Assembly (NCBI GenBank): GCA_021324885.1
Contig: JAJPIF010000025.1
Location: 234,713-298,712 of the forward strand
Source: Pseudomonadota bacterium
GTDB lineage: Bacteria > Desulfobacterota > Binatia > Binatales > Binataceae
Direction of reading: 5' to 3'
DNA: 64,000 bases
Numbering within the stretch: the first letter of the stretch is position 1; each line of letters opens with the position of its first letter. The notes beneath the pieces are model-generated. The model saw only the letters and a program-made list of their open reading frames with translations. It did no database searches and was not told the DNA's origin. Of this stretch, positions 1 through 64,000 are shown piece after piece. Both the position numbers and the translations under genes were made by a program.

Positions 1-1
1 G

Positions 2-418
2 CAGGATTATCCCGATCGCGTGAACTGGAGCGTCAAACTGCTCCATCCCACGTCGTTTTGCCCCGACCTCGCCAGGATCAAACGCGAGCAGATCAAGGGC
101 GGCCTTTACATGCTGGCCACGATTCCAATCGTGCCGGATCGGCTCCAGGAGTATCTTAAGTTGTTCCCGAAAAACGGGATGCGCCTGGAAGAAAAGCACG
201 GCCTGCGCACGCTGGGCTACTGGATGGGCGGCGGGCCGGATCACACCGAAGCCTTCAACTGCACCCAGATTTGCGTGATCGAGGACTGGGAGCATTGGGG
301 ACGTTTCATGGAGGGGCGCTCGAAGGATCCCGAAGTCGCGGAATGGATGCGCCGCGCCCTGTTTTATCGCACCTTCCATAGCGCCCGCTGGATGACCCCA
401 GCGTATATACCGTATTGA
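2..418 (+). CDS. NIPSNAP-like dimeric alpha/beta-barrel protein, 5' truncated
   Basis: The reading frame is open from the first bases of the window (it reads QDYPDRVNWS...), so the gene starts upstream and only about 138 C-terminal residues are visible. An internal GTG at 20 is probably not the real start. The segment has the feel of a NIPSNAP/ferredoxin-like alpha-beta barrel: a strand (LATIPIVPDRLQEY), then 'MRLEEKHGLRTLGYW', an acidic-aromatic 'EDWEHWGRF' and a Trp-rich tail. No catalytic residue can be assigned. It lies upstream of and on the same strand as the SnoaL/amidohydrolase group but is separated from it by 265 bp. Family call is tentative. Confidence 0.6.
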   Translation, partial: QDYPDRVNWSVKLLHPTSFCPDLARIKREQIKGGLYMLATIPIVPDRLQEYLKLFPKNGMRLEEKHGLRTLGYWMGGGPDHTEAFNCTQICVIEDWEHWGRFMEGRSKDPEVAEWMRRALFYRTFHSARWMTPAYIPY

Positions 419-683
419 TGGGGATGAGTGAGGAGAGGGTTTTAAGTGATAGGTACTGAGTAGTGAGAACGGAAAAGAGAACGGACAAGAGAGAGCCGAG
501 AGGGAGGATGCGTGAGAGGCGGGACCGAATAAGTTGGAAGCGGATCGTTTTCCGGTTTCTTTCTTTCCTTTTTTGTTTTGTGCTCTCACATACTCACCGC
601 GCCATCCCTCAGTTCTCTCCACTGTCCACTCACTCCTCTCAGCCAGGTCGTTGATCGATCATTCAGGTAAGGAGAGCAGATAA
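419..683. other. Intergenic stretch with purine-rich then pyrimidine-rich halves
   Basis: No gene is supported here. From about 420 to 535 the plus strand is dominated by G and A (runs such as GAGAGAGCCGAGAGGGAGGA); from about 548 to 655 it is dominated by C and T (TTTCTTTCTTTCCTTTTTTG, later CTCAGTTCTCTCC). The two halves do not form a good long inverted repeat by eye. A clear AAGGAG ribosome-binding site for the next gene lies at its end. Confidence 0.5.
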
Positions 684-1184
684 ATGAATGCCGAAAAGGA
701 AGCCGCGCTCGACGACATTATCGCCAAGCAACAGATCCATGAAACTATAATGAGGTACTGCCGCGGCGTGGACCGGCTCGACGCGGAATTGTTGCGGACT
801 GTCTATCATCCTGATGGATACGATAATCACGGCGGGTTCCGCGGCGTCGCGGAGGATTTCATCCGGTGGGTAATTCCGGAGATGCGCAGACTGTACAAAT
901 CCACCAATCACTTCATCTGCAATGAACTGGTCGAGGTGAAGGGCGACACCGCATACTGCGAATCATATTTCATCGCACACCATCGTTTCGATCGCGACGG
1001 CAGAGAATACGACATGGTGTTTGGCGGGCGCTATATCGATGTGATGGAGCGGCGCAACGGCGAATGGAAAATCAAAAAGCGCAACGTGCTGCATGACTGG
1101 AACCGGATCGACCCCGTCGCGGAGCGCTTCGAGGTCCCAATCAACAGCCATCGCTCGCGCGAGGACCTGTGTTACCGCCGCTGA
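684..1184 (+). CDS. SnoaL-like (NTF2 fold) protein
   Basis: A 166-residue protein of the SnoaL-like/NTF2 fold, a cone-shaped fold used by polyketide cyclases, dehydratases, isomerases and dioxygenase beta subunits. The N-terminal helix pair 'IHETIMRYCRGVDRLDAELL' followed by 'TVYHPDGYDNHG' is typical of SnoaL_4 proteins; the C-terminal half holds the usual strands ('FGGRYIDVMERRNGEWKIKKRNVLHDW'). Length fits the family. The start is set by an AAGGAG site 8 bases before the ATG. It precedes an amidohydrolase and another SnoaL-like gene, so a role in one catabolic route is likely, but the substrate is unknown. Confidence 0.8.
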   Translation: MNAEKEAALDDIIAKQQIHETIMRYCRGVDRLDAELLRTVYHPDGYDNHGGFRGVAEDFIRWVIPEMRRLYKSTNHFICNELVEVKGDTAYCESYFIAHHRFDRDGREYDMVFGGRYIDVMERRNGEWKIKKRNVLHDWNRIDPVAERFEVPINSHRSREDLCYRR

Positions 1185-1422
1185 CCGGGGAGAGGAGCGA
1201 CACAGTGCCGTCCCATAGCGGCGATAAAGCCCGGGCATATGGCCTCCGCTCTTCTTCCATTCGGCACAACAGAGCGATTCGTAACAGGGGCCGGAGTCTG
1301 CCTGCCTGTGATTCGGTGCGGTCGCTGGTGCCGGGTTCGGGGGCAGCGCTGGCGGTGGTTGTGTTGCGTCCGGAGGCGGACTAATTTCTGGTTCGAACAA
1401 TACCTTCGACGAGGCGAGCGCC

Positions 1423-2874
1423 ATGCAATCAGGAAAATCCAAAACCGCGGAGATCCGCGCCAAACTGGATCATCCGGTGATCGATTCCGATGGCCATCTG
1501 GGCGAATACCTGCCTGTGCTGCGCGAGTATCTGGCCGCGGTTGGAGGACAGTCGCTGCTGCGCGACTTCGGACGCGCCTTTGGCACCACTTTCCTGAGCA
1601 CCGAATGGTACGGACTGACGCCCGAGCAGCGCCGCCACCTGCGCTCCAAGCGTCCGCCGTTTTGGGGCGTGCCGACCAAAAACACGCTCGACCTTGCCAC
1701 TTCCCTGTTCCCCAAACTGCTCTACGAGCGGATGGACGACATCGGGCTGGACTTCGCCGTGCTCTATCCGGGGCTGGGGATTGGCGCGCAGATCTTCGAG
1801 GGCGAAGAGGTCCGGCGCCAGACGTGTCGCGCCCTCAACAATTACTATGCGGACATGTACGGCGACTTCCCCGACCGGATAACACCGGTGGCCGTGATTC
1901 CGATGCATACGCCGCAGGAGGCGATCGAGGAACTGGACTACGCTGTCGGCAAGCGCGGGCTTAAGGTGGTGATGTTGCCCAGCCACATCAAGCGACCGGT
2001 GCCGGAGGTTGCGCAAAAGTATCCGGAGGCCGCGCGATGGGCTTTCTGGCTCGATACTTACGGTATCGACAGCGAGTACGACTACGATCCGGTATGGGCC
2101 AGATGTCGCGAGCTGAAGGTCGTGCCGACCTTCCACGGTCCAGGTGAAGGATGGGGCAGCCGCGTTTCGATCTCCAACTATGTTTACAACCATATCGGCC
2201 ACTTCGCGTCGGCCAACGAGGCCGTATGCAAGTCTCTGTTTCTGGGCGGCGTCACGCGGCGCTTTCCCGATATGAAGTTCCTGTTCCTTGAAGGCGGCGT
2301 GGGCTGGGCGCGATCGTTGCTGGCCGACCTCAAGGGCCATTGGGAGAAACGCAACCGCGACGCGATTTACAACTATGATCCGCGCAACCTTGATCGCGAG
2401 CAGTTCACCGAGCTATACCATCGCTACGCCGGCAAGCTGTTTCGCGACGTGCCGATCGGGATGGAATCGATGCACTTCCGCGGACGCCCGGAGGATCCCG
2501 CCTCAATCGATGATTTCGCGCGCTGCGAGATCAATCAGAAAGACGACATTCGCGATCTGTTCGTGCCCAATTTCTACTTCGGCTGCGAGGCCGATGATCC
2601 CGTCACCGCGTCCGCTTTTGATAGCAGGCGCAATCCCTTCAAGGTGCGCCTAAACGCCGTATTCGGTTCCGACATCGGCCATTTTGACGTTCCTGACATG
2701 CTCGAAGTGCTCGAAGAGGCTTACGAAATGGTCGAACAGGAAATGGCGACACCCGAGGATTTCCGCGACTTCGTGTTCGGCAATCCGGTCAAACTTTGGA
2801 CCGCCGTCAATCCGGATTTCTTCAAAGGCACGGCTGTGGAGGGCGCAGTCACCCGTTACCTGGCGCGGCAGTGA
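1423..2874 (+). CDS. Amidohydrolase family metal-dependent hydrolase
   Basis: A 483-residue TIM-barrel amidohydrolase (amidohydrolase_2, the ACMSD/gamma-resorcylate decarboxylase clan). The N-terminal 'DSDGHL' carries the metal-binding D-x-H type motif, 'PTFHGPGEGW' gives a mid-barrel histidine, 'FLFLEGGVGW' is a typical strand 6/7 segment, and 'AVFGSDIGHFDVPDM' supplies the late Asp/His. Members hydrolyse or decarboxylate ring-derived acids using one divalent metal. The ATG follows GAGGCGAGCGCC. It sits between two SnoaL-like genes and before a cupin and GST on the same strand, consistent with a catabolic operon. Exact substrate unknown; both hydrolase and decarboxylase activity remain possible. 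Confidence 0.88.
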   Translation: MQSGKSKTAEIRAKLDHPVIDSDGHLGEYLPVLREYLAAVGGQSLLRDFGRAFGTTFLSTEWYGLTPEQRRHLRSKRPPFWGVPTKNTLDLATSLFPKLLYERMDDIGLDFAVLYPGLGIGAQIFEGEEVRRQTCRALNNYYADMYGDFPDRITPVAVIPMHTPQEAIEELDYAVGKRGLKVVMLPSHIKRPVPEVAQKYPEAARWAFWLDTYGIDSEYDYDPVWARCRELKVVPTFHGPGEGWGSRVSISNYVYNHIGHFASANEAVCKSLFLGGVTRRFPDMKFLFLEGGVGWARSLLADLKGHWEKRNRDAIYNYDPRNLDREQFTELYHRYAGKLFRDVPIGMESMHFRGRPEDPASIDDFARCEINQKDDIRDLFVPNFYFGCEADDPVTASAFDSRRNPFKVRLNAVFGSDIGHFDVPDMLEVLEEAYEMVEQEMATPEDFRDFVFGNPVKLWTAVNPDFFKGTAVEGAVTRYLARQ

Positions 2875-2932
2875 AACCCTTGCAGCGGGCGCGCTTGACA
2901 ATCCCGGTCCTTTAAGACGAACCTTGAGGACT

Positions 2933-3565
2933 ATGAAAAAGCAGGCGCGCAAACCGGCCAAGTCCATCCGGAAAGTTTCCAAAAAAGCCGCGAAAAAGCT
3001 TGCCAAGAGAGTAGCAAAGGCAGGCAGCGAACTGGAAAAGCGGCTGCGGTTGCTCGAAGATATCGAGGAAATAAGCAAACTCAAGGCGCGCTATTGCAAT
3101 TATGTCGACGGCGGTTGGGACCGGCCCACCCACGATTATGACGGCGTCGCCTCGATCTTTACCGAGGACGGCGTGTGGGAAGCGGTCCCGACGATTCACG
3201 TCGAGACCCGCCAGGGTATCCGCGACTACTTCAAACGAGCTCAGAACATCCCGCTGGCGTTCCATCGGATCACCAATCCGATCATCGAAGTTGACGGCGA
3301 CAAGGCCAAGGGCAATTGGCACGTTCTGGTCGCGCTCACCCAGCCCAACGGCAAGGCGGTCTGGATCGGGGGCATCTATAACGATGACTTCGTGCGGACG
3401 CCCGAGGGATGGAAATTTCAGAAACTCAGTTTCACCTTCGCCTTCCACGTGCCGTATGAAAAGGGCTGGGGCCCGGGTGATTACTACGTCAAGCAGGCGG
3501 CCCAAGGACATGAAGAGTCTGGCGGCTCGAGCGGAAATGGCCCGGCGGCCCAAGGCCAGGCTTAA
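2933..3565 (+). CDS. SnoaL-like protein with lysine-rich N-terminus (paralogue 1)
   Basis: About 210 residues. The first 35 or so are strongly basic (Lys/Arg/Ala repeats like KKAAKKLAKR) and are followed by 'LLEDIEEISKLKARYCNYVDGG', then a SnoaL-like NTF2 domain ending near 'YEKGWGPGDYY' and a low-complexity Gly/Ser/Gln tail. ATG 2933, preceded by TTGAGGA, is the likely start; the frame is open further upstream but that part overlaps the amidohydrolase gene. The protein is clearly paralogous to the one at 34250-34789 (shared 'PTHDYD', 'AFHRxTNPII', 'GNWHVLVALT', 'YExGWG'). The basic leader is unusual for this fold. Function unknown. Confidence 0.85.
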   Translation: MKKQARKPAKSIRKVSKKAAKKLAKRVAKAGSELEKRLRLLEDIEEISKLKARYCNYVDGGWDRPTHDYDGVASIFTEDGVWEAVPTIHVETRQGIRDYFKRAQNIPLAFHRITNPIIEVDGDKAKGNWHVLVALTQPNGKAVWIGGIYNDDFVRTPEGWKFQKLSFTFAFHVPYEKGWGPGDYYVKQAAQGHEESGGSSGNGPAAQGQA

Positions 3566-3618
3566 GCGCACCGCGGCGTTTGCGGATTCTAATCGAGCCG
3601 CCACGGGAGGAGAAGGCA

Positions 3619-4275
3619 ATGGCTGAGCACCAGGAGGTATTGGGGCCGGTCGCGAGCAAACTCGTGCTTGAGAACGATCACGTGAAAATCTGGGAAGCGG
3701 ATGTAGGTCCGGGCGAGGACTTTCCCCTGCACCATCATTCATACGATTACGTCCTGTTTACCACCGGCGCGCCGGCGCTGCTCGAACTGCGCGACTACGG
3801 TCGTGCGCCCTCGACTGTTGCAGTTCCGCCGCACGCGGCGATCTTCATCCCGGCCGGCGGCACTGAGAGCTACAGCAACGTGGGCAAGACCCGTTTCACT
3901 GAAGTGCTGATCGAGATCAAGCGTCCCCGGCGGCCCGACCAGGAACGAGTTGATTTCGCCACTTCCAATGCTCTGGCGGGACGCGAGCCGTTGCCCGGCG
4001 TCGTCCATCTGCTGGAAAACTCGCGCGTGCGTATCGTCGAGACGCTGCTCGCCCCGGGCGAGAGCAGCGGGATGTCTTCGCAATCCGACGATGCCGCCGT
4101 CTTTGTGCTGAGCGGCGCGAAGCTCAAGATCGTCGAGCAGGACGAAAAGGGGAAACGCGCCTTTGAACAAAATCGCTCCGACCGCAGCGCATGGTGGCAA
4201 GCGGGCGGCGTCAGGCGTGATGTGCTCAACTGCGATAACCGGCCGTACCGGGAATTGAGCGTCCAGATTAAATAG
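3619..4275 (+). CDS. Cupin-domain protein (two cupin repeats, second degenerate)
   Basis: A 218-residue protein with two cupin-like halves. The first has 'PLHHHSYDYVLF' for the H-x-H metal motif and 'VPPHAAIFIPAGGTESYSNVG' for the second motif; the second half (from about residue 128, 'VVHLLENSRVRIVETLLAPGE') repeats the pattern but lacks the His cluster, having SSQSDD instead. The start at 3619 follows GGGAGGAGAAGGCA. Cupins of this kind are often non-haem metal dioxygenases or sugar/acid isomerases. It follows the SnoaL-like gene after 53 bp in the same orientation. Substrate unknown. Confidence 0.82.
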   Translation: MAEHQEVLGPVASKLVLENDHVKIWEADVGPGEDFPLHHHSYDYVLFTTGAPALLELRDYGRAPSTVAVPPHAAIFIPAGGTESYSNVGKTRFTEVLIEIKRPRRPDQERVDFATSNALAGREPLPGVVHLLENSRVRIVETLLAPGESSGMSSQSDDAAVFVLSGAKLKIVEQDEKGKRAFEQNRSDRSAWWQAGGVRRDVLNCDNRPYRELSVQIK

Positions 4276-4443
4276 ACGGCGCCACCGCCGGGCGCGTCCG
4301 CGCGACCTGCAAACGCGGCGGCGGCGCTCTTGACCCGGCGGCGTGTGCGATCAAATTCAACTTCTTGGGTGCGGCAGCGAATGATTGCGGAATTTCCGGC
4401 GGCAGCCAAAAACCCATCGCACCTGAAATGAGGAGGGAACGAG

Positions 4444-5049
4444 ATGATCAAACTGTATGGCACGTCCAAGTCGCGTTCGGCGCGCTGCCTTTGGGCCCTG
4501 GAAGAATTGGGCGTCAAGTACGAGCATGTGCCGGTCGAGGTAGCACAGGCGAAATCGCCGGAGCATCTCAAACGCAATCCCAATGGTCATATACCGGTGC
4601 TGGAGGATGACGGGCTGACCTTGTTCGAGTCGATGGCGATCAACCTGTATCTGGCCGAGAAATATGGCAAGACGCCGATATGGCCAGCCGGCGCCGACCA
4701 ACACGGGAAAGTTTATCAATGGAGCTTCTGGGGGATGACCGAGATCGAGCCGCGGCTGATGGCGGTGCTGATCAACCGGATGTTTCTGCCGCCCGACCAG
4801 CGCGACGAGAAGGCTGCGACGCAGGCGCTGGAGGCACTCAAAGCTCCGCTCAAGGTGCTCGATGATACCGTCTCGCGCCACGATTATCTGCTGGGCAATG
4901 ACTTCACGATCGCCGACCTCAACGTCGCCGGCGTGATGAGCTTCGCGACCCTCGCCAAGGTCGATTTCTCGGCAGTTCCCAAGGCGCAGACCTGGCTCAA
5001 TAAATGCCTGGGCCGCGAAGCCAATCAGCGGGTGCGCGGGCTCAAGTAA
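4444..5049 (+). CDS. Glutathione S-transferase
   Basis: A 201-residue GST. Residues 1-80 form the thioredoxin-like domain ('MIKLYGTSKSRSARCLWALE', with Ser near residue 8 as the likely activating residue, then the cis-Pro motif 'GHIPVLEDDG' and the 'LFESMAINLYLAEKYG' SNAIL-like segment). Residues 90-200 form the helical domain with the capping motif 'DYLLGNDFTIADLNVAGVM'. GSTs conjugate or isomerise electrophiles with glutathione. RBS GGAGGGAACG before the ATG. It is last in the plus-strand group and is followed directly by a strong terminator. Confidence 0.92.
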   Translation: MIKLYGTSKSRSARCLWALEELGVKYEHVPVEVAQAKSPEHLKRNPNGHIPVLEDDGLTLFESMAINLYLAEKYGKTPIWPAGADQHGKVYQWSFWGMTEIEPRLMAVLINRMFLPPDQRDEKAATQALEALKAPLKVLDDTVSRHDYLLGNDFTIADLNVAGVMSFATLAKVDFSAVPKAQTWLNKCLGREANQRVRGLK

Positions 5050-5056
5050 TCTCGGC

Positions 5057-5088
5057 GGGCGGAAGCGATTTCGCTTCCGCCCCTTTTT
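5057..5088 (+). terminator. Rho-independent terminator after the GST gene
   Basis: A perfect 12-bp stem GGGCGGAAGCGA / TCGCTTCCGCCC with a 2-base loop lies 8 bases after the GST stop codon and is followed by C and five T. It ends the plus-strand group, and the next genes run on the minus strand. The remaining bases to 5276 hold no gene that I can support. Confidence 0.9.
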
Positions 5089-5276
5089 CAACTCGTCGAA
5101 CTCGTCTCCGCCTACCGGGGACCGTTTCGGCAGATAATCACGTCCGATATTCCGGCGGGCGGCGAGCCCGGGTCGTTGGCTTTCAAACCGCTGTTCGAGT
5201 CCCCGAATCCCGGGCATCGGTGGGAGCGTGAACCACACATGGGCTGCCAGCAGCCTTCGCCGCGGACAGTCAGGTT

Positions 5277-6140
5277 TTACCAGTTGAAAGCCACTCCCAG
5301 GCCTGTAGGGAAAGCCGTCTGCGCGGCGCGTGGAGTATTCGGCGGGACCGAAACCGCGAAGATTTTGAACCTGTTGGGATTCTCCTGATGCTTGCGATGC
5401 AAATACAGGAGCAGTTCTGTGGTGCCGGCGCCGAGCAGCGCGGCGCCAATTACGTCGGAAAACCAGTGCGCGTTGTTGCCCATCCGGCCAAAGCCGTCGA
5501 GCAGCGCCAGCGAGTAAACGGGCACGGCAACGTACCATTCGTTGTTGAAGTATTCACTTACGCCGGCGGCCAGACCAAACATCGGCGTGACATCGCCTGA
5601 TACGAATGACGCGCCGCCTTTGAAGAAAGCGGTGTGACTCGAAGTCTGCCTGGGCCGCAACCGGCCGAAGGCGTCCTTGATGCCGATATCGAGCAAAGTG
5701 GCAATCCCCGCGCCTTCCCCCGCCGTGATCGCATACTCGCGCGCGCGGGAATCCCCGCTGTACAGGCCCCATCCATAAAGCAGCGCGGTGCCGGCGCTCA
5801 CACTGGCATAGCTGATGTTCTGGAGCAGGTCGGCGTCGGAAGTGGACATCGCGCGCAAGTGGCTCTTCATCGTCTGGTCCAGGGCGAAGGAACCAGCCCA
5901 CAGCGCGCCGGCGCCGCCCAGGATCAGGTAAAAGCGGGGCGATGTCACTACCGGGACAGCTTCGTCGAGGTGGAGAGGGAACGTCGCTACGTCGATCGCG
6001 TCATCGGCAGCGTTGTTCGCCGTGTACTTGAAATCGGAAACCAATTCATCGCCGAGCCTGGAAGCGACCTGAGCACTGGCGCCCATCGGGAAAGCGACGA
6101 TTATAAAGAAGGTCAGGATGCTGAAGGTGAGATGTCTCAT
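5277..6140 (-). CDS. PAP2-family phosphatase, exported, variant motif 2
   Basis: A 287-residue protein with a signal peptide ('FFIIVAFPMGASAQ'). PAP2 phosphatase motifs: C1 K-x6-RP at Lys155-Pro163 ('KDAFGRLRP'), C3 R-x5-H-x3-D at Arg219/His225/Asp229 ('RMGNNAHWFSD'). Motif C2, normally PSGH, reads 'FVSGD' with Asp183 in place of the proton-donating His. PAP2 enzymes remove phosphate from lipid phosphates or undecaprenyl pyrophosphate at the outer face of the membrane. It starts 19 bp after the outer-membrane protein gene, so the two are very likely cotranscribed, downstream of the type III polyketide synthase. Confidence 0.85.
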   Translation of the reverse strand: MRHLTFSILTFFIIVAFPMGASAQVASRLGDELVSDFKYTANNAADDAIDVATFPLHLDEAVPVVTSPRFYLILGGAGALWAGSFALDQTMKSHLRAMSTSDADLLQNISYASVSAGTALLYGWGLYSGDSRAREYAITAGEGAGIATLLDIGIKDAFGRLRPRQTSSHTAFFKGGASFVSGDVTPMFGLAAGVSEYFNNEWYVAVPVYSLALLDGFGRMGNNAHWFSDVIGAALLGAGTTELLLYLHRKHQENPNRFKIFAVSVPPNTPRAAQTAFPTGLGVAFNW

Positions 6141-6159
6141 GTCCTATCTCCGGTTGCGG

Positions 6160-7341
6160 TCAAAAACTGACGTTGATCCCCGCCTCAGGCCCATAGCTGG
6201 ACCAGCGGATGAAGTTGCCGTCCTCCGAGGAGTTTTCGTCCTGCCTGTAGTAGTAAACAAAAATGCCCGTCATCAGACTCAACGGACCCAGGTAGCGCGG
6301 ATTGTAAAAGATGCGGGCGTGCGCCTCAAATCCGCTCTCCGATGCCCAAACCTTTCCGCCTTCATCACGCAGCGAATTCCAGCGGTTAATCCAGTTGCCT
6401 TCGATCGATCCCTGTAAAACGAAGCTCTCGCTTAACTGACGATATGCTTCAAACCCAATAGTCGGGAGCGGCATCTCCTGATGGTAGTAGTCCTCCTTGG
6501 ATTCTTCGCCGTGCGAGGTGGGGACAACTCGCGCGTGCCCGCCGTTGATGACGAAATTGATATAGGTGAACTCGATACCGACGCGGGCGCGCAGGTCCCA
6601 TCCGCGCAGCACCCGCGGCCAATTGCTCTGGTAATCCTGGTACCAGGGAATCAACCGCCGTTCGTAATAGAAACCGCCTGAATACCAATCGTGACCCGTA
6701 CTGAGTATCTGATTGGGAGCAATCGTCGCGCCGTTGAAGTTGACTGGATAGGTAAAAAAGTGGGAACCGTTGTTATCGAAATACCTGAAGCGAAAATGCA
6801 GCGCACTGAGTCCCGTCAGCCACCATCGTAGGTCGAGGGTAGGCATCTGCTGGTTGTGCATCCCCAGCGCATTGAAGTGAAGCCCTGTTCCCTGAAGACT
6901 GAATTCACGCACGCGGGCGATGCTGCCGGGACCGGTAAACCCGGAGAGATTTTCGATTTGCACATCGAACTGCCCGGCGCGCGGGTTAACGAGGCTGAAT
7001 GGCCCAGACGGTGAAGGCGGTGCATTTGCCGGCTTAAACAAACCGCGATCGCAAAGATCGTAGCCGGCGGCACCGCCGGCGAGCGCGCCAAGCAGAAATC
7101 CTGCGCCAAGCCACGGTAGCGCGCTGGAGCTTCCGCCGCCCGCGCCCTGGGAAAAGACAGCCCATGCCGCGGTGTACGTGCCCGCGGCAGCTCCCAGCAA
7201 CGCACCGTCAGCCGTGGCCTCGTTGCGTGGCGCCAACTGCGGCAGCAGCGCCTGCGCCTGACCGGCAGGCAAGCGGAGCAGCCAGACGATCAGCCCCGCG
7301 ATCAAGGCCTTTGGCAGAAACTTCTTACGGCCCCGTCCCAT
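6160..7341 (-). CDS. Outer-membrane beta-barrel protein
   Basis: About 393 residues: basic start 'MGRGRKKFLPK', hydrophobic core and AQA cleavage-like site, then a Gly/Ala-rich stretch (residues about 35-95, glycine-zipper-like) and a long region of alternating polar/aromatic strands ('FRFRYFDNNGSHFFTYPV', 'DWYSGGFYYERRLIPWY') that ends in Phe ('GINVSF'), the usual C-terminus for BAM-assembled barrels. A GTG at 7392 would add 17 residues and has TAGGA nearby; I chose the ATG because it gives a cleaner signal peptide. No specific family recognised. Operon with the PAP2 gene. Confidence 0.75.
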   Translation of the reverse strand: MGRGRKKFLPKALIAGLIVWLLRLPAGQAQALLPQLAPRNEATADGALLGAAAGTYTAAWAVFSQGAGGGSSSALPWLGAGFLLGALAGGAAGYDLCDRGLFKPANAPPSPSGPFSLVNPRAGQFDVQIENLSGFTGPGSIARVREFSLQGTGLHFNALGMHNQQMPTLDLRWWLTGLSALHFRFRYFDNNGSHFFTYPVNFNGATIAPNQILSTGHDWYSGGFYYERRLIPWYQDYQSNWPRVLRGWDLRARVGIEFTYINFVINGGHARVVPTSHGEESKEDYYHQEMPLPTIGFEAYRQLSESFVLQGSIEGNWINRWNSLRDEGGKVWASESGFEAHARIFYNPRYLGPLSLMTGIFVYYYRQDENSSEDGNFIRWSSYGPEAGINVSF

Positions 7342-7442
7342 AAGTGCCAGTTTCGAAACCGTACCGGCCAGAAGCAGCGCGCAGCCGCTCACGCTAATCC
7401 TATCTTACGGTGCGATAGTCATCTTAAACCACGAACCATAAG

Positions 7443-8507
7443 CTACCACTGGAGCAGGAGCAGTTCCGAACAAAAGCCAGGCCCCATCGCGAGCATCAAG
7501 CCCAGTGTGCCATCCGGCGGCTGATGGCTGATGAGCAGGTCTTCGAGCACCAGCAGGACCGAAGCCGAGGAAAGGTTTCCGTATCGCGCCAGGCATCGCC
7601 AGGACAGCTCAAGCTCGCGATCGCGCAAGCGCAAGGAATCGGCGATCGCGTCAAGCACCTTGGGACCGCCGGTGTGGATGATCCATCTCCCAATGTCGGC
7701 GCGCCTGAGGTTTTGGCTGGCCAGGAAACCGTCCACGTCGCGAGCGAGGCGGCAGCGAATGAGATCAGGTAAATGCGCCGAAAGCACGATTTCGAAGCCC
7801 CGCTCCGAAATGCTCCATCCCATAATGCCTTCAGTGTCCGGATAAAAGAATGATCGCGTCGCCGCGATGCGCGGACCCGCTGCCGCGCGCCGCGCTCCCG
7901 AAACGATCGCCGCTACCGCGCCATCAGCAAACAGGCCGGTGGAAATGAGATTCGCCATCGAGAGATCGTTGCCCTGAATCGTCAGCGAACAGAGTTCGAC
8001 CGCCAGCAGCGCGGCGGTTTGATCCCGGTAGGCCCGCACATGGTCGGCGGCCCGCGTCAGGCCCAGGGCTCCGCCGACACAACCCACGCCGAAGATCGGC
8101 GTGCGCTTGATGTCCTCGCGCAGGCGCATCCGATTGATCAGCCGGGCATCCAGCGAAGGACTGGCGATACCGGTAACGGAAACCACGATCAGCGCGTCAA
8201 GGTCGCGCCGCTCCAGTCCGGCTCGTCCCAGGGCGCCGGCCAACGCCGTCTGTCCCAGTTCCTGCGCCGCTTCGATCCAGGCCGCATTGCTTTCCCCGAA
8301 GGTTTGGAAATGCTCGTAGCGCTCCAGCGGATAGGCCAGATGGCGGTGATCGACTCTGGCGTTTTGATGCAACCGGTCAAGCAGCGCGGGCCGGTCAAGA
8401 CGCTCTCTCCAATGGTGCTTTAGAGCGGCTGTGATCGTCCGCTGATCGTAGCGGTATTCAGGCAGCGCACTGGCAACCCCAACAATCCGCCCAGCTTCAG
8501 ATGACAT
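7443..8507 (-). CDS. Type III polyketide synthase (chalcone/alkylpyrone synthase-like)
   Basis: A 354-residue homodimeric thiolase-fold ketosynthase that condenses an acyl-CoA starter with malonyl-CoA. The full catalytic triad is visible: Cys143 in 'FGVGCVGGALGL', His278 in 'WIIHTGGPKVLDAI', Asn311 in 'YGNLSSASVLLVL'. Length and the 'MGPGFCSELLLLQW' C-terminus fit bacterial enzymes that make alkylresorcinols or alkylpyrones from fatty acyl-CoA. The methyltransferase and isoprenylcysteine-methyltransferase-like genes often found beside such enzymes are absent; instead an outer-membrane protein and a PAP2 phosphatase follow. A near-consensus sigma-54 promoter lies about 250 bp upstream. Product unknown. 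Confidence 0.93.
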   Translation of the reverse strand: MSSEAGRIVGVASALPEYRYDQRTITAALKHHWRERLDRPALLDRLHQNARVDHRHLAYPLERYEHFQTFGESNAAWIEAAQELGQTALAGALGRAGLERRDLDALIVVSVTGIASPSLDARLINRMRLREDIKRTPIFGVGCVGGALGLTRAADHVRAYRDQTAALLAVELCSLTIQGNDLSMANLISTGLFADGAVAAIVSGARRAAAGPRIAATRSFFYPDTEGIMGWSISERGFEIVLSAHLPDLIRCRLARDVDGFLASQNLRRADIGRWIIHTGGPKVLDAIADSLRLRDRELELSWRCLARYGNLSSASVLLVLEDLLISHQPPDGTLGLMLAMGPGFCSELLLLQW

Positions 8508-8753
8508 TGAGTACCTGCCGCGCCATGCGCTCTGAGCCGGCCATGAGGTATTGGAGAGTCACCGGCAGAAAGTCAACTGGCTTCAGAAAGTGGGAATTTA
8601 AGTGGTCCTTGTGCAAGTTTAAGTGGGTCTGTGCGGCAAACAATGCAGCCATATCAGTCAAAACACTCCCTCACCGGCGAACTCTCCGGACATACGGTCC
8701 TTAACCATCCGACCGGCGGCGCGAACGCTCCCATAGGTGGCGCGGCGCTATAG
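8508..8753 (-). other. Long leader region of the polyketide synthase gene
   Basis: If transcription starts from the -24/-12 promoter at 8754-8769 the mRNA has an untranslated leader of roughly 235 bases. No small gene is convincing in it. It holds an imperfect tandem repeat: TTTAAGTGGTCCTTGTGC at about 8597 and TTTAAGTGGGTCTGTGC at about 8618, a 21-bp period on the plus strand. The repeat could be a remnant of a mobile element end or a binding site; I cannot decide. Confidence 0.4.
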
Positions 8754-8769
8754 CGCAAACATGTTGCCA
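8754..8769 (-). promoter_or_regulatory. Sigma-54 (-24/-12) promoter for the type III PKS operon
   Basis: Read on the minus strand: TGGCAACATGTTTGCG. It has the invariant GG and GC separated by exactly 10 bases and matches the TGGCACG-N4-TTGCW consensus except at positions 6, 7 and the last. Predicted start near 8744, upstream of the polyketide synthase. A TTGAA/TTCAA dyad array is centred on its main dyad about 94 bp upstream of the predicted start, the usual place for an NtrC-type enhancer site. Confidence 0.72.
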
Positions 8770-8808
8770 ATCCGAGGTAAGGAATTTCGAGGGTTTTCCG
8801 CCGTAATG

Positions 8809-8845
8809 TTGAAGGATTCAAGCGTTGAAGTTCAAAATTTTGAAC
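8809..8845. promoter_or_regulatory. Enhancer-like array of TTGAA/TTCAA half-sites (PKS side)
   Basis: Five alternating half-sites occur in 37 bp: TTGAA (8809), TTCAA (8817), TTGAA (8825), TTCAA (8831), TTGAA (8840). The last two form the perfect 16-bp palindrome GTTCAAAATTTTGAAC at 8830-8845. Spacing to the sigma-54 promoter fits an upstream activator site. Related elements occur at 12629 and 14397. Confidence 0.65.
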
Positions 8846-8934
8846 GAACAATCGCGATTTCTTATGAATCTGCGCGGGCAAGCTCCAATCAAGTCTCGAT
8901 GCGTTGCTCACGGCGAGATTCGGGTTAACGCCCG

Positions 8935-9621
8935 TCAGTGCCCCGCCGGCTGATCTGGCGCTGGCAACACGTGACGTGCATTTTTGCCCTGCACTTGCGA
9001 AATCCAAACGATATGTCCGAATCCGGTTACGTCGATCTCGACCTGTTTTGACGCGGTCAGGAAGAGCATGCTCGGGTCTTCCATTCCCCACGAGACGTAA
9101 GGGACAACAAAATGCGTGTTCACCGTGAAGTCATCGCCATGGCGCGCGATTGTAAGCGGCAGCGTCAGCTCGTGGCTGGAGCCGTGAATCGCGATTAAGC
9201 CGACAAGACTGACGGGAAGCGAGGACTGCCCGCGCGGGACATCCCCGAATTCGGCCCGGCGCGGGATAAAAGTGATCTCCGGGTATTTATTGACTTCGAG
9301 GATGCTGTTCCTCATCCGGAAATCGCGCATCGAATTGCCGCTTTGGCCGCTGCCCGCATCGATTGTAATTGCTCCCGATGCCTCGCCCGTTGCCAGCGCA
9401 ACGGTAATCGCCGCGCTCTTTAAATGAAACGTGCCATGGACAGTGTGCGCGGCCGTATCCAGCCGGAAGGCGATCGTGGTACGCGCCGGGTCCAGAACGA
9501 TGCGCGCCGCCCTGGAGTCCTGACCCGCCGCGGACGCCGGGCCGTGCGTCCCTAAACCAAGGACCACGGCCAGTGCCGAGATCAGGATAATCGCGCGCAG
9601 TTGCAAAATTCTGCTTAACAC
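8935..9621 (-). CDS. YceI-family periplasmic protein
   Basis: A 228-residue protein with a signal peptide (to about 'GPASAAG') and a YceI-type lipocalin-like barrel: 'LDPARTTIAFRLDTAAHTVHGTFHL', 'GAITIDAGSGQSGNSMRDFRMRN', 'YPEITFIPRRAEF', 'VSLVGLIAIHGSSHELTLPL'. YceI proteins bind long isoprenoid or fatty-amide lipids in a tunnel. It starts 33 bp after the ABC permease gene, so it belongs to the exporter operon; a lipid-carrier role for the exported compound is a reasonable inference. The C-terminal His/Gln-rich tail after 'DVTGFGH' is unusual and of unknown use. Confidence 0.9.
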   Translation of the reverse strand: MLSRILQLRAIILISALAVVLGLGTHGPASAAGQDSRAARIVLDPARTTIAFRLDTAAHTVHGTFHLKSAAITVALATGEASGAITIDAGSGQSGNSMRDFRMRNSILEVNKYPEITFIPRRAEFGDVPRGQSSLPVSLVGLIAIHGSSHELTLPLTIARHGDDFTVNTHFVVPYVSWGMEDPSMLFLTASKQVEIDVTGFGHIVWISQVQGKNARHVLPAPDQPAGH

Positions 9622-9654
9622 TATTTCAACCTTCGCTTTGGGTGCTGATTGCGG

Positions 9655-11361
9655 CTATTGAAGAAACCGGGACGAAGCTGCAACTCCCACTGTCAGATAG
9701 ACGAGTCCAAGACCAAAAGTCATCGCCGCAGGCCACAACGCAGTCGACAGCGGAAGACCACGAATCATCAAGTCGTTGAAGGCGCGCATCGTCCACGTGG
9801 TAGGCACCCACAGCGCCGCAGTGCGCATCCAGGAGGGCTCGAAACCAATTGGCCACCAGCATCCACCCACAGCCGACATCGCCATCGCCGCCATCGCCCC
9901 GATCGGCAGGACGGCGTCGCGGGTGCGGGCAACACAGGCGATGACCAGGCCGAAAGCCGCGGCCGCGAAGCTGACTGCCGCGCCAGGTAGGAGCAGCGCC
10001 CATGGATGAGCGCCCAGGGCGATTCCAAACAGCAGCCATCCGAAGGCGAACAGCACGATGAGTTGCATCAGGCCAATGACGAAGCGTGCCAGCATCTTAC
10101 CCATCAGAATCCCGCCAACCGTTGCCCCGCTGACCTGCAACCGCTGCAGCGTCCCCCAGTCATGTTCGTCAATCAGACCCACCGAAACGCCCCACAGCAC
10201 GTCGATCAAAAGAAAGGTTATCCCGAATCCGGGAACGTACTGATCAAAACTGTTGACCTCGAGTTTGCCGGGCATCAACGACCGATCGCGCCATCCCAGG
10301 ACCCCGGGAAGGACGGGCGTGGACGCCTGCGGTATCAGGTCGGCGAGCGCGATTTTCAACTCCGGAAGCGATACGCGCGGGAACCGGATGTTGAGGCCGG
10401 TCGACGGCACCGGCCAGGCCGGCGAGGAGAAGGAGAGTTCGATCGGACTGGAAAGCGCCGCCAACTGGTCCTTGCCGGGCGGCGCCGGCCAGCGCGGTGG
10501 TGTCGGAATCCGGCCGGCATACGAGCCCGCCGCCGCCTTGAGATCGGCAAACCAGCGGTCGAAATCCCGTTCACTGGCCTGCAGTTGGCGCAGGTACTGA
10601 TCGACTGCCGTAAGGGCCTGACGTTTGGCTGCCAATTTATCGGCAAGTTCGACACGTGCCGCCGCGATCGAGCGCTCAACCGCCGCCTGGGTCTGCCTCT
10701 GCAGGGATTCGACGTCCCGGCGAATCTGATCCCTGACGGCGCTCTCCATCGCCAACCTGGACCGCGTAATATTCTGGCGGTAGGTGGCCAGTTCGATCTG
10801 AATGGTTTTTTCCGCGTCAGCCAGGCGTTCGAGTCGTACGCGCAGGGCGGCGGTATTTTGCGCCAGCGCGGCTTGAGCACGGCGGTGCGCGATCGCCGTG
10901 ATTTGGCGTGAAAGCTCGTTCAGACGCAATTCGATCATCGACGCTTCAAGACGCTTGATTGGATCGACATAGACCAAAATGAGCGGACTCAGTCCCGACT
11001 CAAATCCCGCGCTGGTGCCTGCCGGTATAACGATCGCCAAGGGTGCGCGCTCGTGGGTCATTACATAGCTGCGCGCCAGATGGAGATCGGCAACGGGCGC
11101 AATCTCGATCGACGGCTGATGGGACACTGCTTTGATCAGCGCCTGGGCTATGGTCCCGTGATCCTGATCGACAATCGGGATTACGTAAACGCGATTCGCC
11201 GGCTGGCCATAGATATTGCGCAATGAGAAACCCGCGACCGCGATTATCACGATTGGGGCCAAAAACAGCATGAACAGGGCGGAGCGATCTTTCAGCAGCA
11301 CCCTGAAGTCGTTGCAGAAGATAAGAGCGGCAGTACGCTGCATCAATGCCGGGACGCGCAA
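9655..11361 (-). CDS. ABC-2 type transporter permease
   Basis: A 568-residue membrane protein. Transmembrane helix 1 lies at about residues 28-48 ('LFMLFLAPIVIIAVAGFSL'), followed by a large periplasmic domain rich in coiled coil (residues about 150-260, many Arg/Ala/Gln heptads), then five helices from about residue 370 to the end ('FGITFLLIDVLWGVSVGL', 'FVIGLMQLIVLFAFGWLLF', 'PWALLLPGAAVSFAAAAFG'). This is the layout of ABC2_membrane_3 half-transporters exporting drugs or lipids. The ATPase gene lies 129 bp upstream on the same strand. The substrate is unknown; the nearby polyketide synthase suggests its product. Confidence 0.9.
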   Translation of the reverse strand: MRVPALMQRTAALIFCNDFRVLLKDRSALFMLFLAPIVIIAVAGFSLRNIYGQPANRVYVIPIVDQDHGTIAQALIKAVSHQPSIEIAPVADLHLARSYVMTHERAPLAIVIPAGTSAGFESGLSPLILVYVDPIKRLEASMIELRLNELSRQITAIAHRRAQAALAQNTAALRVRLERLADAEKTIQIELATYRQNITRSRLAMESAVRDQIRRDVESLQRQTQAAVERSIAAARVELADKLAAKRQALTAVDQYLRQLQASERDFDRWFADLKAAAGSYAGRIPTPPRWPAPPGKDQLAALSSPIELSFSSPAWPVPSTGLNIRFPRVSLPELKIALADLIPQASTPVLPGVLGWRDRSLMPGKLEVNSFDQYVPGFGITFLLIDVLWGVSVGLIDEHDWGTLQRLQVSGATVGGILMGKMLARFVIGLMQLIVLFAFGWLLFGIALGAHPWALLLPGAAVSFAAAAFGLVIACVARTRDAVLPIGAMAAMAMSAVGGCWWPIGFEPSWMRTAALWVPTTWTMRAFNDLMIRGLPLSTALWPAAMTFGLGLVYLTVGVAASSRFLQ

Positions 11362-11490
11362 GCAGCCGGCCTGCCCGCGCCCTCACGCGCGTTTCTGAGC
11401 ACCGGGAAAATCACCGCACGCAATCACTTTCAGGGGAAAGCCTGATATTAATCAAGAGCGTTTGACCAATGCGGTTTGGCTCGGGCGCGT

Positions 11491-12438
11491 TCAATTGGAC
11501 TCGACCACTGGATCGCGCAACCCATGCCCGGTCAAGCTCATAAAGGCATCGGAGAGATTCGGGCTGTGGACGCTGAACTCCAGCACTCCGGCGCCGCAAG
11601 CGCGCGCCCGTTGCAACAATTCGCTTAGCTGTCCGAGATCGGCGAACTGGAGCACAGCCTTGCCCGGCTCGCAGGCAAGTTCACGAACGCCTGCGAGCCC
11701 CGCATACCATCCTGAAGGCGCCTCGCCGTGGAAGCTGATCTCCAGGCGGGGCTGCCCGCCAGCCAGAGCGATAATCTCCCGCACTGTTCCGCCGGCAATC
11801 ACCTGGCCCCGGTCGATTAGCAAGACGCGATCGCAAATGCGCTCAACTTCCTCCATGTAATGGGTGCTGTAGATAATCGCGGCGCCGGTCTGTGAGAGGT
11901 TGCCGACGATGCGCAGAATCTTTTCCCGTGACTGCGGATCTACTCCCACAGTCGGTTCATCAAGCAGCAAAACCTCGGGACCATGCACTATTCCGCAGGC
12001 CAGATTGAGCCGCCGCTTCATGCCTCCCGACATGGTCAGGACCGCGTCGTTGGCGCGCTCCGAAAGCCCCACCGCTTCGAGAGCGGCCATGGCGGCTCCG
12101 CGTGCCGCCCGCGCAAGTCCGTGAAAGCGGGCGAACAACTCCAGGTTTTGCAGGGCGCTCAAGGAAGGATAAAGCGCCACCGATTGAGGAACGAAACCCA
12201 ACCGCCGGCGCAACGCGCCGGCTCGCTGTTGCGCATCGCATCCCGCGATTCTTACCTTACCACCATCGGGCTTGAGCACGGTTGCCAGGATCGAAAGCGT
12301 CGTGGTCTTGCCGGCACCGTTTGGACCGAGCAACCCCACGATTTCACCGGCGTTAACGCTGAAGCTGACATCGTCAACGGCCATGCGCGGCCCGTAGCTC
12401 TTGCGCAAGTGGGAGACTTCAACCAGAGCCGCATCCAT
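11491..12438 (-). CDS. ABC transporter ATP-binding protein
   Basis: A 315-residue ATPase with Walker A 'GLLGPNGAGKTT', Q-loop 'FVPQSVALYP', signature 'LTMSGGMKRRLNLACGI', Walker B 'VLLLDEPTVGVD' and H-loop 'IIYSTHYMEEVE'. The C-terminal ~90 residues match the DUF4162-like tail of drug/lipid exporters (NodI/DrrA type). I start at the ATG 12438; a TTG at 12453 in frame would add five residues. It is first in the operon with the permease and YceI, behind a sigma-54-type promoter about 100 bp upstream. Confidence 0.93.
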   Translation of the reverse strand: MDAALVEVSHLRKSYGPRMAVDDVSFSVNAGEIVGLLGPNGAGKTTTLSILATVLKPDGGKVRIAGCDAQQRAGALRRRLGFVPQSVALYPSLSALQNLELFARFHGLARAARGAAMAALEAVGLSERANDAVLTMSGGMKRRLNLACGIVHGPEVLLLDEPTVGVDPQSREKILRIVGNLSQTGAAIIYSTHYMEEVERICDRVLLIDRGQVIAGGTVREIIALAGGQPRLEISFHGEAPSGWYAGLAGVRELACEPGKAVLQFADLGQLSELLQRARACGAGVLEFSVHSPNLSDAFMSLTGHGLRDPVVESN

Positions 12439-12539
12439 CACGTTAGTTCGCAAGCTTTGAAGCAGCGATTAGCGTAGCAGAACAGATTGCCAACAAAAAT
12501 GTCATTTCCAAACTTGCGCGCGATCGCCATGCGCTTATG

Positions 12540-12555
12540 AGCAAAGGTCTTGCCA
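12540..12555 (-). promoter_or_regulatory. Sigma-54 (-24/-12) promoter for the ABC exporter operon
   Basis: Read on the minus strand: TGGCAAGACCTTTGCT. This equals the sigma-54 consensus TGGCACG-N4-TTGCW except for one base (position 6). Predicted start near 12530, about 90 bases before the ATPase gene. It diverges from the sigma-54 promoter at 12707 and shares the intervening dyad element. Confidence 0.75.
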
Positions 12556-12628
12556 TCGAGTCGGCGCACAAATATCACGGACATAGCGATTTTCGCGTAG
12601 TATGCAATTTCTGATCTGGTCATGCGAG

Positions 12629-12654
12629 GTTCAAAACTCTGGACGCGCGTTCAA
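12629..12654. promoter_or_regulatory. Shared enhancer-like element between divergent sigma-54 promoters
   Basis: GTTCAAAACTCTGGAC (12629-12644) matches 13 of 16 positions of the palindrome GTTCAAAATTTTGAAC found at 8830, and a second GTTCAA half-site begins at 12649. Its centre is about 96 bp upstream of the predicted aminotransferase start and about 106 bp upstream of the exporter start. Confidence 0.55.
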
Positions 12655-12706
12655 GGATCAGGACGCAATGACCGAAAAAATGCCGTTCCTGACGCAACAG
12701 GCGGCG

Positions 12707-12722
12707 TGGCACACCAGTTGCT
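12707..12722 (+). promoter_or_regulatory. Sigma-54 (-24/-12) promoter for the aminotransferase
   Basis: TGGCACACCAGTTGCT: GG and GC are 10 bases apart and only position 7 departs from TGGCACG-N4-TTGCW. Predicted start near 12733; the aminotransferase ATG is at 12760, preceded by GGTGAG. Confidence 0.75.
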
Positions 12723-12759
12723 GTGCGGTTTCAGGTTCGACCAAGCGGTGAGTTGACAC

Positions 12760-14136
12760 ATGGCTTTCGCAAAAAAATCCGAGGCTTCGCGCGCGCACGA
12801 TAATGGACATCTGTACCACGATTATGTGAATCCCCAGTGGGTCAAGCTGCTGGACGTGCTGGAGATGAATGTCACCTACACGCGGTGCGAGGGCGCCTCG
12901 TTGCTGACCTCTGACGGCCGCACGGTGTGGGATTTCCTTTCCGGTTACTGCGTCCATAATATCGGCCACAACCATCCCCGCGTCATCGCGGCACTGAAGG
13001 GAGAGCTTAATGCCTGCGGTCCGGCGATGCTGCAGAGCCATGTGTCCGATCTTGCCGGCGAGATGGCAGCGCGATTATGTGCCCTTGCGGGAGGCCGGTT
13101 GGCCAAAGTTTTCTTTTGCAGTTCCGGCAGCGAAGGAGTCGAAGCTGTCATCAAATTTGCCCGGGCTCATACCCGCCGCGCTGGCCTGCTGTATGCCGCC
13201 GGAGGGTTCCACGGACTTACCTGCGGTGCGATGTCTCTGATGTCAGCTCCGTTTTGGACGCAGGGGTTCGGACCGTTCATTCCCGGAACCGAGGCGGTTC
13301 CCTTCGACAGTGCCGAGGAACTGGAAAAGAAACTGGCCACCAAAAAGTACGCCGCTTTCATCACCGAGCCGGTCCAATCTGAAAGCGGGGTCATCGTGCC
13401 GTCTCCCGGCTATCTGCGCGACGCGCAGGCGCTGTGCCGGCGCTACGGTACGCTGTTTGTCCTCGACGAGGTCCAGACCGGGATGTACCGCAGCGGGCCT
13501 TTTTTGGCCGCACATCATTACGGGGTCGAGCCCGACATGGTCGTGATGGCGAAGGCGCTGAGCGGAGGATTGATCCCCTCCGGAGCCGTGCTGATGTCCG
13601 AGGCGGTCTGCGACTCGATTTACAGTTCGCTGCGGCGCGCCATAATCCACACTTCAACATACAGCGAAAACAGCCTGGCGATGCGGGCCGGACTGGCGAC
13701 GCTCGACGTGCTTCAGGACGAGGGCCTGGGCGAACGCGCCCGGATAATGGGAGTGGCGCTGCGCCAGCAGCTTGCCCAACGTCTGGCCGGCTACGAAATG
13801 GTCGCGGAGGTCAGGGGACTCGGAATGCTCTCGGGGGTCGCCTTCAGAGCGCCGAAAACCCTGCGTTTACGAGTGCTGTTCGAGGCGTTCAGTAGAATCC
13901 ACCCCGCGATGTTCGGTCAGGTCCTGGTGCGGCGCCTGTACAAGAAGGGCCTCCTCACCCAGATTTGCGGCAACAATTTTATGGTGCTCAAGGTCGCACC
14001 GCCGTTGATGGTCGAAGACGGCGTCGTGGAAAAATTTATAACGGACCTCGTCGAGGTGGTCGATCTGATGCACGCCAAGGCGTCGTATTGGACCGAGGCG
14101 CTGGGAATTGCACGGCGCGCGCTCAGCGCAATCTGA
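12760..14136 (+). CDS. Class III PLP-dependent aminotransferase
   Basis: A 458-residue fold-type I aminotransferase of class III (ornithine/putrescine/acetylornithine branch). 'FFCSSGSEGVEAVIKFAR' is the phosphate-binding SGSEA-like loop, Asp236 in 'LFVLDEVQTGMYRSG' contacts the PLP ring nitrogen, and Lys265 in 'MAKALSGGLIPSGAVLM' is the Schiff-base lysine. The longer C-terminal part (from 'RLRVLFEAFSRIHP') suggests an acyl- or amine-acting enzyme rather than ArgD. It has its own sigma-54 promoter and is followed by the two-component genes. In this context it may install an amine on the polyketide or its precursor; that is inference. Confidence 0.92.
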   Translation: MAFAKKSEASRAHDNGHLYHDYVNPQWVKLLDVLEMNVTYTRCEGASLLTSDGRTVWDFLSGYCVHNIGHNHPRVIAALKGELNACGPAMLQSHVSDLAGEMAARLCALAGGRLAKVFFCSSGSEGVEAVIKFARAHTRRAGLLYAAGGFHGLTCGAMSLMSAPFWTQGFGPFIPGTEAVPFDSAEELEKKLATKKYAAFITEPVQSESGVIVPSPGYLRDAQALCRRYGTLFVLDEVQTGMYRSGPFLAAHHYGVEPDMVVMAKALSGGLIPSGAVLMSEAVCDSIYSSLRRAIIHTSTYSENSLAMRAGLATLDVLQDEGLGERARIMGVALRQQLAQRLAGYEMVAEVRGLGMLSGVAFRAPKTLRLRVLFEAFSRIHPAMFGQVLVRRLYKKGLLTQICGNNFMVLKVAPPLMVEDGVVEKFITDLVEVVDLMHAKASYWTEALGIARRALSAI

Positions 14137-14456
14137 TACCCCCGGGCGCACCTGCCAGCGCTTTGCTCAATCCGCCGAAGCAGGTATCGGCCCGTCGCAA
14201 AAGCTCGCTGGTTTCGCCACTGGCCCGGCTTGCGCAAAGGCAGCATCGCGCCGCCGTCGGCCCGTCATTCGAATCGCGCTGAATTATACGAGTTAGCTAC
14301 AAGTGCACTGCGCCTTGGTGGGCTCCCACCTTTCGCTGTGGCATCGGTCTCGGCGGCGCGCAAGCCGTTGCCAATCATGTTGGACTTTTTCGGGTGTTGA
14401 AAGGTTCAGCCGTTATGGTTCAAGATTTTGAACAGTTGTAGTCTGCCTGTCCGATA
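14137..14456. other. Intergenic region before the histidine kinase
   Basis: About 320 bases with no gene that I can support. The right half repeats the layout of the polyketide synthase control region: GCGCAA...GTTGCCAATC (14358-14375), then TTGAA (14397) and the near-palindrome at 14418. The -24/-12-like element has only 9 bases between GC and CC, one too few for sigma-54, and points left toward the end of the aminotransferase gene. Confidence 0.5.
14397..14433. promoter_or_regulatory. Third TTGAA/TTCAA dyad element, upstream of the histidine kinase
   Basis: TTGAA at 14397, TTCA at 14404 and GTTCAAGATTTTGAAC at 14418-14433 (one mismatch from a perfect dyad, one base different from the 8830 palindrome). 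It lies 24 bp before the kinase start codon, so it could mediate autoregulation of the kinase-regulator operon. Confidence 0.55.
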
Positions 14457-15797
14457 ATGAGAGATTTCACACCATGGCGGCCTTTGGGCTCCTTGGCGGA
14501 CCATGCCCGAAGACTCGTCCGCCAATATACACCACCGAACTCGGGTTCACTGCGCCATCAGGGGTTGCTGTGCACTGCGCTCAGTCTTGGCCTGGTCGCG
14601 GTGTTTATCGCGGTCTGCCTGGCCACGATAAGCGAGCAAGTGCCGCTGGATCCGGCCGTGATGGCGACGCTGGTCGCCGGCTTCGCCGTCCATTTTACGC
14701 TTCTGTTCCGGTTCTATAATTGCGACACCGCAGCATTTGGACGGCTGAAGGCGCTGACGCTCTTCTCGATAGCATCGAATAGTGTACTGGTCGGAGTTCT
14801 ATCGATTCTGACCTGGGGACAGGACACGCAATATTATGTGTTAATGATCGTCCCCGTGATCCAGGCTGCCATCAGCCTTGACGTTTGCGGAACGCTCATC
14901 GTGACTCTGGTTTCCGTGTTCCTCACTTTTCTAGGCGCTTTTCCGCTCGATGCCGACGAATGGGCGGAAGCCGGCGCCGGATCGCTGATCTATACCCTGG
15001 TCGGGGTCGTGGTGTGGCTGCTGGTGAACAATTTACGCGACCGCGAAAGCCGTCTGAGGCAGAACATCGAGGAACTGGCGCGCACCCGGGAACGGCTCAT
15101 GGCGGAGGAAAAACTGGCCGCTGTAGGACGTCTCGCCAGTGCGATCGCGCATGAGATCCGCAACCCCGTCGCGATTATTTCAAGTTCGCTGCTGACCGCG
15201 GTGCGCAACGGCCATCGCAACTCCGAGCGCGACAAACTGTTTGAAATCGCGGCCAGCGAAGCGGCCCGGTTGGAACGTCTGACCAGCGATTTCCTGGCTT
15301 ATGCGCGCGCGCGCGAGTTGCGGGTCGATCGCGCCAACATGGCCGACACCCTTGAATATGTCGCGCAGATCGCTCGCGCTCATCCCGCCGCCAGCGGCAT
15401 CGAAATCGCCGTTGAAGGCGGCGCAAATATGGAAACCGATTTCGACGTCTTTCAACTGCAACAGGCGCTCCTGAACATGGTGATGAACGCCGTCGAGGCC
15501 TGCCAGGCGGGTGGGCAGGTGCGCTTGCGAGCCGAGGCCGATGGTTGCGGCACGCTGCGGATCGATGTCATCAATCCCTCCGAACCGATCGCGGCCGAGA
15601 CCATTACGCGCATGTTCGAGCCTTTTTTCACAACCAAGCCCGACGGCACCGGCCTGGGGCTGGCGATCGCCCGCAATATCGCGCGGGCGCACGGCGGCGA
15701 CCTGGTCTTGAGTTCTAACCAGCCGGGGCAAGTATGCTTCTCGATCCAAATCCCCCAGCGCCGCGAGAGCGGACAAAAGGAGAGGCGTGCATCGTGA
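14457..15797 (+). CDS. Membrane sensor histidine kinase (NtrB/AtoS type)
   Basis: A 446-residue kinase. The N-terminal 200 residues contain about six hydrophobic segments (for example 'GLVAVFIAVCLATI', 'TLVAGFAVHFTLLF', 'LIYTLVGVVVWLLVNNL') and no large periplasmic domain, so it probably senses a membrane or lipid signal. A short coiled linker leads to the H-box 'LASAIAHEIRNPVAIISSSL', the N-box 'LLNMVMNAVEACQ' and the G-box 'FFTTKPDGTGLGLAIARNI'. Its stop overlaps the next gene's start by 4 bp (GTGA), so the pair is translationally coupled. A dyad element sits just upstream. Confidence 0.93.
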   Translation: MRDFTPWRPLGSLADHARRLVRQYTPPNSGSLRHQGLLCTALSLGLVAVFIAVCLATISEQVPLDPAVMATLVAGFAVHFTLLFRFYNCDTAAFGRLKALTLFSIASNSVLVGVLSILTWGQDTQYYVLMIVPVIQAAISLDVCGTLIVTLVSVFLTFLGAFPLDADEWAEAGAGSLIYTLVGVVVWLLVNNLRDRESRLRQNIEELARTRERLMAEEKLAAVGRLASAIAHEIRNPVAIISSSLLTAVRNGHRNSERDKLFEIAASEAARLERLTSDFLAYARARELRVDRANMADTLEYVAQIARAHPAASGIEIAVEGGANMETDFDVFQLQQALLNMVMNAVEACQAGGQVRLRAEADGCGTLRIDVINPSEPIAAETITRMFEPFFTTKPDGTGLGLAIARNIARAHGGDLVLSSNQPGQVCFSIQIPQRRESGQKERRAS

Positions 15798-17203
15798 GTA
15801 AGGTGCTGGTGGTCGACGATGAAGCGAGCATGCGCCATATCCTGGCGCTGCATCTGCGCCATGAACGGTACGAGATAGTAGAGGCGTCGGGCGTGGAGCA
15901 GGCGCGCCGCGCGATCGAGCAGGAGACTCTCGACGCGGTCATCGCCGACCAGAAAATGAAAGACGGCGACGGAATGGAAGTGCTGGCCTTCGCGCGCAAC
16001 ACGGATCCCACGCTGTCCGTCGTTTTTCTGACGGCCTTTGCCACGATCGAGCTGGCGGTCGAAAGCATGCGCCGCGGGGCTTTTGACTTCATCACCAAAC
16101 CCTTCGTTCCGGAAGTGGTATTGGCCGCCACGCAACGCGCGATCGAGCACACGCAACTCCTGCGCGAGAACGTGCGCCTGCGCGATAGGGTTATCCGGTT
16201 GGAAGGTTCGGCGGAAATTGTGGGAAGCAGCCCGGCGATTCGCGAGTTGCGCAAACGCATCGCGCGCGTTGCGCCGACCAACGCCACCGTCCTTATCACC
16301 GGCGAAACCGGCAGCGGTAAAGAACTGGTCGCCCGCGCGATTCATCAGAACAGTCCGCTGGCGTCCAGACCATTGGTTGCCGTCAACTGTGCCGCCTTTC
16401 CCGACACGCTGCTGGAAAGCGAGCTGTTCGGTCATGAGCGCGGCGCCTTTACCGGCGCCGATCGTGCACGCGAAGGGCTTTTCGAGGCCGCTAATGACGG
16501 CATCTTGTTCCTGGACGAAGCCGGCGACATGTCGATTGCGGCGCAATCGCGGCTGTTGCGGGTGCTGAGCGACGGGTTGGTCACCAGGCTGGGGTCGACC
16601 AGGCCGCGCCGGGTCAACGTCAGGTTGTTGGTCGCCACCAATCGCGATCTCGAACGGCGGGTGCGCGAAGGGCTGTTCCGCGAAGACCTGTATTATCGGA
16701 TTGCGGTAGTGCCCTTGGCGGTGCCGCCGCTGCGGGAGCGCCGGGAAGATATCCCGCAACTGTGCCAGCTGTTCCTGGCTCAGGCCTCCCGCGATCTTAA
16801 AATCCCCCTGCGCACCATTTCGGCTGACGCAATCAAACTGCTGCTGGACTACAACTTTCCCGGCAACGTGCGCGAACTCAAAAACCTGATCGAGCGCGCC
16901 TGTATCCTGTCCACCGGCAGCGAAATCGTCGCCGACAATTTTCCCGTCACTCGGGCGAAACGAATCGACAGCGCGGATTTGACCGACTCCAAGCGCCAGC
17001 TCCAGCTGGAGGAACTGGCTGGAATGCTGCCTGAGTCCCTCGACCTGCGCCATTTCCTCGCCAGTCTGGAGAAGACCCTGATCCTGCGATCTTTGCGCGC
17101 CGCCCGCTGGGTCCAGGCGGAAGCCGCCCGCCGCTTGGGCCTGACCCGCAGCGACCTGTCATACAAGCTGGACAAGCACGGTCTGAAGAACTCGACGCCA
17201 TGA
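15794..17203 (+). CDS. NtrC-family sigma-54-dependent response regulator
   Basis: A 469-residue regulator: receiver domain (residues 1-120; acidic pair Asp8-Asp9 and phosphoacceptor Asp52 in 'VIADQKM'), AAA+ domain (about 145-380; Walker A 'GETGSGKE', the sigma-54-contacting 'GAFTGA' loop, Walker B 'ILFLDEAGDM'), and a C-terminal Fis-type helix-turn-helix 'EAARRLGLTRSDLSYKLDKH'. The GTG start at 15794 is chosen over an upstream in-frame ATG because AAGGAGAGG precedes it and the coding region of the kinase ends there. It is the best candidate activator for the three -24/-12 promoters found nearby. Confidence 0.94.
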   Translation: MSKVLVVDDEASMRHILALHLRHERYEIVEASGVEQARRAIEQETLDAVIADQKMKDGDGMEVLAFARNTDPTLSVVFLTAFATIELAVESMRRGAFDFITKPFVPEVVLAATQRAIEHTQLLRENVRLRDRVIRLEGSAEIVGSSPAIRELRKRIARVAPTNATVLITGETGSGKELVARAIHQNSPLASRPLVAVNCAAFPDTLLESELFGHERGAFTGADRAREGLFEAANDGILFLDEAGDMSIAAQSRLLRVLSDGLVTRLGSTRPRRVNVRLLVATNRDLERRVREGLFREDLYYRIAVVPLAVPPLRERREDIPQLCQLFLAQASRDLKIPLRTISADAIKLLLDYNFPGNVRELKNLIERACILSTGSEIVADNFPVTRAKRIDSADLTDSKRQLQLEELAGMLPESLDLRHFLASLEKTLILRSLRAARWVQAEAARRLGLTRSDLSYKLDKHGLKNSTP

Positions 17204-17301
17204 GCTCTTATCCCCGTCCCTTTGAGACAAAAGGGCGGGTCAACCTCTTCGGCACATATCCTGCTTCCCAGCAGCCGTGCCCCCCTGACGGGAAGTTCGG
17301 C

Positions 17302-17307
17302 TATAAT
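17302..17307 (+). promoter_or_regulatory. Possible -10 hexamer (TATAAT) before the second regulator gene
   Basis: A perfect TATAAT lies 15 bases before the start codon at 17322, in the 118-bp gap after the first regulator gene. No convincing -35 hexamer at 16-18 bp is seen, so a separate vegetative promoter is only possible. If used, the transcript would have a very short leader. Confidence 0.3.
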
Positions 17308-17321
17308 ACGGCAATCGAGCC

Positions 17322-18728
17322 ATGGAAAGGGTTGACGGTGCAATACCGCCGGCGTGGTCGGCGCTGATTATTGATGACGATCCGGGCGTCCGTCAGTCGT
17401 TGCGCCTGTGCCTGGAGGTCGATAACGCGCGGGTACTGGGGGTCGCCACCTCGACCGGTGCGCTTGAAGCCCTGGAACGCAGCCGTTTTGACGTGGTCTT
17501 CCTCGATCTTTGGCTACAGTCGGAGTCGGGCCTCGACGTCCTGCCCGAAATCTTGCGCCGCCAGCCCGGTATCGGCGTCATCGTCATCACCGCCTTCGCC
17601 TCCTTCGAGACGGCGGTGGAGGCGATGCGTCTGGGCGCTGTCGATTATCTGCCCAAACCATTTACCCCTGAACAGGTCCGGCACGCCGCCCGGCGAGTGA
17701 TTTCGGCCAACGCGCTGCGCCGGCAGATTTCGGAGCTGCAGGATCGGCTGGAGGAGACCGAAGGCGAAGCGACCTTCGAGACCCGCAGCCCCGCTTACAG
17801 TGCGTTTCTGCAAACGGCCGCGCGCGCGGCGGCGTCCGATTCCGTGGTGCTCCTGCAGGGCGAAAGCGGGACCGGCAAGAGCGTTTTGGCCCGCTGGATT
17901 CGCCAGCACAGCAGGCGCTCTCGCAGTCCGTTCGTCACCGTGCATTGTCCGATGCTGTCGAGCGAACTGATGAGCAGCACGCTGTTTGGCCATAAAAAGG
18001 GCGCGTTCACCGGCGCCGTCTCCGACGCGATCGGCAAGGTCGAAGCGGCCGAGGGCGGCTCGCTGTTCCTCGACGAGGTCTCCGAGCTGAGCGCCGACGC
18101 GCAGGCTCGTTTACTGCGTTTTCTACACGACCGCCGCTTTGAGAGGCTGGGCGATCCGGCCGAACGCAAGGCCGACGTGCGTCTGATCGCTGCGACCAAC
18201 AAAAAGCTGGAGGATGAAGTCAAGGCGGGCCGCTTTCGCGAGGACCTGTATTTCCGGCTTAACGTAATCGCGTTAACCCTGCCGCCGCTGCGCGAGCGGC
18301 GCGAAGACATAGTCCCGCTGGCGCACCATTATTTGCGCTATTTTCAAAGCCGCCAGGGCCGCCCCGGATTGACCTTTTCCTCACGTTGCACGGATGGGCT
18401 TGCGCGTTACGCCTGGCCAGGGAATCTGCGCGAACTGCGCAATGCCGTCGAGCGCGCAGTGATTCTTTCTCCCTCCAACGTCCTGGAGCTCGAGGATTTA
18501 GGCATCGAAGCCGCCCCTTTGCTGTCTTTATCTGAAGCAGACGGCGGAGTGGCGGGGGAGCGGTGCGCAACGCCGGTGCTGGGCGAAAACTTCTCGGTTG
18601 CGGAAATCGAACGCGAGCACATCGCGCGCGTGGTCGCCCGCGCCCCTTCGCTGGAAGCCGCAGCGCAGATTCTGGCAATCGATTCCACGACCTTGCAGCG
18701 CAAACGCAAACGTTACGGGCTTGCCTGA
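17322..18728 (+). CDS. Second NtrC-family response regulator (AlgB-like)
   Basis: A 468-residue regulator: receiver domain with Asp18-Asp20 and phosphoacceptor Asp62 ('VVFLDLWLQS'), AAA+ domain with Walker A 'GESGTGKS', 'GAFTGA' loop and 'LFLDEVSEL', and a C-terminal helix-turn-helix 'EAAQILAIDSTTLQRKRKR'. The final motif (TLxRKRKRY) and the adjoining HAMP/PAS kinase are the layout of the AlgB-KinB pair that controls exopolysaccharide genes in pseudomonads. Orthology is not proven. It is 118 bp from the previous regulator and 36 bp before the kinase. Confidence 0.92.
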   Translation: MERVDGAIPPAWSALIIDDDPGVRQSLRLCLEVDNARVLGVATSTGALEALERSRFDVVFLDLWLQSESGLDVLPEILRRQPGIGVIVITAFASFETAVEAMRLGAVDYLPKPFTPEQVRHAARRVISANALRRQISELQDRLEETEGEATFETRSPAYSAFLQTAARAAASDSVVLLQGESGTGKSVLARWIRQHSRRSRSPFVTVHCPMLSSELMSSTLFGHKKGAFTGAVSDAIGKVEAAEGGSLFLDEVSELSADAQARLLRFLHDRRFERLGDPAERKADVRLIAATNKKLEDEVKAGRFREDLYFRLNVIALTLPPLRERREDIVPLAHHYLRYFQSRQGRPGLTFSSRCTDGLARYAWPGNLRELRNAVERAVILSPSNVLELEDLGIEAAPLLSLSEADGGVAGERCATPVLGENFSVAEIEREHIARVVARAPSLEAAAQILAIDSTTLQRKRKRYGLA

Positions 18729-18764
18729 GGCGGCCGCCATCGGGAGTGCGGCCACACGCCGTCG

Positions 18765-20645
18765 ATGAAGATCCATCATCTGCAAACCCGATTCATTCTG
18801 GCCGGCGGGCTGCTGGTCATGACAACTGTTGTCTCCGGTCTGTGGAGCGCCTGGACCTTCTCGCGTCTGAGCACGGTGGCTGGCCAGACTCTGGAAACCA
18901 GCCAGAAGATCAACGACCTTACCGCGGTATTATCCAATGCCCTGGAGCGCGAGGACGACGCCTTTCTGCTGGCCATGAGCGGCGAGCCTGAACACGCCCG
19001 GCAAAAACTGCAGGCCGAACGCCGGCGCTTTAACGCCGCCTATGCCAGCCTGGTGAGCACGCTGTCCATGGCGGACGAAAAAAAAGCGCTCGCCGCGCTA
19101 TGGCGGCACGTGCAGGAATATCGCGCGGCTGGCGAGGCGTTGATGGCGAAGGCGGCGAGCGGCAATCTGACCACGATTTACCAGCATGGCGTCAATCCCG
19201 CCTTGCGCCGCGCGGTGGCCGACTGCACAACTATCCGAGAGCTGAATTTCCGCTCGATGGAACGCGCGGGACTGCTGGCGCGCGACGAAGCGCGCGGCGC
19301 CACCCTGATGGTGACCGCGATTTCCAGCGTCGCTCTGGTGATCTCCACGCTGGTCGCGGTTCTGCTGGCGCGCTCCGTTTTGCTTCCGGTGCAGGAATTG
19401 GGCAATTCGCTCGAAGCTTTGCGCGCGGGCGATTTCGATCGGCGCGCGCGGCTGATTTGCGCCGACGAATTGGGCCAGCTTGCGCTTGGATTCAACCGCA
19501 TGGCTGAAGCCTTGTCCGACTTCCGCCGCTCCAACCTGGGCGAGGTGCTGCGCGCCAAGGAGGCGCTTGAAGCCACGATCGCGGCTTTGCCCGACGCCGT
19601 GCTGGTGGTCGAACCGGGCGGCGCTATCGTTGCACGCAATCCCCTGGCCAAAGCCGTGCTGCGGGAATTGGGAGCGGAGCAGGTCGGCCTGATCGATGAT
19701 TTGCCATTTTCCCATCACGGCCTGGACGCGGTCCGCGCTGCGCTGCGCGGAGAGGCCGCCGTCCAAACCAGGGCTGAATTGACGCGCGCGCTTTCAGTTA
19801 ACCTGAACGGACGGCGCCGCAAATTCATGCTCACTGCAGTGCCAATCCCGGAATTTCACCAGGGACGGTATGGGGCGGTGGCGGTGCTTTACGATGTTAC
19901 CGACTTCGCCCATCTCGACGAATTACGGATGGAACTGGTGGGGGTCGCTTCGCACGAGTTGAAGACCCCGCTTACCACCTTGCGGATGAATCTGCTGATG
20001 CTGGGCGAGGATGCCTGCAACCTGAGCGATCGCCAGCGCGAGATCCTCAGCATGGCCCTGCTCGGATGCCAGGAGCTGGCCAACACGATCGACGAACTGC
20101 TCGATCTGACTCGAATCGAGGCGGGACAGCTCCGCCTCTCGCGCGAGGTTATCGACTTGTACGGCGTGATCGAACGCGCGATGGCCTCGATGCGCCAGCG
20201 CTACGAGGATGCAGACATAAAGCTGCGCCTGGAGCGCCAATGCTCCTGCGCGGTGGTGCAGGGCGATCCAGTGCGGCTGGGCATGGTGTTTACCAATCTG
20301 CTCGGCAATTCGCTCAAGTACACGCCGCATGGAGGCCTGGTCTGCATCAGCGTTGCGTCGGCGCAAAATGCGGCAGGCGGCGACGATTCGATACTGCAAA
20401 TTGCCGTAACGGACACGGGCACGGGAATTCCCGCCGCCTATCGCGCGCGCGTTTTCGACAAATTCTTCCGTGTCGAGCAACAACTGGAAAACGGCGGCTC
20501 CAAAACCAAGGGCGCGGGTATCGGACTGTATCTTTGCCGCCAGATCATCGACGCGCACGGCGGTGCCATCTCATGCGAACCCGCTGAAAACGGGTTCGGC
20601 ACGCGTATCACGCTGGTTCTGCCCGCCTTTCACCCCGCCGCCTGA
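18765..20645 (+). CDS. HAMP/PAS sensor histidine kinase (KinB-like)
   Basis: A 626-residue kinase: transmembrane helix 1 (about 10-30), an alpha-helical periplasmic sensor region (about 35-175), helix 2 (about 182-203), HAMP ('PVQELGNSLEALRAGDFDRRA'-like region), a PAS-type segment (about 262-375, starting 'EATIAALPDAVLVVEPGGA'), H-box 'GVASHELKTPLTTLRMNLL', N-box 'GMVFTNLLGNSLKYTP' and G-boxes 'DTGTGIP' and 'GAGIGLYLCRQI'. The order matches KinB, partner of AlgB, and it lies directly behind an AlgB-like regulator. The signal is unknown. Confidence 0.93.
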   Translation: MKIHHLQTRFILAGGLLVMTTVVSGLWSAWTFSRLSTVAGQTLETSQKINDLTAVLSNALEREDDAFLLAMSGEPEHARQKLQAERRRFNAAYASLVSTLSMADEKKALAALWRHVQEYRAAGEALMAKAASGNLTTIYQHGVNPALRRAVADCTTIRELNFRSMERAGLLARDEARGATLMVTAISSVALVISTLVAVLLARSVLLPVQELGNSLEALRAGDFDRRARLICADELGQLALGFNRMAEALSDFRRSNLGEVLRAKEALEATIAALPDAVLVVEPGGAIVARNPLAKAVLRELGAEQVGLIDDLPFSHHGLDAVRAALRGEAAVQTRAELTRALSVNLNGRRRKFMLTAVPIPEFHQGRYGAVAVLYDVTDFAHLDELRMELVGVASHELKTPLTTLRMNLLMLGEDACNLSDRQREILSMALLGCQELANTIDELLDLTRIEAGQLRLSREVIDLYGVIERAMASMRQRYEDADIKLRLERQCSCAVVQGDPVRLGMVFTNLLGNSLKYTPHGGLVCISVASAQNAAGGDDSILQIAVTDTGTGIPAAYRARVFDKFFRVEQQLENGGSKTKGAGIGLYLCRQIIDAHGGAISCEPAENGFGTRITLVLPAFHPAA

Positions 20646-20848
20646 GGCGCCGCTGCGCTCTTTTGACTGGCTGTCGATTTGGGAAAGCATCGCAGCCATG
20701 GCGCTGTTAACCGTCAGGCAATCTCCCCGCCATCAAACGGACACAATAACCAGCCTATTCAGCGAGCCGGGGCGGAAACGGCCGTTAAACCGGCCGGCGG
20801 CACATTAATTGAACTGGCGTTGCCTCTTGAACATTGGAGAGACCCTTG

Positions 20849-22126
20849 ATGAAGTCCGAAATCAACTTCCGCGCTGCTCTCATGGCATTGCTGGCGGGGG
20901 CGATTATTATGACCGGGACGCGGGCGGCGTCCGCAGGCGAAGTCATGACTTTGCAGCAGGCACTGAGACTGGCGGAGACGCACAACCCGCAGGTGCGTGC
21001 GGCGCGCTACCGATGGAACGCGGCAGAGCATCAGATTATCCAGAATTACACCCCGGCCGATCCCCAGTTTGCTTACACCAACTTCGACAGTTGGCGGGGC
21101 TTTTTGAAGGACTCCGGCTATCATAACATCACCGTGACGCAATCTCTCCAGTTCCCGGGAAAAGGACTTCTGCAAGGGACCACTGCCAGGCGCGCCGCGG
21201 ATATCGCCGCGCTGACGTACATGGCGGCCGTCAGGGACATAAGAGCGCAGGCCGAAACCGACTATTACCAGATCCAACTCGATCTGGCTCTGAACGATCT
21301 CATGGCTGAGAACCTGACCAATCTTAAGCGCGTGCTCAACGTCACAAAAATCGCATACATGGCAAATCTGGCGACGCAGGGCGACTTGATCAACGCGAAG
21401 TTCGCTCTGGAGGCCGATCGCGAATCGTTGCGTCAGCAGGCGGTCACGATTCTGAATGACAAAACCGCATTGAACATACTGCTGGCCCGGCGTCCCGACG
21501 AACCGCTGGAGGTCGATCGGAAATTCGACCTCGCCCAGTTCGAAGCCACGCTGGACCAGGTGATCGACAAGGCTGTGAGCAGCCGCCAGGAGATCCTGCA
21601 AGCCGCCCTCACGGAAAAAAATCAGCAGACCGCCGTGGCGTTGGCTCAACTGGAATACGCGCCCGACTACACCGTCGGTTTCGGTTTCGACCACTGGCTG
21701 ATTCCCAGCTTTGCGCCGCAGCCCAACCATACCGAAACCTGGAATGCGCTAATCAGTTTCAACGTACCGATTTTCTTTTGGGCCAAAAACGAGGATATCA
21801 AGCAGGCGCGCGAAAACCTCGATGCGGCGGGCGAGGACCTTGAATCAATCCGCCTGCAGACCGAGGGAACCGTTACCGCCCTTTACCGGCAGATTCTGCG
21901 CTCGCGCGAGACCGCGCTGCTTTATCGCAACACTCTCGTTCCGCTGGCTCAACAGGCATTTGAGGTAATGCTGGTCGCCTACGAAGGCGGCAAGACCGAC
22001 TTCACCACGCTCATCAGCACGTTGCGCCAATGGCATGACGCAAGGGCGACATATCTTCAATCCGTAAACGCGCTGCTGGCCGGCAAAGTCGCCCTGGAAC
22101 AAGCGGCCGGAGGCACCCTGCAATGA
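20849..22126 (+). CDS. czcC-like: TolC/CzcC-type outer-membrane efflux protein (operon 1)
   Basis: A 425-residue outer-membrane factor: signal peptide ('ALLAGAIIMTGTRAASA'), then two long helical OEP repeats ('TLQQALRLAETHNPQVRAAR' starts repeat 1; 'ALISFNVPIFFWAKNEDIKQ' is the typical strand between repeats). It forms the trimeric exit duct for an RND pump. ATG 20849 is preferred over the in-frame ATG at 20834 because GGAGAGACC precedes it. Its stop overlaps the start of the adaptor gene by 4 bp. A close paralogue lies at 27330-28616. Confidence 0.92.
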   Translation: MKSEINFRAALMALLAGAIIMTGTRAASAGEVMTLQQALRLAETHNPQVRAARYRWNAAEHQIIQNYTPADPQFAYTNFDSWRGFLKDSGYHNITVTQSLQFPGKGLLQGTTARRAADIAALTYMAAVRDIRAQAETDYYQIQLDLALNDLMAENLTNLKRVLNVTKIAYMANLATQGDLINAKFALEADRESLRQQAVTILNDKTALNILLARRPDEPLEVDRKFDLAQFEATLDQVIDKAVSSRQEILQAALTEKNQQTAVALAQLEYAPDYTVGFGFDHWLIPSFAPQPNHTETWNALISFNVPIFFWAKNEDIKQARENLDAAGEDLESIRLQTEGTVTALYRQILRSRETALLYRNTLVPLAQQAFEVMLVAYEGGKTDFTTLISTLRQWHDARATYLQSVNALLAGKVALEQAAGGTLQ

Positions 22127-23241
22127 GTCGGTGGCGAACGCTTTTGAGTTGCGGGCTTGCGCTGCTCGCGATGCGCCTGATCTGCGCCTGTGACAGCCCG
22201 CCCTCCGGCGCTGATATCGCGCCCCCTCCGCCTGCGGCGCGTCTGGTGCGTCAGGGCGGCACCGAAATTCTCGAACTGCAAAATGGGCGTCTGCCGGACA
22301 TGACTGTGAGCAGCGTAAAAGAGGTGTCCTTACCCGGTATCCTGGAGACGACCGGACAGATTTCGTTCGACGATCGCAAGGTCGCCAACATCATCTCGCG
22401 CGTCAGCGGAAGAATCGAACGGGTGTTTGTCTCCCAATGGGACCATGTTTCGCGCGGGCAGCCGATCGTGACCCTGTACAGCCCCGATTTCATGACCGCT
22501 GAAGCGGAATACCTCCAGGCCAAAGCGGGCGCTTCCACTCTTGCGGCCGGCGGAGCGGATAGTCAGCAGTTCGCGCGCTCGATGCTCGAAGCGGCGCAGC
22601 GCAAGCTCGAACTGCTCGGCGTCGAGCCCGCGCAGATCGCGCAGATCAGGTCGGCGGCTCCGTTCTTCACGATGCGCGCTCCGATCAGCGGCACGATTGT
22701 GCAGAATCAGGCCCTGCGCGGCTCCGCGGTCAACGCCGGCGATATCCTGTACTCGCTGGGTACGCTGGACGAGGTCTGGATAACGGCCGACATTTACGAG
22801 GACGAACTGGCGCGGGTTAGACCCGGACAGCAACTGCAAGCCGTCACCACTTCGTACCCCGACGAGGTCTTTCACGGCGTTATCGCACGCGTCAGTCCGA
22901 ATATCGATCCTAATACTCACACGGCGCAAATCCGTTGCACGGTAAAAAACCCCGGCAATCGGCTTAAACCGCAGATGCTGGCGGTCGTGCGAATCGTGGT
23001 CCGTCCGGGTCGGGCGCTCGTGGTGCCGCTGGACGCGCTGGTTTTCGAAACGGACAGCTATTTCGCCTATGTGGATGAGGGAGGCGGGCGGCTGGTCCGG
23101 CGCAAGGTTGACATCGCTTCCTGGAGCCAGCGCGGCTATGCCCGCGTGCTCGCCGGTCTCAATCCGGGCGAGCGCGTCGTGACCGGCGTCACCATGCAGG
23201 TCAACGAACTCTGGCACGAAGCGCACGGGGAGACCTCCTAG
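22123..23241 (+). CDS. czcB-like: RND efflux periplasmic adaptor, probable lipoprotein (operon 1)
   Basis: A 372-residue membrane-fusion protein of the CusB/CzcB type. The N-terminus 'LLAMRLICACDS' looks like a lipobox with Cys after ICA. The barrel-sandwich hybrid begins 'ISFDDRKVANIISRVSGRIERV', an alpha-hairpin follows ('FMTAEAEYLQAKAG...'), then 'APISGTIVQNQALRGSAV' and a beta-barrel ('VWITADIYEDELARVRPGQQ'). It bridges inner pump and outer duct. Start overlaps the upstream stop (ATGA) with GGAGG in front. Paralogue at 28613-29749. Confidence 0.92.
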   Translation: MSRWRTLLSCGLALLAMRLICACDSPPSGADIAPPPPAARLVRQGGTEILELQNGRLPDMTVSSVKEVSLPGILETTGQISFDDRKVANIISRVSGRIERVFVSQWDHVSRGQPIVTLYSPDFMTAEAEYLQAKAGASTLAAGGADSQQFARSMLEAAQRKLELLGVEPAQIAQIRSAAPFFTMRAPISGTIVQNQALRGSAVNAGDILYSLGTLDEVWITADIYEDELARVRPGQQLQAVTTSYPDEVFHGVIARVSPNIDPNTHTAQIRCTVKNPGNRLKPQMLAVVRIVVRPGRALVVPLDALVFETDSYFAYVDEGGGRLVRRKVDIASWSQRGYARVLAGLNPGERVVTGVTMQVNELWHEAHGETS

Positions 23242-23243
23242 CC

Positions 23244-26200
23244 ATGATTCGCCTGCTGATGTCGCTGGCGCTGCGCGAGCGTGCCGTGGTAATCGGCGCG
23301 GCGGTGCTGCTCGTGCTCGCCGGAGTGTACTCTTTCTCTGAACTGGACATCGAGGCTTACCCTGATCCGGTCCAGCCCATGACCGAGGTCCTGACCCTGC
23401 CCACAGGTTACAGCGCCGAAGAAGTCGAGCGGTTGGTCACTATTCCCACTGAATATGCGATGAGCGCAATGCTCCATCTCAAGTCAATGGAATCGATTTC
23501 CCTCTACGGTCTATCCGACATCCGCCTGTATTTCGACTGGGATAGCGATTACGAACAAGACCGCATCGAGACTATCAACCAGTTGACATTCGTAACTCTG
23601 CCCCAGGGTATCATGCCCGGTCTTTCACCCGAAAATCCAATCGGCGAAATCTATCGGTATACGGTACAGGGCCCTGACCACGATTTGATCAGGGAAAAAA
23701 CCGTCGAGGACTGGATCTGCGAAAAACAGCTTAAGACCGTTCCCGGCGTGCTGGACGTCTCGGGGTTTGGCGGACTGACCAAGGAATACCACGTCGACGT
23801 CGATCCGGCCAAGCTGATCCATTACGGGATACCGCTGTCGCAGGTGATCGCCGCGATCCAGAATTCGAATACCAACGCCGGAGGCAATTACCTGAACGTC
23901 GGCGAGCAGGCTTTCGACGTGCGCGGCATCGGACTGATTCATTCCCTTTCCGACATCCGCAATATTGTACTCGCCACCAACAAATCGACACCGATACGAA
24001 TTTCCAACGTCGCCGACGTCTCCGTCGGATGGGCGCCGCGCCTGGGCATCGTCGGAATGAATAACGATCCGGAAGTGGTCGAGGGTATCGTGCTGATGCG
24101 CAAGCATGGCAATACCCTCACGACCTTGAAGGGAGTTGAGAAAAAGGTCCATGAACTGAATACGAGCGGGATGCTTCCCCGGGGATACCGGATTGTGCCC
24201 TACTACGACCGCACCGAGTTGGTTTACACCACTCTAAGAACGGTGCTGGAAAACCTTTCGCTGGGAATGGTGCTGGTCTTTCTGGTGCTGCTCTTCTTTC
24301 TCGGCAGTTTCCGCACCGCCATCATCGCCGCAATCAATATTCCATTGGCGATGCTGGGAGCGTTTATCATGCTTTACCTCACCGGCACCTCGGCAAATCT
24401 GCTGTCGCTCGGCGCGGTTGACTTCGGCATCATTATCGACTCCACCATCATCGTAGTGGAAAACATCCATCGCCATCTCACCAACCAGGCGGAGGGTGGA
24501 GATACGATGGACAGTATCAGCCGCGCCTCGACGGAGGTCGGCGGCCCGATGTTTTATTCGACGCTGATCTTTCTGATCGCATTCCTGCCGCTGTTCACGA
24601 TGCAGGGCGTGGAGGGAGCGATCTTTTCGCCGATGTCCCACACCTATGCCTATGCGCTGACGATCGCGATTCTGCTGGCCGTGATGCTTTCTCCGGTTCT
24701 CTCTTCCTTCCTGCTGAGAAAGGGAATGAGAGAGACCCACAATTTCGTGTGGGAAGGATTCCGGCGTTTTTACCACAATCTTTTCGTGCAGGCGGTGCGA
24801 TGGCCGCGCGCGACGCTGGTTGTAATTCTGGCTATTATAGTTTTCGGCCTCTCCTTCTTTCCGCGTCTGGGCGGCGAGTTTCTGCCCAAACTCGAAGAGG
24901 GAAACATCTGGGCGCATGCGATTATGCCGTCAACCATAAATCTGCCCAAGGGCGCCGAACTGGTTAATGAGATGCGCGCCGTTTTCATGTCCTTCCCGGA
25001 GGTGACGACGGTTGTATCGCAGCTCGGCCGGCCCGACGACGGGACGGAAACGACCAGCTTTTTCTCTATTGAATTTTTCGTGGATCTCAAGCCGCAGTCG
25101 GAATGGCCGGCGGGAATCGATAAGGAGAAGCTGGTCAGGCAGATCGATTACAGGCTTCGCCGCCGCTTTCCGGGCGTCAGTTTTTCCTACTCACAAAACA
25201 TCGAAGACAATATTGATGAAGCGCTGTCCGGCGTCAAAGCGGGCGCTAACGTGGTGAAAGTGTTCGGCCGCGATCTTAAGACTGACGAGGAAACCGCCAA
25301 CCGTATCGCCGACGTCCTCAACAGCGTTCGCGGGGTAAACGATGTCTTTGTGTTCCGCTCTCTGGGGCAGCCCAACATCGTAATCCGCCCCAACCGCGAG
25401 GCGGCTTCGCGCTACGGTCTGAATTCGGGCGACGTTGCCGCGATCGTCCAGGCCGCAATCGGCGGTCAGACCGTAACCCAGGTGCTCCAGGCCGACCGCA
25501 GTTTCGGTCTGGTCGTGCGATGGCAGCCGCAATACCGCGGGGACATCGATGCGATGCGCAATATTCGCGTTAACGTGCCCACCGGCGGCAACGTGCCGCT
25601 TGGTCAGATCGCCACGGTCGAGGCAACCGAGGGGGCGTCATTCATCTATCGCGGCGATTTGCAGCGTTACGTGCCGGTCCGCTTTTCGGTCGCCGGCCGC
25701 GACCTCGAAAGTACCGTTGCCGAAGTCAAGGAGCGGGTTGCGAAAGAGGTGCCTCTGGCTGAAGGCACGCATCTGGAATGGGTCGGCGAGTATGGCGAGT
25801 TGCAGGCGGCCAACCGGCGCCTGGCGGTCGTCATACCGCTCTCTCTCCTTCTGATCATGGGCATCCTTTACGCCGCAACATTGTCGCTGGTCAGCACGCT
25901 CATCCTGATGGCCCAGGTGCCCGTGGCCTGTCTCGGCGGCGTGCTGGCTTTGGTGCTTACCGGAACTCCGTTCAGCGTCTCGGCCGCAGTCGGATTCATC
26001 TCCATATTCGCAATCGCCATAATGGACGGCATCCTGCTGAACTTCTATATCCATCAGCTGTGGGACGAAGGTCATTCCCTGGTGGACTCGATCGTGATGG
26101 GCGCCGATCGCCGGTTTCGCGCCGTGATGATGACGGCGCTGGTCGACGGCCTGGGGCTGCTTCCCGCCGCGTTGTCCACCCGCATCGGAGCCCAGACGCA

Positions 26201-26360
26201 GCGACCGCTGGCGATCGTTGTAATCGGCGGCGCAATCTCGATCGCGCTTTTAACCCGGGTCTTCCAACCAATCCTCATGCTGTTGCTGCACCGCTATATC
26301 GGGCTTGATGAAGACCAGAGGGAGACCGGAATCCAGGCGATACCTTTGCAGCCTCAATGA
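23244..26360 (+). CDS. czcA-like: CzcA-type heavy-metal RND transporter (operon 1)
   Basis: A 1038-residue, 12-helix proton/cation antiporter with the usual HME-RND length. Helix 4 carries the family's charged signature 'VDFGIIIDSTIIVVENI' (D-F-G-x3-D-x6-E-N); other hallmarks are 'DIEAYPDPVQP', 'GYSAEEVERLVTIP', 'LGGEFLPKLEEGNIW', 'GGQTVTQVLQADRSFG' and 'AIMDGILLNFYIHQLWDEG'. These pumps export divalent cations such as Zn, Co, Cd or Ni. The ion cannot be told from sequence alone. Third gene of operon 1, 2 bp after the adaptor; it ends 9 bp from the convergent lipoprotein gene. Confidence 0.94.
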   Translation: MIRLLMSLALRERAVVIGAAVLLVLAGVYSFSELDIEAYPDPVQPMTEVLTLPTGYSAEEVERLVTIPTEYAMSAMLHLKSMESISLYGLSDIRLYFDWDSDYEQDRIETINQLTFVTLPQGIMPGLSPENPIGEIYRYTVQGPDHDLIREKTVEDWICEKQLKTVPGVLDVSGFGGLTKEYHVDVDPAKLIHYGIPLSQVIAAIQNSNTNAGGNYLNVGEQAFDVRGIGLIHSLSDIRNIVLATNKSTPIRISNVADVSVGWAPRLGIVGMNNDPEVVEGIVLMRKHGNTLTTLKGVEKKVHELNTSGMLPRGYRIVPYYDRTELVYTTLRTVLENLSLGMVLVFLVLLFFLGSFRTAIIAAINIPLAMLGAFIMLYLTGTSANLLSLGAVDFGIIIDSTIIVVENIHRHLTNQAEGGDTMDSISRASTEVGGPMFYSTLIFLIAFLPLFTMQGVEGAIFSPMSHTYAYALTIAILLAVMLSPVLSSFLLRKGMRETHNFVWEGFRRFYHNLFVQAVRWPRATLVVILAIIVFGLSFFPRLGGEFLPKLEEGNIWAHAIMPSTINLPKGAELVNEMRAVFMSFPEVTTVVSQLGRPDDGTETTSFFSIEFFVDLKPQSEWPAGIDKEKLVRQIDYRLRRRFPGVSFSYSQNIEDNIDEALSGVKAGANVVKVFGRDLKTDEETANRIADVLNSVRGVNDVFVFRSLGQPNIVIRPNREAASRYGLNSGDVAAIVQAAIGGQTVTQVLQADRSFGLVVRWQPQYRGDIDAMRNIRVNVPTGGNVPLGQIATVEATEGASFIYRGDLQRYVPVRFSVAGRDLESTVAEVKERVAKEVPLAEGTHLEWVGEYGELQAANRRLAVVIPLSLLLIMGILYAATLSLVSTLILMAQVPVACLGGVLALVLTGTPFSVSAAVGFISIFAIAIMDGILLNFYIHQLWDEGHSLVDSIVMGADRRFRAVMMTALVDGLGLLPAALSTRIGAQTQRPLAIVVIGGAISIALLTRVFQPILMLLLHRYIGLDEDQRETGIQAIPLQPQ

Positions 26361-26369
26361 TTGCCGGAC

Positions 26370-26828
26370 TTACTTTGCACGCACCTCCCGGCGTATCAGT
26401 TTGCCGGAAGTGTCGTAATATTCGGTGACATCCACGTAACCACGCTCCTGAGGGTCACGTTCGATAATCGCCACGGTGCCATTCGGGCGAAAAATCTTGA
26501 TCGCTTCGGGCTTGCCGTCAAAATCATCGTCGTGAACTTCGCGCACCAGAACCCCATGAGCATATTCCTGTACCAGATCGACCTTACCGTCAAAATTACG
26601 ATCGTCCTCGACTTTTACGATCTGGTTGTCCTTGTAGGTCCTGACCACGTCGGGCCGGCCGTCGCCGTTGGTATCGATCGAAATCTTGTAAGTATCGCTA
26701 TCGATCCTGTATATCCATTGGTCAGGATGCCCGTTGGGGCCAACATGAGTCACGACGCCATACGGTTCCCGGCTGCAGGAGATGAGGCCGAAGGCTAGCG
26801 CTGTGAAGAAAACCGCAGCTTTGCGCAT
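26370..26828 (-). CDS. Small lipoprotein with Ca-loop-like repeats
   Basis: A 152-residue protein with a lipoprotein signal ('FTALAFGLISCSRE', Cys after LIS). The body has three acidic repeats resembling EF-hand/dockerin loops: 'DTNGDGRPDVV', 'DRNFDGKVDLV', 'DDDFDGKPEAI', spaced about 22 residues apart, then 'DTSGKL'. Such D-x-[DN]-x-DG loops bind divalent cations, so a periplasmic metal-binding role beside two metal pumps is plausible but inferred. AAGAGA precedes its ATG. The start codon overlaps the ATG of an opposite-strand frame (CATG at 26826-26829). Confidence 0.82.
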   Translation of the reverse strand: MRKAAVFFTALAFGLISCSREPYGVVTHVGPNGHPDQWIYRIDSDTYKISIDTNGDGRPDVVRTYKDNQIVKVEDDRNFDGKVDLVQEYAHGVLVREVHDDDFDGKPEAIKIFRPNGTVAIIERDPQERGYVDVTEYYDTSGKLIRREVRAK

Positions 26829-27183
26829 GTTCTCTTATACTGCGCGTTCATTCCATTCTCAACTCTGCTGTCTGGCGGTGATTCTCGCACTGCTCGCGCT
26901 GCCGCTGACCGGCAACGGGACGGAGCGCTCGCCAATCCTGAGCGCCATGGCGACGCATCTTGTCCCACTGGATGCCAGCTTGCAATCGCCGCCTGACGGC
27001 GAATTTGCTCCGCCGTCGCTCGCGACTTGCGCAAAATCCATCTCGCTGCTCCCGCCATTGCTGGCCCTTGCAGCTTACCGGCCGAGTGAACCTCGCCGTC
27101 AAACCGACGAACATTTCCTTGCCAGCTCAGGCATAATACAAATTCCCAACGGCCGCTCTCCTCCTTCGGCGCGGTTCGCTTAA
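26827..27183 (+). CDS. Possible small secreted protein upstream of CzcC2
   Basis: A 118-residue frame starting 'MFSYTARSFHSQLCCLAVIL' with a signal-like hydrophobic segment (about residues 12-29) and a second short one (about 72-81, 'LLPPLLALAAY'). Small exported proteins are common in front of czcC in metal operons, which is the main reason to list it. No known family recognised, and no strong ribosome-binding site is present (GAAGAAAA some way upstream). Its start codon overlaps that of the divergent lipoprotein. It may be noncoding. Confidence 0.35.
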   Translation: MFSYTARSFHSQLCCLAVILALLALPLTGNGTERSPILSAMATHLVPLDASLQSPPDGEFAPPSLATCAKSISLLPPLLALAAYRPSEPRRQTDEHFLASSGIIQIPNGRSPPSARFA

Positions 27184-27329
27184 CCCACAATACTGCTCAA
27201 CCGTAACACGGCGCGCGCGGCAACGGCGCCCAGTTTGCCTTCAACACACAGATCGCCTTACCGCTGAAAATGCCGGGAGGCGGCGACATCGCGGCTCGCA
27301 CTGTAGGCGAGCCTGATAGGGAAGCGTGA

Positions 27330-28616
27330 ATGCGTTTGCCATGCCTCGGATTCGCTCGATGGGGGGCACTTTTGGCTCTGCTGATGACGCCAGGCTCCGG
27401 TTTGGCGTCATCAGCTCAGGTCGACCAGCCCATAACGGTCGACGAACTGGTTACTGCCGTTTTGGAGGTCAATCCGCAGGTCAAGTCAGCCCGCGCCCAG
27501 TGGAACTCGGCTCTGCACCAGATAAAGCAGAATTATGTCCCGGCTGATCCAACATTCGGGTACAACAATATCGATAGCTGGCGCGGCATCGGAGCGCCCG
27601 GCATACATGAATACACGGTCACACAGCCGGTCCAGTTTCCGGGCAAGGCGCTCTATCAGGCCGACATGGCCAGGCGGACCGCGAAAATCGCTCAGATCAG
27701 TTATCTGGCGACGGTGCGCGATACCCGGGCGGCAGCCGAGACCGGCTATTACCAGGCGCTTTTGGATGACGCGCTTGCCGATGTGACCGCCGCCCAGCTC
27801 GCCGATCTGGCGCGGGTCGTAAAGGTTACGCAGATCAAATACGAGGCCAATCAAGCTGCCCAAAGCGACGTGATCAGCGCACAGTTTGACTATTCCACCA
27901 CCAAGCAGAGTCTCGCACAGACCCGGCTTGCTGCACGCAATGATCTTCGCAATCTGAATCAACTGCTGTTTCGCCGCCCCGATTCACCTTTGCTGCTGAG
28001 TCGGAAGATCAATCTGAAGCCGTTCAGAGCGCGCCTGGATTCTCTGGTCGACCGCGCCGTGGCCAGCCGTCAGGAAATCCTCGAGGCCGCGTTGACCGAA
28101 AAGAACAATGACGTGGCCCTTAAGCTTGCCAGGATGGAATACCTGCCGGATTTCACGTTCGGATACAACTTCGATGATTTTGCCGTTCCGAACTTTGCGC
28201 CTGCTCCGAGCCACACCCAGGACCACACGATAATGATCGGTCTGACTGTGCCGATTTTTGCCTGGTGGCGCCAAAGAGAGGACATCACCAAAGCGCAGTA
28301 CGACCTCGAGGCCGCAGCCGACAATCTGGCCTCGATACGCAAGCAGACCGAGGTTGCGGTCACACAGCTATACGATCAGGTGCAGCTTGATTACCAGATC
28401 GCCGTTAACTACCGCGACTACCTGGTTCCTCTTGCGCGCGAAAACTTCAATGTCGCTCTGGTCGCTTACACGGGTCAGAAAATCGAGTTCGCCGATTTGT
28501 CGGGAGCGATCCAAAGATCATACAACGCCCGGATTGCCTACTTACAGGCGGTAAACCAGTTCTATGCCCAGGAGGTGGCGCTGGAGCAAACGGTCGGGAG
28601 TCCGATACTACAATGA
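27330..28616 (+). CDS. czcC-like: TolC/CzcC-type outer-membrane efflux protein (operon 2)
   Basis: A 428-residue outer-membrane factor with a signal peptide ('LLMTPGSGLASSA') and the same two-repeat OEP layout as the copy at 20849-22126; 'QIKQNYVPADPTFGYNNIDSW' and 'VTQPVQFPGKALYQ' align closely with 'QIIQNYTPADPQFAYTNFDSW' and 'VTQSLQFPGKGLLQ' of copy 1. AGGGAAGCG precedes the ATG. Its stop overlaps the start of the adaptor by 4 bp, as in operon 1. Confidence 0.92.
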   Translation: MRLPCLGFARWGALLALLMTPGSGLASSAQVDQPITVDELVTAVLEVNPQVKSARAQWNSALHQIKQNYVPADPTFGYNNIDSWRGIGAPGIHEYTVTQPVQFPGKALYQADMARRTAKIAQISYLATVRDTRAAAETGYYQALLDDALADVTAAQLADLARVVKVTQIKYEANQAAQSDVISAQFDYSTTKQSLAQTRLAARNDLRNLNQLLFRRPDSPLLLSRKINLKPFRARLDSLVDRAVASRQEILEAALTEKNNDVALKLARMEYLPDFTFGYNFDDFAVPNFAPAPSHTQDHTIMIGLTVPIFAWWRQREDITKAQYDLEAAADNLASIRKQTEVAVTQLYDQVQLDYQIAVNYRDYLVPLARENFNVALVAYTGQKIEFADLSGAIQRSYNARIAYLQAVNQFYAQEVALEQTVGSPILQ

Positions 28617-29749
28617 ACCCTCAAGCGCGGACCCTGATTTTGAGCAGATCCGTACTCCTGCTGTTCCTGATTGCTTGTGGATGTCACAGCGCGGAGTCCA
28701 GCCAGGCCTCCGCTGATGTTCGGGCAAACCCCGATCCGCCCCCCACCATCGTACATCAGCATGATGGCAATGAAGCCATGGTCTTGAAGCTCAGCCGGAT
28801 CAGCGGCCTTACTATCGGCAGCGTTCTGAACATTCCGCTGCCCGGCGTACTGGAAACCGTCGGACAGGTGACTTTCGATGATCGACTCGTATCAACCATC
28901 ATCTCCCGCGTCAGCGGGCGCCTGAAGGATATACGGGTCTCACAATGGGATACGGTGCGCGCCGGCGAACCTATACTGTCGCTTTACAGTCCGGATCTCA
29001 TGACTGCGGAGGCGGAGTACCTGGAAGCAGCCTCGCTTCCCAGACCGGCACCCGCCGCGTCAGCCGACACCTTGGAAACAACGGCCAGGCTGAAAGCCGC
29101 GGCGGTGCAGAAACTCGAGCTCCTCGGTCTTTCGCCCGCCGACATTGCGGCCATCAAAGCGCCCACGCCCATTCAGTGGATGCGGGCCCCGATAAGCGGA
29201 ATCGTGGTTACCAAAATGGCGCTGCGGGGCGCGCAGGTCAACCCGGGCGACCAGCTCTTCGCGCTGGCCACTCTCCAGCGCGTCTGGATCACCGCCGACA
29301 TCTATGAAGACGATCTGGCCCGCGTTCATGTCGGCCAGGCGCTGCAGGTGGTGACCGCGGCCTATCCCGGCGAGGTGTTCAAAGGCGTAATCGATCGAAT
29401 CAGTCCAGCCCTCGATCCGGCTACGCATACGCTCCAGCTGCGATGCGAAATCAACAATCCCGGAGAAAAGCTCAAGCCGCAGATGCTCGCGCGAGTGCGT
29501 GTAATCACCCGCCCCGGCACGGCCTTGATGGTAAGCCAGCAGGCTCTGGTTTTCGACGATGACAATTATTATGCGTTTGTTCTGACCGGCTCCGATCGGG
29601 TCGAGCGCCGAACTGTCACAATCGCCGGCTGGAACGAACATGGCTACGCCAGGGTCATCTCGGGTCTGAAGCCCGGCGATCGCGTAATCGTCAGGAAATC
29701 ACTTCAGCTCAACGCGCTCTGGCGCGCGGCTCACGGTGAAAGCTCCTGA
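28613..29749 (+). CDS. czcB-like: RND efflux periplasmic adaptor, lipoprotein (operon 2)
   Basis: A 378-residue CusB/CzcB-type adaptor with a clear lipobox ('LLLFLIACGCHS'). Core motifs repeat those of copy 1: 'VTFDDRLVSTIISRVSGRLKDI', 'LYSPDLMTAEAEYLEA', 'MRAPISGIVVTKMALRGAQV', 'VWITADIYEDDLARVHVGQ'. The N-terminal linker is longer and less similar. Fifth in the double efflux block; the pump gene follows after 18 bp. Confidence 0.92.
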   Translation: MNPQARTLILSRSVLLLFLIACGCHSAESSQASADVRANPDPPPTIVHQHDGNEAMVLKLSRISGLTIGSVLNIPLPGVLETVGQVTFDDRLVSTIISRVSGRLKDIRVSQWDTVRAGEPILSLYSPDLMTAEAEYLEAASLPRPAPAASADTLETTARLKAAAVQKLELLGLSPADIAAIKAPTPIQWMRAPISGIVVTKMALRGAQVNPGDQLFALATLQRVWITADIYEDDLARVHVGQALQVVTAAYPGEVFKGVIDRISPALDPATHTLQLRCEINNPGEKLKPQMLARVRVITRPGTALMVSQQALVFDDDNYYAFVLTGSDRVERRTVTIAGWNEHGYARVISGLKPGDRVIVRKSLQLNALWRAAHGESS

Positions 29750-29767
29750 AAGGGACCGCCAAGCTCT

Positions 29768-32700
29768 ATGATTCGGCTCTTGATGGACTGGGCGCTTGCC
29801 GAGCGCGTGATCGTGCTGGGTGCGGCCCTGCTGCTGATTGCGGCCGGAGTGATGGCGTTCCATGAACTGGATATCGAGGCCTATCCGGATCCGGTGCAGC
29901 CGGAGGTCGAGATTACCACTCAACCGACTGGATACAGCGCCGAAGAAGTTGAAAAACTCGCGACGATTCCCCTGGAATGGGGCCTTGCCGGAATGCGCAA
30001 TCTCGAGGCCATCCGCACCATATCTCTGTTCGGCCTGTCCGACATCAAGCTATATTTCGATTGGGACAGCGATTACTATTGGGATCGCGTCGAGACCATC
30101 AATCGCCTCGGCTTGATAACTCTTCCGCTGCCTTCGGGCATCACACCCGCCATCAATCCCGACAACCCTATCGGGGAAATCTACCGGTACACGGTTCAAA
30201 GCCCGGACCACAACCTGCTTCAGGAAAAGGAGATCGAAGATTGGGTTCTCGAAAAACAGTACAAAACCGTCCAGGGAGTCGAGGACGTCGCAGGCTTCGG
30301 CGGTCTGACGAAGGAGTACCACGTCGATGTCGATGCCGACAAACTGAGCCATTATCAGATTTCGCTCGCGACGCTGATCGGAGCAATCAGCAACGCTAAC
30401 ACGAATGTCGGCGGGAATTACATTAACGTTGGCGAACAAGCTATGGATGTCCGTGGAATTGGATTCATCCATAGCCTCAACGACATCCGCAATATAACGC
30501 TGAGCGCGACCAACGGCACGCCGATCCGTCTGCGCGACCTGGCGGACGTCTCGATCGGATACGCGCCGCGGCTGGGAATTGTCGGAATGAACGATCAGGA
30601 CGAAGTGGTGGAGGGAATCGTCCTCATGCGGAAGTACGGCAATACTCTCAAGGTATTGAAGCGGGTCGAAGCCAAAACTCGCGAATTGAATGCTTCAGGC
30701 ATGATGCCTCCAGGGTTCAAAATCGTTCCCTACTACGATCGCACCGCGCTCGTCGATCTAACGTTGCACACGGTATTCGAGAATTTGTCGCTGGGGATGC
30801 TGCTGGTGTTTTTGGTTTTACTGTTCTTCCTGGGCAGTCTGCGTACGGCGATTATTGCCGCGCTTAACATTCCGCTGGCGATGTTCGGCGCGTTCATCCT
30901 GCTCTACCTGACCAACACGCCGGCCAACCTGTTGTCGCTGGGCGCCGTAGACTTCGGCATTATCATAGATTCCACCATCATCGTAACCGAGAACATCTAT
31001 CGGCATCTGACCAGGGACGAAGCGTCCGGCGAAACGACCCTCGAATGTATCAGGCGGGCTTCTTCAGAGGTTGGCGGCCCGATGCTTTATTCCACGCTGA
31101 TTTTCATAATCGCCTTTCTTCCGCTCTTTACCATGCACGGGGTTGAGGGTGTGATTTTTTCGCCGATGTCGCATACGTATGCCTTCGCACTGAGCAGCGC
31201 GATTCTGCTGGCTGTGACTTTGACGCCGGTACTGAGTTCATTTCTGCTGCGCAAAGGGATGAAGGAGACTCACAATTTTATCTGGGTTGGTTTGCAGACG
31301 TTTTACCACCATCTGTTCGTCGAGATTCTGCGCTGGCCGAAACTCACCTTGACAGTGATCGTGCTGGTTATGGCGGCGGGCCTTTCGCAGTTCTCTCATT
31401 TGGGCGGCGAGTTTCTGCCAAAGCTCGAGGAGGGCAATATATGGGCTCGAGCCACTTTACCCTTGACCAGTTCTTTATCCAACGCGGACAGCGTGGCCGG
31501 CGGCGTTCGCCGGGTGTTCTTGTCGTTCCCCGAAGTCACCACTGTGGTGTCACAGACAGGAAGGCCCGACGACGGTTCCGACACCACAGGGTTTTTCAAC
31601 ATTGAATTCGACGCAGAGTTGAAGCCTCAAGAGCAGTGGCCGCGGGGACTTACGAAGGAGAAGCTGGTTGAGCAAATCGCGGATAAGCTGAATACGCATT
31701 TTCCTGGAATCAACTTCGGTTTTTCCCAGAATATCGAGGACAATGTCGAGGAAGCGCTGTCGGGCGTAAAAGGAATGAATGCGATCAAGGTCTTTGGCCC
31801 CGATCTGGCGGTAGACGAGCGTGTCGCCAACGAGGTCACGGCAGTGCTTGGCCGAGTGCCCGGCATGGCGGATCTGGCGGTATATCGCTCGATGGGCCAG
31901 CCAAACCTGGTGATCATTCCCAATCGGCAGGCCTGCTCGCGTTATGGTTTGAATGCTGGTGACGTGAATGCGGTGGTTCAAGCCGCGATCGGCGGTCAAA
32001 CGGTGACGCAGGTGCTTCAGGGCGAGCGCGTATTCAATCTCGTTGTGCGCTGGCAGCCAGCATACAGGCAAAGCCTGCAAGCGATTCGTCAAATCCGGAT
32101 CGCGCAGCCTTCCGGCGGGTATGTCCAGCTGGGCCAGGTAGCTGATATCAAAACCGTAAGCGGGGCCTCATTCATTTATCGCGAAGGTTTGCGCCGCTAC
32201 GTTCCGCTGCGCTTCACTGTGCGGGGCCGCGACCTGGAAAGCACGGTCGAAGACGCGAAACGGCAGGTGGCGCGTCAGATCAAGCTGCCCGACGGCGTAC
32301 ATCTTGAGTGGGCGGGCGAATATAGCGAGCTTAAACAGGCCAATCAGCGGCTCGCTATCATCGTACCTCTGGCTTTGCTTTTGATCATGGGTGTACTTTA
32401 CGCGGCGACTTTGTCGATGGTGAACACGCTGATCCTGATGGCGCAGGTGCCGCTGGCGTGTCTGGGTGGAGTGCTGGCATTGGTGGTGACTGGAACGCCG
32501 TTCAGCGTGTCGGCGGCGGTTGGATTCATTTCCATCTTTGCCATCGCGATCATGGACGGAATTTTGTTGAACTTTTACATTCATCAGCTCTGGGAAGCGG
32601 GCCACGGCGTGATTGATTCGATCATCACGGGCGCCGATCGCCGCTTCCGTGCGGTGATGATGACGGCGTTGGTGGACGGTCTTGGCCTTCTGCCGGCGGC

Positions 32701-32890
32701 GCTTTCCACAAAGATCGGCGCCCAAACGCAGCGGCCTCTCGCAATCGTCGTGATCGGCGGCGCTATTTCGATCGCGTTGTTGACGCGCGTGTTTCAGCCG
32801 ACTCTTATGTATGTTCTGCATGATTATATCGGGCTTACCGACAACCGGGACGCCGAGCCTGCCACCGCGCCCACCGACTTCCCGCGATAG
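29768..32890 (+). CDS. czcA-like: CzcA-type heavy-metal RND transporter (operon 2)
   Basis: A 1040-residue HME-RND pump that aligns end to end with the 23244-26360 protein. Signature 'VDFGIIIDSTIIVTENIYRHL' differs from copy 1 mainly by V to T; 'DIEAYPDPVQPEVEITTQPT' and 'AIMDGILLNFYIHQLWEAGH' are conserved. The middle periplasmic segments ('PLTSSLSNADSVAGGVRRVF' against 'PSTINLPKGAELVNEMRAVF') have diverged most, as expected if copies differ in substrate, regulation or partner. Nothing else is added after it in the operon. Confidence 0.94.
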   Translation: MIRLLMDWALAERVIVLGAALLLIAAGVMAFHELDIEAYPDPVQPEVEITTQPTGYSAEEVEKLATIPLEWGLAGMRNLEAIRTISLFGLSDIKLYFDWDSDYYWDRVETINRLGLITLPLPSGITPAINPDNPIGEIYRYTVQSPDHNLLQEKEIEDWVLEKQYKTVQGVEDVAGFGGLTKEYHVDVDADKLSHYQISLATLIGAISNANTNVGGNYINVGEQAMDVRGIGFIHSLNDIRNITLSATNGTPIRLRDLADVSIGYAPRLGIVGMNDQDEVVEGIVLMRKYGNTLKVLKRVEAKTRELNASGMMPPGFKIVPYYDRTALVDLTLHTVFENLSLGMLLVFLVLLFFLGSLRTAIIAALNIPLAMFGAFILLYLTNTPANLLSLGAVDFGIIIDSTIIVTENIYRHLTRDEASGETTLECIRRASSEVGGPMLYSTLIFIIAFLPLFTMHGVEGVIFSPMSHTYAFALSSAILLAVTLTPVLSSFLLRKGMKETHNFIWVGLQTFYHHLFVEILRWPKLTLTVIVLVMAAGLSQFSHLGGEFLPKLEEGNIWARATLPLTSSLSNADSVAGGVRRVFLSFPEVTTVVSQTGRPDDGSDTTGFFNIEFDAELKPQEQWPRGLTKEKLVEQIADKLNTHFPGINFGFSQNIEDNVEEALSGVKGMNAIKVFGPDLAVDERVANEVTAVLGRVPGMADLAVYRSMGQPNLVIIPNRQACSRYGLNAGDVNAVVQAAIGGQTVTQVLQGERVFNLVVRWQPAYRQSLQAIRQIRIAQPSGGYVQLGQVADIKTVSGASFIYREGLRRYVPLRFTVRGRDLESTVEDAKRQVARQIKLPDGVHLEWAGEYSELKQANQRLAIIVPLALLLIMGVLYAATLSMVNTLILMAQVPLACLGGVLALVVTGTPFSVSAAVGFISIFAIAIMDGILLNFYIHQLWEAGHGVIDSIITGADRRFRAVMMTALVDGLGLLPAALSTKIGAQTQRPLAIVVIGGAISIALLTRVFQPTLMYVLHDYIGLTDNRDAEPATAPTDFPR

Positions 32891-33029
32891 GCGCGTGCCT
32901 GTCAGGTCCGGATGGTTGGATGCACGGCGGTCAGGATTTGCTTGATGTGTAATCAGGCAGCCTCACCTCGGCCGCTCGGATGACTTTGGGAGACGAACAG
33001 AAGACTGGGCTGAGGATATTTACACGTCA

Positions 33030-33353
33030 TCAGTGGAAAAGTGCGGCGACAATCAGGACAATGCCAATTACGATCGCCCCGAGCAGCCATTCGGCTTTGC
33101 GGTCCTGGGCGGCCTGCTGTTCGGGGCTGAGAGGCGTTTCCTGGTGCGCGGAATGAAAGCCGGTGTGATAGCCGTTGTAGGATGTGTAGTAAATGCCCGT
33201 TCCGGGAATGCCGACGGTTTTCCTTATGCCATTGCGCCCCACAGTCACGTGCGCCCCGCGCACACCGACGCTGAGACTCGGTCCGGATTTTGACAGATTT
33301 ACCGAAAGGCCGGGAAAAATATTAACCCGGCGATAAAACCTGAAGTTTCCCAT
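33030..33353 (-). CDS. DUF4236 domain protein with C-terminal membrane helix
   Basis: A 107-residue protein. The N-terminal 55 residues are a DUF4236 domain ('FRFYRRVNIFPGLSVNLSKS', 'SVGVRGAHVTVGRNGIRKTVG', 'GIPGTGIYYTS'), then a charged linker and a C-terminal transmembrane helix ('WLLGAIVIGIVLIVAALF'). The domain has no established activity; many carriers are small membrane-tethered proteins. A GTG directly before the ATG could also start it. Lies 20 bp from the SDR gene on the same strand, but a shared role is not evident. Confidence 0.85.
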   Translation of the reverse strand: MGNFRFYRRVNIFPGLSVNLSKSGPSLSVGVRGAHVTVGRNGIRKTVGIPGTGIYYTSYNGYHTGFHSAHQETPLSPEQQAAQDRKAEWLLGAIVIGIVLIVAALFH

Positions 33354-33373
33354 CACTCCGCCTTAACGTCTGT

Positions 33374-34162
33374 TCACTGAATCAGCAGTCCGCCATTGGG
33401 CTGCAACAACTGGCCGGTGAAATACGATGACTCATCACTGGCGAGAAAGAGCGCAGCATCCGCAATCTCGCGCATTTCCCCGATTCGTCCAAGCGGTATT
33501 CGCCTCAGGACCGCTTCGAGCCGTCCCGGGGCGGAGCGGTAAAATTCACGGCTCATGTTGCTGTCCAGGTAGCCGGGCGCGATCGCATTGACGCGGATTT
33601 GGTGAGGCGCCAATTCCAGCGCCAGCACCTTGGTCAGCATCCACGCCCCCGCCCGACTGACGCTGTAATCGCCCCCGCCGGGCGCGGCCACCAGCGCGGC
33701 GACCGAAATATAGTTGATGATACGTCCGCCCCTGCCAGCCTTGATCATCGCGCGCGCCACCGCCCGATCGGTGAGAAAATAGGCGTCGAGGTTGTAACTC
33801 ATGACCCGGCGCCAATCAACCAGAGGTTCATCGACCAGCCGATAATTGGGATTCTGGCCGCCGGGATAACGCGCGTGCATAACCGCGTCCGCGACCATCA
33901 GGATATCAATTCCGCCCATTTCGGCGGCGGCGCACTCGACCATCTTTTCAACCTGGTCTTCCGCGCTGACATCCAGCGCGAGCGCCGCCGACCTGCGGCC
34001 AAGTTGCGCCACTTCGGCGGCGACAGTTTGTGCGGCCTCGAGGCTGCGATCCGTGAGGAAGACGTTGGCGCCCTCCTGGGCGAAGCGGACTGCCGCGGCG
34101 CGTCCCGCGTCGTCCGATGCGCCCGTGATCAGGGCGTTTCTACCTTCCAGGCGAAGAGTCAT
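33374..34162 (-). CDS. SDR-family protein with altered catalytic and nucleotide motifs
   Basis: A 262-residue short-chain dehydrogenase/reductase fold. The nucleotide loop reads 'TGASDDAG' (Asp where the middle Gly of TGxxxGxG usually sits), NNAG is replaced by 'VADAV', Ser153 and Tyr166 are present but the lysine of YxxxK is Arg170 ('YSVSR'). The C-terminal 'LFLASDESSYFTGQLLQPNGG' is normal SDR. Classical activity may be lost or changed. It diverges from the SnoaL paralogue at 34250, the two starting 87 bp apart. Confidence 0.87.
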   Translation of the reverse strand: MTLRLEGRNALITGASDDAGRAAAVRFAQEGANVFLTDRSLEAAQTVAAEVAQLGRRSAALALDVSAEDQVEKMVECAAAEMGGIDILMVADAVMHARYPGGQNPNYRLVDEPLVDWRRVMSYNLDAYFLTDRAVARAMIKAGRGGRIINYISVAALVAAPGGGDYSVSRAGAWMLTKVLALELAPHQIRVNAIAPGYLDSNMSREFYRSAPGRLEAVLRRIPLGRIGEMREIADAALFLASDESSYFTGQLLQPNGGLLIQ

Positions 34163-34249
34163 TAGCTATCTCCTTGAGAAGTGCTTACGGCGGCCGCAGA
34201 TGGGAAGGACGGTTTGACAAAACAAGCCGGCAGCGCGAAATTCCGGCGC

Positions 34250-34789
34250 ATGAAAAAACCGACACGTACCGCAAAAAAGCGATCGCCGGCGCGCAAAACG
34301 CTGGCCCAGAGGGTGCAACTGCTCGAGGACATCGAGGAGATCAAACAGCTAAAGGCGCTGTACTGCAAGTATTGCGACGGCGGATGGGCCGGGCCCACGC
34401 ACGACTACGATCGGATTGCGGCGCTTTTCACCGAGGATGCGGTGACTGACGGCACCTCGGGTCTGACTGCAGGACGTGAGAATATCCGCCGCCTCTATCG
34501 CTCCTACCAGGCGACGCCGTTTGCGTTCCATCGCGTGACCAACCCGATTATCAAGGTTAACGGTAATCGGGCAACAGGAAACTGGCACGTTCTGGTCGCC
34601 CTGACGCGGCCCGACAATCAGGCAATCTGGATCGCCGGCATCTACGACGAGGACTACCTCAAAACCAGGGACGGATGGCGCATCCAAAGACTCAAGTTCA
34701 CGCCCGCCTTCATCACGCGCTACGAGCAAGGATGGGGTCGGGAACGCGGCCTCGCGGCCCAGGCCGCGGCTGAGGTCGGGCCGCGCTAA
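34250..34789 (+). CDS. SnoaL-like protein with basic N-terminus (paralogue 2)
   Basis: A 179-residue SnoaL/NTF2-fold protein with a Lys/Arg-rich leader ('MKKPTRTAKKRSPARKTLAQ') followed by 'LLEDIEEIKQLKALYCKYCD'. It is an evident paralogue of 2933-3565: 'GPTHDYDRIAALFTEDAV', 'AFHRVTNPIIKVNG', 'GNWHVLVALTRP', 'YEQGWG'. ATG 34250 is chosen because it matches the start of the paralogue; the frame is open to 34181. It ends 5 bp from the convergent DUF1330 gene. Function unknown. Confidence 0.85.
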   Translation: MKKPTRTAKKRSPARKTLAQRVQLLEDIEEIKQLKALYCKYCDGGWAGPTHDYDRIAALFTEDAVTDGTSGLTAGRENIRRLYRSYQATPFAFHRVTNPIIKVNGNRATGNWHVLVALTRPDNQAIWIAGIYDEDYLKTRDGWRIQRLKFTPAFITRYEQGWGRERGLAAQAAAEVGPR

Positions 34790-34794
34790 CGGCG

Positions 34795-35088
34795 CTATTC
34801 CTGGAATACCGTGATTTCCAAATCCTGGTAGCCCTGCGTTCTGAGCGGGATGATCTTCTGGTAGTCCGGATCGTTGTGCCAGGCATGCACGGCGGCGAGG
34901 TCCGGGAAGCGCAGCACGGCGCCCACAGTCCACTTGTGATGTCCGGCCAGGCCCTCGACACCGGTGCCGCGCGCCACCAACTGACCGCCGTGTCTGGCGA
35001 CAATCGGGCCTGCTCCGTCCTGGTATTGCTTCATCTGCTCGGCGCGTTGCGGATTGGGGGTGCCCTGGACGATCACCAGTACGCTCAT
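34795..35088 (-). CDS. DUF1330 domain protein
   Basis: A 97-residue dimeric alpha/beta-barrel protein: 'VLVIVQGTPNPQRAEQMKQY' at the start, a central 'GGQLVARGTGVEGLAG', and the typical 'LRFPDLAAVHAWHNDPDYQK' helix. Length matches DUF1330, a family related to ferredoxin-like monooxygenase/EthD folds with no settled function. It follows the acyl-CoA dehydrogenase gene on the minus strand after 37 bp; AGGAGAAT precedes the ATG. Confidence 0.88.
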   Translation of the reverse strand: MSVLVIVQGTPNPQRAEQMKQYQDGAGPIVARHGGQLVARGTGVEGLAGHHKWTVGAVLRFPDLAAVHAWHNDPDYQKIIPLRTQGYQDLEITVFQE

Positions 35089-35125
35089 ATGATTCTCCTC
35101 TGGACGGGTTTTGCCGCGCAGCGAT

Positions 35126-36244
35126 TTACAGTCCGATACCTTTGGCCACGCGTTCGTGATGTATCGCGGTGCTGCCCAAGCTCAACTCGAAGGCCTTGGC
35201 GCGGCGCGTGAACAGATGCAGATCGTATTCGGTGGAATAGCCGATTGCGCCATGCACCTGATGCGCGTTGATGAACACCCGGCGGACCGCGTCGTTGATA
35301 TAGGCCTTGGCCGTCGCGACCTCCAGGCCACTGTCGCCATCCTGATCCAGCCGCCACGCCGCCTGCAAGGCCAGAAAGCGGCAAGCGTCGATATCGATCC
35401 TCATATCGGAGCATCGATGGGCAACGGCCTGGAACGATCCAATCGGCCTGCCGAACTGCTCCCGCGTGCTGGCGTGGGCGACCGACAACGACAGCGCGCG
35501 CTCGGATAACCCCACCGCGTAAGCCGCTTGCAGGACGGCCGCGGCGTCGAGAGCCCGGTTGATGATTTCGCGCGCGTTGATTCCGTTGCCGAGGACCGAG
35601 GCGGGCGTGAAAGTCACGCCATCCAGGGTCACATTATAAAGCGGGTCGCCGCCGACCGCGCGATGGCGCTCGCATTTGATTCCGGGCAGTGTGTTTTCCA
35701 GTGCAATCAGGCTGAGACCGGAGCCCTCCACGGCTGCCGCCACGAATATCAGGTGCGCCTGATGCGCATAGGGAACCAGGATTTTGTTGCCGGACAGACG
35801 CCAGTTGGTGGTGAATCGCTTCGCCGCCGATCGAATCTCGCTCCATTCGTTTCCGCCACCTGGCTCAATCAGGGCCATCGTGGCGATCAAATCACCGTTG
35901 ACCAGCCCGGGCATCCAGGTCTGACGCTGCCATTCGCTGCCCGCCCACAGCACCGGCAGGGCGCCGAGCGCGACCGAGGTCAGCAAGGGTGAGGGGAAGG
36001 CGACGCGTCCCAGTTCCTCGGCGACAATGGCGAGGTCAAGGATTTTGCCGCCGCTGCCGCCGTATCGCTCGGGCAACACCAGTCCCGGATAGCCCAGCTC
36101 GCACAGCTTCGACCACAACTCGGCAGAAAAGCCACTGGCGCTCGCCTCCACCTCCCGGACGACACTGCTGGGACATACCTGTTCAGCAAAATGGCGGGCC
36201 GATTCGGCCAACATGCGCTGCTCGTCGGTGAGTGTCAGATCCAT
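35126..36244 (-). CDS. Acyl-CoA dehydrogenase family protein
   Basis: A 372-residue flavoprotein of the acyl-CoA dehydrogenase fold: N-terminal helices from 'MDLTLTDEQRMLAESARHFA', 'GYPGLVLPERYGGSGGKILD', beta-domain, and 'ASTREQFGRPIGSFQAVAHR' in the C-terminal helical domain. The region where the catalytic Glu usually lies near the end reads 'IGYSTEYDLHLFTRRAK', so its base is not obvious; such diverged members often pair with a second subunit. ATG 36244 has GAGGTCGAA in front; the frame continues to 36379 but that extension is not dehydrogenase-like. Confidence 0.9.
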   Translation of the reverse strand: MDLTLTDEQRMLAESARHFAEQVCPSSVVREVEASASGFSAELWSKLCELGYPGLVLPERYGGSGGKILDLAIVAEELGRVAFPSPLLTSVALGALPVLWAGSEWQRQTWMPGLVNGDLIATMALIEPGGGNEWSEIRSAAKRFTTNWRLSGNKILVPYAHQAHLIFVAAAVEGSGLSLIALENTLPGIKCERHRAVGGDPLYNVTLDGVTFTPASVLGNGINAREIINRALDAAAVLQAAYAVGLSERALSLSVAHASTREQFGRPIGSFQAVAHRCSDMRIDIDACRFLALQAAWRLDQDGDSGLEVATAKAYINDAVRRVFINAHQVHGAIGYSTEYDLHLFTRRAKAFELSLGSTAIHHERVAKGIGL

Positions 36245-36377
36245 TTCGACCTCGAAAGTAATGAAGACGTCGCCGGACCGCGAATAAACGCCGCCGGCGA
36301 CATCGACCGATAACACTCGCGTCAAAGACGGACAAGAGAACCGCGATTGCGACGTTGGAGCGGCGTGTTCGAGCCGC

Positions 36378-36419
36378 AAACAAAATGCGGGAAGCGAATC
36401 AAAATTTCGCTTCCCGCAT
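36378..36419 (-). terminator. Terminator after the DsbA-like gene
   Basis: Inverted repeat ATGCGGGAAGCGAA / TTCGCTTCCCGCAT (14-bp stem, 7-base loop, 36385-36419). On the minus strand it is followed by TTTTGTTTG, giving a T-rich tract. It lies 28 bp past the stop codon of the minus-strand gene ending at 36447. Confidence 0.8.
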
Positions 36420-36446
36420 CATTCGAATTTCCAGGAATTCCAGAGG

Positions 36447-37505
36447 CTAGTTCACCGCGGCCGTCTTGACGTTTTGCTGCGCCAACTCCTCATCAATCAC
36501 CGATTCCATCTCGCTGGGGGGCTGAGCGCCGCTGAGCATGCGTCCATTGATGATGAAAGTGGGAGTACCGTCGACGCCGACTTCGGTGCCTTCCTGCTGA
36601 CTTTTGCGGATCTGGTCGAGGTGCATGTTGTCGGCCAGGCATGCGTCGAATTTCTTGCTGTTCAGTTTCAGCTTGGCGGCGGTCGCCTTTAGGCCGGCGT
36701 CATCGAGTTTGGACTGGTCGGCGAACAAGGCGTCGTGAAACTGCCAGTATTTACCCTGGTCTCCGGCGCAGCGCGCGGCTTCGGCCGCCTTGAGGGCGAA
36801 CTGATGCATCGGCAGCGGGTAGTCCATGTAAACCAGGCGCACCTTGTCGCCATACTTTTTGAGGACTTCCTGAACCGAACTTTCGGCGCGCCGGCAGAAC
36901 GGACATTGATAGTCGGAGAACTCGACGATCGTGACCGGGGCATTGCTCGGACCAGTGGAATTGGCGCTGTACTCAGTTGACACTTCAACCCGGGGCGCCT
37001 TGAGCATCACCTTTACGTTCGCTTCGCGCCGCAATTTGGCAAGCAGCTCCTCGCGCGCGGCATTGAGCTTCTGACGGCGCATGTACTGTTCCAGGGGCGC
37101 CTTGATCTTGTCGTAGGGCTGGTTGATGCGGGCTTGATTCTGATCGTAAAAGTCCTTCATCTCCTTTTCGGTCGGTGGTGGGGCGTTATCGTCCACTTCC
37201 TTCTTAAGATAAGCCTCCTTGGTCATGCCGGCCTTTTTAGCCGCCTGCTCGATGAGATAGTCGTCAACGAGGTTGTCCAAAGCCCGTTTTCTAGCCATGT
37301 AGATCTGACTCTTGATCTGATTGAGCTGCGGACGCGCTTTGGCGTCAACCTCCGCCTCCGTAATCTTCATAGAGCCAATCGTGGCCAGGACGGTGTCGTC
37401 GCGGTTTTTCGGCGCGCCACGCCCGACGCTTGCCAGTGCGAGCGTCAGGCCGGCAGCAACTATGGCGACTGACGGGAACTTTGCGAAACCTTTATGCATC
37501 TTCAT
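36447..37505 (-). CDS. DsbA-family thioredoxin-fold protein with SurA-like N-terminal region
   Basis: A 352-residue exported protein. Signal peptide (about 1-31, 'AIVAAGLTLALASVGRGA'), an all-helical region (about 40-165, 'ITEAEVDAKARPQLNQIKSQ') like the chaperone N-domain of SurA/peptidyl-prolyl isomerases, then a DsbA/DsbG-like thioredoxin domain with 'EFSDYQCPFCRRAE' (C-P-F-C redox centre) and cis-Pro motif 'GVDGTPTFIING'. It likely forms, isomerises or reduces disulfides in the periplasm. Start ATG 37505; an adjacent TTG would add one residue. Monocistronic, with its own terminator. Confidence 0.9.
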   Translation of the reverse strand: MKMHKGFAKFPSVAIVAAGLTLALASVGRGAPKNRDDTVLATIGSMKITEAEVDAKARPQLNQIKSQIYMARKRALDNLVDDYLIEQAAKKAGMTKEAYLKKEVDDNAPPPTEKEMKDFYDQNQARINQPYDKIKAPLEQYMRRQKLNAAREELLAKLRREANVKVMLKAPRVEVSTEYSANSTGPSNAPVTIVEFSDYQCPFCRRAESSVQEVLKKYGDKVRLVYMDYPLPMHQFALKAAEAARCAGDQGKYWQFHDALFADQSKLDDAGLKATAAKLKLNSKKFDACLADNMHLDQIRKSQQEGTEVGVDGTPTFIINGRMLSGAQPPSEMESVIDEELAQQNVKTAAVN

Positions 37506-37611
37506 CAATTGTTACGCTCCATCGTAACGGCTCAAAACATACCATGCCGGAGCTGTCTTGTCTTGACCCTGAAGCTCGCTTGCGAGCGGCCAAAAAACGG
37601 ATTTGCGCCTC

Positions 37612-37643
37612 TTGACGCCTAATGCCGGTTGGCATTGTATAAC
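37612..37643 (+). promoter_or_regulatory. MerR-style promoter: 20-bp spacer containing a dyad
   Basis: TTGACG (37612-37617) and TATAAC (37638-37643) are separated by 20 bp, and the spacer holds the perfect inverted repeat AATGCC-GGTT-GGCATT (37621-37636). An over-long spacer with an operator inside it is the hallmark of promoters twisted open by MerR-family activators. The gene starts 16 bases later. No MerR gene is in the window. Confidence 0.45.
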
Positions 37644-37658
37644 AGTCAGGTGGGCGCC

Positions 37659-38534
37659 ATGTATCGATTCTGCCAGATAATGATTGCCGTGCTCGTGCTT
37701 AGCGCCGCCGGCGCTGGCGTCTCGCTGGCGGATGATAGCGGTCAGCCAATGGATGCTTTATCGGCGTATTTGCACGCGCGTCGTCTGCCGCTGGTCGAAG
37801 CGCGCCTAATCACCAAAGACGATGGCGAGCGGGACCTTCTGCTTTATGGTTTCGTGGCCACTGAGTATGGCAGGGCCGACGCCGAGGAGCAGGCTCGCGA
37901 TTTCGTTGACGATCCGGACATCGGAATCATCGATCGAATCAAAATCAGGCCGGAGCTGTTGACCTTGGGACGCGATGCTAATAGCGGCACCGCGTCCGAG
38001 ACCACCGCCACTTCGACCGACGAAGCGCAACAACAGGCGGCCCAGTCACAGCCTTTTCCGGATGTGATCGGAGACAGCGAAGCTTACATGAATCAGGGCG
38101 ATGACGATGAGCTGCTGGCCAATAACGGCCTGGGCGACATCCCGTTGTCGTTGGCGATCATCGGGTCAGGTTTTGTCGTACCGCCCTTTGGCGGTCCCTT
38201 TATTGCACCGCCCTTTTACTACAACACCATGCGGCCCGCGGTTATCCGGCCGCCGCTAACCTATTCACCGCCTCCGGTTATCGTGATGCGGCATTACAAC
38301 CCACCCACCGTCTTCAAAGAATTTCAATCGCCTTTCAGCAACAATGTCTCGCCGTTCGCCGCCGGACCGTCACCGGCGTTTCCTGCCACTGGTGGAGCCT
38401 TTCCACACACGTTTCATTCCGATTTTGGCAGTTTCCACTCCGCATTCGGCGGATTTCATCCCTCTTTCGGCGGATTTCACGGCGGTTTCGGCGGTGGTTT
38501 CGGCCATGGCGGCGGATTCGGCGGGCATCGCTGA
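37659..38534 (+). CDS. Secreted His/Gly/Phe-rich hypothetical protein
   Basis: A 291-residue protein not assigned to a known family. Signal peptide 'MIAVLVLSAAGAGVSLADD', an alpha/beta segment (about 30-105, 'LITKDDGERDLLLYGFVATE'), an acidic Ser/Thr/Gln linker, a Pro/Phe-rich segment ('PPFGGPFIAPPFYY') and a C-terminus of short F-H-x-G-F-G units with about ten His. The tail could bind metal or act as a flexible surface; this is inference. Start set by AGGTGGGCGCC before ATG 37659. Confidence 0.7.
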   Translation: MYRFCQIMIAVLVLSAAGAGVSLADDSGQPMDALSAYLHARRLPLVEARLITKDDGERDLLLYGFVATEYGRADAEEQARDFVDDPDIGIIDRIKIRPELLTLGRDANSGTASETTATSTDEAQQQAAQSQPFPDVIGDSEAYMNQGDDDELLANNGLGDIPLSLAIIGSGFVVPPFGGPFIAPPFYYNTMRPAVIRPPLTYSPPPVIVMRHYNPPTVFKEFQSPFSNNVSPFAAGPSPAFPATGGAFPHTFHSDFGSFHSAFGGFHPSFGGFHGGFGGGFGHGGGFGGHR

Positions 38535-38576
38535 TCGCATTCAGGAATCTGTCTTCTGGCCCCCCGATGGCAGGCA

Positions 38577-39755
38577 GTGACATCCTGCCCGAATCCTACC
38601 GCCCTGTTCAGGCGCAGGAGGCGGGGGCTGCAAATCCTTTTGTGCTGCCTGGTTGCATTTTGTTCTGGATGCCATCGGCAAACCTCGCCGGCTCCGTCGC
38701 TTAACCTGGCGCTCGCGGTTTTCCCCGAGGAGGCGCAGCGCTATCACCGTTTTGCAGGCGATTTCGAGCAACATTCCGGAATTCACGTCAGGCTGATTGC
38801 GCAGGGGTACGTCGATATTCTGCATGCGCTCGAGGCTGAGGCCGGGGCCGGTCATGGCGCGTTGGATTTGGTGGAGCTGGACCTGGCAATGTTGGGCGAG
38901 GCGCGGCCCTGGGTGACGGCGCTGAACGACGTCGTCACGCCGCAAGCACGCGCGCTGTTTCCTGACGCCGCGTGGCAGGCGGCCGCCAACGGCAATCGCA
39001 TTTACTTCGTCCCGCATCGGCTGATGTGGCAGGCGATGATTTACAACCGCATCAAGGTCCCCAAACCGCCGGCAACGTGGGCGCAACTCGCGGATTTCGT
39101 CCGCGAGCATCCGGGCAAGTTTGCGCTCAAGGGTGCGCTGTATGAGGGCGCGGTGTGCGACGTGATGCCGTTCGTATGGGGCGCCGGCGGCAGCGAACAA
39201 GATCCTAAGGGGCCGGACGCGCTCGCGGCGCTGGATTTTCTAGGCTCGCTGGCGCCCAGACTCAATCCGATGTCGGCGGTTTTTCGCGAAATGTCGGTGC
39301 TGGAGGCGCAGGCGCGCGGTCAGGTCTGGCTGCACTTCAACTGGCCCTTTGCGATGAGCTATCTGGCGGGCAAGGGACTCGCGCCGCAAGTCGATCTGAG
39401 CGCGCCAATTCCGGCCGGCCCGGACGGGACCTTCACCGTGCTTGGCGGCGGCTATCTCGGGATTCCCCGCTCGGCCCCAGATCCCCAGGCCGCCCGCGCT
39501 TTTCTGCGATATTTGTTGACCGCGCCCGCACAGCATCGCCTCAGCCGCGAGCTTGGATGGTACGGCTCCATTCCCCCTGTCCCTGGCACGCCGCAGGCGC
39601 TGCTGTATCAGGGTTTCACCGCGATGCGCGATCATGTGCGCGCACGACCGATTATCCCTGACTATAGAACGCTCAGCAATGAATGGCAGCGCGTCATACA
39701 CGAAGTTATGTTCGATCGGATGGCGCCAACAAAGGCAATCGCAGCACAACATTGA
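38577..39755 (+). CDS. ABC-type extracellular solute-binding lipoprotein (orphan)
   Basis: A 392-residue lipoprotein ('LLCCLVAFCSGCHR' lipobox) of the bacterial extracellular solute-binding family 1 type: 'RFAGDFEQHSGIHVRL', 'ALDLVELDLAMLGEA', 'LMWQAMIYNRIKVPKPPATW', 'GGGYLGIPRSAPDPQAARAF'. Such proteins deliver sugars, sugar alcohols or spermidine-like solutes to ABC importers. No permease or ATPase gene lies next to it, so it is an orphan. GTG start. It is 42 bp after the His/Gly-rich gene and may be cotranscribed. Confidence 0.87.
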   Translation: MTSCPNPTALFRRRRRGLQILLCCLVAFCSGCHRQTSPAPSLNLALAVFPEEAQRYHRFAGDFEQHSGIHVRLIAQGYVDILHALEAEAGAGHGALDLVELDLAMLGEARPWVTALNDVVTPQARALFPDAAWQAAANGNRIYFVPHRLMWQAMIYNRIKVPKPPATWAQLADFVREHPGKFALKGALYEGAVCDVMPFVWGAGGSEQDPKGPDALAALDFLGSLAPRLNPMSAVFREMSVLEAQARGQVWLHFNWPFAMSYLAGKGLAPQVDLSAPIPAGPDGTFTVLGGGYLGIPRSAPDPQAARAFLRYLLTAPAQHRLSRELGWYGSIPPVPGTPQALLYQGFTAMRDHVRARPIIPDYRTLSNEWQRVIHEVMFDRMAPTKAIAAQH

Positions 39756-39913
39756 GTTGAAAGGCACACAATTCAAGGGCCGAATCCGCGATCGCTCTCG
39801 GCCCGCTTCCCGCGCTTGGCGAGAAGGCCCTTCTGTCGAAAGCAGCCAGGTTCTTCCAAGCTAACAATCTTCAACGTAAGTGAGCAAAAGTGCGCGTGCT
39901 CAATTCGTGCCGC

Positions 39914-39976
39914 CGCGATGGGGTTGAACGGGACTGCGGCTGGTAGCAGCCGGACCCGATCGACACTCCCATCGCG
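39914..39976. other. Nested stem-loop, possible structured RNA
   Basis: Outer stem CGCGATGGG / CCCATCGCG (9 bp), middle CGGG / CCCG, inner CGGCTG-GTAG-CAGCCG (6-bp stem, 4-base loop) nest inside 63 bases. Three coaxial stems in this order are more than expected by chance but no known RNA family is recognised. Strand unknown. Confidence 0.4.
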
Positions 39977-40138
39977 CCTGGGTGCCGCGCGCCTTGTGCG
40001 CCTAATTTGTCTCTGGCGATCGAGCCGCGCGCAGGCGACTGCGCACCTCAGTATATTCGATCCCCTTGGACTTGCTTTTCATATCATGCGCATTGAGTGA
40101 TTGAATTGCGCAACAGCGCTGACGCGAGGGTAATTTTA

Positions 40139-40161
40139 CCGATGCAAAATATTTGCATCGG
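40139..40161. repeat. Perfect 10-bp inverted repeat
   Basis: CCGATGCAAA-ATA-TTTGCATCGG. A compact palindrome of 23 bases in an AT-rich stretch; could be an operator or the base of a hairpin. No adjacent promoter is clear. Confidence 0.55.
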
Positions 40162-40190
40162 CGAAACGCCTCAAATATTCTATTACTTAT

Positions 40191-40228
40191 TCAGGATGGC
40201 CGATAACCCCTGGTGGGTTTCATCCTGA
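40191..40228. repeat. Two-stem hairpin
   Basis: Outer stem TCAGGATG / CATCCTGA (8 bp) encloses inner stem AACCC / GGGTT. It lies 30 bases after the palindrome at 40139 and is not followed by a T tract on either strand, so a simple terminator is unlikely. Confidence 0.45.
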
Positions 40229-40394
40229 TTATCAAAAAACCATTAAATGCTGACTGACGTTGCGCCGCCTCGGCGCCGAGTGGCGTAGCGCGATGCGCCT
40301 GAAAATGGATATACGGCAGGCGGTGTCGCGCTTGCTTCGGCCTTTACATGGCAAAACGGAGCAAGGGGCCGCGTCAGAAGCGGGTGGTTTGGCG

Positions 40395-40548
40395 GGTGCG
40401 AAAAAAAAAGATGAGTTGCGCCTTTATCAGGATCCGGCGTTCGCACCCCGGATAAAAGATGGCTGCTTTCCTTTAATTCTCTCCCTCAGGGAGAGAACTG
40501 AAGTGAGGGGAGCAGGGTTGCGGAAAATTCTTTTTCCGCAACCCTGCT
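40395..40548 (+). repeat. MITE-like palindromic repeat, copy A
   Basis: About 154 bases that reappear in inverted orientation at 63604-63755. Shared blocks include ATCAGGAT, GGATAAAAGATGGCTGCTTT, CTCTCCCTC and GTGAGGGGAGCAGGG. Internal hairpins: TTCTCTCCCT-C-AGGGAGAGAA (40476-40496) and a perfect 17-bp stem with 4-base loop at 40511-40548 (AGCAGGGTTGCGGAAAA / TTTTCCGCAACCCTGCT). Left end GGTGCGAAAAAA is an imperfect inverted match to the right end. No transposase is encoded. Confidence 0.75.
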
Positions 40549-40594
40549 AGTGCGCCATCAGTCGGAGAAGCTACCGATCGCGCAGGAGTATGTT

Positions 40595-41722
40595 GTGGAT
40601 GAGAATGCCAATTATCAATCGGACTTTCTGAAAACAGGCGTTCGCCCCAAATTACGCATTGCTCAATTGGCTCCCCTCTATGAACGCGTTCCGCCCAAAC
40701 TGTATGGAGGCACTGAAAGAGTCGTTTCCTATATAACCGAGGAGTTGGTGCGGCGCGGCCACGACGTAACGCTATTTGCCTCCGGTGATTCCAAAACCGC
40801 GGCAAAGTTGTGGCCCGGATGCGAGCAGGCTCTGCGGCTGACCGGGAAGCCCCAGATGGGCACTTATCTGCAGTTACCGATGCTCAGCGACCTTTATGAG
40901 AACGCGAGGGACCGATACGACATTGTCCATTCACATATCGACTACTGGTCGTTTCCCTTCGCCCGCCTGGCGGATGTGCCGACCGTGGCAACGATGCATG
41001 GGCGCCTGGATATTGAAGAGCTGATGCCGATCTACCGCAGGTATCGCGACGTACCGCTGGTGTCGATCAGCAATGCGCAGCGGCGGCCGTTGCCGTTCGC
41101 CAACTGGGTTGCAACGGTTTACCACGGGCTGCCGCGCAATTTACTCACCCCTTCCTACGGACCCGGTCAATACCTGGCCTTTCTTGGCCGGATCTCGCCC
41201 GAAAAACGGCCGGACCTGGCGATCGAGGTGGCGATGCGCTCGGGCATACCGCTTAAGATCGCGGCCAAAGTCGACGTGACCGATCGCGATTACTTCGAAG
41301 CTTCGATCAAGCCCCGATTGACGCCTCCGCACGTCGAGTACATCGGCGAGATCAGTGAGGCGGAAAAGAGCGACTTTCTGGGCAACGCACGCGCCCTGAT
41401 GTTTCCTATCGACTGGCCCGAGCCCTTTGGACTCGCGATAATCGAATCCATGGCGTGCGGCACTCCGGTAATCGCGCGGCCCTGCGGGTCGGTTCCCGAG
41501 CTCCTGGAGCACGGCGTTACCGGAATTATCGGTGATACGGTCGAAGACTTGGTGGCCGCAGTGAGGCAGGTCGAAAGCCTGTCGCGAGTCGAATGCCGCA
41601 GGCAATTCGAGCAACGTTTCACGGTCGAATGCATGGTCGATCGTTACGAGGAGGTTTACCAAAAACTCATTGCTCGGGCCCGCCTGCCGCGAGCGGCAAA
41701 CGGCCGCAAGGCCGTCGGCTGA
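40595..41722 (+). CDS. Glycosyltransferase family 4 protein
   Basis: A 375-residue GT-B retaining glycosyltransferase. N-domain: 'RIAQLAPLYERVPPKLYGGT' with the Gly-rich acceptor loop, 'YDIVHSHIDYWSFP'. C-domain: 'LAFLGRISPEKRPDLAIEVA' and the E-x7-E motif region 'PEPFGLAIIESMACGTPVIA' that holds the sugar nucleotide. I choose GTG 40595 because CAGGAG lies 6 bases in front of it; the frame is open to 40550, but those codons abut the dispersed repeat. Substrate unknown. It stands alone, convergent with the gene at 41725. Confidence 0.9.
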   Translation: MDENANYQSDFLKTGVRPKLRIAQLAPLYERVPPKLYGGTERVVSYITEELVRRGHDVTLFASGDSKTAAKLWPGCEQALRLTGKPQMGTYLQLPMLSDLYENARDRYDIVHSHIDYWSFPFARLADVPTVATMHGRLDIEELMPIYRRYRDVPLVSISNAQRRPLPFANWVATVYHGLPRNLLTPSYGPGQYLAFLGRISPEKRPDLAIEVAMRSGIPLKIAAKVDVTDRDYFEASIKPRLTPPHVEYIGEISEAEKSDFLGNARALMFPIDWPEPFGLAIIESMACGTPVIARPCGSVPELLEHGVTGIIGDTVEDLVAAVRQVESLSRVECRRQFEQRFTVECMVDRYEEVYQKLIARARLPRAANGRKAVG

Positions 41723-41724
41723 GC

Positions 41725-42516
41725 TTAGGCGGTTTTCGCCCCGGTGTCGGCGATGATTCCGTCCTCCAGCCAACGCAGCAACAATGCGCCTGCCTGATGC
41801 GCGGCTTGACGCTGATCGAGCTGATCGAACACCTGGCAGATTTCGGCGAAGCTGCAACCCCTTAGCAGGAGAGATATGGCCGCGGCTTCGAAGTTATCCA
41901 TCGGGGCATGCGTAACCTGGAAATCGGGCCGCCGCCAGACTCTGATAGTTGTTGCGCACGGTTGCAGTCCCGCCGGGGTATCCTCGTCGAGCCACAACCG
42001 ATGCACCGGCCACTGGGTATTGATCAGGTCAAGTGAGCGCACCGCCCGCATATGAATTTGCGGCCACTGCGCCGGCTCGATGGCGGCGAGCTGGGCAGCC
42101 TTCAGCGGTTCGTCGCCGGGAGCGTCAAAGGCGTTGACGCGAGCCCATTCCAGAGCTGCCAGGTCCCCGAGCCAGCCCGTAAATCCGTCGCTTTTGCGGA
42201 TGAAGTCCGCCATCGCACGCCCCAGATGGCGCAATGACGGCTCAGTGGACGGATGCGCACCGAGATAATCACGCACCAGCCGAGTAAACTCGCCTTCGCC
42301 CAGCAGTTGGGCGGTTTTCGGAAAATCCTCCGCCAGTGCTTCGCGCAGCCGGATCACGTACGCATTGGCATACACCTGCAGGCGTTGTGCGGGATCCAGT
42401 GTCGGGCTCGGCGCGATTGCCGCCACCAGGCGGGGCTCGAACCCATAAGCACCGGGCGCAACGGCGATCGATCGCCAGAACCAGGATTGGATTTGACGCA
42501 ACTCGGGATCAGCCAC
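41725..42516 (-). CDS. BufC/HvfC-type DUF2063 protein
   Basis: A 263-residue protein of the DUF2063 (putative DNA-binding, now HvfC/BufC) family: N-terminal helical domain 'AQRLQVYANAYVIRLREALA', 'EDFPKTAQLLGEGEFTRLVR', 'YLGAHPSTEPSLRHLGRAMA', and a C-terminal winged-helix-like domain 'LLLRGCSFAEICQVFDQL'. These proteins usually follow a DUF692 (BufB/HvfB) enzyme and help it bind a precursor peptide or metallophore, but no DUF692 gene or precursor is next to this one. It lies 15 bp after the CoA-transferase gene on the same strand. Confidence 0.85.
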   Translation of the reverse strand: MADPELRQIQSWFWRSIAVAPGAYGFEPRLVAAIAPSPTLDPAQRLQVYANAYVIRLREALAEDFPKTAQLLGEGEFTRLVRDYLGAHPSTEPSLRHLGRAMADFIRKSDGFTGWLGDLAALEWARVNAFDAPGDEPLKAAQLAAIEPAQWPQIHMRAVRSLDLINTQWPVHRLWLDEDTPAGLQPCATTIRVWRRPDFQVTHAPMDNFEAAAISLLLRGCSFAEICQVFDQLDQRQAAHQAGALLLRWLEDGIIADTGAKTA

Positions 42517-42531
42517 TGAACACCCTTTGCT

Positions 42532-43716
42532 CTAACCCGCAGCGGCGCCGATCTCGGCCAGGATCGAGTTCGTATGCTCACCCAGACGCGGCGCACGGGC
42601 GTAAATTCCCGACGGCGTCCGGGTGAACTTGATCGGCGATCCGGCGAGCACTACCGGCGGATTGTCCCCGGGCATCGGCGTTTCGACCAGCATCTCGCGG
42701 ATGCGCGGATGGGGATCTTCGAAGATATCCTTGGCGGTGTTGACCGGACCGATCGGCACCTTGCCGTCCAGCGCGGCCACAACCTCGCGCATGCTCCGCG
42801 CTCCCGTCCATTCCGAAACTAACCCGCGCACAAACGCGGCGTTTTTAAGCCGCGCTCGATTGTTGCGCGTGCGCTCATCATCTGACAACTCGGGGCGCCC
42901 GATTATACCGCACAACAGGCTCCAGTGATGGTCGGTTTGTGCGGCGATCGCGACCGCGCCGTCGTGCGTGGGGAAAATTCCGTAGGGAACCAGCGTCTGA
43001 TGGTTATTGCCGTTGGGCCGCATCACCCGCCCTCTCATCGAGTATTGGCAGGTGATCTCCTCCACCAGCGCCATGATCGCGTCGTACATCGCGACGTCGA
43101 CGAACTGGCCCTGACCGCTGGCGCGGGCCGTATGAATGGCTGCAACCACGCCGAGAGCAGCGAGTGAACCCGGGTAGATATCGCCGATTGCCGCGCCGAC
43201 GCGATAGACGGGACCGCCTTCGGGGCCGGTGTAGCTGACCAGCCCGCCCATGCATTGCGCCACCACATCGAAGCAGGGCCGATTGAGGTAAGGACTCTCC
43301 CCGGTTCGATGATCGCCAAAGCCGCGGATAGCGGCGTACACCAGCGAGGGCTTGCGCGCCCGCATCACCTCATAACCCAGGCCCATACGGTCCATCGCTC
43401 CGGCGCGCAGGTTCTCGACGAGAGCATCGGCGCCGTCGACCAGCCGCAGCAACGATTGTCGATCCGTTTCGTTTTTGAGGTCGAGCACGATGCTGCGCTT
43501 GTTACGATTGACGCTGGCGAAATAACCCCCATAGTCGCATCCCCTGGTGTCAGGGGGCAGCGGGCCCATCTGGCGTGCGGGGTCTCCGCCCGGCGGTTCG
43601 ACCTTGATCACGTCGGCGCCCAAATCGGCCAGCAACATCGTGCAAAACGGTCCGGCCAGGTATTGGGTCAGGTCGATGATTCGGACGTCGGCCAGCGGTC
43701 CGGTACGTTGCTTCAT
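42532..43716 (-). CDS. CaiB/BaiF-type (family III) CoA-transferase
   Basis: A 394-residue family III CoA-transferase: 'VRIIDLTQYLAGPFCTMLLA', 'DLGADVIKVEPPGGDPARQM', 'FASVNRNKRSIVLDLKNE', then 'RPCFDVVAQCMGGLVSYTG'. The catalytic Asp is expected near 'ADALVENLRAGAMDRMGLGY' (the aspartate following in the family); I do not fix its number. These enzymes move CoA between carboxylic acids, activating substrates such as carnitine or bile acids. Start ATG 43716 is preceded by GGAG at 7 bp; an extra upstream frame to 43812 is not conserved in type. Confidence 0.9.
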   Translation of the reverse strand: MKQRTGPLADVRIIDLTQYLAGPFCTMLLADLGADVIKVEPPGGDPARQMGPLPPDTRGCDYGGYFASVNRNKRSIVLDLKNETDRQSLLRLVDGADALVENLRAGAMDRMGLGYEVMRARKPSLVYAAIRGFGDHRTGESPYLNRPCFDVVAQCMGGLVSYTGPEGGPVYRVGAAIGDIYPGSLAALGVVAAIHTARASGQGQFVDVAMYDAIMALVEEITCQYSMRGRVMRPNGNNHQTLVPYGIFPTHDGAVAIAAQTDHHWSLLCGIIGRPELSDDERTRNNRARLKNAAFVRGLVSEWTGARSMREVVAALDGKVPIGPVNTAKDIFEDPHPRIREMLVETPMPGDNPPVVLAGSPIKFTRTPSGIYARAPRLGEHTNSILAEIGAAAG

Positions 43717-43808
43717 GAGCATTCTCCAGGGGAAACCCCAGCCGCTTGTTTGCCGTAGCGCCGGGCTACATGCCGGCATCTGCGCGCCAGGCGCACCGGC
43801 TGCATGAC

Positions 43809-44213
43809 TCAATCAGCGGGACGGAACCGCGGCAGAGTTACGTCTTCGTTCAGCTTGTCGAACATCACCTGCACCGGCATCCCGCATCTGACCTTCGAGG
43901 GCTCAATGCCGACGATGTTGGAAGTCATCTTCGGGCCTTCGTCGAGTTCGACCACTGCCAGGGCGTACGGGGCCTTGAAGGCAGGATGGTAAGCGCGATG
44001 CATGATGGTGTAGCTGAAAATTTTGCCGCGTCCGCTGACCGTCACCCAACTCGACCGGGTCGAATCGCATTTCAGGCACATCGGGGCGGCGGGAAAACGC
44101 AACGCGCCGCAGTTGTCGCATTTCTGGACCGCGAGTTGATGGTTGCGGGCGGCGTCGAAAAACGGCTTCAACTCGCTCGAAACGTGAGGAATCAGCTTGG
44201 CCTCTTCCGCCAT
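43809..44213 (-). CDS. DUF35 zinc-ribbon/OB-fold protein
   Basis: A 134-residue protein with a zinc ribbon (Cys32, Cys35, Cys46, Cys49 in 'CDNCG' and 'MCLKC') followed by an OB-fold ('SYTIMHRAYHPAFKAPYALA', 'VVELDEGPKMTSNIVG'). DUF35 proteins bind acyl-CoA and act as the partner of thiolase-like enzymes, for example in steroid side-chain retro-aldolases (ChsH2 domain with Ltp2). Directly upstream, 41 bp away, lies a thiolase-like gene, so the two very likely form a complex. GGAG lies 10 bp before ATG 44213. Confidence 0.92.
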   Translation of the reverse strand: MAEEAKLIPHVSSELKPFFDAARNHQLAVQKCDNCGALRFPAAPMCLKCDSTRSSWVTVSGRGKIFSYTIMHRAYHPAFKAPYALAVVELDEGPKMTSNIVGIEPSKVRCGMPVQVMFDKLNEDVTLPRFRPAD

Positions 44214-44254
44214 TGATGAAATTCTCCGTTGCGCTTGAACTCGGCGCGGGCAGC

Positions 44255-45415
44255 TTATGGATTGGTGCCCATCACGACCACGGAATGGGTTGACAGGTTG
44301 CGCGTCTGGCACGACGCCAGCACGATGTCGTGTTTGGGCGCCTGGCGCTCGCCGCCCTCACCGCGCGCCTGGATGATCGCTTCGGACACCGGGGTCATGC
44401 CCCACATATAGTATGAACTGAGTTCGCCGCCGCCGGTGTTGATCGGAATCGAGCCGTTATGCCCCAGGCGAGTCTGGGCCGCGAAAGCGCCGCCCTCGCC
44501 CTTTTTGCAAAAGCCGTAGCCTTCCAGCGACAGCAGCACAGTGATCGTATAGCAGTCGTAAAGCTCCGCCACCTGGATGTCTTTCAGCTCGACGCCGGCC
44601 ATCCTGAAGGCGGTCTCCTTGGCGATTGGGATGCCGGTGTCGAGGTTTTCCAGCGTGGGTCCCGGATGGTGTCCCTGCCCGACCCCGAGGATGTAAACCG
44701 GCGGCTTCCTCAGGTCGCGCGCGCGTTCAGCGGAAGTGACGATTACGCAGACGCCGCCATTTGACACGATGCAGCAGTCGTACAGATGAAGCGGCTCGGC
44801 GATCCACCTGGAGTTGTGATAATCCTCCAGCGTGAGCGGCTCCTTGTAGAACTGTGCCAGCGGATTGCGGTTGGCCCACTGGCGCTCGGCGACCGCGATG
44901 GCGCCCAGTTGATCCTGGGTCGTGCCGTACAGATACATGTGGCGCTGCGCCAGCAGAGCGTACACCCAATTGGCGCCGAACGCTCCGTAGGCGCTGTCCA
45001 GTCCACGCAAGGTGCCATAAGCGTCGCCCGCGCCGCCGCTTTTGGCGCCTGCCACCGGAGGCTTCAGGGGAGCATCGCCGAACACGCAAGCGACGACGTT
45101 GGCGGTTCCGGCCACGATCGCCTGCGCCGCTATCGCGATCGCGGTTCCCGCGCTGGAACCGCCGGCGTTGACGTCGGCGAGCAACCGCGTGGTCAGCCGC
45201 ATCGAATCCTGCAGGGCGAATGATGCAAGTCCGTCGCGATAGGAAACCCCGGTCGTAACCAGCAGACCGTCGAGGTCCGATCGTTTCAGCCCGGCGTCCT
45301 CCAAAGCCAGCGAAATCGCCTCGGCCGCGAAGCCCAGGGCGTTGGAATGATCATAATTCTTGCCCATCCGGGTGATACCCAATCCGGCGATCGCGGTCTT
45401 TCCCCTAAGGCTCAT
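44255..45415 (-). CDS. Thiolase-like protein lacking the nucleophilic Cys (Ltp2-like retro-aldolase candidate)
   Basis: A 386-residue SCP2-thiolase-fold protein. The place of the nucleophilic Cys holds 'NAGGSSAG' (Gly85-Gly86-Ser87). The usual H-D-C-F region reads 'ELYDCYTI', with Tyr instead of His, and the C-terminal GHP-like motif is replaced by 'GGELSSYYMWGM', also Tyr. Tyrosines in these places are what the DUF35-dependent retro-aldolase Ltp2 uses, so C-C cleavage of a beta-hydroxyacyl-CoA is more likely than thiolysis. The neighbour at 43809 is a DUF35 protein. AGGACAATC precedes the ATG. Confidence 0.9.
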   Translation of the reverse strand: MSLRGKTAIAGLGITRMGKNYDHSNALGFAAEAISLALEDAGLKRSDLDGLLVTTGVSYRDGLASFALQDSMRLTTRLLADVNAGGSSAGTAIAIAAQAIVAGTANVVACVFGDAPLKPPVAGAKSGGAGDAYGTLRGLDSAYGAFGANWVYALLAQRHMYLYGTTQDQLGAIAVAERQWANRNPLAQFYKEPLTLEDYHNSRWIAEPLHLYDCCIVSNGGVCVIVTSAERARDLRKPPVYILGVGQGHHPGPTLENLDTGIPIAKETAFRMAGVELKDIQVAELYDCYTITVLLSLEGYGFCKKGEGGAFAAQTRLGHNGSIPINTGGGELSSYYMWGMTPVSEAIIQARGEGGERQAPKHDIVLASCQTRNLSTHSVVVMGTNP

Positions 45416-45676
45416 GATTGTCCTCCCGTATGGTCGAGGCGGCCGGCCCGCGTGCTCGCGGTTTGCCCGATCCAGGCACCGGCAAAACCATCAAGCTTGC
45501 CAATAGGATCATCCAATACCAATGTCAAACAGCCCCGCGCGCCGGGCGCAACACAGTTAACGCTGCGTCAAAAAACAGTTTAAGCAACCGTCATCGTATG
45601 TTCATCGCGCGCGAAACATTGCTCGTGTAGCCATTCAGGCGTGGCCAGCCGTGACTCGATCCGGTGAGGAGGGTGG

Positions 45677-46528
45677 ATGGGCAAGGACGGTTTAATCCAA
45701 CCGCGTCCGGCTATGGGACCCGTTTTTCCTGACCACGCCGCAGGCTGTTTTCGCGCGATGTGGATTTCCGATCTGCACCTGGGAACCGGACGCTGCCGGG
45801 CCCGCGAGCTGCTCCAATTTCTAGATAAGTATCAGCCCGAAACCCTTTATCTGGTGGGCGATATCGTGGATGGCTGGGTTCAGGGACCGCCGTGGCATTG
45901 GAGCCGGGAGCAGGGCGCGGTGGTGCAGAAGATCGTCCAATGGCATCGAAGCGGCGTCCGCATCGTATTCCTACCCGGCAATCATGACGAGATCAGCATC
46001 GATTTAGCCCAGGCTCTGCTGGGGCCGCTTACGGTTGCCGCTGAAATAGTCCACCGGACGGCGCAAGGACGCCGGATGTTGGTGCTCCACGGCCATCAGT
46101 TCGACGGGTCGCTCAATCACAACCGCCTGATGTACCGGCTGGGAACGCAAGCCTACCATCAGGCGCTGCGCGTGGACCGATGGTACAGCGAGCATCCTCC
46201 CGATGAACGGCCCGGCGGCCAGCCGTGGGCGTCGTCGTATTTCAAAAAGCGCCTGGAGAAGGCGATTCGCTACGTCACCGATTTTGGCGATCACGTGGTG
46301 GCACAAACCGCGCGCCGCTATCGAGTGGACGGCGTCATTTGCGGCCATACTCATCTGCCCCAGCACCGCATGATTGGCCCCATCAGCTACGTCAACGACG
46401 GCGACTGGGTAAGGAGTTGCACCGCCCTGGTTGAGGATTACAGCGGCACGCTGCGGCTGCTCTATCGCGATAACAACAACGGCGCCTGGGCGGAATTGGA
46501 CAGGTCGGGTATGGAGGGGTCAACATGA
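45677..46528 (+). CDS. LpxH-like metallophosphoesterase (UDP-2,3-diacylglucosamine diphosphatase type)
   Basis: A 283-residue calcineurin-like phosphoesterase with the five family blocks: D-x-H at Asp32/His34 ('MWISDLHLGTG'), 'LVGDIVDGW', 'FLPGNHDEIS', 'VLHGHQFDG', 'CGHTHLPQH'. The extra 'HWSREQGAVVQKIVQWHRSG' and 'LRVDRWYSEHPPDERPGG' segments match the LpxH branch that cleaves UDP-2,3-diacylglucosamine, though these operon partners often act on other lipid precursors. It overlaps the glycosyltransferase gene by 4 bp. RBS GAGGAGGG. Confidence 0.88.
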   Translation: MGKDGLIQPRPAMGPVFPDHAAGCFRAMWISDLHLGTGRCRARELLQFLDKYQPETLYLVGDIVDGWVQGPPWHWSREQGAVVQKIVQWHRSGVRIVFLPGNHDEISIDLAQALLGPLTVAAEIVHRTAQGRRMLVLHGHQFDGSLNHNRLMYRLGTQAYHQALRVDRWYSEHPPDERPGGQPWASSYFKKRLEKAIRYVTDFGDHVVAQTARRYRVDGVICGHTHLPQHRMIGPISYVNDGDWVRSCTALVEDYSGTLRLLYRDNNNGAWAELDRSGMEGST

Positions 46529-47760
46529 ACATCAAGGCCGGGTCACACAGCGAGCGGCGCGTCGATCTGATCTTTTTCGACGCCGGCGGCGGCCATCGGG
46601 CCGCGGCCACAGCGCTTGTAGCGGTTGCCCGCCAGCAACGCCGGTCATGGCATCCCAATGCGCTCAATCTGCGTGATCTGCTCGGCGAAATCGACTTCAT
46701 TCGCAACAGCATCGGCGTGCGGTTCGAGGATTTCTACAACGGCCTGCTCAAGCGCGGGCTGACCTTCGGCACCGCAGCGATGCTGCGCTTTTCACAAAAA
46801 CTGATCGCCTTGAAACATCAAAGCGAGGTCGCGCTGTTGGCGCGCCATTGGCGGGAGGCAGCGCCGGCCCTGGTGGTGTCGCTGATTCCGAACTTCAATC
46901 GGGCGATTTTCCAGGGCTTGCGCGCCGCCGATACAGCCGCGGGCCGCCGGCCTACTCCGATGGTTACCGTTTTAACCGATTTCGCCGACTACCCTCCGCA
47001 TTTCTGGATAGAACGCCAGCAGCAATATTTCATCTGCGGTTGCGCGCGCGCGGTTGAACAGGCCATAGAAGCCGGGCATTCGCCCGATCGAATCTTCCGC
47101 ACTTCCGGCATGATCGTGCGGCCGGAATTCTACCAGCCAATGGAAATAACTCGCGACTACGAACGGCGCAGGCTGGGACTGAACGCCGATTTGCCGACGG
47201 GCCTGGTGATGTTCGGTGCTTTCGGCTCGCGCCGGATGATCACGATCGCGCGGCGTATCGCCGCCGCCAGGCTCAAGACGCAACTCATTTTCCTGTGCGG
47301 TCACAATGAAAAGCTCAAGCGGCAACTGGCGACTATGCGCCTCCCGTTTCCGTGCCGCGTTGAGGGATTCACGCCCAAGGCGCATTACTTCATGCGCCTG
47401 GCGGATTACTTCATTGGTAAACCGGGTCCCGGCAGCCTAAGCGAGGCCTGGGTGATGGGCTTGCCGGTGATCGTTGAACGTAATCGCCGAACCATGGTGC
47501 AGGAGCGCTACAACACCGATTTGATTGAGCAGCAACGCCTCGGCGTGGTGCTGCGATCGTTCAACCGGATCGCGCAAGGAGTCGAACAGATGCTCGACCC
47601 GCGGCAAATGACGGAGTTTCGCGCGCGCGTCAGCGCGATCGACAACCGCGCGGTCTTCGAGATTCCGGAGATCATTGATCAGCTCCTGCGTCCGTCCCGG
47701 TCTGAGGCCGATAGTCGGCAGCTTACGTTGACGATGGCCGCGAAACCGGCCGTCGTGTGA
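46525..47760 (+). CDS. MGDG-synthase/MurG-like glycosyltransferase (GT28 type)
   Basis: A 411-residue GT-B glycosyltransferase. 'DLIFFDAGGGHRAAATALVA' is the N-terminal glycine loop of monogalactosyldiacylglycerol synthase-like enzymes, 'VSLIPNFNRAIFQGL' and 'VLTDFADYPPHFW' follow, and the C-domain has 'FIGKPGPGSLSEAWVMGLPV' for UDP-sugar binding. Members move a hexose from a UDP-sugar onto diacylglycerol or ceramide. Translational coupling to the LpxH-like phosphatase suggests joint work on a membrane glycolipid; the exact lipid is not known. Confidence 0.9.
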   Translation: MNIKAGSHSERRVDLIFFDAGGGHRAAATALVAVARQQRRSWHPNALNLRDLLGEIDFIRNSIGVRFEDFYNGLLKRGLTFGTAAMLRFSQKLIALKHQSEVALLARHWREAAPALVVSLIPNFNRAIFQGLRAADTAAGRRPTPMVTVLTDFADYPPHFWIERQQQYFICGCARAVEQAIEAGHSPDRIFRTSGMIVRPEFYQPMEITRDYERRRLGLNADLPTGLVMFGAFGSRRMITIARRIAAARLKTQLIFLCGHNEKLKRQLATMRLPFPCRVEGFTPKAHYFMRLADYFIGKPGPGSLSEAWVMGLPVIVERNRRTMVQERYNTDLIEQQRLGVVLRSFNRIAQGVEQMLDPRQMTEFRARVSAIDNRAVFEIPEIIDQLLRPSRSEADSRQLTLTMAAKPAVV

Positions 47761-47795
47761 CGGAGGTTGTCAAGCGCGAATTCCGACCGCGGTTT

Positions 47796-48617
47796 TTACC
47801 GGACCTGAATATCCGCGACCTTGGAGAACAGGATCCGGCCTGAAGGACCGGCAAAGCCGCCCAGCGGCATCGGACGGCCCGCCACTTCAACCCGTCCGAT
47901 GGGCGACGCCGTTTCGGTGCCGTACATGAGCGCGGCGCAGATCGTGTACTTGCCGGGTTTTGACGGCGCCACCAGATCGTAAGTCACCGTCGCGCTCGAG
48001 AACTTGCCGGTGGCTAGATCGGTCTTGACGCCGAAGACGACGACGAAGTTCAGGTTGTGCGCCAGCCCGTCGTAGCGGCGGCCCAGCCATTGATCCTGCG
48101 GTTTGCCGTCCGGCCCGATCACCTTGGGCGGCGACGCGATTTGAAATCCCTCGCCCTGTATTTCACGCGCCTGGTCGCGCAGGTCAACGTCGAGCAGCAT
48201 GATCCCGAACACCGGCCCCGATCCACCCTGGGCTCTCGCAGTGACGGTGAACTTCTCGCCCGCTTTCACCTGCTGCGGAACTTCGATCGCAATCTTCGAA
48301 TTGGCATCGACTTTTTCCACGTCGGCGATCAGCTCCATCCGCTGCTGCGGATTGAGTTTCGCGTAAGGACCCCGGCCCGACTTGATCGCGTCAATATGCG
48401 CGATAATGGCGGTTCGTTGGCGCGCCTGCTCCGGCGGCAGTTCGCGGAGTTGCTCGACCCCGACCGAAGAATGGCATCCGGCGCAATATGGCGCCGCATC
48501 AGTCACGTCATGCAAGGGTCCGCCAGGATAAGCCCATGCGGACTGGCAGGTTAAGGCAATCAGGGCGGCCATCGCTACTGCCGCACATGCCGGGGCCAAG
48601 GCGATGTTTGCTCGCAT
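47796..48617 (-). CDS. Exported protein with c-type haem motif
   Basis: A 273-residue exported protein: signal peptide (1-29, 'ALIALTCQSAWA'), a CxxCH haem-attachment motif ('YCAGCHSSVGVEQL') early in the mature chain, a charged helical segment, then an Ig-like/beta-sandwich region ('QQVKAGEKFTVTARAQGGSG', 'LVAPSKPGKYTICAALMYGT'). The second half resembles immunoglobulin-like redox-associated domains rather than cytochrome. Start ATG 48617 follows GGAGGAA; the frame reaches 48656. Electron-transfer role is inferred only from the haem motif. Confidence 0.8.
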   Translation of the reverse strand: MRANIALAPACAAVAMAALIALTCQSAWAYPGGPLHDVTDAAPYCAGCHSSVGVEQLRELPPEQARQRTAIIAHIDAIKSGRGPYAKLNPQQRMELIADVEKVDANSKIAIEVPQQVKAGEKFTVTARAQGGSGPVFGIMLLDVDLRDQAREIQGEGFQIASPPKVIGPDGKPQDQWLGRRYDGLAHNLNFVVVFGVKTDLATGKFSSATVTYDLVAPSKPGKYTICAALMYGTETASPIGRVEVAGRPMPLGGFAGPSGRILFSKVADIQVR

Positions 48618-48945
48618 GCGCGCTTCCTCCGTGAGATTGATCAATGCCCGCGCCAAGCGCAGCGCGCAAGCGATTTCGATGTAATGACCGTTTCAAGTCT
48701 ATAATGCTTGTTTGCGCTGCGGCATGGAGTTATTGATGGCGAGCTCACGACCGCTACGCTCCATTTCCAACCCGGCCCTTGAAATTTGTGCGCCGCAGTC
48801 GCATCGATCGTCCGCCAGTTCGAATAGGACGCTCTGCGATATACCTCATCGACACGCGCCAGGTGCCGTGCGCACGCCCAGAGCTGTGGCGAAGCAGCGC
48901 TCCGGCCGCTATTGTGTTGCGAGCGCAAACGGCGACAGGTGGGCT

Positions 48946-49608
48946 ATGGTTGATAAACTGCTGACAGCGCTTTCGGCTTTGATTATTTCGATTATCGCCG
49001 GGCTCGGCTATGGCGGCGTCGTGGCGACGATGGCGATCGAAAGCGCCTGCATTCCGCTGCCTTCCGAAGTGATAATGCCGTTTGCGGGCTTCCTGGTGTC
49101 GACCGGGCGGTTCAGCTTGCAGGCGGTAGCGATCGCAGGCGCCGTCGGCTGCCTGCTCGGTTCCTACGTGGCCTATTTCATCGGCGCGACCGGCGGCAGA
49201 CGCGCGTTCGAAAGCTATGGCCGCTACGTTCTGGTCTCTTCGCACGAACTGGAAGTCGCCGACCGCTTCTTTCATCGCTGGGGTTCGGCCACCGTATTCG
49301 TTGCCCGCCTGTTGCCCGTGGTCCGCACCTTCATTGCTTTTCCCGCCGGGGTTTCCCGGATGGAACTCTGGCGTTTCTCCGTCTACACCTTGCTAGGTTC
49401 CTATCCGTGGTGCCTCGCGCTGGCCTATGCGGGAATGAAGCTGGGCCAGCATTGGCACGATCTCGGTCCTTACTTCCATCGCTTCGACAACGTGATTGTG
49501 GCGGCGATCGTGCTGGCACTGGCAGCTTTCATCTACACCAAGGTGCGCGAGCGCGGTCGTCAGCCGGAAAGTCAGGATCTCGCCGCACCGGGGTCCCTGC
49601 GCCGCTAA
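48946..49608 (+). CDS. DedA-family membrane protein
   Basis: A 220-residue DedA/VTT-domain protein with about five helices: 'SALIISIIAGLGYGGVVATM', the signature 'AIESACIPLPSEVIMPFAGF', 'AVGCLLGSYVAYFIGATGGR', 'FFHRWGSATVFVARLLPVVR', 'FPAGVSRMELWRFSVYTLLG'. DedA proteins carry lipid (undecaprenyl phosphate or phosphatidylethanolamine) across membranes and need the glutamate and arginine seen here. Start 48946 has AGGTGGGC in front; upstream frame to 48712 is not DedA-like. Confidence 0.92.
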   Translation: MVDKLLTALSALIISIIAGLGYGGVVATMAIESACIPLPSEVIMPFAGFLVSTGRFSLQAVAIAGAVGCLLGSYVAYFIGATGGRRAFESYGRYVLVSSHELEVADRFFHRWGSATVFVARLLPVVRTFIAFPAGVSRMELWRFSVYTLLGSYPWCLALAYAGMKLGQHWHDLGPYFHRFDNVIVAAIVLALAAFIYTKVRERGRQPESQDLAAPGSLRR

Positions 49609-49668
49609 CCGCCCTTGAGCGGAGTCGCGCGTGATATAACAGGTTCTGGGGCTCAGCGCCCGAGGAAT

Positions 49669-49932
49669 ATGAACAAACAACAACCCGATCCGGAGCAGTT
49701 GGTTGAAGTTCTCGCAGCTATAGATCCGATGCAGGTGCGGATGGCGCACGATCTGCTCGAGTCCAACGGGATCGAATCCTTCATTTTCGACGAGGAATCC
49801 TCCCGCATGCTCGGCACCACCGCCGCGGTCCCGGCGCGGCTTATGGTTCACGCCGACGCCAGCGACGACGCGCTCAGACTGCTGGCCGATCTGGGATTCG
49901 AAGGCCCCGGTACCGAACCCAAAAAACCCTGA
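49669..49932 (+). CDS. DUF2007 protein
   Basis: An 87-residue protein beginning 'MNKQQPDPEQLVEVLAAIDP' with 'MAHDLLESNGIESFIFDEES' and a final 'ARLMVHADASDDALRLLADL', matching DUF2007 (putative signal-transducing proteins with a PII-like fold). GAGGAAT precedes ATG 49669. It follows the DedA gene after 60 bp and could share its mRNA. No enzymatic residues are visible. Confidence 0.85.
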   Translation: MNKQQPDPEQLVEVLAAIDPMQVRMAHDLLESNGIESFIFDEESSRMLGTTAAVPARLMVHADASDDALRLLADLGFEGPGTEPKKP

Positions 49933-49995
49933 GAAAATACCACCGGCGATGGGACACTGGATGGGCGGTGGCGGGCAGCGGCGCCGGCCTACCGG

Positions 49996-50526
49996 TCAGA
50001 AGCCATGCACCAGCAGGGTTATCGTGCCGCCGATGATAATCAGGATCGCCGGATTGACGTGCCGGAAATACAGGATGGCAAATACCACCAACGCCAGCAG
50101 ACCAGTGGTCAGATCGACGATCGAGATTTTCGCGACGGTGTAGGTCCCCGACAGCATCAGGCCAATGGCCACCGGTGCCATCCCGCGCTGTATCGCGGTG
50201 CGCCATGGCGATCCCTCAAAGCGTTTCCACACGCGATTGACGTAAAATGTGATGAGACAGTCGGGGATGAAAAAGGCCAGGCCAACCACCACCGCGCCGA
50301 ACGCCCCTGCCAAACGAAAGCCAATCACCTCCACCATCAGCATGTTGGGTCCGGGCGCGATCTGTCCGATACTGTAGATTTCGCGGAACTGTTTGTCGCT
50401 CAGCCAGTGAAAATGTCCCACCAGCATACGGCGCATTTCCGGCAGCACTGCCGTGCCGCCGCCCACCGCGACCAGCGACAGCAGCGCGAAGACCCACATC
50501 AGGTTCAGGATTTTGGTGCTTTGCAC
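49996..50526 (-). CDS. chrA: Chromate transporter, second half (ChrA C-terminal type)
   Basis: A 176-residue membrane protein with 'VGGGTAVLPEMRRMLVGHFH' and the conserved 'GQIAPGPNMLMVEVIGFRL', then four to five helices ('AVVVGLAFFIPDCLITFYV', 'LAVVFAILYFRHVNPAILI'-like). It is one of the two short ChrA halves that together make a full CHR transporter, which exports chromate by proton exchange or acts as a sulfate-like anion carrier. GTG start with GAGGTGAT in front, 12 bp after the other half. Confidence 0.9.
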   Translation of the reverse strand: MQSTKILNLMWVFALLSLVAVGGGTAVLPEMRRMLVGHFHWLSDKQFREIYSIGQIAPGPNMLMVEVIGFRLAGAFGAVVVGLAFFIPDCLITFYVNRVWKRFEGSPWRTAIQRGMAPVAIGLMLSGTYTVAKISIVDLTTGLLALVVFAILYFRHVNPAILIIIGGTITLLVHGF

Positions 50527-50538
50527 GGCTCGATCACC

Positions 50539-51183
50539 TCAGCGGTGGCCCGCCAGAGGAATTGGTTCCCGGGTTTTGGCTGGTTTGATTCTTCCGCTCC
50601 TGTGCGTGGTGGGATGATAAAGAAAGACCGCGATCGGACCGATTACGAGGATCACCGTGATCAGCGACCGATGGAGCAGGCTGATGGCAACAAAGGTGGC
50701 CATCACGATCAGAAAATCGCGAATATGAACCAATTGCTTGTGGCCCAGTTGCAGGGCGACCGCGGTCAATAGCCCGACGGCGGCCGCAGCGACGCCGCCC
50801 AGAAAATGATTGACGGCGGGGTTCTGCCGGTTGCCCACGTAGAGCACCCCGGCGGTCATCACCACGATCGTACCCGGCAGCAAAATTGCGACCGCCGCAG
50901 CTAAAGCGCCCGCCGCGCCCCTGATGCGGTCGCCGATGATCACACTGAGATTGACCGCGATCAGGCCGGGCAAGGTCTGACCCACTTCGAGCGCGTCCAG
51001 GAACTCCTCATCGTCCATCCATTGCTCGCCGCGGACGACATATTCGCGTATGTAAGCCACGACGCCGCCGCCAAAGCTGATCGCTCCGATGGTCAGGAAG
51101 GTCTTGAACAGCGAAAACAAGCTGATCTGGTTTCGCGCGGCGACAACGTCCTGCCGCGGTCTGGCAACTTCACTCATCGGCAT
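50539..51183 (-). CDS. chrA: Chromate transporter, first half (ChrA N-terminal type)
   Basis: A 214-residue membrane protein with 'TIGAISFGGGVVAYIREYVV', 'LDALEVGQTLPGLIAVNLSV', then helices ('AAAVAILLPGTIVVMTAGVL', 'RSLITVILVIGPIAVFLY'). It is the partner of the 176-residue half; split CHR pairs of about 200 residues each are a known arrangement and act together in opposite membrane orientation. The Arg/Lys-rich tail is normal. It lies behind the glutamine synthetase gene (190 bp away) but after a terminator. Confidence 0.9.
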   Translation of the reverse strand: MPMSEVARPRQDVVAARNQISLFSLFKTFLTIGAISFGGGVVAYIREYVVRGEQWMDDEEFLDALEVGQTLPGLIAVNLSVIIGDRIRGAAGALAAAVAILLPGTIVVMTAGVLYVGNRQNPAVNHFLGGVAAAAVGLLTAVALQLGHKQLVHIRDFLIVMATFVAISLLHRSLITVILVIGPIAVFLYHPTTHRSGRIKPAKTREPIPLAGHR

Positions 51184-51303
51184 GAACCGGATTAAGTCGA
51201 GAAATCCTCACGGTAAAGCCCACTTGTACTAATTCATGGCGCAGACGGTCAATATCGCCCTCTTTTCTGCTCACGCTTTAGCCGGCTTGGAGTCAATTCG
51301 CGA

Positions 51304-51338
51304 CTAAAAAGGGCGGCGGATCGAAATCTCCGCCGCCC
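51304..51338 (-). terminator. Terminator after glutamine synthetase
   Basis: Stem GGGCGGCGGA / TCCGCCGCCC (10 bp, 8-base loop, 51311-51338). On the minus strand it is followed by TTTTTAG, so it ends glnA transcription 35 bp past its stop codon. Confidence 0.85.
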
Positions 51339-51372
51339 CTCGGTGTTAAGCCGCGATCGCCCCAATGCGGTT

Positions 51373-52785
51373 TCAGGCGTCGAAATACATCGCGAACTCG
51401 TACGGATGCGGACGCAAGCGCGTTTGGCTCACCTCGCGGTTCATCTTGTAGTCGATCCAGGTCTCGATCAGATCGGAGGTGAAAACATCCCCTTTGAGCA
51501 GGTATTCGTGGTCGCGCTTGAGGTTGTCCAGCGCCTCTTCCAGCGAAGCCGGCATGCTGGGCACGTCCGCCAGTTCAGCGGGCGTCAGGGCGTAGATGTC
51601 CTTGTCGAGCGGCTGACCGGGATCGAGCCGGCGCTGGATGCCATCAAGCCCGGCCATCAGCATCGCTGAGAACGCCAGGTAGGGATTGCAGGTCGGATCG
51701 GGGAAGCGCACCTCGATACGCTTGGCCTTGGGCGACGGCGAATACATCGGAATCCGGACCGACGCCGAGCGGTTGCGACTGGAGTAGGCGAGATTAATCG
51801 GGGCCTCGAATCCGGGCACCAGGCGACGGTACGAATTCGTCCCGGGGTTAGTGAAAGCGGCCAGTGACGGCGCGTGATGGAGGATGCCTGCGATGTAGTG
51901 CATCCCGAGTTCCGACATGCCCGCATAACCCGAACCGGCAAACAGCGGCGTGTCGCCCTTCCAGATGCTCTGATGGGTATGCATCCCCGAGCCGTTGTCG
52001 CCGAAAATCGGCTTGGGCATGAAGGTCACGGTCATTCCATGGCGCCTCGCCACGTTCTTGCAGATGTACTTGTACCAGGTCAGCCAGTCCGCCATCTTTA
52101 CCAGGCTTTGGAAGCGCATGTCGATTTCGGCCTGACCGGCGGTCGCCACTTCATGGTGCTGCTTTTCGACCCGGATGCCGACCTTCTCCATCTCCAGCAC
52201 CATCTCGCTGCGGATATCCTGCAGCGAATCGGTCGGCGGAACCGGGAAGTATCCCTCCTTGTAGCGCGGCTTGTAGCCGAGATTGTTGCCGTCCTTACCG
52301 CTGTTCCACACTCCTTCATCGGACTCGATAAAGTAGTAGCTGGAGTGCTGATTGGTATCGAAACGGATGCCGTTGAAGATGAAAAACTCCGGCTCGGGAC
52401 CGAAATAAGCGGTATCGCCGATGCCGGTAGATTTCAGGTAAGCCTCGGCCTTGCGCGCGACATTGCGCGGGTCGCGGCTGTAAGGCGCCCGGGTGATCGG
52501 GTCCTCGATATTGCAAAGCAGCGTCAGCGTCGTGTCCTTGGTGAAAGGATCGAGCGCGGCAGTATCGGGGTCAGGCACGACCAGCATGTCGCTGGATTCG
52601 ATCGACTGCCAACCACGGATCGATGAACCGTCAAAGCCCAGTCCCTCTTCGAACACCGCCTCATCCTTGAATTCGGAGACGGGCGTGGTGAAATGCTGCC
52701 AGGTGCCGATCAGGTCCATGAACTTGATGTCGACCATCACGACGTCCTTGTCTTTGATCATCTGAATGACTTGTTTAGGGGTCAT
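51373..52785 (-). CDS. glnA: Glutamine synthetase, type I
   Basis: A 470-residue GS-I subunit, the ATP-dependent ligase of glutamate and ammonia. Expected motifs are present: '[19 protein letters not shown]', '[15 protein letters not shown]' (metal site Glu), '[14 protein letters not shown]' (Asn/His loop), '[20 protein letters not shown]' and '[18 protein letters not shown]'. Residues '[14 protein letters not shown]' hold the adenylylation Tyr, so control by GlnE is likely. RBS AAGGAGGA lies 11 bases before the ATG. A terminator follows. Confidence 0.96.
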
Positions 52786-53082
52786 TAGAATAAAAATCCT
52801 CCTTGCCGCTCGCGGCTAGTTCTCATTGAATAGTTCTCACGGCTCCGTGGTATGGCCTTGGCGAACCAACGCTCTAAATCCAGTTGTCCGTTCCCGTTTG
52901 AGTCCAATAAAAGGCAGGCATAATACCGGGATAGTTCGCTTTTGCCATGAAACGGGCTGACAAAGCAATATGCCCGAAAAGCCGTCATCGTTCCTAGAGG
53001 CGGATGGCAATATTCCTTCGGTAAATTTTCAGGGCGGCGGACCAAACCGCCGCCCTGCCTGCTCCTCCCACTCCCCGCCAAC
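52786..53082 (-). other. Region between porin and glnA
   Basis: About 297 bases. On the minus strand, upstream of glnA, there is a TATTAT box near 52940 and the AAGGAGGA ribosome-binding site; I see no good -24/-12 site here, although glnA genes are often NtrC-regulated. The left boundary of the porin side carries a hairpin (53030-53057). Confidence 0.4.
53030..53057. terminator. GC-rich hairpin after the porin gene
   Basis: CAGGGCGGCGG-ACCAAA-CCGCCGCCCTG, an 11-bp stem, 26 bp past the porin stop codon. On the minus strand it is followed by AAAATTTACC, not a T tract, so it may be a weak or Rho-assisted terminator. Confidence 0.5.
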
Positions 53083-54606
53083 TTAGAATTGGTAGATAGC
53101 TGCGGCCAAAATCGTGTCCTGACCGGAATAGGTGTGCGAGGGCAGGAACACGCCGGGCGACACAGGGATCAGGGAATCGTCGCTGTAAAACGGATGCTGG
53201 TTGGAGGCGTCGTGGCGGTATTCGAGCCGCGCCAGCAGTCCGTTGACCAGCGGGATCTTGTAATTGATCGTCTGGGTGAATTCGAACAGGGTCTGACGCA
53301 GACCGGTTCGCACCCCCTCACCGTCGCGGAACCATTCAAACCGGCTGGCAAACTCAAGATTGTCGCTGAAGTCGTAAACGCCATAGGTGGCAAGGCCTTG
53401 CCAACTGGCCGCCCGGTTCCACGTTGACTGGCCGGTCAGCATGTTGCCATAGGAGTTGATGAACGGGGTGACCGCGATCGGTCCGCCTGATTCATTGGCG
53501 TACAGGTATTCGGCGATAAACTGCAGTCCCTTGACCGGCGTCTTCCAGGTCACGATCGGATCGAGCGCCAAACGCTTGGAGTTGCCATGGTTAGCCTGTT
53601 CAGGCCCGTAAATGCCGTTAAACAGCAGCGACAATGAATCCGTGGGCGTATAGGACAACTGCCATTCGCCGGATTTCCCGGAGTTGTTGTCCGACGGATC
53701 GTCCCACCCATTGTTGATACCCACGGTCACGCCGAATTTGTCCGTGAATGAGTATTGCGCGCGTAGCCCGGTGTGCGTGAATGGAATGCCAAAGCCGAAA
53801 ATATAACTGTGCGTCTCGTTGAAGTTGACGTTGTTGTAAACCGGGATAACCTCCTCGCCCAGCAGGGTCACGAATTTGCCAGCCTCCAGGTTGATCCCCT
53901 TGCCTACCGGAACCGTATAGGTGAGATAGGCCTGCGTCGGATCGAACTCCTGGGTGCTCTGCGGCGTAAGCGAGTTCGAGTAATGGGTCGAGGCGAACAG
54001 CACCTCGGCGGTCTTGCCGAAGTTCAGGTCGGTAACGAAGCCGACGCCGCCCTCGACCGTGCGATCGATGTGCAGATTCAATTGTTGCAGGTTAAAGCTG
54101 TTAGCGTCGACATCGAACGTGCGAAGCTGATTGACGCTGCCGGAGCTGCTCAGTATCGGCGTGGTGTTGGGTTGGTTGAAGTTATACTCGTAGGTCGCAT
54201 CGACCAGGCCATGAATATGCACGCCCAGGGTGTCAGCCAAAGTCTTGCGGACGTCGCCTAACTGCTGCTCGACCAGAGCAACGTGCTGGCCAATCGTCTT
54301 GGGGGCGGCGTTGGCCGCCGGCGGGGCGACCACTATAGCCTGCTGAATCTGCTTGACCTCGGTGCTGGTCTGGGCGCTTTGCGCACGCAGGTTGGTAACC
54401 TCGCCCGACAACTCGTCAACCGAGCGGCCCACCGGCGCCGTGGTCGTGGTCGTGGTGGTCCTGACTCGGTGCCGGCGCCGGGCCCGTCGTGCCAACACCG
54501 TCGACCCTCCGTCCTCGGCTCTAATCAGGCCGACGCCGGCCAACATAAGCACGGCCGTGGTCAAGCCGAGCACCATCTTGAACCGGTTGCTTTTGATCCT
54601 CGTCAC
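53083..54606 (-). CDS. Bbp2/OmpL-like outer-membrane porin
   Basis: A 507-residue beta-barrel protein. A signal peptide ('VLGLTTAVLMLAGVGLIRAE') is followed by a basic, Thr-rich linker, a short coiled-coil segment (about 75-125) and a long strand-rich barrel beginning 'GVHIHGLVDATYEYNFNQPN', with 'LNLHIDRTVEGGVGFVTDLN' and ending 'AAIYQF' (C-terminal Phe). This fits putative beta-barrel porin-2. GTG 54606 follows GGAGAGGGAGTA; the open frame to 54678 is not used. Its place after glnA's operon partner region suggests nutrient uptake, but this is weak. Confidence 0.85.
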   Translation of the reverse strand: MTRIKSNRFKMVLGLTTAVLMLAGVGLIRAEDGGSTVLARRARRRHRVRTTTTTTTAPVGRSVDELSGEVTNLRAQSAQTSTEVKQIQQAIVVAPPAANAAPKTIGQHVALVEQQLGDVRKTLADTLGVHIHGLVDATYEYNFNQPNTTPILSSSGSVNQLRTFDVDANSFNLQQLNLHIDRTVEGGVGFVTDLNFGKTAEVLFASTHYSNSLTPQSTQEFDPTQAYLTYTVPVGKGINLEAGKFVTLLGEEVIPVYNNVNFNETHSYIFGFGIPFTHTGLRAQYSFTDKFGVTVGINNGWDDPSDNNSGKSGEWQLSYTPTDSLSLLFNGIYGPEQANHGNSKRLALDPIVTWKTPVKGLQFIAEYLYANESGGPIAVTPFINSYGNMLTGQSTWNRAASWQGLATYGVYDFSDNLEFASRFEWFRDGEGVRTGLRQTLFEFTQTINYKIPLVNGLLARLEYRHDASNQHPFYSDDSLIPVSPGVFLPSHTYSGQDTILAAAIYQF

Positions 54607-54892
54607 TACTCCCTCTCCTTCCGGGTCCGTTAATGAAGCTGAAAATGGATTCCGCCGGGCACGGCCCCTCAAACCCACAGCGGTCTGGCCCTACTCACAA
54701 GAAATGTACCGCTGCAAACTGGCGGAAATACATCGTTAATAGGCGAAGTTTCAGGCTGGAGCCCTTCTGGATGCCCAATTGCCGGGCAATTGCCACCGGA
54801 TAAGGCAAGCCCAGAGAGCTTTTCCGTATCGCCTGTCCTTGCCTGAAGCTGCCGCAGGCTCATAGCATCTGCGCTAGCGGAGGAAAAAATCG

Positions 54893-56059
54893 ATGGACTT
54901 CGAGTTAAGCCCAGCTCAGGAAGAAATCGTGCGTCAGGTTCGCGCCCTATGCGCCCGCTTCCCCGACGAGTACTGGCGCGACAAGGATTCCTCCCACGAG
55001 TTCCCCCACGAGTTCCATCACGCTGTCGCGCAGGCGGGTTATCTCGGTATCGCGATTCCCGAGCAGTACGGCGGCAGTGGGCTCGGAATCACCGAAGCCG
55101 CGCTGTTGATGCGGGAAGTGGCGGCCTCGGGCGGCGCGATGAACGCGGCCAGCGCTATCCATCTGACGATCTTCGGGATGGGCCCTGTGATCCACCATGG
55201 CAGCGAAGAACTCAAGCAGCGCTGCCTGCCCGCAATCGCGCGCGGGCAAATCCATTGCTCCTTCGCAGTCACCGAACCGGACGCCGGCAATGACATCACG
55301 CATATCAAGACCGCTGCGCGGCGCCAGGGCGATTATTACGTGATCAATGGCCGCAAGGTCTTTACCACTAAAGCGCGCGAAGCGGACAAAGTCCTCCTGC
55401 TCACCCGCACCACGCCAATTGAAGAAGTTTCGAAGAAAACCGCCGGCATGAGTCTGTTCCTGGCCGATCTCGATCGCGAGGCAGTCGAGGTACGTGAACT
55501 GAAAAAAATGGGACGCCATGCGGTCGACACCAACCTGCTGTTTATCGACAATCTGCGGGTTCCCGCCACCGACCTCGTGGGCGAAGAGGGACGCGGATTT
55601 CATTACCTGCTCGACGGCCTCAATCCCGAACGGATTTTGGTGGCCGCCGAAGCCATCGGGATCGGACGCGCCGCCCTCAGCCGCGCCGTCGCCTACGCCA
55701 AAGAGCGCGTGGTGTTCGGCCGTCCAATCGGCCGCAACCAGGCGATTGCCCATCCGTTGGCCGACTGCTACGCCAAACTGGAAGCCGCCGAGATGCTGAC
55801 GATGAAGGCGGCATGGCTCTTCGACGCCCGCAAGCCCTGCGGCGCCGAAGCCAACATGGCCAAGTTGCGGGCCGCCGAAGCCTGCTTCGAGGCTTGCGAC
55901 CGCGCTGTGCAGACTTTGGGCGGTTATGGGTACATGTTCGAGTACGACGTCGAGCGTTATTTTCGGGAGTGCCGGATGCTGAAGATCGCGCCGGTTTCAC
56001 AGGAGATGGTGCTTAACTACATCAGCGAACACGTGCTGGGGCTGCCGCGTTCATATTAA
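54893..56059 (+). CDS. Acyl-CoA dehydrogenase
   Basis: A 388-residue acyl-CoA dehydrogenase with all family blocks: 'MDFELSPAQEEIVRQVRALC', 'AGYLGIAIPEQYGGSGLGIT', 'CSFAVTEPDAGNDITHIKTA' (FAD/substrate loop), 'NLLFIDNLRVPATDLVGEEG', 'RVVFGRPIGRNQAIAHPLAD', 'TLGGYGYMFEYDVERYFREC'. It oxidises acyl-CoA to 2-enoyl-CoA and passes electrons to ETF. RBS GGAGGAAAA. It is better conserved than the copy at 35126. No obvious partner gene adjoins it. Confidence 0.94.
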   Translation: MDFELSPAQEEIVRQVRALCARFPDEYWRDKDSSHEFPHEFHHAVAQAGYLGIAIPEQYGGSGLGITEAALLMREVAASGGAMNAASAIHLTIFGMGPVIHHGSEELKQRCLPAIARGQIHCSFAVTEPDAGNDITHIKTAARRQGDYYVINGRKVFTTKAREADKVLLLTRTTPIEEVSKKTAGMSLFLADLDREAVEVRELKKMGRHAVDTNLLFIDNLRVPATDLVGEEGRGFHYLLDGLNPERILVAAEAIGIGRAALSRAVAYAKERVVFGRPIGRNQAIAHPLADCYAKLEAAEMLTMKAAWLFDARKPCGAEANMAKLRAAEACFEACDRAVQTLGGYGYMFEYDVERYFRECRMLKIAPVSQEMVLNYISEHVLGLPRSY

Positions 56060-56078
56060 ACTTGCAGATCGCTCGGCC

Positions 56079-56432
56079 ATGCGGCGCGCCACGCTAATTT
56101 TACTTGTCGTTTCATTAGGCTTTTGCATCTTCGTCTTTTATTCGCTGCTCCATCTGGAACCGCTTGAGATAAAGGGCGACCACCTCCTGCGCATGGGCAA
56201 CCTGGTGGTGGTGAGCGGCAGAGTTATCAACAGCAGCTCACGGGCGCAGACCGCCGCCTTGAAAGTGCAGCTATATGACCGTGCGGGACACCGGCTGGCA
56301 GCCCAGGAGGTGGCGCTGGGGAGGCTGGCGCCCGGCCAGAGCGTTGCGTTCAGCTCGCGCCCGATTGACGCCTCGGCGGCGGAAAACTTTACCATACAGG
56401 TAGATCATGGAACCAACATGTATGGTAATTGA
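56079..56432 (+). CDS. Small membrane-anchored FxLYD-like protein
   Basis: A 117-residue protein: N-terminal transmembrane helix (about 4-24, 'ATLILLVVSLGFCIFVFYSL'), then an Ig-like beta domain ('MGNLVVVSGRVINSSSRAQT', 'LKVQLYDRAGHRLAAQEVAL', 'LAPGQSVAFSSR') resembling FxLYD/DUF3426 domains. Such domains sit at the cell surface of membrane anchors; function unknown. It begins 19 bp after the acyl-CoA dehydrogenase and may be cotranscribed. Confidence 0.72.
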   Translation: MRRATLILLVVSLGFCIFVFYSLLHLEPLEIKGDHLLRMGNLVVVSGRVINSSSRAQTAALKVQLYDRAGHRLAAQEVALGRLAPGQSVAFSSRPIDASAAENFTIQVDHGTNMYGN

Positions 56433-56476
56433 ATTTTTTCAGCCCTCGCGCGTCGAACATTTCAGACCGTATTGAT

Positions 56477-56489
56477 TGACAGACTGTCA
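56477..56489. promoter_or_regulatory. TGACA-GAC-TGTCA dyad upstream of the XRE regulator
   Basis: A perfect 5-bp inverted repeat with 3-base spacer overlapping a TTGACA hexamer (56476-56481), about 145 bp before the regulator gene at 56633. Small dyads like this are bound by XRE-type dimers, so autoregulation is possible. Confidence 0.35.
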
Positions 56490-56632
56490 GGCTTTTTAAC
56501 CGCCTTTCAGTTGCCATCCAGTTGATCGAATGGTAAAAAAAACGAATTAAGAAAAATTTCCTGCACCGCCAGAAGCGTTCGGACGGAGCGCCCGAGTCTC
56601 TTTGGGACGTTCTTGCGGCAGGGGGAGCAATC

Positions 56633-57070
56633 ATGGCGAAGGCAAAGACCCGAAGCTTCGGACAAGTGATCCGCGATCGGCGCCGGCAACTCGACCTCAC
56701 CCAGGAGGAAGTTGCCCGCCGCATCAACACCTCAACGCCGTATATCGGCCATCTGGAATCCGGTAAGCGGCATCCGTCCGAGAAAATCGTAACCAAGCTG
56801 GCTGATGTGCTCGGGCTGGACCGCCGTGAGACCTTTTTTCTGGCCAATCCAGGCGCCAAGGAACTGCTTTCCACGTCGTCCCAGCGCACCGGTGGTTCGA
56901 CCGCTTCGGCGTGGGAGGAGTTCCGCAAGGACGAGCGCCTGCGCCGCATCCACAGCATCACCGACGAAGAAATGGATATGCTTTCGCATGTGGCGCTGAT
57001 GGGCGATGTGCGAAGCTCGCGCGACTTCGTGTACATCCTCAATACCATCCGCCAGGCCCTCGGACGTTAA
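56633..57070 (+). CDS. XRE-family transcriptional regulator
   Basis: A 145-residue protein with an N-terminal helix-turn-helix_XRE domain (residues 8-65: 'FGQVIRDRRRQLDLTQEEVA', 'RINTSTPYIGHLESGKRHPS', 'IVTKLADVLGLDRRETFFLA') and a C-terminal helical region ('ERLRRIHSITDEEMDMLSHV'). It is likely a dimeric repressor or regulator. Nearby targets are not evident. RBS GGGGGAGC; gene stands alone and converges with the flavoprotein gene. Confidence 0.9.
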   Translation: MAKAKTRSFGQVIRDRRRQLDLTQEEVARRINTSTPYIGHLESGKRHPSEKIVTKLADVLGLDRRETFFLANPGAKELLSTSSQRTGGSTASAWEEFRKDERLRRIHSITDEEMDMLSHVALMGDVRSSRDFVYILNTIRQALGR

Positions 57071-57092
57071 CGCCAGCCGCGCCGAAGATTGC

Positions 57093-57123
57093 GCCGGGGC
57101 GGCGGAAAATCCGCCGCCCCGGC
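57093..57123. terminator. Strong GC-rich hairpin between convergent genes
   Basis: GCCGGGGCGGCGGA-AAA-TCCGCCGCCCCGGC, a perfect 14-bp stem with a 3-base loop, 22 bp past the regulator stop codon. No T tract follows on the plus strand, so it is a hairpin that may work with Rho. Confidence 0.65.
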
Positions 57124-57216
57124 TATCGCTTTCAGCAACGTCTTTGCGGCGGATGAAGTGCGGAATCAAATCAATGCGTGACGTCGGGGGAGGCGTCTTT
57201 CCCTGCTTGCCGCCGG

Positions 57217-58737
57217 TTAACGCGTCCACGCCAGCCAGCGCCGCAGGATTGCGCCGATTCGCGGCGTGAGCCGCGTACGGTTGTAGGCGTCGGCGATTTT
57301 CCTGATGGCTTCGGCCTGCGTCGGATATGGGTGGATCGTGGCGGCAATAGTTCCCAAACCCAGGTTCGCCACCATCGCCAGTGTCAGTTCCGAAATCATG
57401 TCGCCCGCGTGACGCGCGACTATGGTTGCACCGGCAATCCGGCCATCGCGCCGAACGTGGATTTTCACAAATCCTTCCGTTTCCCCGTCGATCACGGCGC
57501 GATCGACCTCGGCCATCGGCTGGACAAAGGTTCTCGCGCCGATCTCGCGCGCCTGCTCTTCAGATATCCCAACCTGGGCAATCTCCGGATCGGTGTAGGT
57601 GCACCATGGAATGGTCAGGGCGCTGGCCCGCTGGCGCCCTGCAAACAGCGCGTTGCGAATCACGATACGCGCGGTGGCGTCCGCGACGTGGGTAAACCGG
57701 TAGCGCGAAGCGATATCGCCGGCCGCGTAAATCCGCGGATTAGTGGTCTGCAACCGGTCGTTGACGATTACGCCTTTGGCGCGATCGTACTTCACACCGG
57801 CGGCTTCCAGATTAAGTCCCTCCACCACAGGAACCCTGCCAGCCGCCACCAATATCGCTTCCCCTTCGATCTCGCGCGCGCCACCGCCGATTCCCAGACG
57901 TACGCGCCTTATGGAGCCATCCAGACCGGCGCTTTCGATTAGAGCACTTTCACAAATCTCGACACCCTGGCGCGCCAGCGCGTTCCTGACGATGGCCGCC
58001 GCGTCGCGGTCCTCTACATTAAGTATGGTTGGGGCCATTTCCAGGATCGTGACGCGCGCGCCAAAACGCGCGAAAGCCTGCGCCAGTTCGCATCCTACCG
58101 CTCCGCCGCCGACCACGATCAGCCGCCGCGGCAATTCGGTCAGCGAGAACACCGATTCGTTAGTCAGGTATCCCGCCTCTTCGAGCCCGGCAATGGACGG
58201 TACGGCGGGGCGCGTGCCGGTAGCGATCGCGGCGCGGGCGAAGCGCAATTTGCGGCCGTCCACTTCGACTAAGTCGGGGCCCCCAAACCGGCCTTCGCCG
58301 AAAAAGACGTCCACGCCCATCGCGCGGTAGCGCGCCGCCGAATCCTTCGCGCTCAACTCGGCGCGAATGCGCCGTATCCGTTCCATCGCGGCGGCGAAAT
58401 CAGTCTGCCCTCCCGTTGCTGCCGCCGCGCTCAATCGCGACGCGCCGGGCGCGTCAGCCAGCGCACGCGCCGAACGCAGCAACGCCTTGGACGGAACGCA
58501 ACCGGCATTGAGACAATCGCCACCCATGAACTCCCGCTCGACCAGCGCCACCTTCGCGCCCAATCCCGCCGCGCCGGCCGCGATGATCAGGCCGGCCGTG
58601 CCCGCGCCGATCACGACCATGTTGTAGCGCGGCGCCGGCTGCGGGTTTACCCAGTCCCCCGGATGCACATTACCGAGCAGCTTTTGGTTGTGGATGTCGG
58701 CGGGCGTGATCGACAGCGGCGCGGCGGAGGGGGTCAC
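57217..58737 (-). CDS. FAD-dependent pyridine nucleotide-disulfide oxidoreductase (MerA-like)
   Basis: A 506-residue disulfide reductase. After about 35 residues comes the FAD loop 'MVVIGAGTAGLIIAAGAAGL', the redox pair 'GGDCLNAGCVPSKALLRSAR' (C-x4-C), the NAD loop 'RLIVVGGGAVGCELAQAFAR', 'RIYAAGDIASRYRFTHVADA' and the C-terminal dimerisation domain ending 'IGAILRRWLAWTR'. It resembles mercuric reductase but has no N-terminal metal-binding domain and no C-terminal Cys pair, so Hg(II) reduction is doubtful. Overlaps the TVP38 gene by 4 bp. Confidence 0.92.
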   Translation of the reverse strand: MTPSAAPLSITPADIHNQKLLGNVHPGDWVNPQPAPRYNMVVIGAGTAGLIIAAGAAGLGAKVALVEREFMGGDCLNAGCVPSKALLRSARALADAPGASRLSAAAATGGQTDFAAAMERIRRIRAELSAKDSAARYRAMGVDVFFGEGRFGGPDLVEVDGRKLRFARAAIATGTRPAVPSIAGLEEAGYLTNESVFSLTELPRRLIVVGGGAVGCELAQAFARFGARVTILEMAPTILNVEDRDAAAIVRNALARQGVEICESALIESAGLDGSIRRVRLGIGGGAREIEGEAILVAAGRVPVVEGLNLEAAGVKYDRAKGVIVNDRLQTTNPRIYAAGDIASRYRFTHVADATARIVIRNALFAGRQRASALTIPWCTYTDPEIAQVGISEEQAREIGARTFVQPMAEVDRAVIDGETEGFVKIHVRRDGRIAGATIVARHAGDMISELTLAMVANLGLGTIAATIHPYPTQAEAIRKIADAYNRTRLTPRIGAILRRWLAWTR

Positions 58738-59492
58738 GTGCGCTCTCCTTCACCGCTGGTCCGCTCGCGCAGCGCGCGGCCGGCCACGTAAGTGACGTAA
58801 ACCGCAAGCGCAACCGAAGCGGCGAAACCTGCGACCTCAAACGCCCAATGAGCCGCGCCGCGCGGGACCCGGCGGCTGCCGATCAGGGCGACGTCGCCCG
58901 CCAGCGAACCCAGATACACGTACATGATGATGCCCGGGAGCATCCCCGCCCAGGTGGCGAAGAAATAATCGCGCAACGAAATGTCGGTGAGGCCAAAGGC
59001 GTAATTGAGCAGGTTGAAGGGGAAAAACGGCGACAGCCGCGCCAGCCCCACGATCTTCCAGCCCTCGCGCGCCACCGCGCGGTCGATCGCCCGAAACCTC
59101 GCGTCGCCCTGAAGCTTGCCGGCGATCCAGTCGCGCGCGATATAGCGGCCCACCAGGAAAGCGGCGGTGGCGCCAAGCGTGGCCCCGATCGAAACATAGA
59201 TCGATCCCGCCAGCAGCCCGAACACGGTTCCCGCGCCAATACTCAGAATCACACCCGGGAAGAACAGGACGGGCGCGATGGTGTAGATACCTATGAAGAT
59301 TAGCGGTCCCGCCGGTCCCAATCCCGCAATCCAGTGCAGCAGGTTTCTCAGCAGGTCCTCCGCGACCAACAGCTTCAGCGCCACGTAGGCGAGAAAAACC
59401 GCGGCGGCAAGCACCAGATTGCCGCGCAGAAAACGCCGCAAGCCCCGCCGCGGCCCAGCCGCTGTCCCCGTCAGCACAGTGGAATCGGTCAA
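58734..59492 (-). CDS. TVP38/TMEM64 family membrane protein
   Basis: A 252-residue VTT-domain (SNARE-associated Golgi-type) membrane protein with about six helices; signatures 'FIGIYTIAPVLFFPGVILSI', 'GAGTVFGLLAGSIYVSIGAT', 'LVGRYIARDWIAGKLQGDAR', 'VGLARLSPFFPFNLLNYAFG', 'DYFFATWAGMLPGIIMYVYL'. It shares the re-entrant loop fold with DedA. A TTG start at 59492 has AAGGACGG in front. Its stop overlaps the GTG of the MerA-like gene (GTGA), a pairing seen repeatedly in bacteria, which suggests they act together. Confidence 0.9.
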   Translation of the reverse strand: MTDSTVLTGTAAGPRRGLRRFLRGNLVLAAAVFLAYVALKLLVAEDLLRNLLHWIAGLGPAGPLIFIGIYTIAPVLFFPGVILSIGAGTVFGLLAGSIYVSIGATLGATAAFLVGRYIARDWIAGKLQGDARFRAIDRAVAREGWKIVGLARLSPFFPFNLLNYAFGLTDISLRDYFFATWAGMLPGIIMYVYLGSLAGDVALIGSRRVPRGAAHWAFEVAGFAASVALAVYVTYVAGRALRERTSGEGERT

Positions 59493-59495
59493 GCG

Positions 59496-60704
59496 TCAAC
59501 CGTCCTTTGCGGCGCCCACCAATTTCGCGGCGCTGCGGGCCATTTGCAGTTCTTCGTCCATCGGGAGGGTCCACACTTCGACTTTGGATCCGGTGGCGCT
59601 GATGCGCGACTCACCTTTGGCGGCGTGGTTGCGTTCGGGGTCGAGCGCGATGCCGAAGGCCTCCAGGCCGGCGCAGATTTGCTGGCGGGCTGATGCCGAA
59701 TGCTCGCCGATGCCGGCGCTGAAAATGATCGCGTCGGTGCGGCCCAGTACGGCCATGTACGCGCCGATGTATTTGCGCGCGCGATAGTAAAACATTTCCA
59801 GCGCCAGCGCCGCGTTCTGATTCCCCTTTCCGGCCGCCGTTTCAACCTCGCGCATGTCGGAGGAAACGCCGGACACGCCCAGGATGCCGGATTGATGGTT
59901 CAACAGCGCCTCGACCGCCTCCGAGGAAATGCCTTCGCACCTTCCGATAAAGCCGGGGATTGCGGGATCGAGATCGCCCGACCGCGTCGCCATCATCAGC
60001 CCCTCAAGCGGGGTCAAACCCATCGAGGTGTCAACGCTGCGGCCGCTTTCGATCGCGGCGATTGAGCATCCGGCGCCGAGTTGGAGCGTGATCAGGTTGA
60101 GCTGATCGGCGGGACGGCCGGAGATTTCCGCGTACCGGTCCGTCATGTAGGAATGGCCGATGCCGTGGAATCCGAAGCGCCGGATTCCGTGGCGGGCCGC
60201 AATCTCCCTTGGAATCGCGTAAGTGGACGCACGCGGCGGCAGCGTCTGATGGAACGCCGTGTCGGCTACGACTACTTCAGGTATGCCAGGCAGCAGATCC
60301 GTTACCGCACGGATTGTGGCGAGGGCGGGCGGATTGTGCAGGGGCGCGAACACCGACGCCTGCTCGATTGCCGCGAGCACCTTGCCCTCAATTATCGCGG
60401 GCTGGACGATGGTGCCGCCGCCGTGCACGATTCGATGGACAACCGCGTTCAGCGCGTCCAGCGGATTGCCTTCCAGCGAGCGCATCCATGCGATCACGTG
60501 GCGGGCGGCGGCCTCATGGGTTTCGTGCCCAGCTTCGCCCTTCAGCCCAACCTCGGCCCCGCGCCAGTAGATGTAGCGGGCCTGGGTTCCGATGCTCTCG
60601 ACCAGACCTCGCAGGTGGCTTTGGCCGCGTCCGCCGCGATCATCAACTTCGATCAGTTCGAACTTCAGCGAAGAACTGCCGCAATTGAAAACCAGAACCT
60701 GCAT
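59496..60704 (-). CDS. ackA: Acetate kinase
   Basis: A 402-residue ASKHA-fold kinase that forms acetyl phosphate and ADP from acetate and ATP. 'VFNCGSSSLKFELIEV' is the N-terminal phosphate loop, 'VHRIVHGGG' holds the substrate Arg, 'VVADTAFHQTLPPRASTYAI' the catalytic Asp, 'RRFGFHGIGHSYMTDRYAEI' the His region (GIGH rather than the usual GTSH), 'MATRSGDLDP' the second Arg and 'FSAGIGEHSA' the C-terminal Glu. No phosphotransacetylase gene is in the window. It lies 3 bp after the TVP38 start region. Confidence 0.92.
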   Translation of the reverse strand: MQVLVFNCGSSSLKFELIEVDDRGGRGQSHLRGLVESIGTQARYIYWRGAEVGLKGEAGHETHEAAARHVIAWMRSLEGNPLDALNAVVHRIVHGGGTIVQPAIIEGKVLAAIEQASVFAPLHNPPALATIRAVTDLLPGIPEVVVADTAFHQTLPPRASTYAIPREIAARHGIRRFGFHGIGHSYMTDRYAEISGRPADQLNLITLQLGAGCSIAAIESGRSVDTSMGLTPLEGLMMATRSGDLDPAIPGFIGRCEGISSEAVEALLNHQSGILGVSGVSSDMREVETAAGKGNQNAALALEMFYYRARKYIGAYMAVLGRTDAIIFSAGIGEHSASARQQICAGLEAFGIALDPERNHAAKGESRISATGSKVEVWTLPMDEELQMARSAAKLVGAAKDG

Positions 60705-60719
60705 AAGGGGCCACGTGAT

Positions 60720-61505
60720 TCAGACCCGGCAGAGCAGGCCTCCATCGATTGCCACAGACTGGCCGGTCACGTAAGCGGCGGCCGGGCTGACCAGGTAAAG
60801 CAGCGCGCCGCCCATTTCCTGCGGCTTGAGCAGGCGCTGTTCGGGCAGGTATTTCACCAGGCTTTGGCTGAACTGCTCGTCTTTGACGGCTGGGCTGCGT
60901 TCGTCTTCGACCCATCCCATCTCGATCGCGTTGACGCGCACGTTCTTGCGCGCCCATTCCAGCGCCAGGCTGCGCGTCAGGCTGAGCACGGCCGCCTGCG
61001 CTGCGGCATACAGGCTGGCATTGGGCACGCCGCGCTCAGCCATGATCGATACGATATTGACGATCACGCCGCCGCCGCGCTGGACCATCGTGCGCCCCGC
61101 CTCCTGACATGCCATCCAGCAGGTCTTGAGGTTGTTGTCGATCACTTTTTCGAACGCGATGTCGTCGGTTGCCTCGGCGGGAGCGAAGAACGGCACATCC
61201 AGCACGTGGACCGCGATATCCAACGCGCCCAGCTCTTTGACCGTGAAGTCGACACTGGCGCTGAGGTCGGCCCGCGTGATCGCGCTTTGCGTTTTGACCG
61301 CGGTCTTGCGGCCCAGCGCGCCGACCTTTTTCGATAGATCTTTGAGCAGGTTGTCGTTGCCGGGTTCCTGCGAAGCCAGCACGACGTTGGCCCCGGCTTC
61401 GGCCAGGATTTGCGCCGCCGCCGAACCCAACGGGAGTTCGGCGCCAACCACGAGCGCCGCCCTGCCTTCGATCGAAAACTCCCTGAGGGCTTCATTTACC
61501 GCCAT
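60720..61505 (-). CDS. SDR-family protein with Lys to Gln in the active site
   Basis: A 261-residue SDR fold. The nucleotide loop is 'LVVGAELPLGSAAA' (Val instead of Thr and non-standard spacing), NNAG is replaced by 'HVLDV', Ser153 and Tyr166 remain, but the lysine of YxxxK is Gln170 ('YAAAQ'). C-terminal 'YLVSPAAAYVTGQSVAIDGG' is standard. It may be a non-catalytic or altered partner of the full SDR gene upstream (61520). GGGAGCC precedes ATG 61505. Confidence 0.85.
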   Translation of the reverse strand: MAVNEALREFSIEGRAALVVGAELPLGSAAAQILAEAGANVVLASQEPGNDNLLKDLSKKVGALGRKTAVKTQSAITRADLSASVDFTVKELGALDIAVHVLDVPFFAPAEATDDIAFEKVIDNNLKTCWMACQEAGRTMVQRGGGVIVNIVSIMAERGVPNASLYAAAQAAVLSLTRSLALEWARKNVRVNAIEMGWVEDERSPAVKDEQFSQSLVKYLPEQRLLKPQEMGGALLYLVSPAAAYVTGQSVAIDGGLLCRV

Positions 61506-61519
61506 CGTTTGGCTCCCTG

Positions 61520-62305
61520 CTATTGGGTCTGCTGCGGGAAGACGCCGGTGGGCGTGATACCGCCGGCCAGACCGCCGCCGTCAATGGTTATGAACGCGCC
61601 GTTGAGATGGTTGGAGGCGTCACAGGCTAGGAACAGGGCCAGCGGACCGAGTTCGGCGTCGCGCCCGATGCGCCCCAGCGGGATAAACTTGCCGCCCTGG
61701 AAATACTGCGCCGCGCCTTCGAAGATCCCGGGCACGATGCAATTGACGTAAATGTTCCTGCGCGCGTAGGTCACGGCCAGCGATCGCGTCAGTTGCATCA
61801 CGCCGCCTTTGGCGCAGGCGTAAGCGAATACGTTTTTGCCGCCCCGCACACCCCATCCCGAAGCGATGTTGATGATCTTCCCGCTTTGCTGCGCCAGCAT
61901 CTGGGTGATCACCGCGCGGCAGCAGTAGAACTGGCTGCTCAGGTTGGTCTCGATGCCGTCGCGCCATTCGTCGTCGGTCAGTTCGTGCAGCTTCTTGCCC
62001 ATCCCCTTGTGATAGCCGCCGGCGTTGTTGACCAGGATGTCGATGCGGCCGAATTCTTTGACTGCCGCCGCCGCCATCGCATTGACCTGATCGGAACGGG
62101 TCACGTCGGTTTGCGCGATCAGGCATTTGCGCCCGGCCGCCTTGACCTGCGCGGCCGTCTGCTCCAGTTCCGAAAGCGTGCGCGCGGCGGCCACGACGTC
62201 GGCGCCGGCCTGCGCAAACCGCACCGCCATCGCGCGGCCCAACCCGCGTCCCGCGCCAGTGATGATCGCAACCTTGCCGTCGAGCTTGAAGCTATCGAGG
62301 ATCAT
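61520..62305 (-). CDS. SDR-family oxidoreductase (complete motifs)
   Basis: A 261-residue classical short-chain dehydrogenase: 'KVAIITGAGRGLGRAMAVRF' nucleotide loop, 'DILVNNAGG' motif, Ser in 'NIASGWGVRG', catalytic Tyr and Lys in 'FAYACAKGGVMQL'. The C-terminal 'CDASNHLNGAFITIDGGGL' follows the family. ATG 62305 has GGGAGGAAGC in front; an in-frame start at 62335 is less likely. It is 14 bp upstream of the atypical SDR on the same strand, so the two may form a heterodimer or tandem pathway. Confidence 0.93.
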   Translation of the reverse strand: MILDSFKLDGKVAIITGAGRGLGRAMAVRFAQAGADVVAAARTLSELEQTAAQVKAAGRKCLIAQTDVTRSDQVNAMAAAAVKEFGRIDILVNNAGGYHKGMGKKLHELTDDEWRDGIETNLSSQFYCCRAVITQMLAQQSGKIINIASGWGVRGGKNVFAYACAKGGVMQLTRSLAVTYARRNIYVNCIVPGIFEGAAQYFQGGKFIPLGRIGRDAELGPLALFLACDASNHLNGAFITIDGGGLAGGITPTGVFPQQTQ

Positions 62306-62424
62306 GCTTCCTCCCTTGTGATCGATCCTTTGCAAGCACCGGCCATGCTAGTAGCATAGCGCACAGGAGCGGAAGAAGAGCTGGTTGGATTGCGCAGCGC
62401 GATTGCAAAAAGGACGGTCGGCCC

Positions 62425-63039
62425 ATGGCAACTCGGATCACGGTGTTCAGCGATTTCATCTGTCCCTTCTGTTATATCGGCATCCATAATTTGCGGCGGC
62501 TTGCGCCTGAATTCGACCTGGAAATCCAGTGGCGCGGCTTTCAGATCCATCCGGAATGGCCCGCCGAAGGAATTGCGGCCGAGCAATTCTACCGCGCGAT
62601 GGGTGAGCAGCGGCGCAAGGGCGCGTGGCAGATGATCGAATCGATGGCGGCGGAAGCGGGAATTGAGATGCGCCCGCCATCAGTGCTGGCCAATTCCTAC
62701 CAGGCGCTGGCGGCGCAGGAGTTCGCGATCGAACAGGGCCGCGCCGACGCTTTTGAAGAGCGGGTGTTCCGCGCCTATTTCCACGATCAGCAGAACATCG
62801 GTGATCGCGCCGTGCTACTGAGGTTGGCGCAGGAAGCGGGGCTTGATCCCGCGCTGCTCGACGAGGCGCTGGCGCAGGACCGCTATGCGATGCGCCTGAA
62901 GAACACGGCGATGGTCGCGCATCAGCGCGGAATCAGCGGCGTGCCCACGTTCATGATTGGCGATTATCCGCTGGTCGGCGCGCAAAGCACCGATGTTTTC
63001 CGCCAGGTACTCGAGCGCGCAACGCAAGCGGGCGTGTAA
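62425..63039 (+). CDS. DsbA-family 2-hydroxychromene-2-carboxylate isomerase/FrnE-like protein
   Basis: A 204-residue thioredoxin-fold protein of the FrnE/DsbA-like group: 'VFSDFICPFCYIGIHNLRRL' (C-P-F-C centre), 'IQWRGFQIHPEWPAEGIAAE', 'QEFAIEQGRADAFEERVFRA' helical insertion and cis-Pro loop 'RGISGVPTFMIGDYPLVGAQ'. Lacking a signal peptide, it acts in the cytoplasm, in disulfide exchange or glutathione-dependent isomerisation. AAAGGACG precedes the ATG. Divergent from the SDR pair. Confidence 0.9.
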   Translation: MATRITVFSDFICPFCYIGIHNLRRLAPEFDLEIQWRGFQIHPEWPAEGIAAEQFYRAMGEQRRKGAWQMIESMAAEAGIEMRPPSVLANSYQALAAQEFAIEQGRADAFEERVFRAYFHDQQNIGDRAVLLRLAQEAGLDPALLDEALAQDRYAMRLKNTAMVAHQRGISGVPTFMIGDYPLVGAQSTDVFRQVLERATQAGV

Positions 63040-63074
63040 GCCGGGAGCATCCAAGCGCCGCCGGTGCTATCCTC

Positions 63075-63320
63075 ATGAATGAAGTGGCCGCCGACTCCGC
63101 AGACACCGTTCGCCTCGATTTACGAGGCGTGAAATGCCCGCTCAACTGGGCGCGGGCCAAGGTGCGGCTGGAGCAGATGCAGCGCCATCAGGTGCTGGAA
63201 TTGATGCTTGACGATCCGCGCGGAGTGCGCGACATTCCGCGGGCGGCCGAGGCCGAGGGCTATGCGGTGATCGAATGCGCCGAGATCGGCGGCGCATGGC
63301 GGATGCGCATCGAGCGATGA
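63075..63320 (+). CDS. tusA-like: TusA/SirA-family sulfur carrier protein
   Basis: An 81-residue protein with the TusA signature 'LDLRGVKCPLNWARAKVRL' (catalytic Cys in the CP motif) and the end 'GYAVIECAEIGGAWRMRIER'. TusA-like proteins carry persulfide sulfur for tRNA thiolation or other routes. It starts 35 bp after the DsbA-like gene and may share its mRNA. Confidence 0.9.
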   Translation: MNEVAADSADTVRLDLRGVKCPLNWARAKVRLEQMQRHQVLELMLDDPRGVRDIPRAAEAEGYAVIECAEIGGAWRMRIER

Positions 63321-63347
63321 GCCCTGGCGCAGGCGGAGAGTAATCAA

Positions 63348-63530
63348 GTGGCTGACGCAACACCTTCCGAGAAATCCCCTGGCGGGGGCAAAGTCGTTCC
63401 CTTTCGCCGGCGCGCTCGCTCCAATCCCCGTCCCAGGCGGCGCGGCCGCCGCGGCGCCAGCCCCCCCACTGAATTGATCTCAAGCGTGCAGATGATCCTG
63501 AGCCGCCTCGGCCTGTGCGGCGCCGACTAG
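63348..63530 (+). CDS. Small basic hypothetical protein
   Basis: A 60-residue frame from a GTG preceded by GGCGGAGAG. It is very rich in Arg/Pro ('VVPFRRRARSNPRPRRRGRR') and ends with a helix 'LISSVQMILSRLGLCGAD'. It follows the TusA gene by 27 bp. No family recognised; coding status uncertain. Confidence 0.4.
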   Translation: MADATPSEKSPGGGKVVPFRRRARSNPRPRRRGRRGASPPTELISSVQMILSRLGLCGAD

Positions 63531-63603
63531 AGTGGCAGATGGCGGTATTTCCGTAGCCTGGCTACAGCCACAGAGGGAGTGCCGTTGCGTCATTGCGAGC
63601 CTG

Positions 63604-63755
63604 GCAGTTTGCGGAAAAAGGATTTTCCGCACCCTGCTCCCCTCACTCCAGTCCGTCCCAGAGGGAGAGAGGTAACGCAAAGCAGCCATCTTTTATCCAG
63701 AATGCGGAACGCAGCATCCTGATAAAAGGCGCAGCTCGGCTTTTTGCCGCACCGT
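63604..63755 (-). repeat. MITE-like palindromic repeat, copy B (inverted)
   Basis: The reverse complement of this stretch aligns with 40395-40548 along its full length, with scattered changes. Its hairpin arm is shorter (TGCGGAAAA / TTTTCCGCA, 9 bp) than in copy A. It ends at the stop codon of the P450 gene. With copy A it shows a family of at least two dispersed elements in this genome. Confidence 0.75.
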
Positions 63756-63756
63756 G

Positions 63757-64000
63757 TTAGGCGGCGGCGCGGGTGGGATTGAATCTTACCGGCATGTGTT
63801 TGATGCCGGCTACGAAATTGGAGTAAAGGCGCTGGACCGGGCCGGATTGCTCGAGGCCGGGCATCCGGGTCAGCACCTCGTCGAACATCACCGTCAGTTC
63901 CAGCCGCGCCAGATTCGCGCCCAGGCAGAAGTGCTCGCCATGACCGAACGCCAGATGCTCGTTGGGCGTGCGCATGATGTCGAACCGGTCGGGGTCGGGA
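63757..64000 (-). CDS. Cytochrome P450, C-terminal fragment (continues past window end)
   Basis: The frame is open to the last base, so the gene starts beyond the window; about 80 residues of the C-terminus are seen. They contain the haem-binding motif 'AFGHGEHFCLGANLARLEL' (Cys as axial ligand), preceded by 'DPDRFDIMRTPNEHL' and followed by 'HMPVRFNP' near the end. An internal ATG at 63975 is not the start. P450s hydroxylate hydrophobic substrates with O2 and a redox partner. Class cannot be set from this part. Confidence 0.93.
   Translation of the reverse strand, partial: PDPDRFDIMRTPNEHLAFGHGEHFCLGANLARLELTVMFDEVLTRMPGLEQSGPVQRLYSNFVAGIKHMPVRFNPTRAAA

Follow-up and report, generated by a model that had tools for sequence, protein, structure and literature searches.

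Sigma-54-dependent promoters that read away from each other are already known as a layout from the hyc/hyp and orp systems, and a 1990 paper by Lutz et al. carries divergent NtrA-dependent promoters in its title. For the hycA-hypA region of Salmonella, the sigma-54 boxes are tabulated at 2999639-2999622 and 2999753-2999770, with FhlA given as the activator of both operons (PMC3844500). The formate hydrogenlyase region of E. coli and Salmonella resembles the locus described here in having two outward -24/-12 promoters, one intergenic region and one activator. FhlA, however, is not known to be a response regulator, and the systems differ in activator type, in genes and in binding site. A second counterpart is orp1/orp2 of Desulfovibrio vulgaris, which has divergent sigma-54 promoters, palindromic sites and DVU2106 as the driver of both operons (PMC3897727). 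The divergent promoters and the palindromic activator sites are common to both loci; at orp, activator-site positions are given per promoter and IHF is required, whereas here one tandem pair lies between the promoters and the best IHF-consensus matches, 4 within 12436-12765, all have 2 mismatches. With such matches, an IHF site between enhancer and promoters was rejected as a candidate element.

The present locus lies in a 64-kb part (the window) of a 4.53-Mb draft genome of an uncultured bacterium. An exporter operon and an aminotransferase gene diverge there from one intergenic region (Table 1), and the identities that a preliminary description of the region had given them were borne out by domain matches to an ABC-2 exporter and a class-III aminotransferase. 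From gene order and strand, the YceI-domain gene is probably the last of the exporter operon. The RR1 gene follows about 1.6 kb past the aminotransferase gene, and the genome has one PF04552 match for rpoN (E 2.3e-62). The intergenic region is probably a bidirectional sigma-54 control region in which RR1, acting on shared dyads, would drive the exporter and the aminotransferase together.

RR1 resembles the NtrC/AtoC/ZraR family in its domain order, its GAFTGA loop and its adjoining kinase gene. It is unlike these regulators in forming a separate orthologue group, found at E 1e-150 in 11 of 41 genomes of the family and 11 of 148 genomes of the class, all from one family. A further comparison is offered by NtrX of the NtrYX system, whose binding sites have the form CAA-N2-5-TTG (PMC9223101). 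The dyad core here, CAA-N4-TTG, fits that form, and RR1 matches both the ntrC and the NtrX model below their NCBIfam equivalog cut-offs (432 of 558.6 and 364.7 of 600 bits, respectively). The site here is longer than that of NtrX, being a 16-bp dyad, GTTCAAANNTTTGAAC, and it occurs together with sigma-54 promoters; by the cut-off, RR1 does not count as an NtrX equivalog. RR1, its binding site and the gene set look newly described here, and we infer a new regulon with a new pairing of regulator and site. Titles and abstract openings of open-licence papers yielded none that joins a type III polyketide synthase to sigma-54, and nothing was found in the open-licence literature on an Acidobacteria type III polyketide synthase/aminotransferase gene cluster. 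For the type III polyketide synthase cluster of this uncultured lineage, the locus offers three sigma-54 promoters, a 16-bp site that is defined and an activator that is predicted.

Table 1. Genes and candidate control elements of the window
Feature	Position	Strand	Basis or remark
Type III polyketide synthase, chalcone synthase family	7443..8507	-	distant DpgA match below cut-off
Sigma-54-like promoter of the polyketide synthase gene, TGGCAACATGTTTGCG	8754..8769	-	weaker, 9.5 bits
Perfect dyad upstream of the polyketide synthase gene, GTTCAAAATTTTGAAC	8830..8845	.	sole exact genomic match
YceI-domain protein	8935..9621	-	domain match
Exporter permease, ABC-2 type	9655..11361	-	profile matches
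ABC transporter ATPase of exporter, DrrA/NodI-like	11491..12438	-	Pfam/NCBIfam
Sigma-54 (-24/-12) promoter of exporter operon (predicted), TGGCAAGACCTTTGCT	12555-12540, reads left	-	consensus, dyad composite
Shared enhancer site 1 (candidate), imperfect dyad, GTTCAAAACTCTGGAC	12629..12644	.	5/8 pairs complementary
Shared enhancer site 2 (candidate), weak dyad, GTTCAAGGATCAGGAC	12649..12664	.	3/8 pairs complementary
Sigma-54 (-24/-12) promoter of aminotransferase gene (predicted), TGGCACACCAGTTGCT	12707..12722	+	consensus, dyad composite
Class-III aminotransferase	12760..14136	+	best NCBIfam match PigE aminotransferase, below cut-off
Dyad just upstream of HK1-RR1, GTTCAAGATTTTGAAC	14418..14433	.	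sole one-mismatch genomic match
HK1, membrane histidine kinase	14457..15797	+	domain matches; hydrophobic segments
RR1, NtrC-type response regulator, proposed activator	15734..17203	+	GAFTGA loop, Fis-type HTH
RR2, second complete NtrC-type regulator	17322-18728		domain matches

The outward promoters and the dyads between them

Both sigma-54 16-mers reported in the preliminary description are present where it put them, correctly oriented and facing outward. Each has 10 bases between GG and GC and fits the sigma-54 pattern TGGCAC-N5-TTGC; compared with TGGCACRNNNNTTGCW, the rightward site has no mismatch and the leftward site has one, in the -24 element. The rightward site is among only three exact consensus matches genome-wide, and the leftward site scores 15.3 on an approximate sigma-54 matrix. 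None of 20000 first-order Markov shuffles of the 321-base intergenic region scored at least 15.2 on both strands; at least one site of 15.2 or more occurred in 0.6% of the shuffled regions, and one of at least 18.8 in 0.065%. Consensus matches as such are not enriched: at up to 2 mismatches the window has 15 where 19.4 would be expected, and at up to 1 mismatch the genome has 61, compared with 58 matches to the reversed pattern. Therefore, consensus counting alone cannot carry the promoter claim and was discarded as its basis. With transcription taken to start about 12 bases beyond the -12 element, the predicted leaders measure about 27 nt for the aminotransferase gene and 92 nt for the exporter.

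The elements between the promoters were only partly as first described. The sequence GTTCAAAA, proposed as a dyad, is not one in itself; it makes up the left half of a 16-bp dyad that is imperfect, and the second element, proposed as a half-site, is present as a whole weak dyad (sites 1 and 2 of Table 1). The two are imperfect tandem dyads with a centre spacing of 20 bp. When the window was scored with a matrix built from sites outside it, the dyads at 8830, 14418 and 12629 ranked first, second and third in the 64 kb, and all three are intergenic within the cluster. When up to 2 mismatches are allowed, the dyad has 12 places in the genome and the reversed control 7, site 1 being one of the ten two-mismatch places. 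The shared pair is the poorest of the promoter set (14.0 and 7.1 bits); of the 12 other promoters, 11 have a dyad of 16 bits or more. Two dyads, with centres 19-33 bp apart, occur at 12 of the 14 promoters examined, a figure in which the shared pair is counted for both of its promoters. A de novo dyad count in nine promoters of other genomes ranked AAA-N1-TTT first (9 against 0.17 expected) and CAAA-N2-TTTG fourth (3 against 0.02), with up to 6080 dyads tried and with possible inflation by intergenic A+T richness and by the relatedness of the loci.

The spacing of the pair is that of a sigma-54 enhancer, in which dyads, often in tandem, lie tens to 150 bp upstream: measured from its two centres, the rightward -24 element is 70 and 50 bp away and the leftward one 101 and 81 bp. 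Dyad-to-promoter distances favour a period of 10.3 bp (n=26, R=0.52, nominal p ~0.001, post hoc); with L064, L259 and the shared pair removed, the best period is 10.0 (n=18, R=0.46, p ~0.02). On both sides, the shared pair is 0.9-1.6 bp off the mean phase of the set. The sequences themselves show the sites, how these are spaced and that they recur with RR1 from genome to genome, and enhancer sharing is real in DNA terms, since two divergent sigma-54 promoters flank one dyad set. We infer that RR1 is the binding protein, that transcription starts at both promoters and that a single bound complex drives the two. The original proposal of a single activator driving exporter and aminotransferase through sigma-54 has gained support from rpoN, RR1, the recurrence of the composite (sigma-54 site plus dyad) and helical phase.

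An unlikely alternative holds that only the rightward promoter is genuine, with RR1 acting on the aminotransferase gene, the leftward 16-mer arising by chance and the exporter being read from a sigma-70 promoter. The parity of near-consensus sites with the reversed control (61 and 58) would suit it, as would the exporter homologues found at other sites in four of seven RR1 genomes, upstream of which the examined stretch holds no composite. Against it, the leftward site combines its score of 15.3 with a form, TGGCAAG-N4-TTGC, that recurs in L063, L069, L107 and L116; its start is 89 bp away from the dyad, in much the same phase, and it faces the exporter start. It is also one of three among the 61 near-consensus genomic sites with a good upstream dyad: the upstream dyad scores 14.1 at each of the two sites here and 8.7 at the next site of the genome, the third being a cytochrome c site at 24.4, whose own dyads are in that matrix and which scores 23.3 once own-genome dyads are left out. 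Moreover, exporter genes lie downstream of an RR1-type promoter, on the same strand, in L063 and L064.

RR1 and its recurrence with the composite

That RR1 would act on both promoters from the shared pair is consistent with its composition. It contains a receiver domain (PF00072), a sigma-54 interaction domain of the AAA+ type (PF00158) and a Fis-type HTH (PF02954), and with the GAFTGA motif these domains make it an NtrC-type enhancer-binding response regulator. Its orthologues are 67-80% identical, the next best being at most 52% among the matches listed, and the recognition helix RSDLSYK is intact in seven of eight aligned orthologues, with one change in the eighth. In addition to the 11 genomes found at the cut-off, a twelfth RR1 is present in G040 as a split copy; the search for split copies covered that genome.

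Thirteen loci were scored on a held-out basis, with the dyads of each locus excluded from the matrix, and the thirteenth, the cytochrome c locus L107, had been taken in for already having a composite. A sigma-54 site with a dyad was found in 11 of the 12 RR1 loci (composite scores 23.9-38.9) and in none of 10 other stretches. Of 48 cluster loci whose stretch contains no RR1 orthologue, 4 had such a composite (up to 27.3). This set leaves out two loci repeating G001 and G002, includes the aminotransferase cluster of G002, though this genome carries RR1 elsewhere, and draws 40 members from named genomes, where RR1 was sought within the examined stretch only, some stretches being short. Little changed when the close relatives L063 and L064 were both dropped, or when the own-genome dyads all were (scores 36.6-38.6). 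With all own-genome dyads excluded, the window contains exactly three composites, at 12707, 12555 and 8769, which are those of the aminotransferase, exporter and type III polyketide synthase promoters. Because it was this window that suggested the consensus by which the dyads were first chosen, the held-out tests lack full independence.

An exact composite pattern, drafted after several of its sites were known, gave 7 matches in the 41 family genomes and none in the reversed control. Three lie in the genome studied here, before the aminotransferase gene, the polyketide synthase gene and a cytochrome c gene at C29:192554, and the other four in G001, G027, G032 and G040. All five genomes have RR1 (split in G040), and the pattern matched only 5 of the 12 RR1 genomes. 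The dyad alone was rejected as a genome marker, because at up to 1 mismatch it occurs at 15 places in 6 RR1 genomes (control 9) versus 8 in 7 others (control 4) and fails to separate the RR1 genomes; only the combination of dyad and promoter does so. Among the RR1 loci, no composite was found in L219, a 5-kb contig, and L217 has only a weak sigma-54 site. The RR1 gene of L217 (G010) has an in-frame stop, that of L259 (G040) is split into two frames, and the G010 locus has the weakest sigma-54 site of the RR1 loci. The broken copies in G010 and G040 look as if the system were decaying there, or as if the assembly were in error.

It is distinctly improbable that the promoters are real and the dyads are bound by another activator, such as RR2 or a further NtrC-type protein. 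RR2 is a complete regulator of this type encoded next door, and the genome has 31 matches to RR1; the composite, however, tracks RR1 orthologues across the examined loci. In the loci searched, RR2 matched only RR1 copies (38-44%), and no clear RR2 or HK2 orthologues were found beside the clusters of 13 relatives. Its recognition helix also differs, and with no orthologue accompanying the clusters searched, RR2 was rejected as the activator. The second histidine kinase, HK2, is encoded with RR2 at 17322-20645, directly after RR1.

Still less probable is a role of RR1 mainly as a repressor, or at sigma-70 promoters, with the sigma-54 likeness being secondary. NtrX, an NtrC relative with CAA-N2-5-TTG sites, lowers the transcription of some targets (PMC9223101), and the dyad at 14418-14433 has no sigma-54 site of at least 8 bits within 350 bases. 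On the other side, RR1 keeps the GAFTGA loop, and the dyad centres lie 46-137 bp from the -24 elements at all 14 promoters, which were picked for having such an element. That promoters and dyads are both non-functional products of chance is hardly credible, in spite of the lack of an overall excess of consensus matches, given the joint occurrence of both sites in none of the 20000 shuffles and the co-occurrence of the composite with RR1.

Predicted targets and their arrangement in relatives

Activation by RR1 at the shared pair could proceed as follows. HK1 would phosphorylate and thereby activate RR1, whose dimers would bind both tandem dyads at 12629-12664 and then oligomerise. The complex would loop to sigma-54 RNA polymerase at both outward promoters (-24 at 12555 on the left and 12707 on the right), so that the exporter operon (ABC ATPase, permease, YceI) and the aminotransferase gene would be switched on together. 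RR1 may also act at the third promoter, upstream of the polyketide synthase gene, where the dyad is 76 bp from the sigma-54-like site, the site is on the strand of the gene and the start codon is 248 nt from the -12 element. The dyad at 14418 is a probable autoregulation site, through which RR1 would regulate its own operon with HK1.

Thirteen relatives from the same genus or family carry aminotransferase orthologues (65-71%), and their clusters have overlapping gene sets in differing orders. The divergent exporter/aminotransferase layout was seen in none of these 13 clusters and, among those compared, is found only in this species. Conservation consequently supports the system of regulator, site and promoter rather than this divergent pair. 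In all five of the aminotransferase clusters examined that adjoin HK1-RR1 (L062, L063, L064, L069 and L073), TGGCA-N6-TTGC lies between HK1 and genes running away from it, with dyads upstream. The same elements precede other genes in the RR1 loci of G002, G014 and G029, which have no adjoining aminotransferase gene. In the relatives examined, a single enhancer accompanies a single strong promoter; the cluster described here is divided into units, and its central enhancer is flanked by a promoter on each side.

Far from the cluster, a small c-type cytochrome gene (L107:8448-9107, equal to G000:C29:192447-193106) has a tandem dyad and TGGCAAGCGGATTGCT upstream. This gene is likely to be a further RR1 target in this genome, judging from these elements. 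The target is not conserved, in that 13 cytochrome c relatives have no composite upstream in the stretch examined. Among the dyads at up to 2 mismatches that lie outside the window, only C29:192553 and C10:215834 have a sigma-54 site scoring more than 9.5 bits no farther than 350 bases away. At the latter (G000:C10:215834-216190, in L101 and L108), another outward pair of sigma-54-like sites, 246 bases apart, accompanies a two-mismatch dyad, which by eye seems to lie within coding sequence.

A further set of 42 aminotransferase loci (L117-L158) came from named genomes, mostly Acidobacteriota by title. RR1 and dyads are present in only one of them, L117, a contig of G001. In the roughly 450 bases upstream of the aminotransferase gene, no dyad at up to 2 mismatches was found in the 40 readable loci of the other 41; L139 begins within the gene, and its upstream region is unreadable. 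One sigma-54 site of at least 11.5 occurs in these upstream bases, in L151 and facing away, and 10 of the 41 loci have a site of at least 13 anywhere in the stretch. In many of the Acidobacteriota records among L118-L158, a type III polyketide synthase or YceI gene is near the aminotransferase gene, and this gene grouping is a widespread pathway. Related clusters thus appear in many Acidobacteriota records, and the control described here appears almost only alongside RR1. This restriction makes it possible to test whether a regulator and its sites have come and gone jointly while the biosynthetic cluster around them was rearranged.

What the regulon might serve is more speculative. It is possible, though doubtful, that the polyketide synthase, the aminotransferase, the exporter, the YceI protein and the distant c-type cytochrome form an RR1 regulon for a redox-active, exported aromatic lipid, with HK1 sensing the redox state of the membrane or its quinones. 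The match of HK1 to the RegB/PrrB model is below the cut-off and begins in the membrane part. If this were true, the shared enhancer would link the making of an aminated quinone-like compound to its export, both the product and the signal being speculative. Just past the two-component genes, at 20834-26360 and 27330-32890, are two successive gene sets, each for an outer-membrane factor, an HlyD-type adaptor and an AcrB-type pump; with identical order and nearly equal lengths, they look like a duplicated efflux system.
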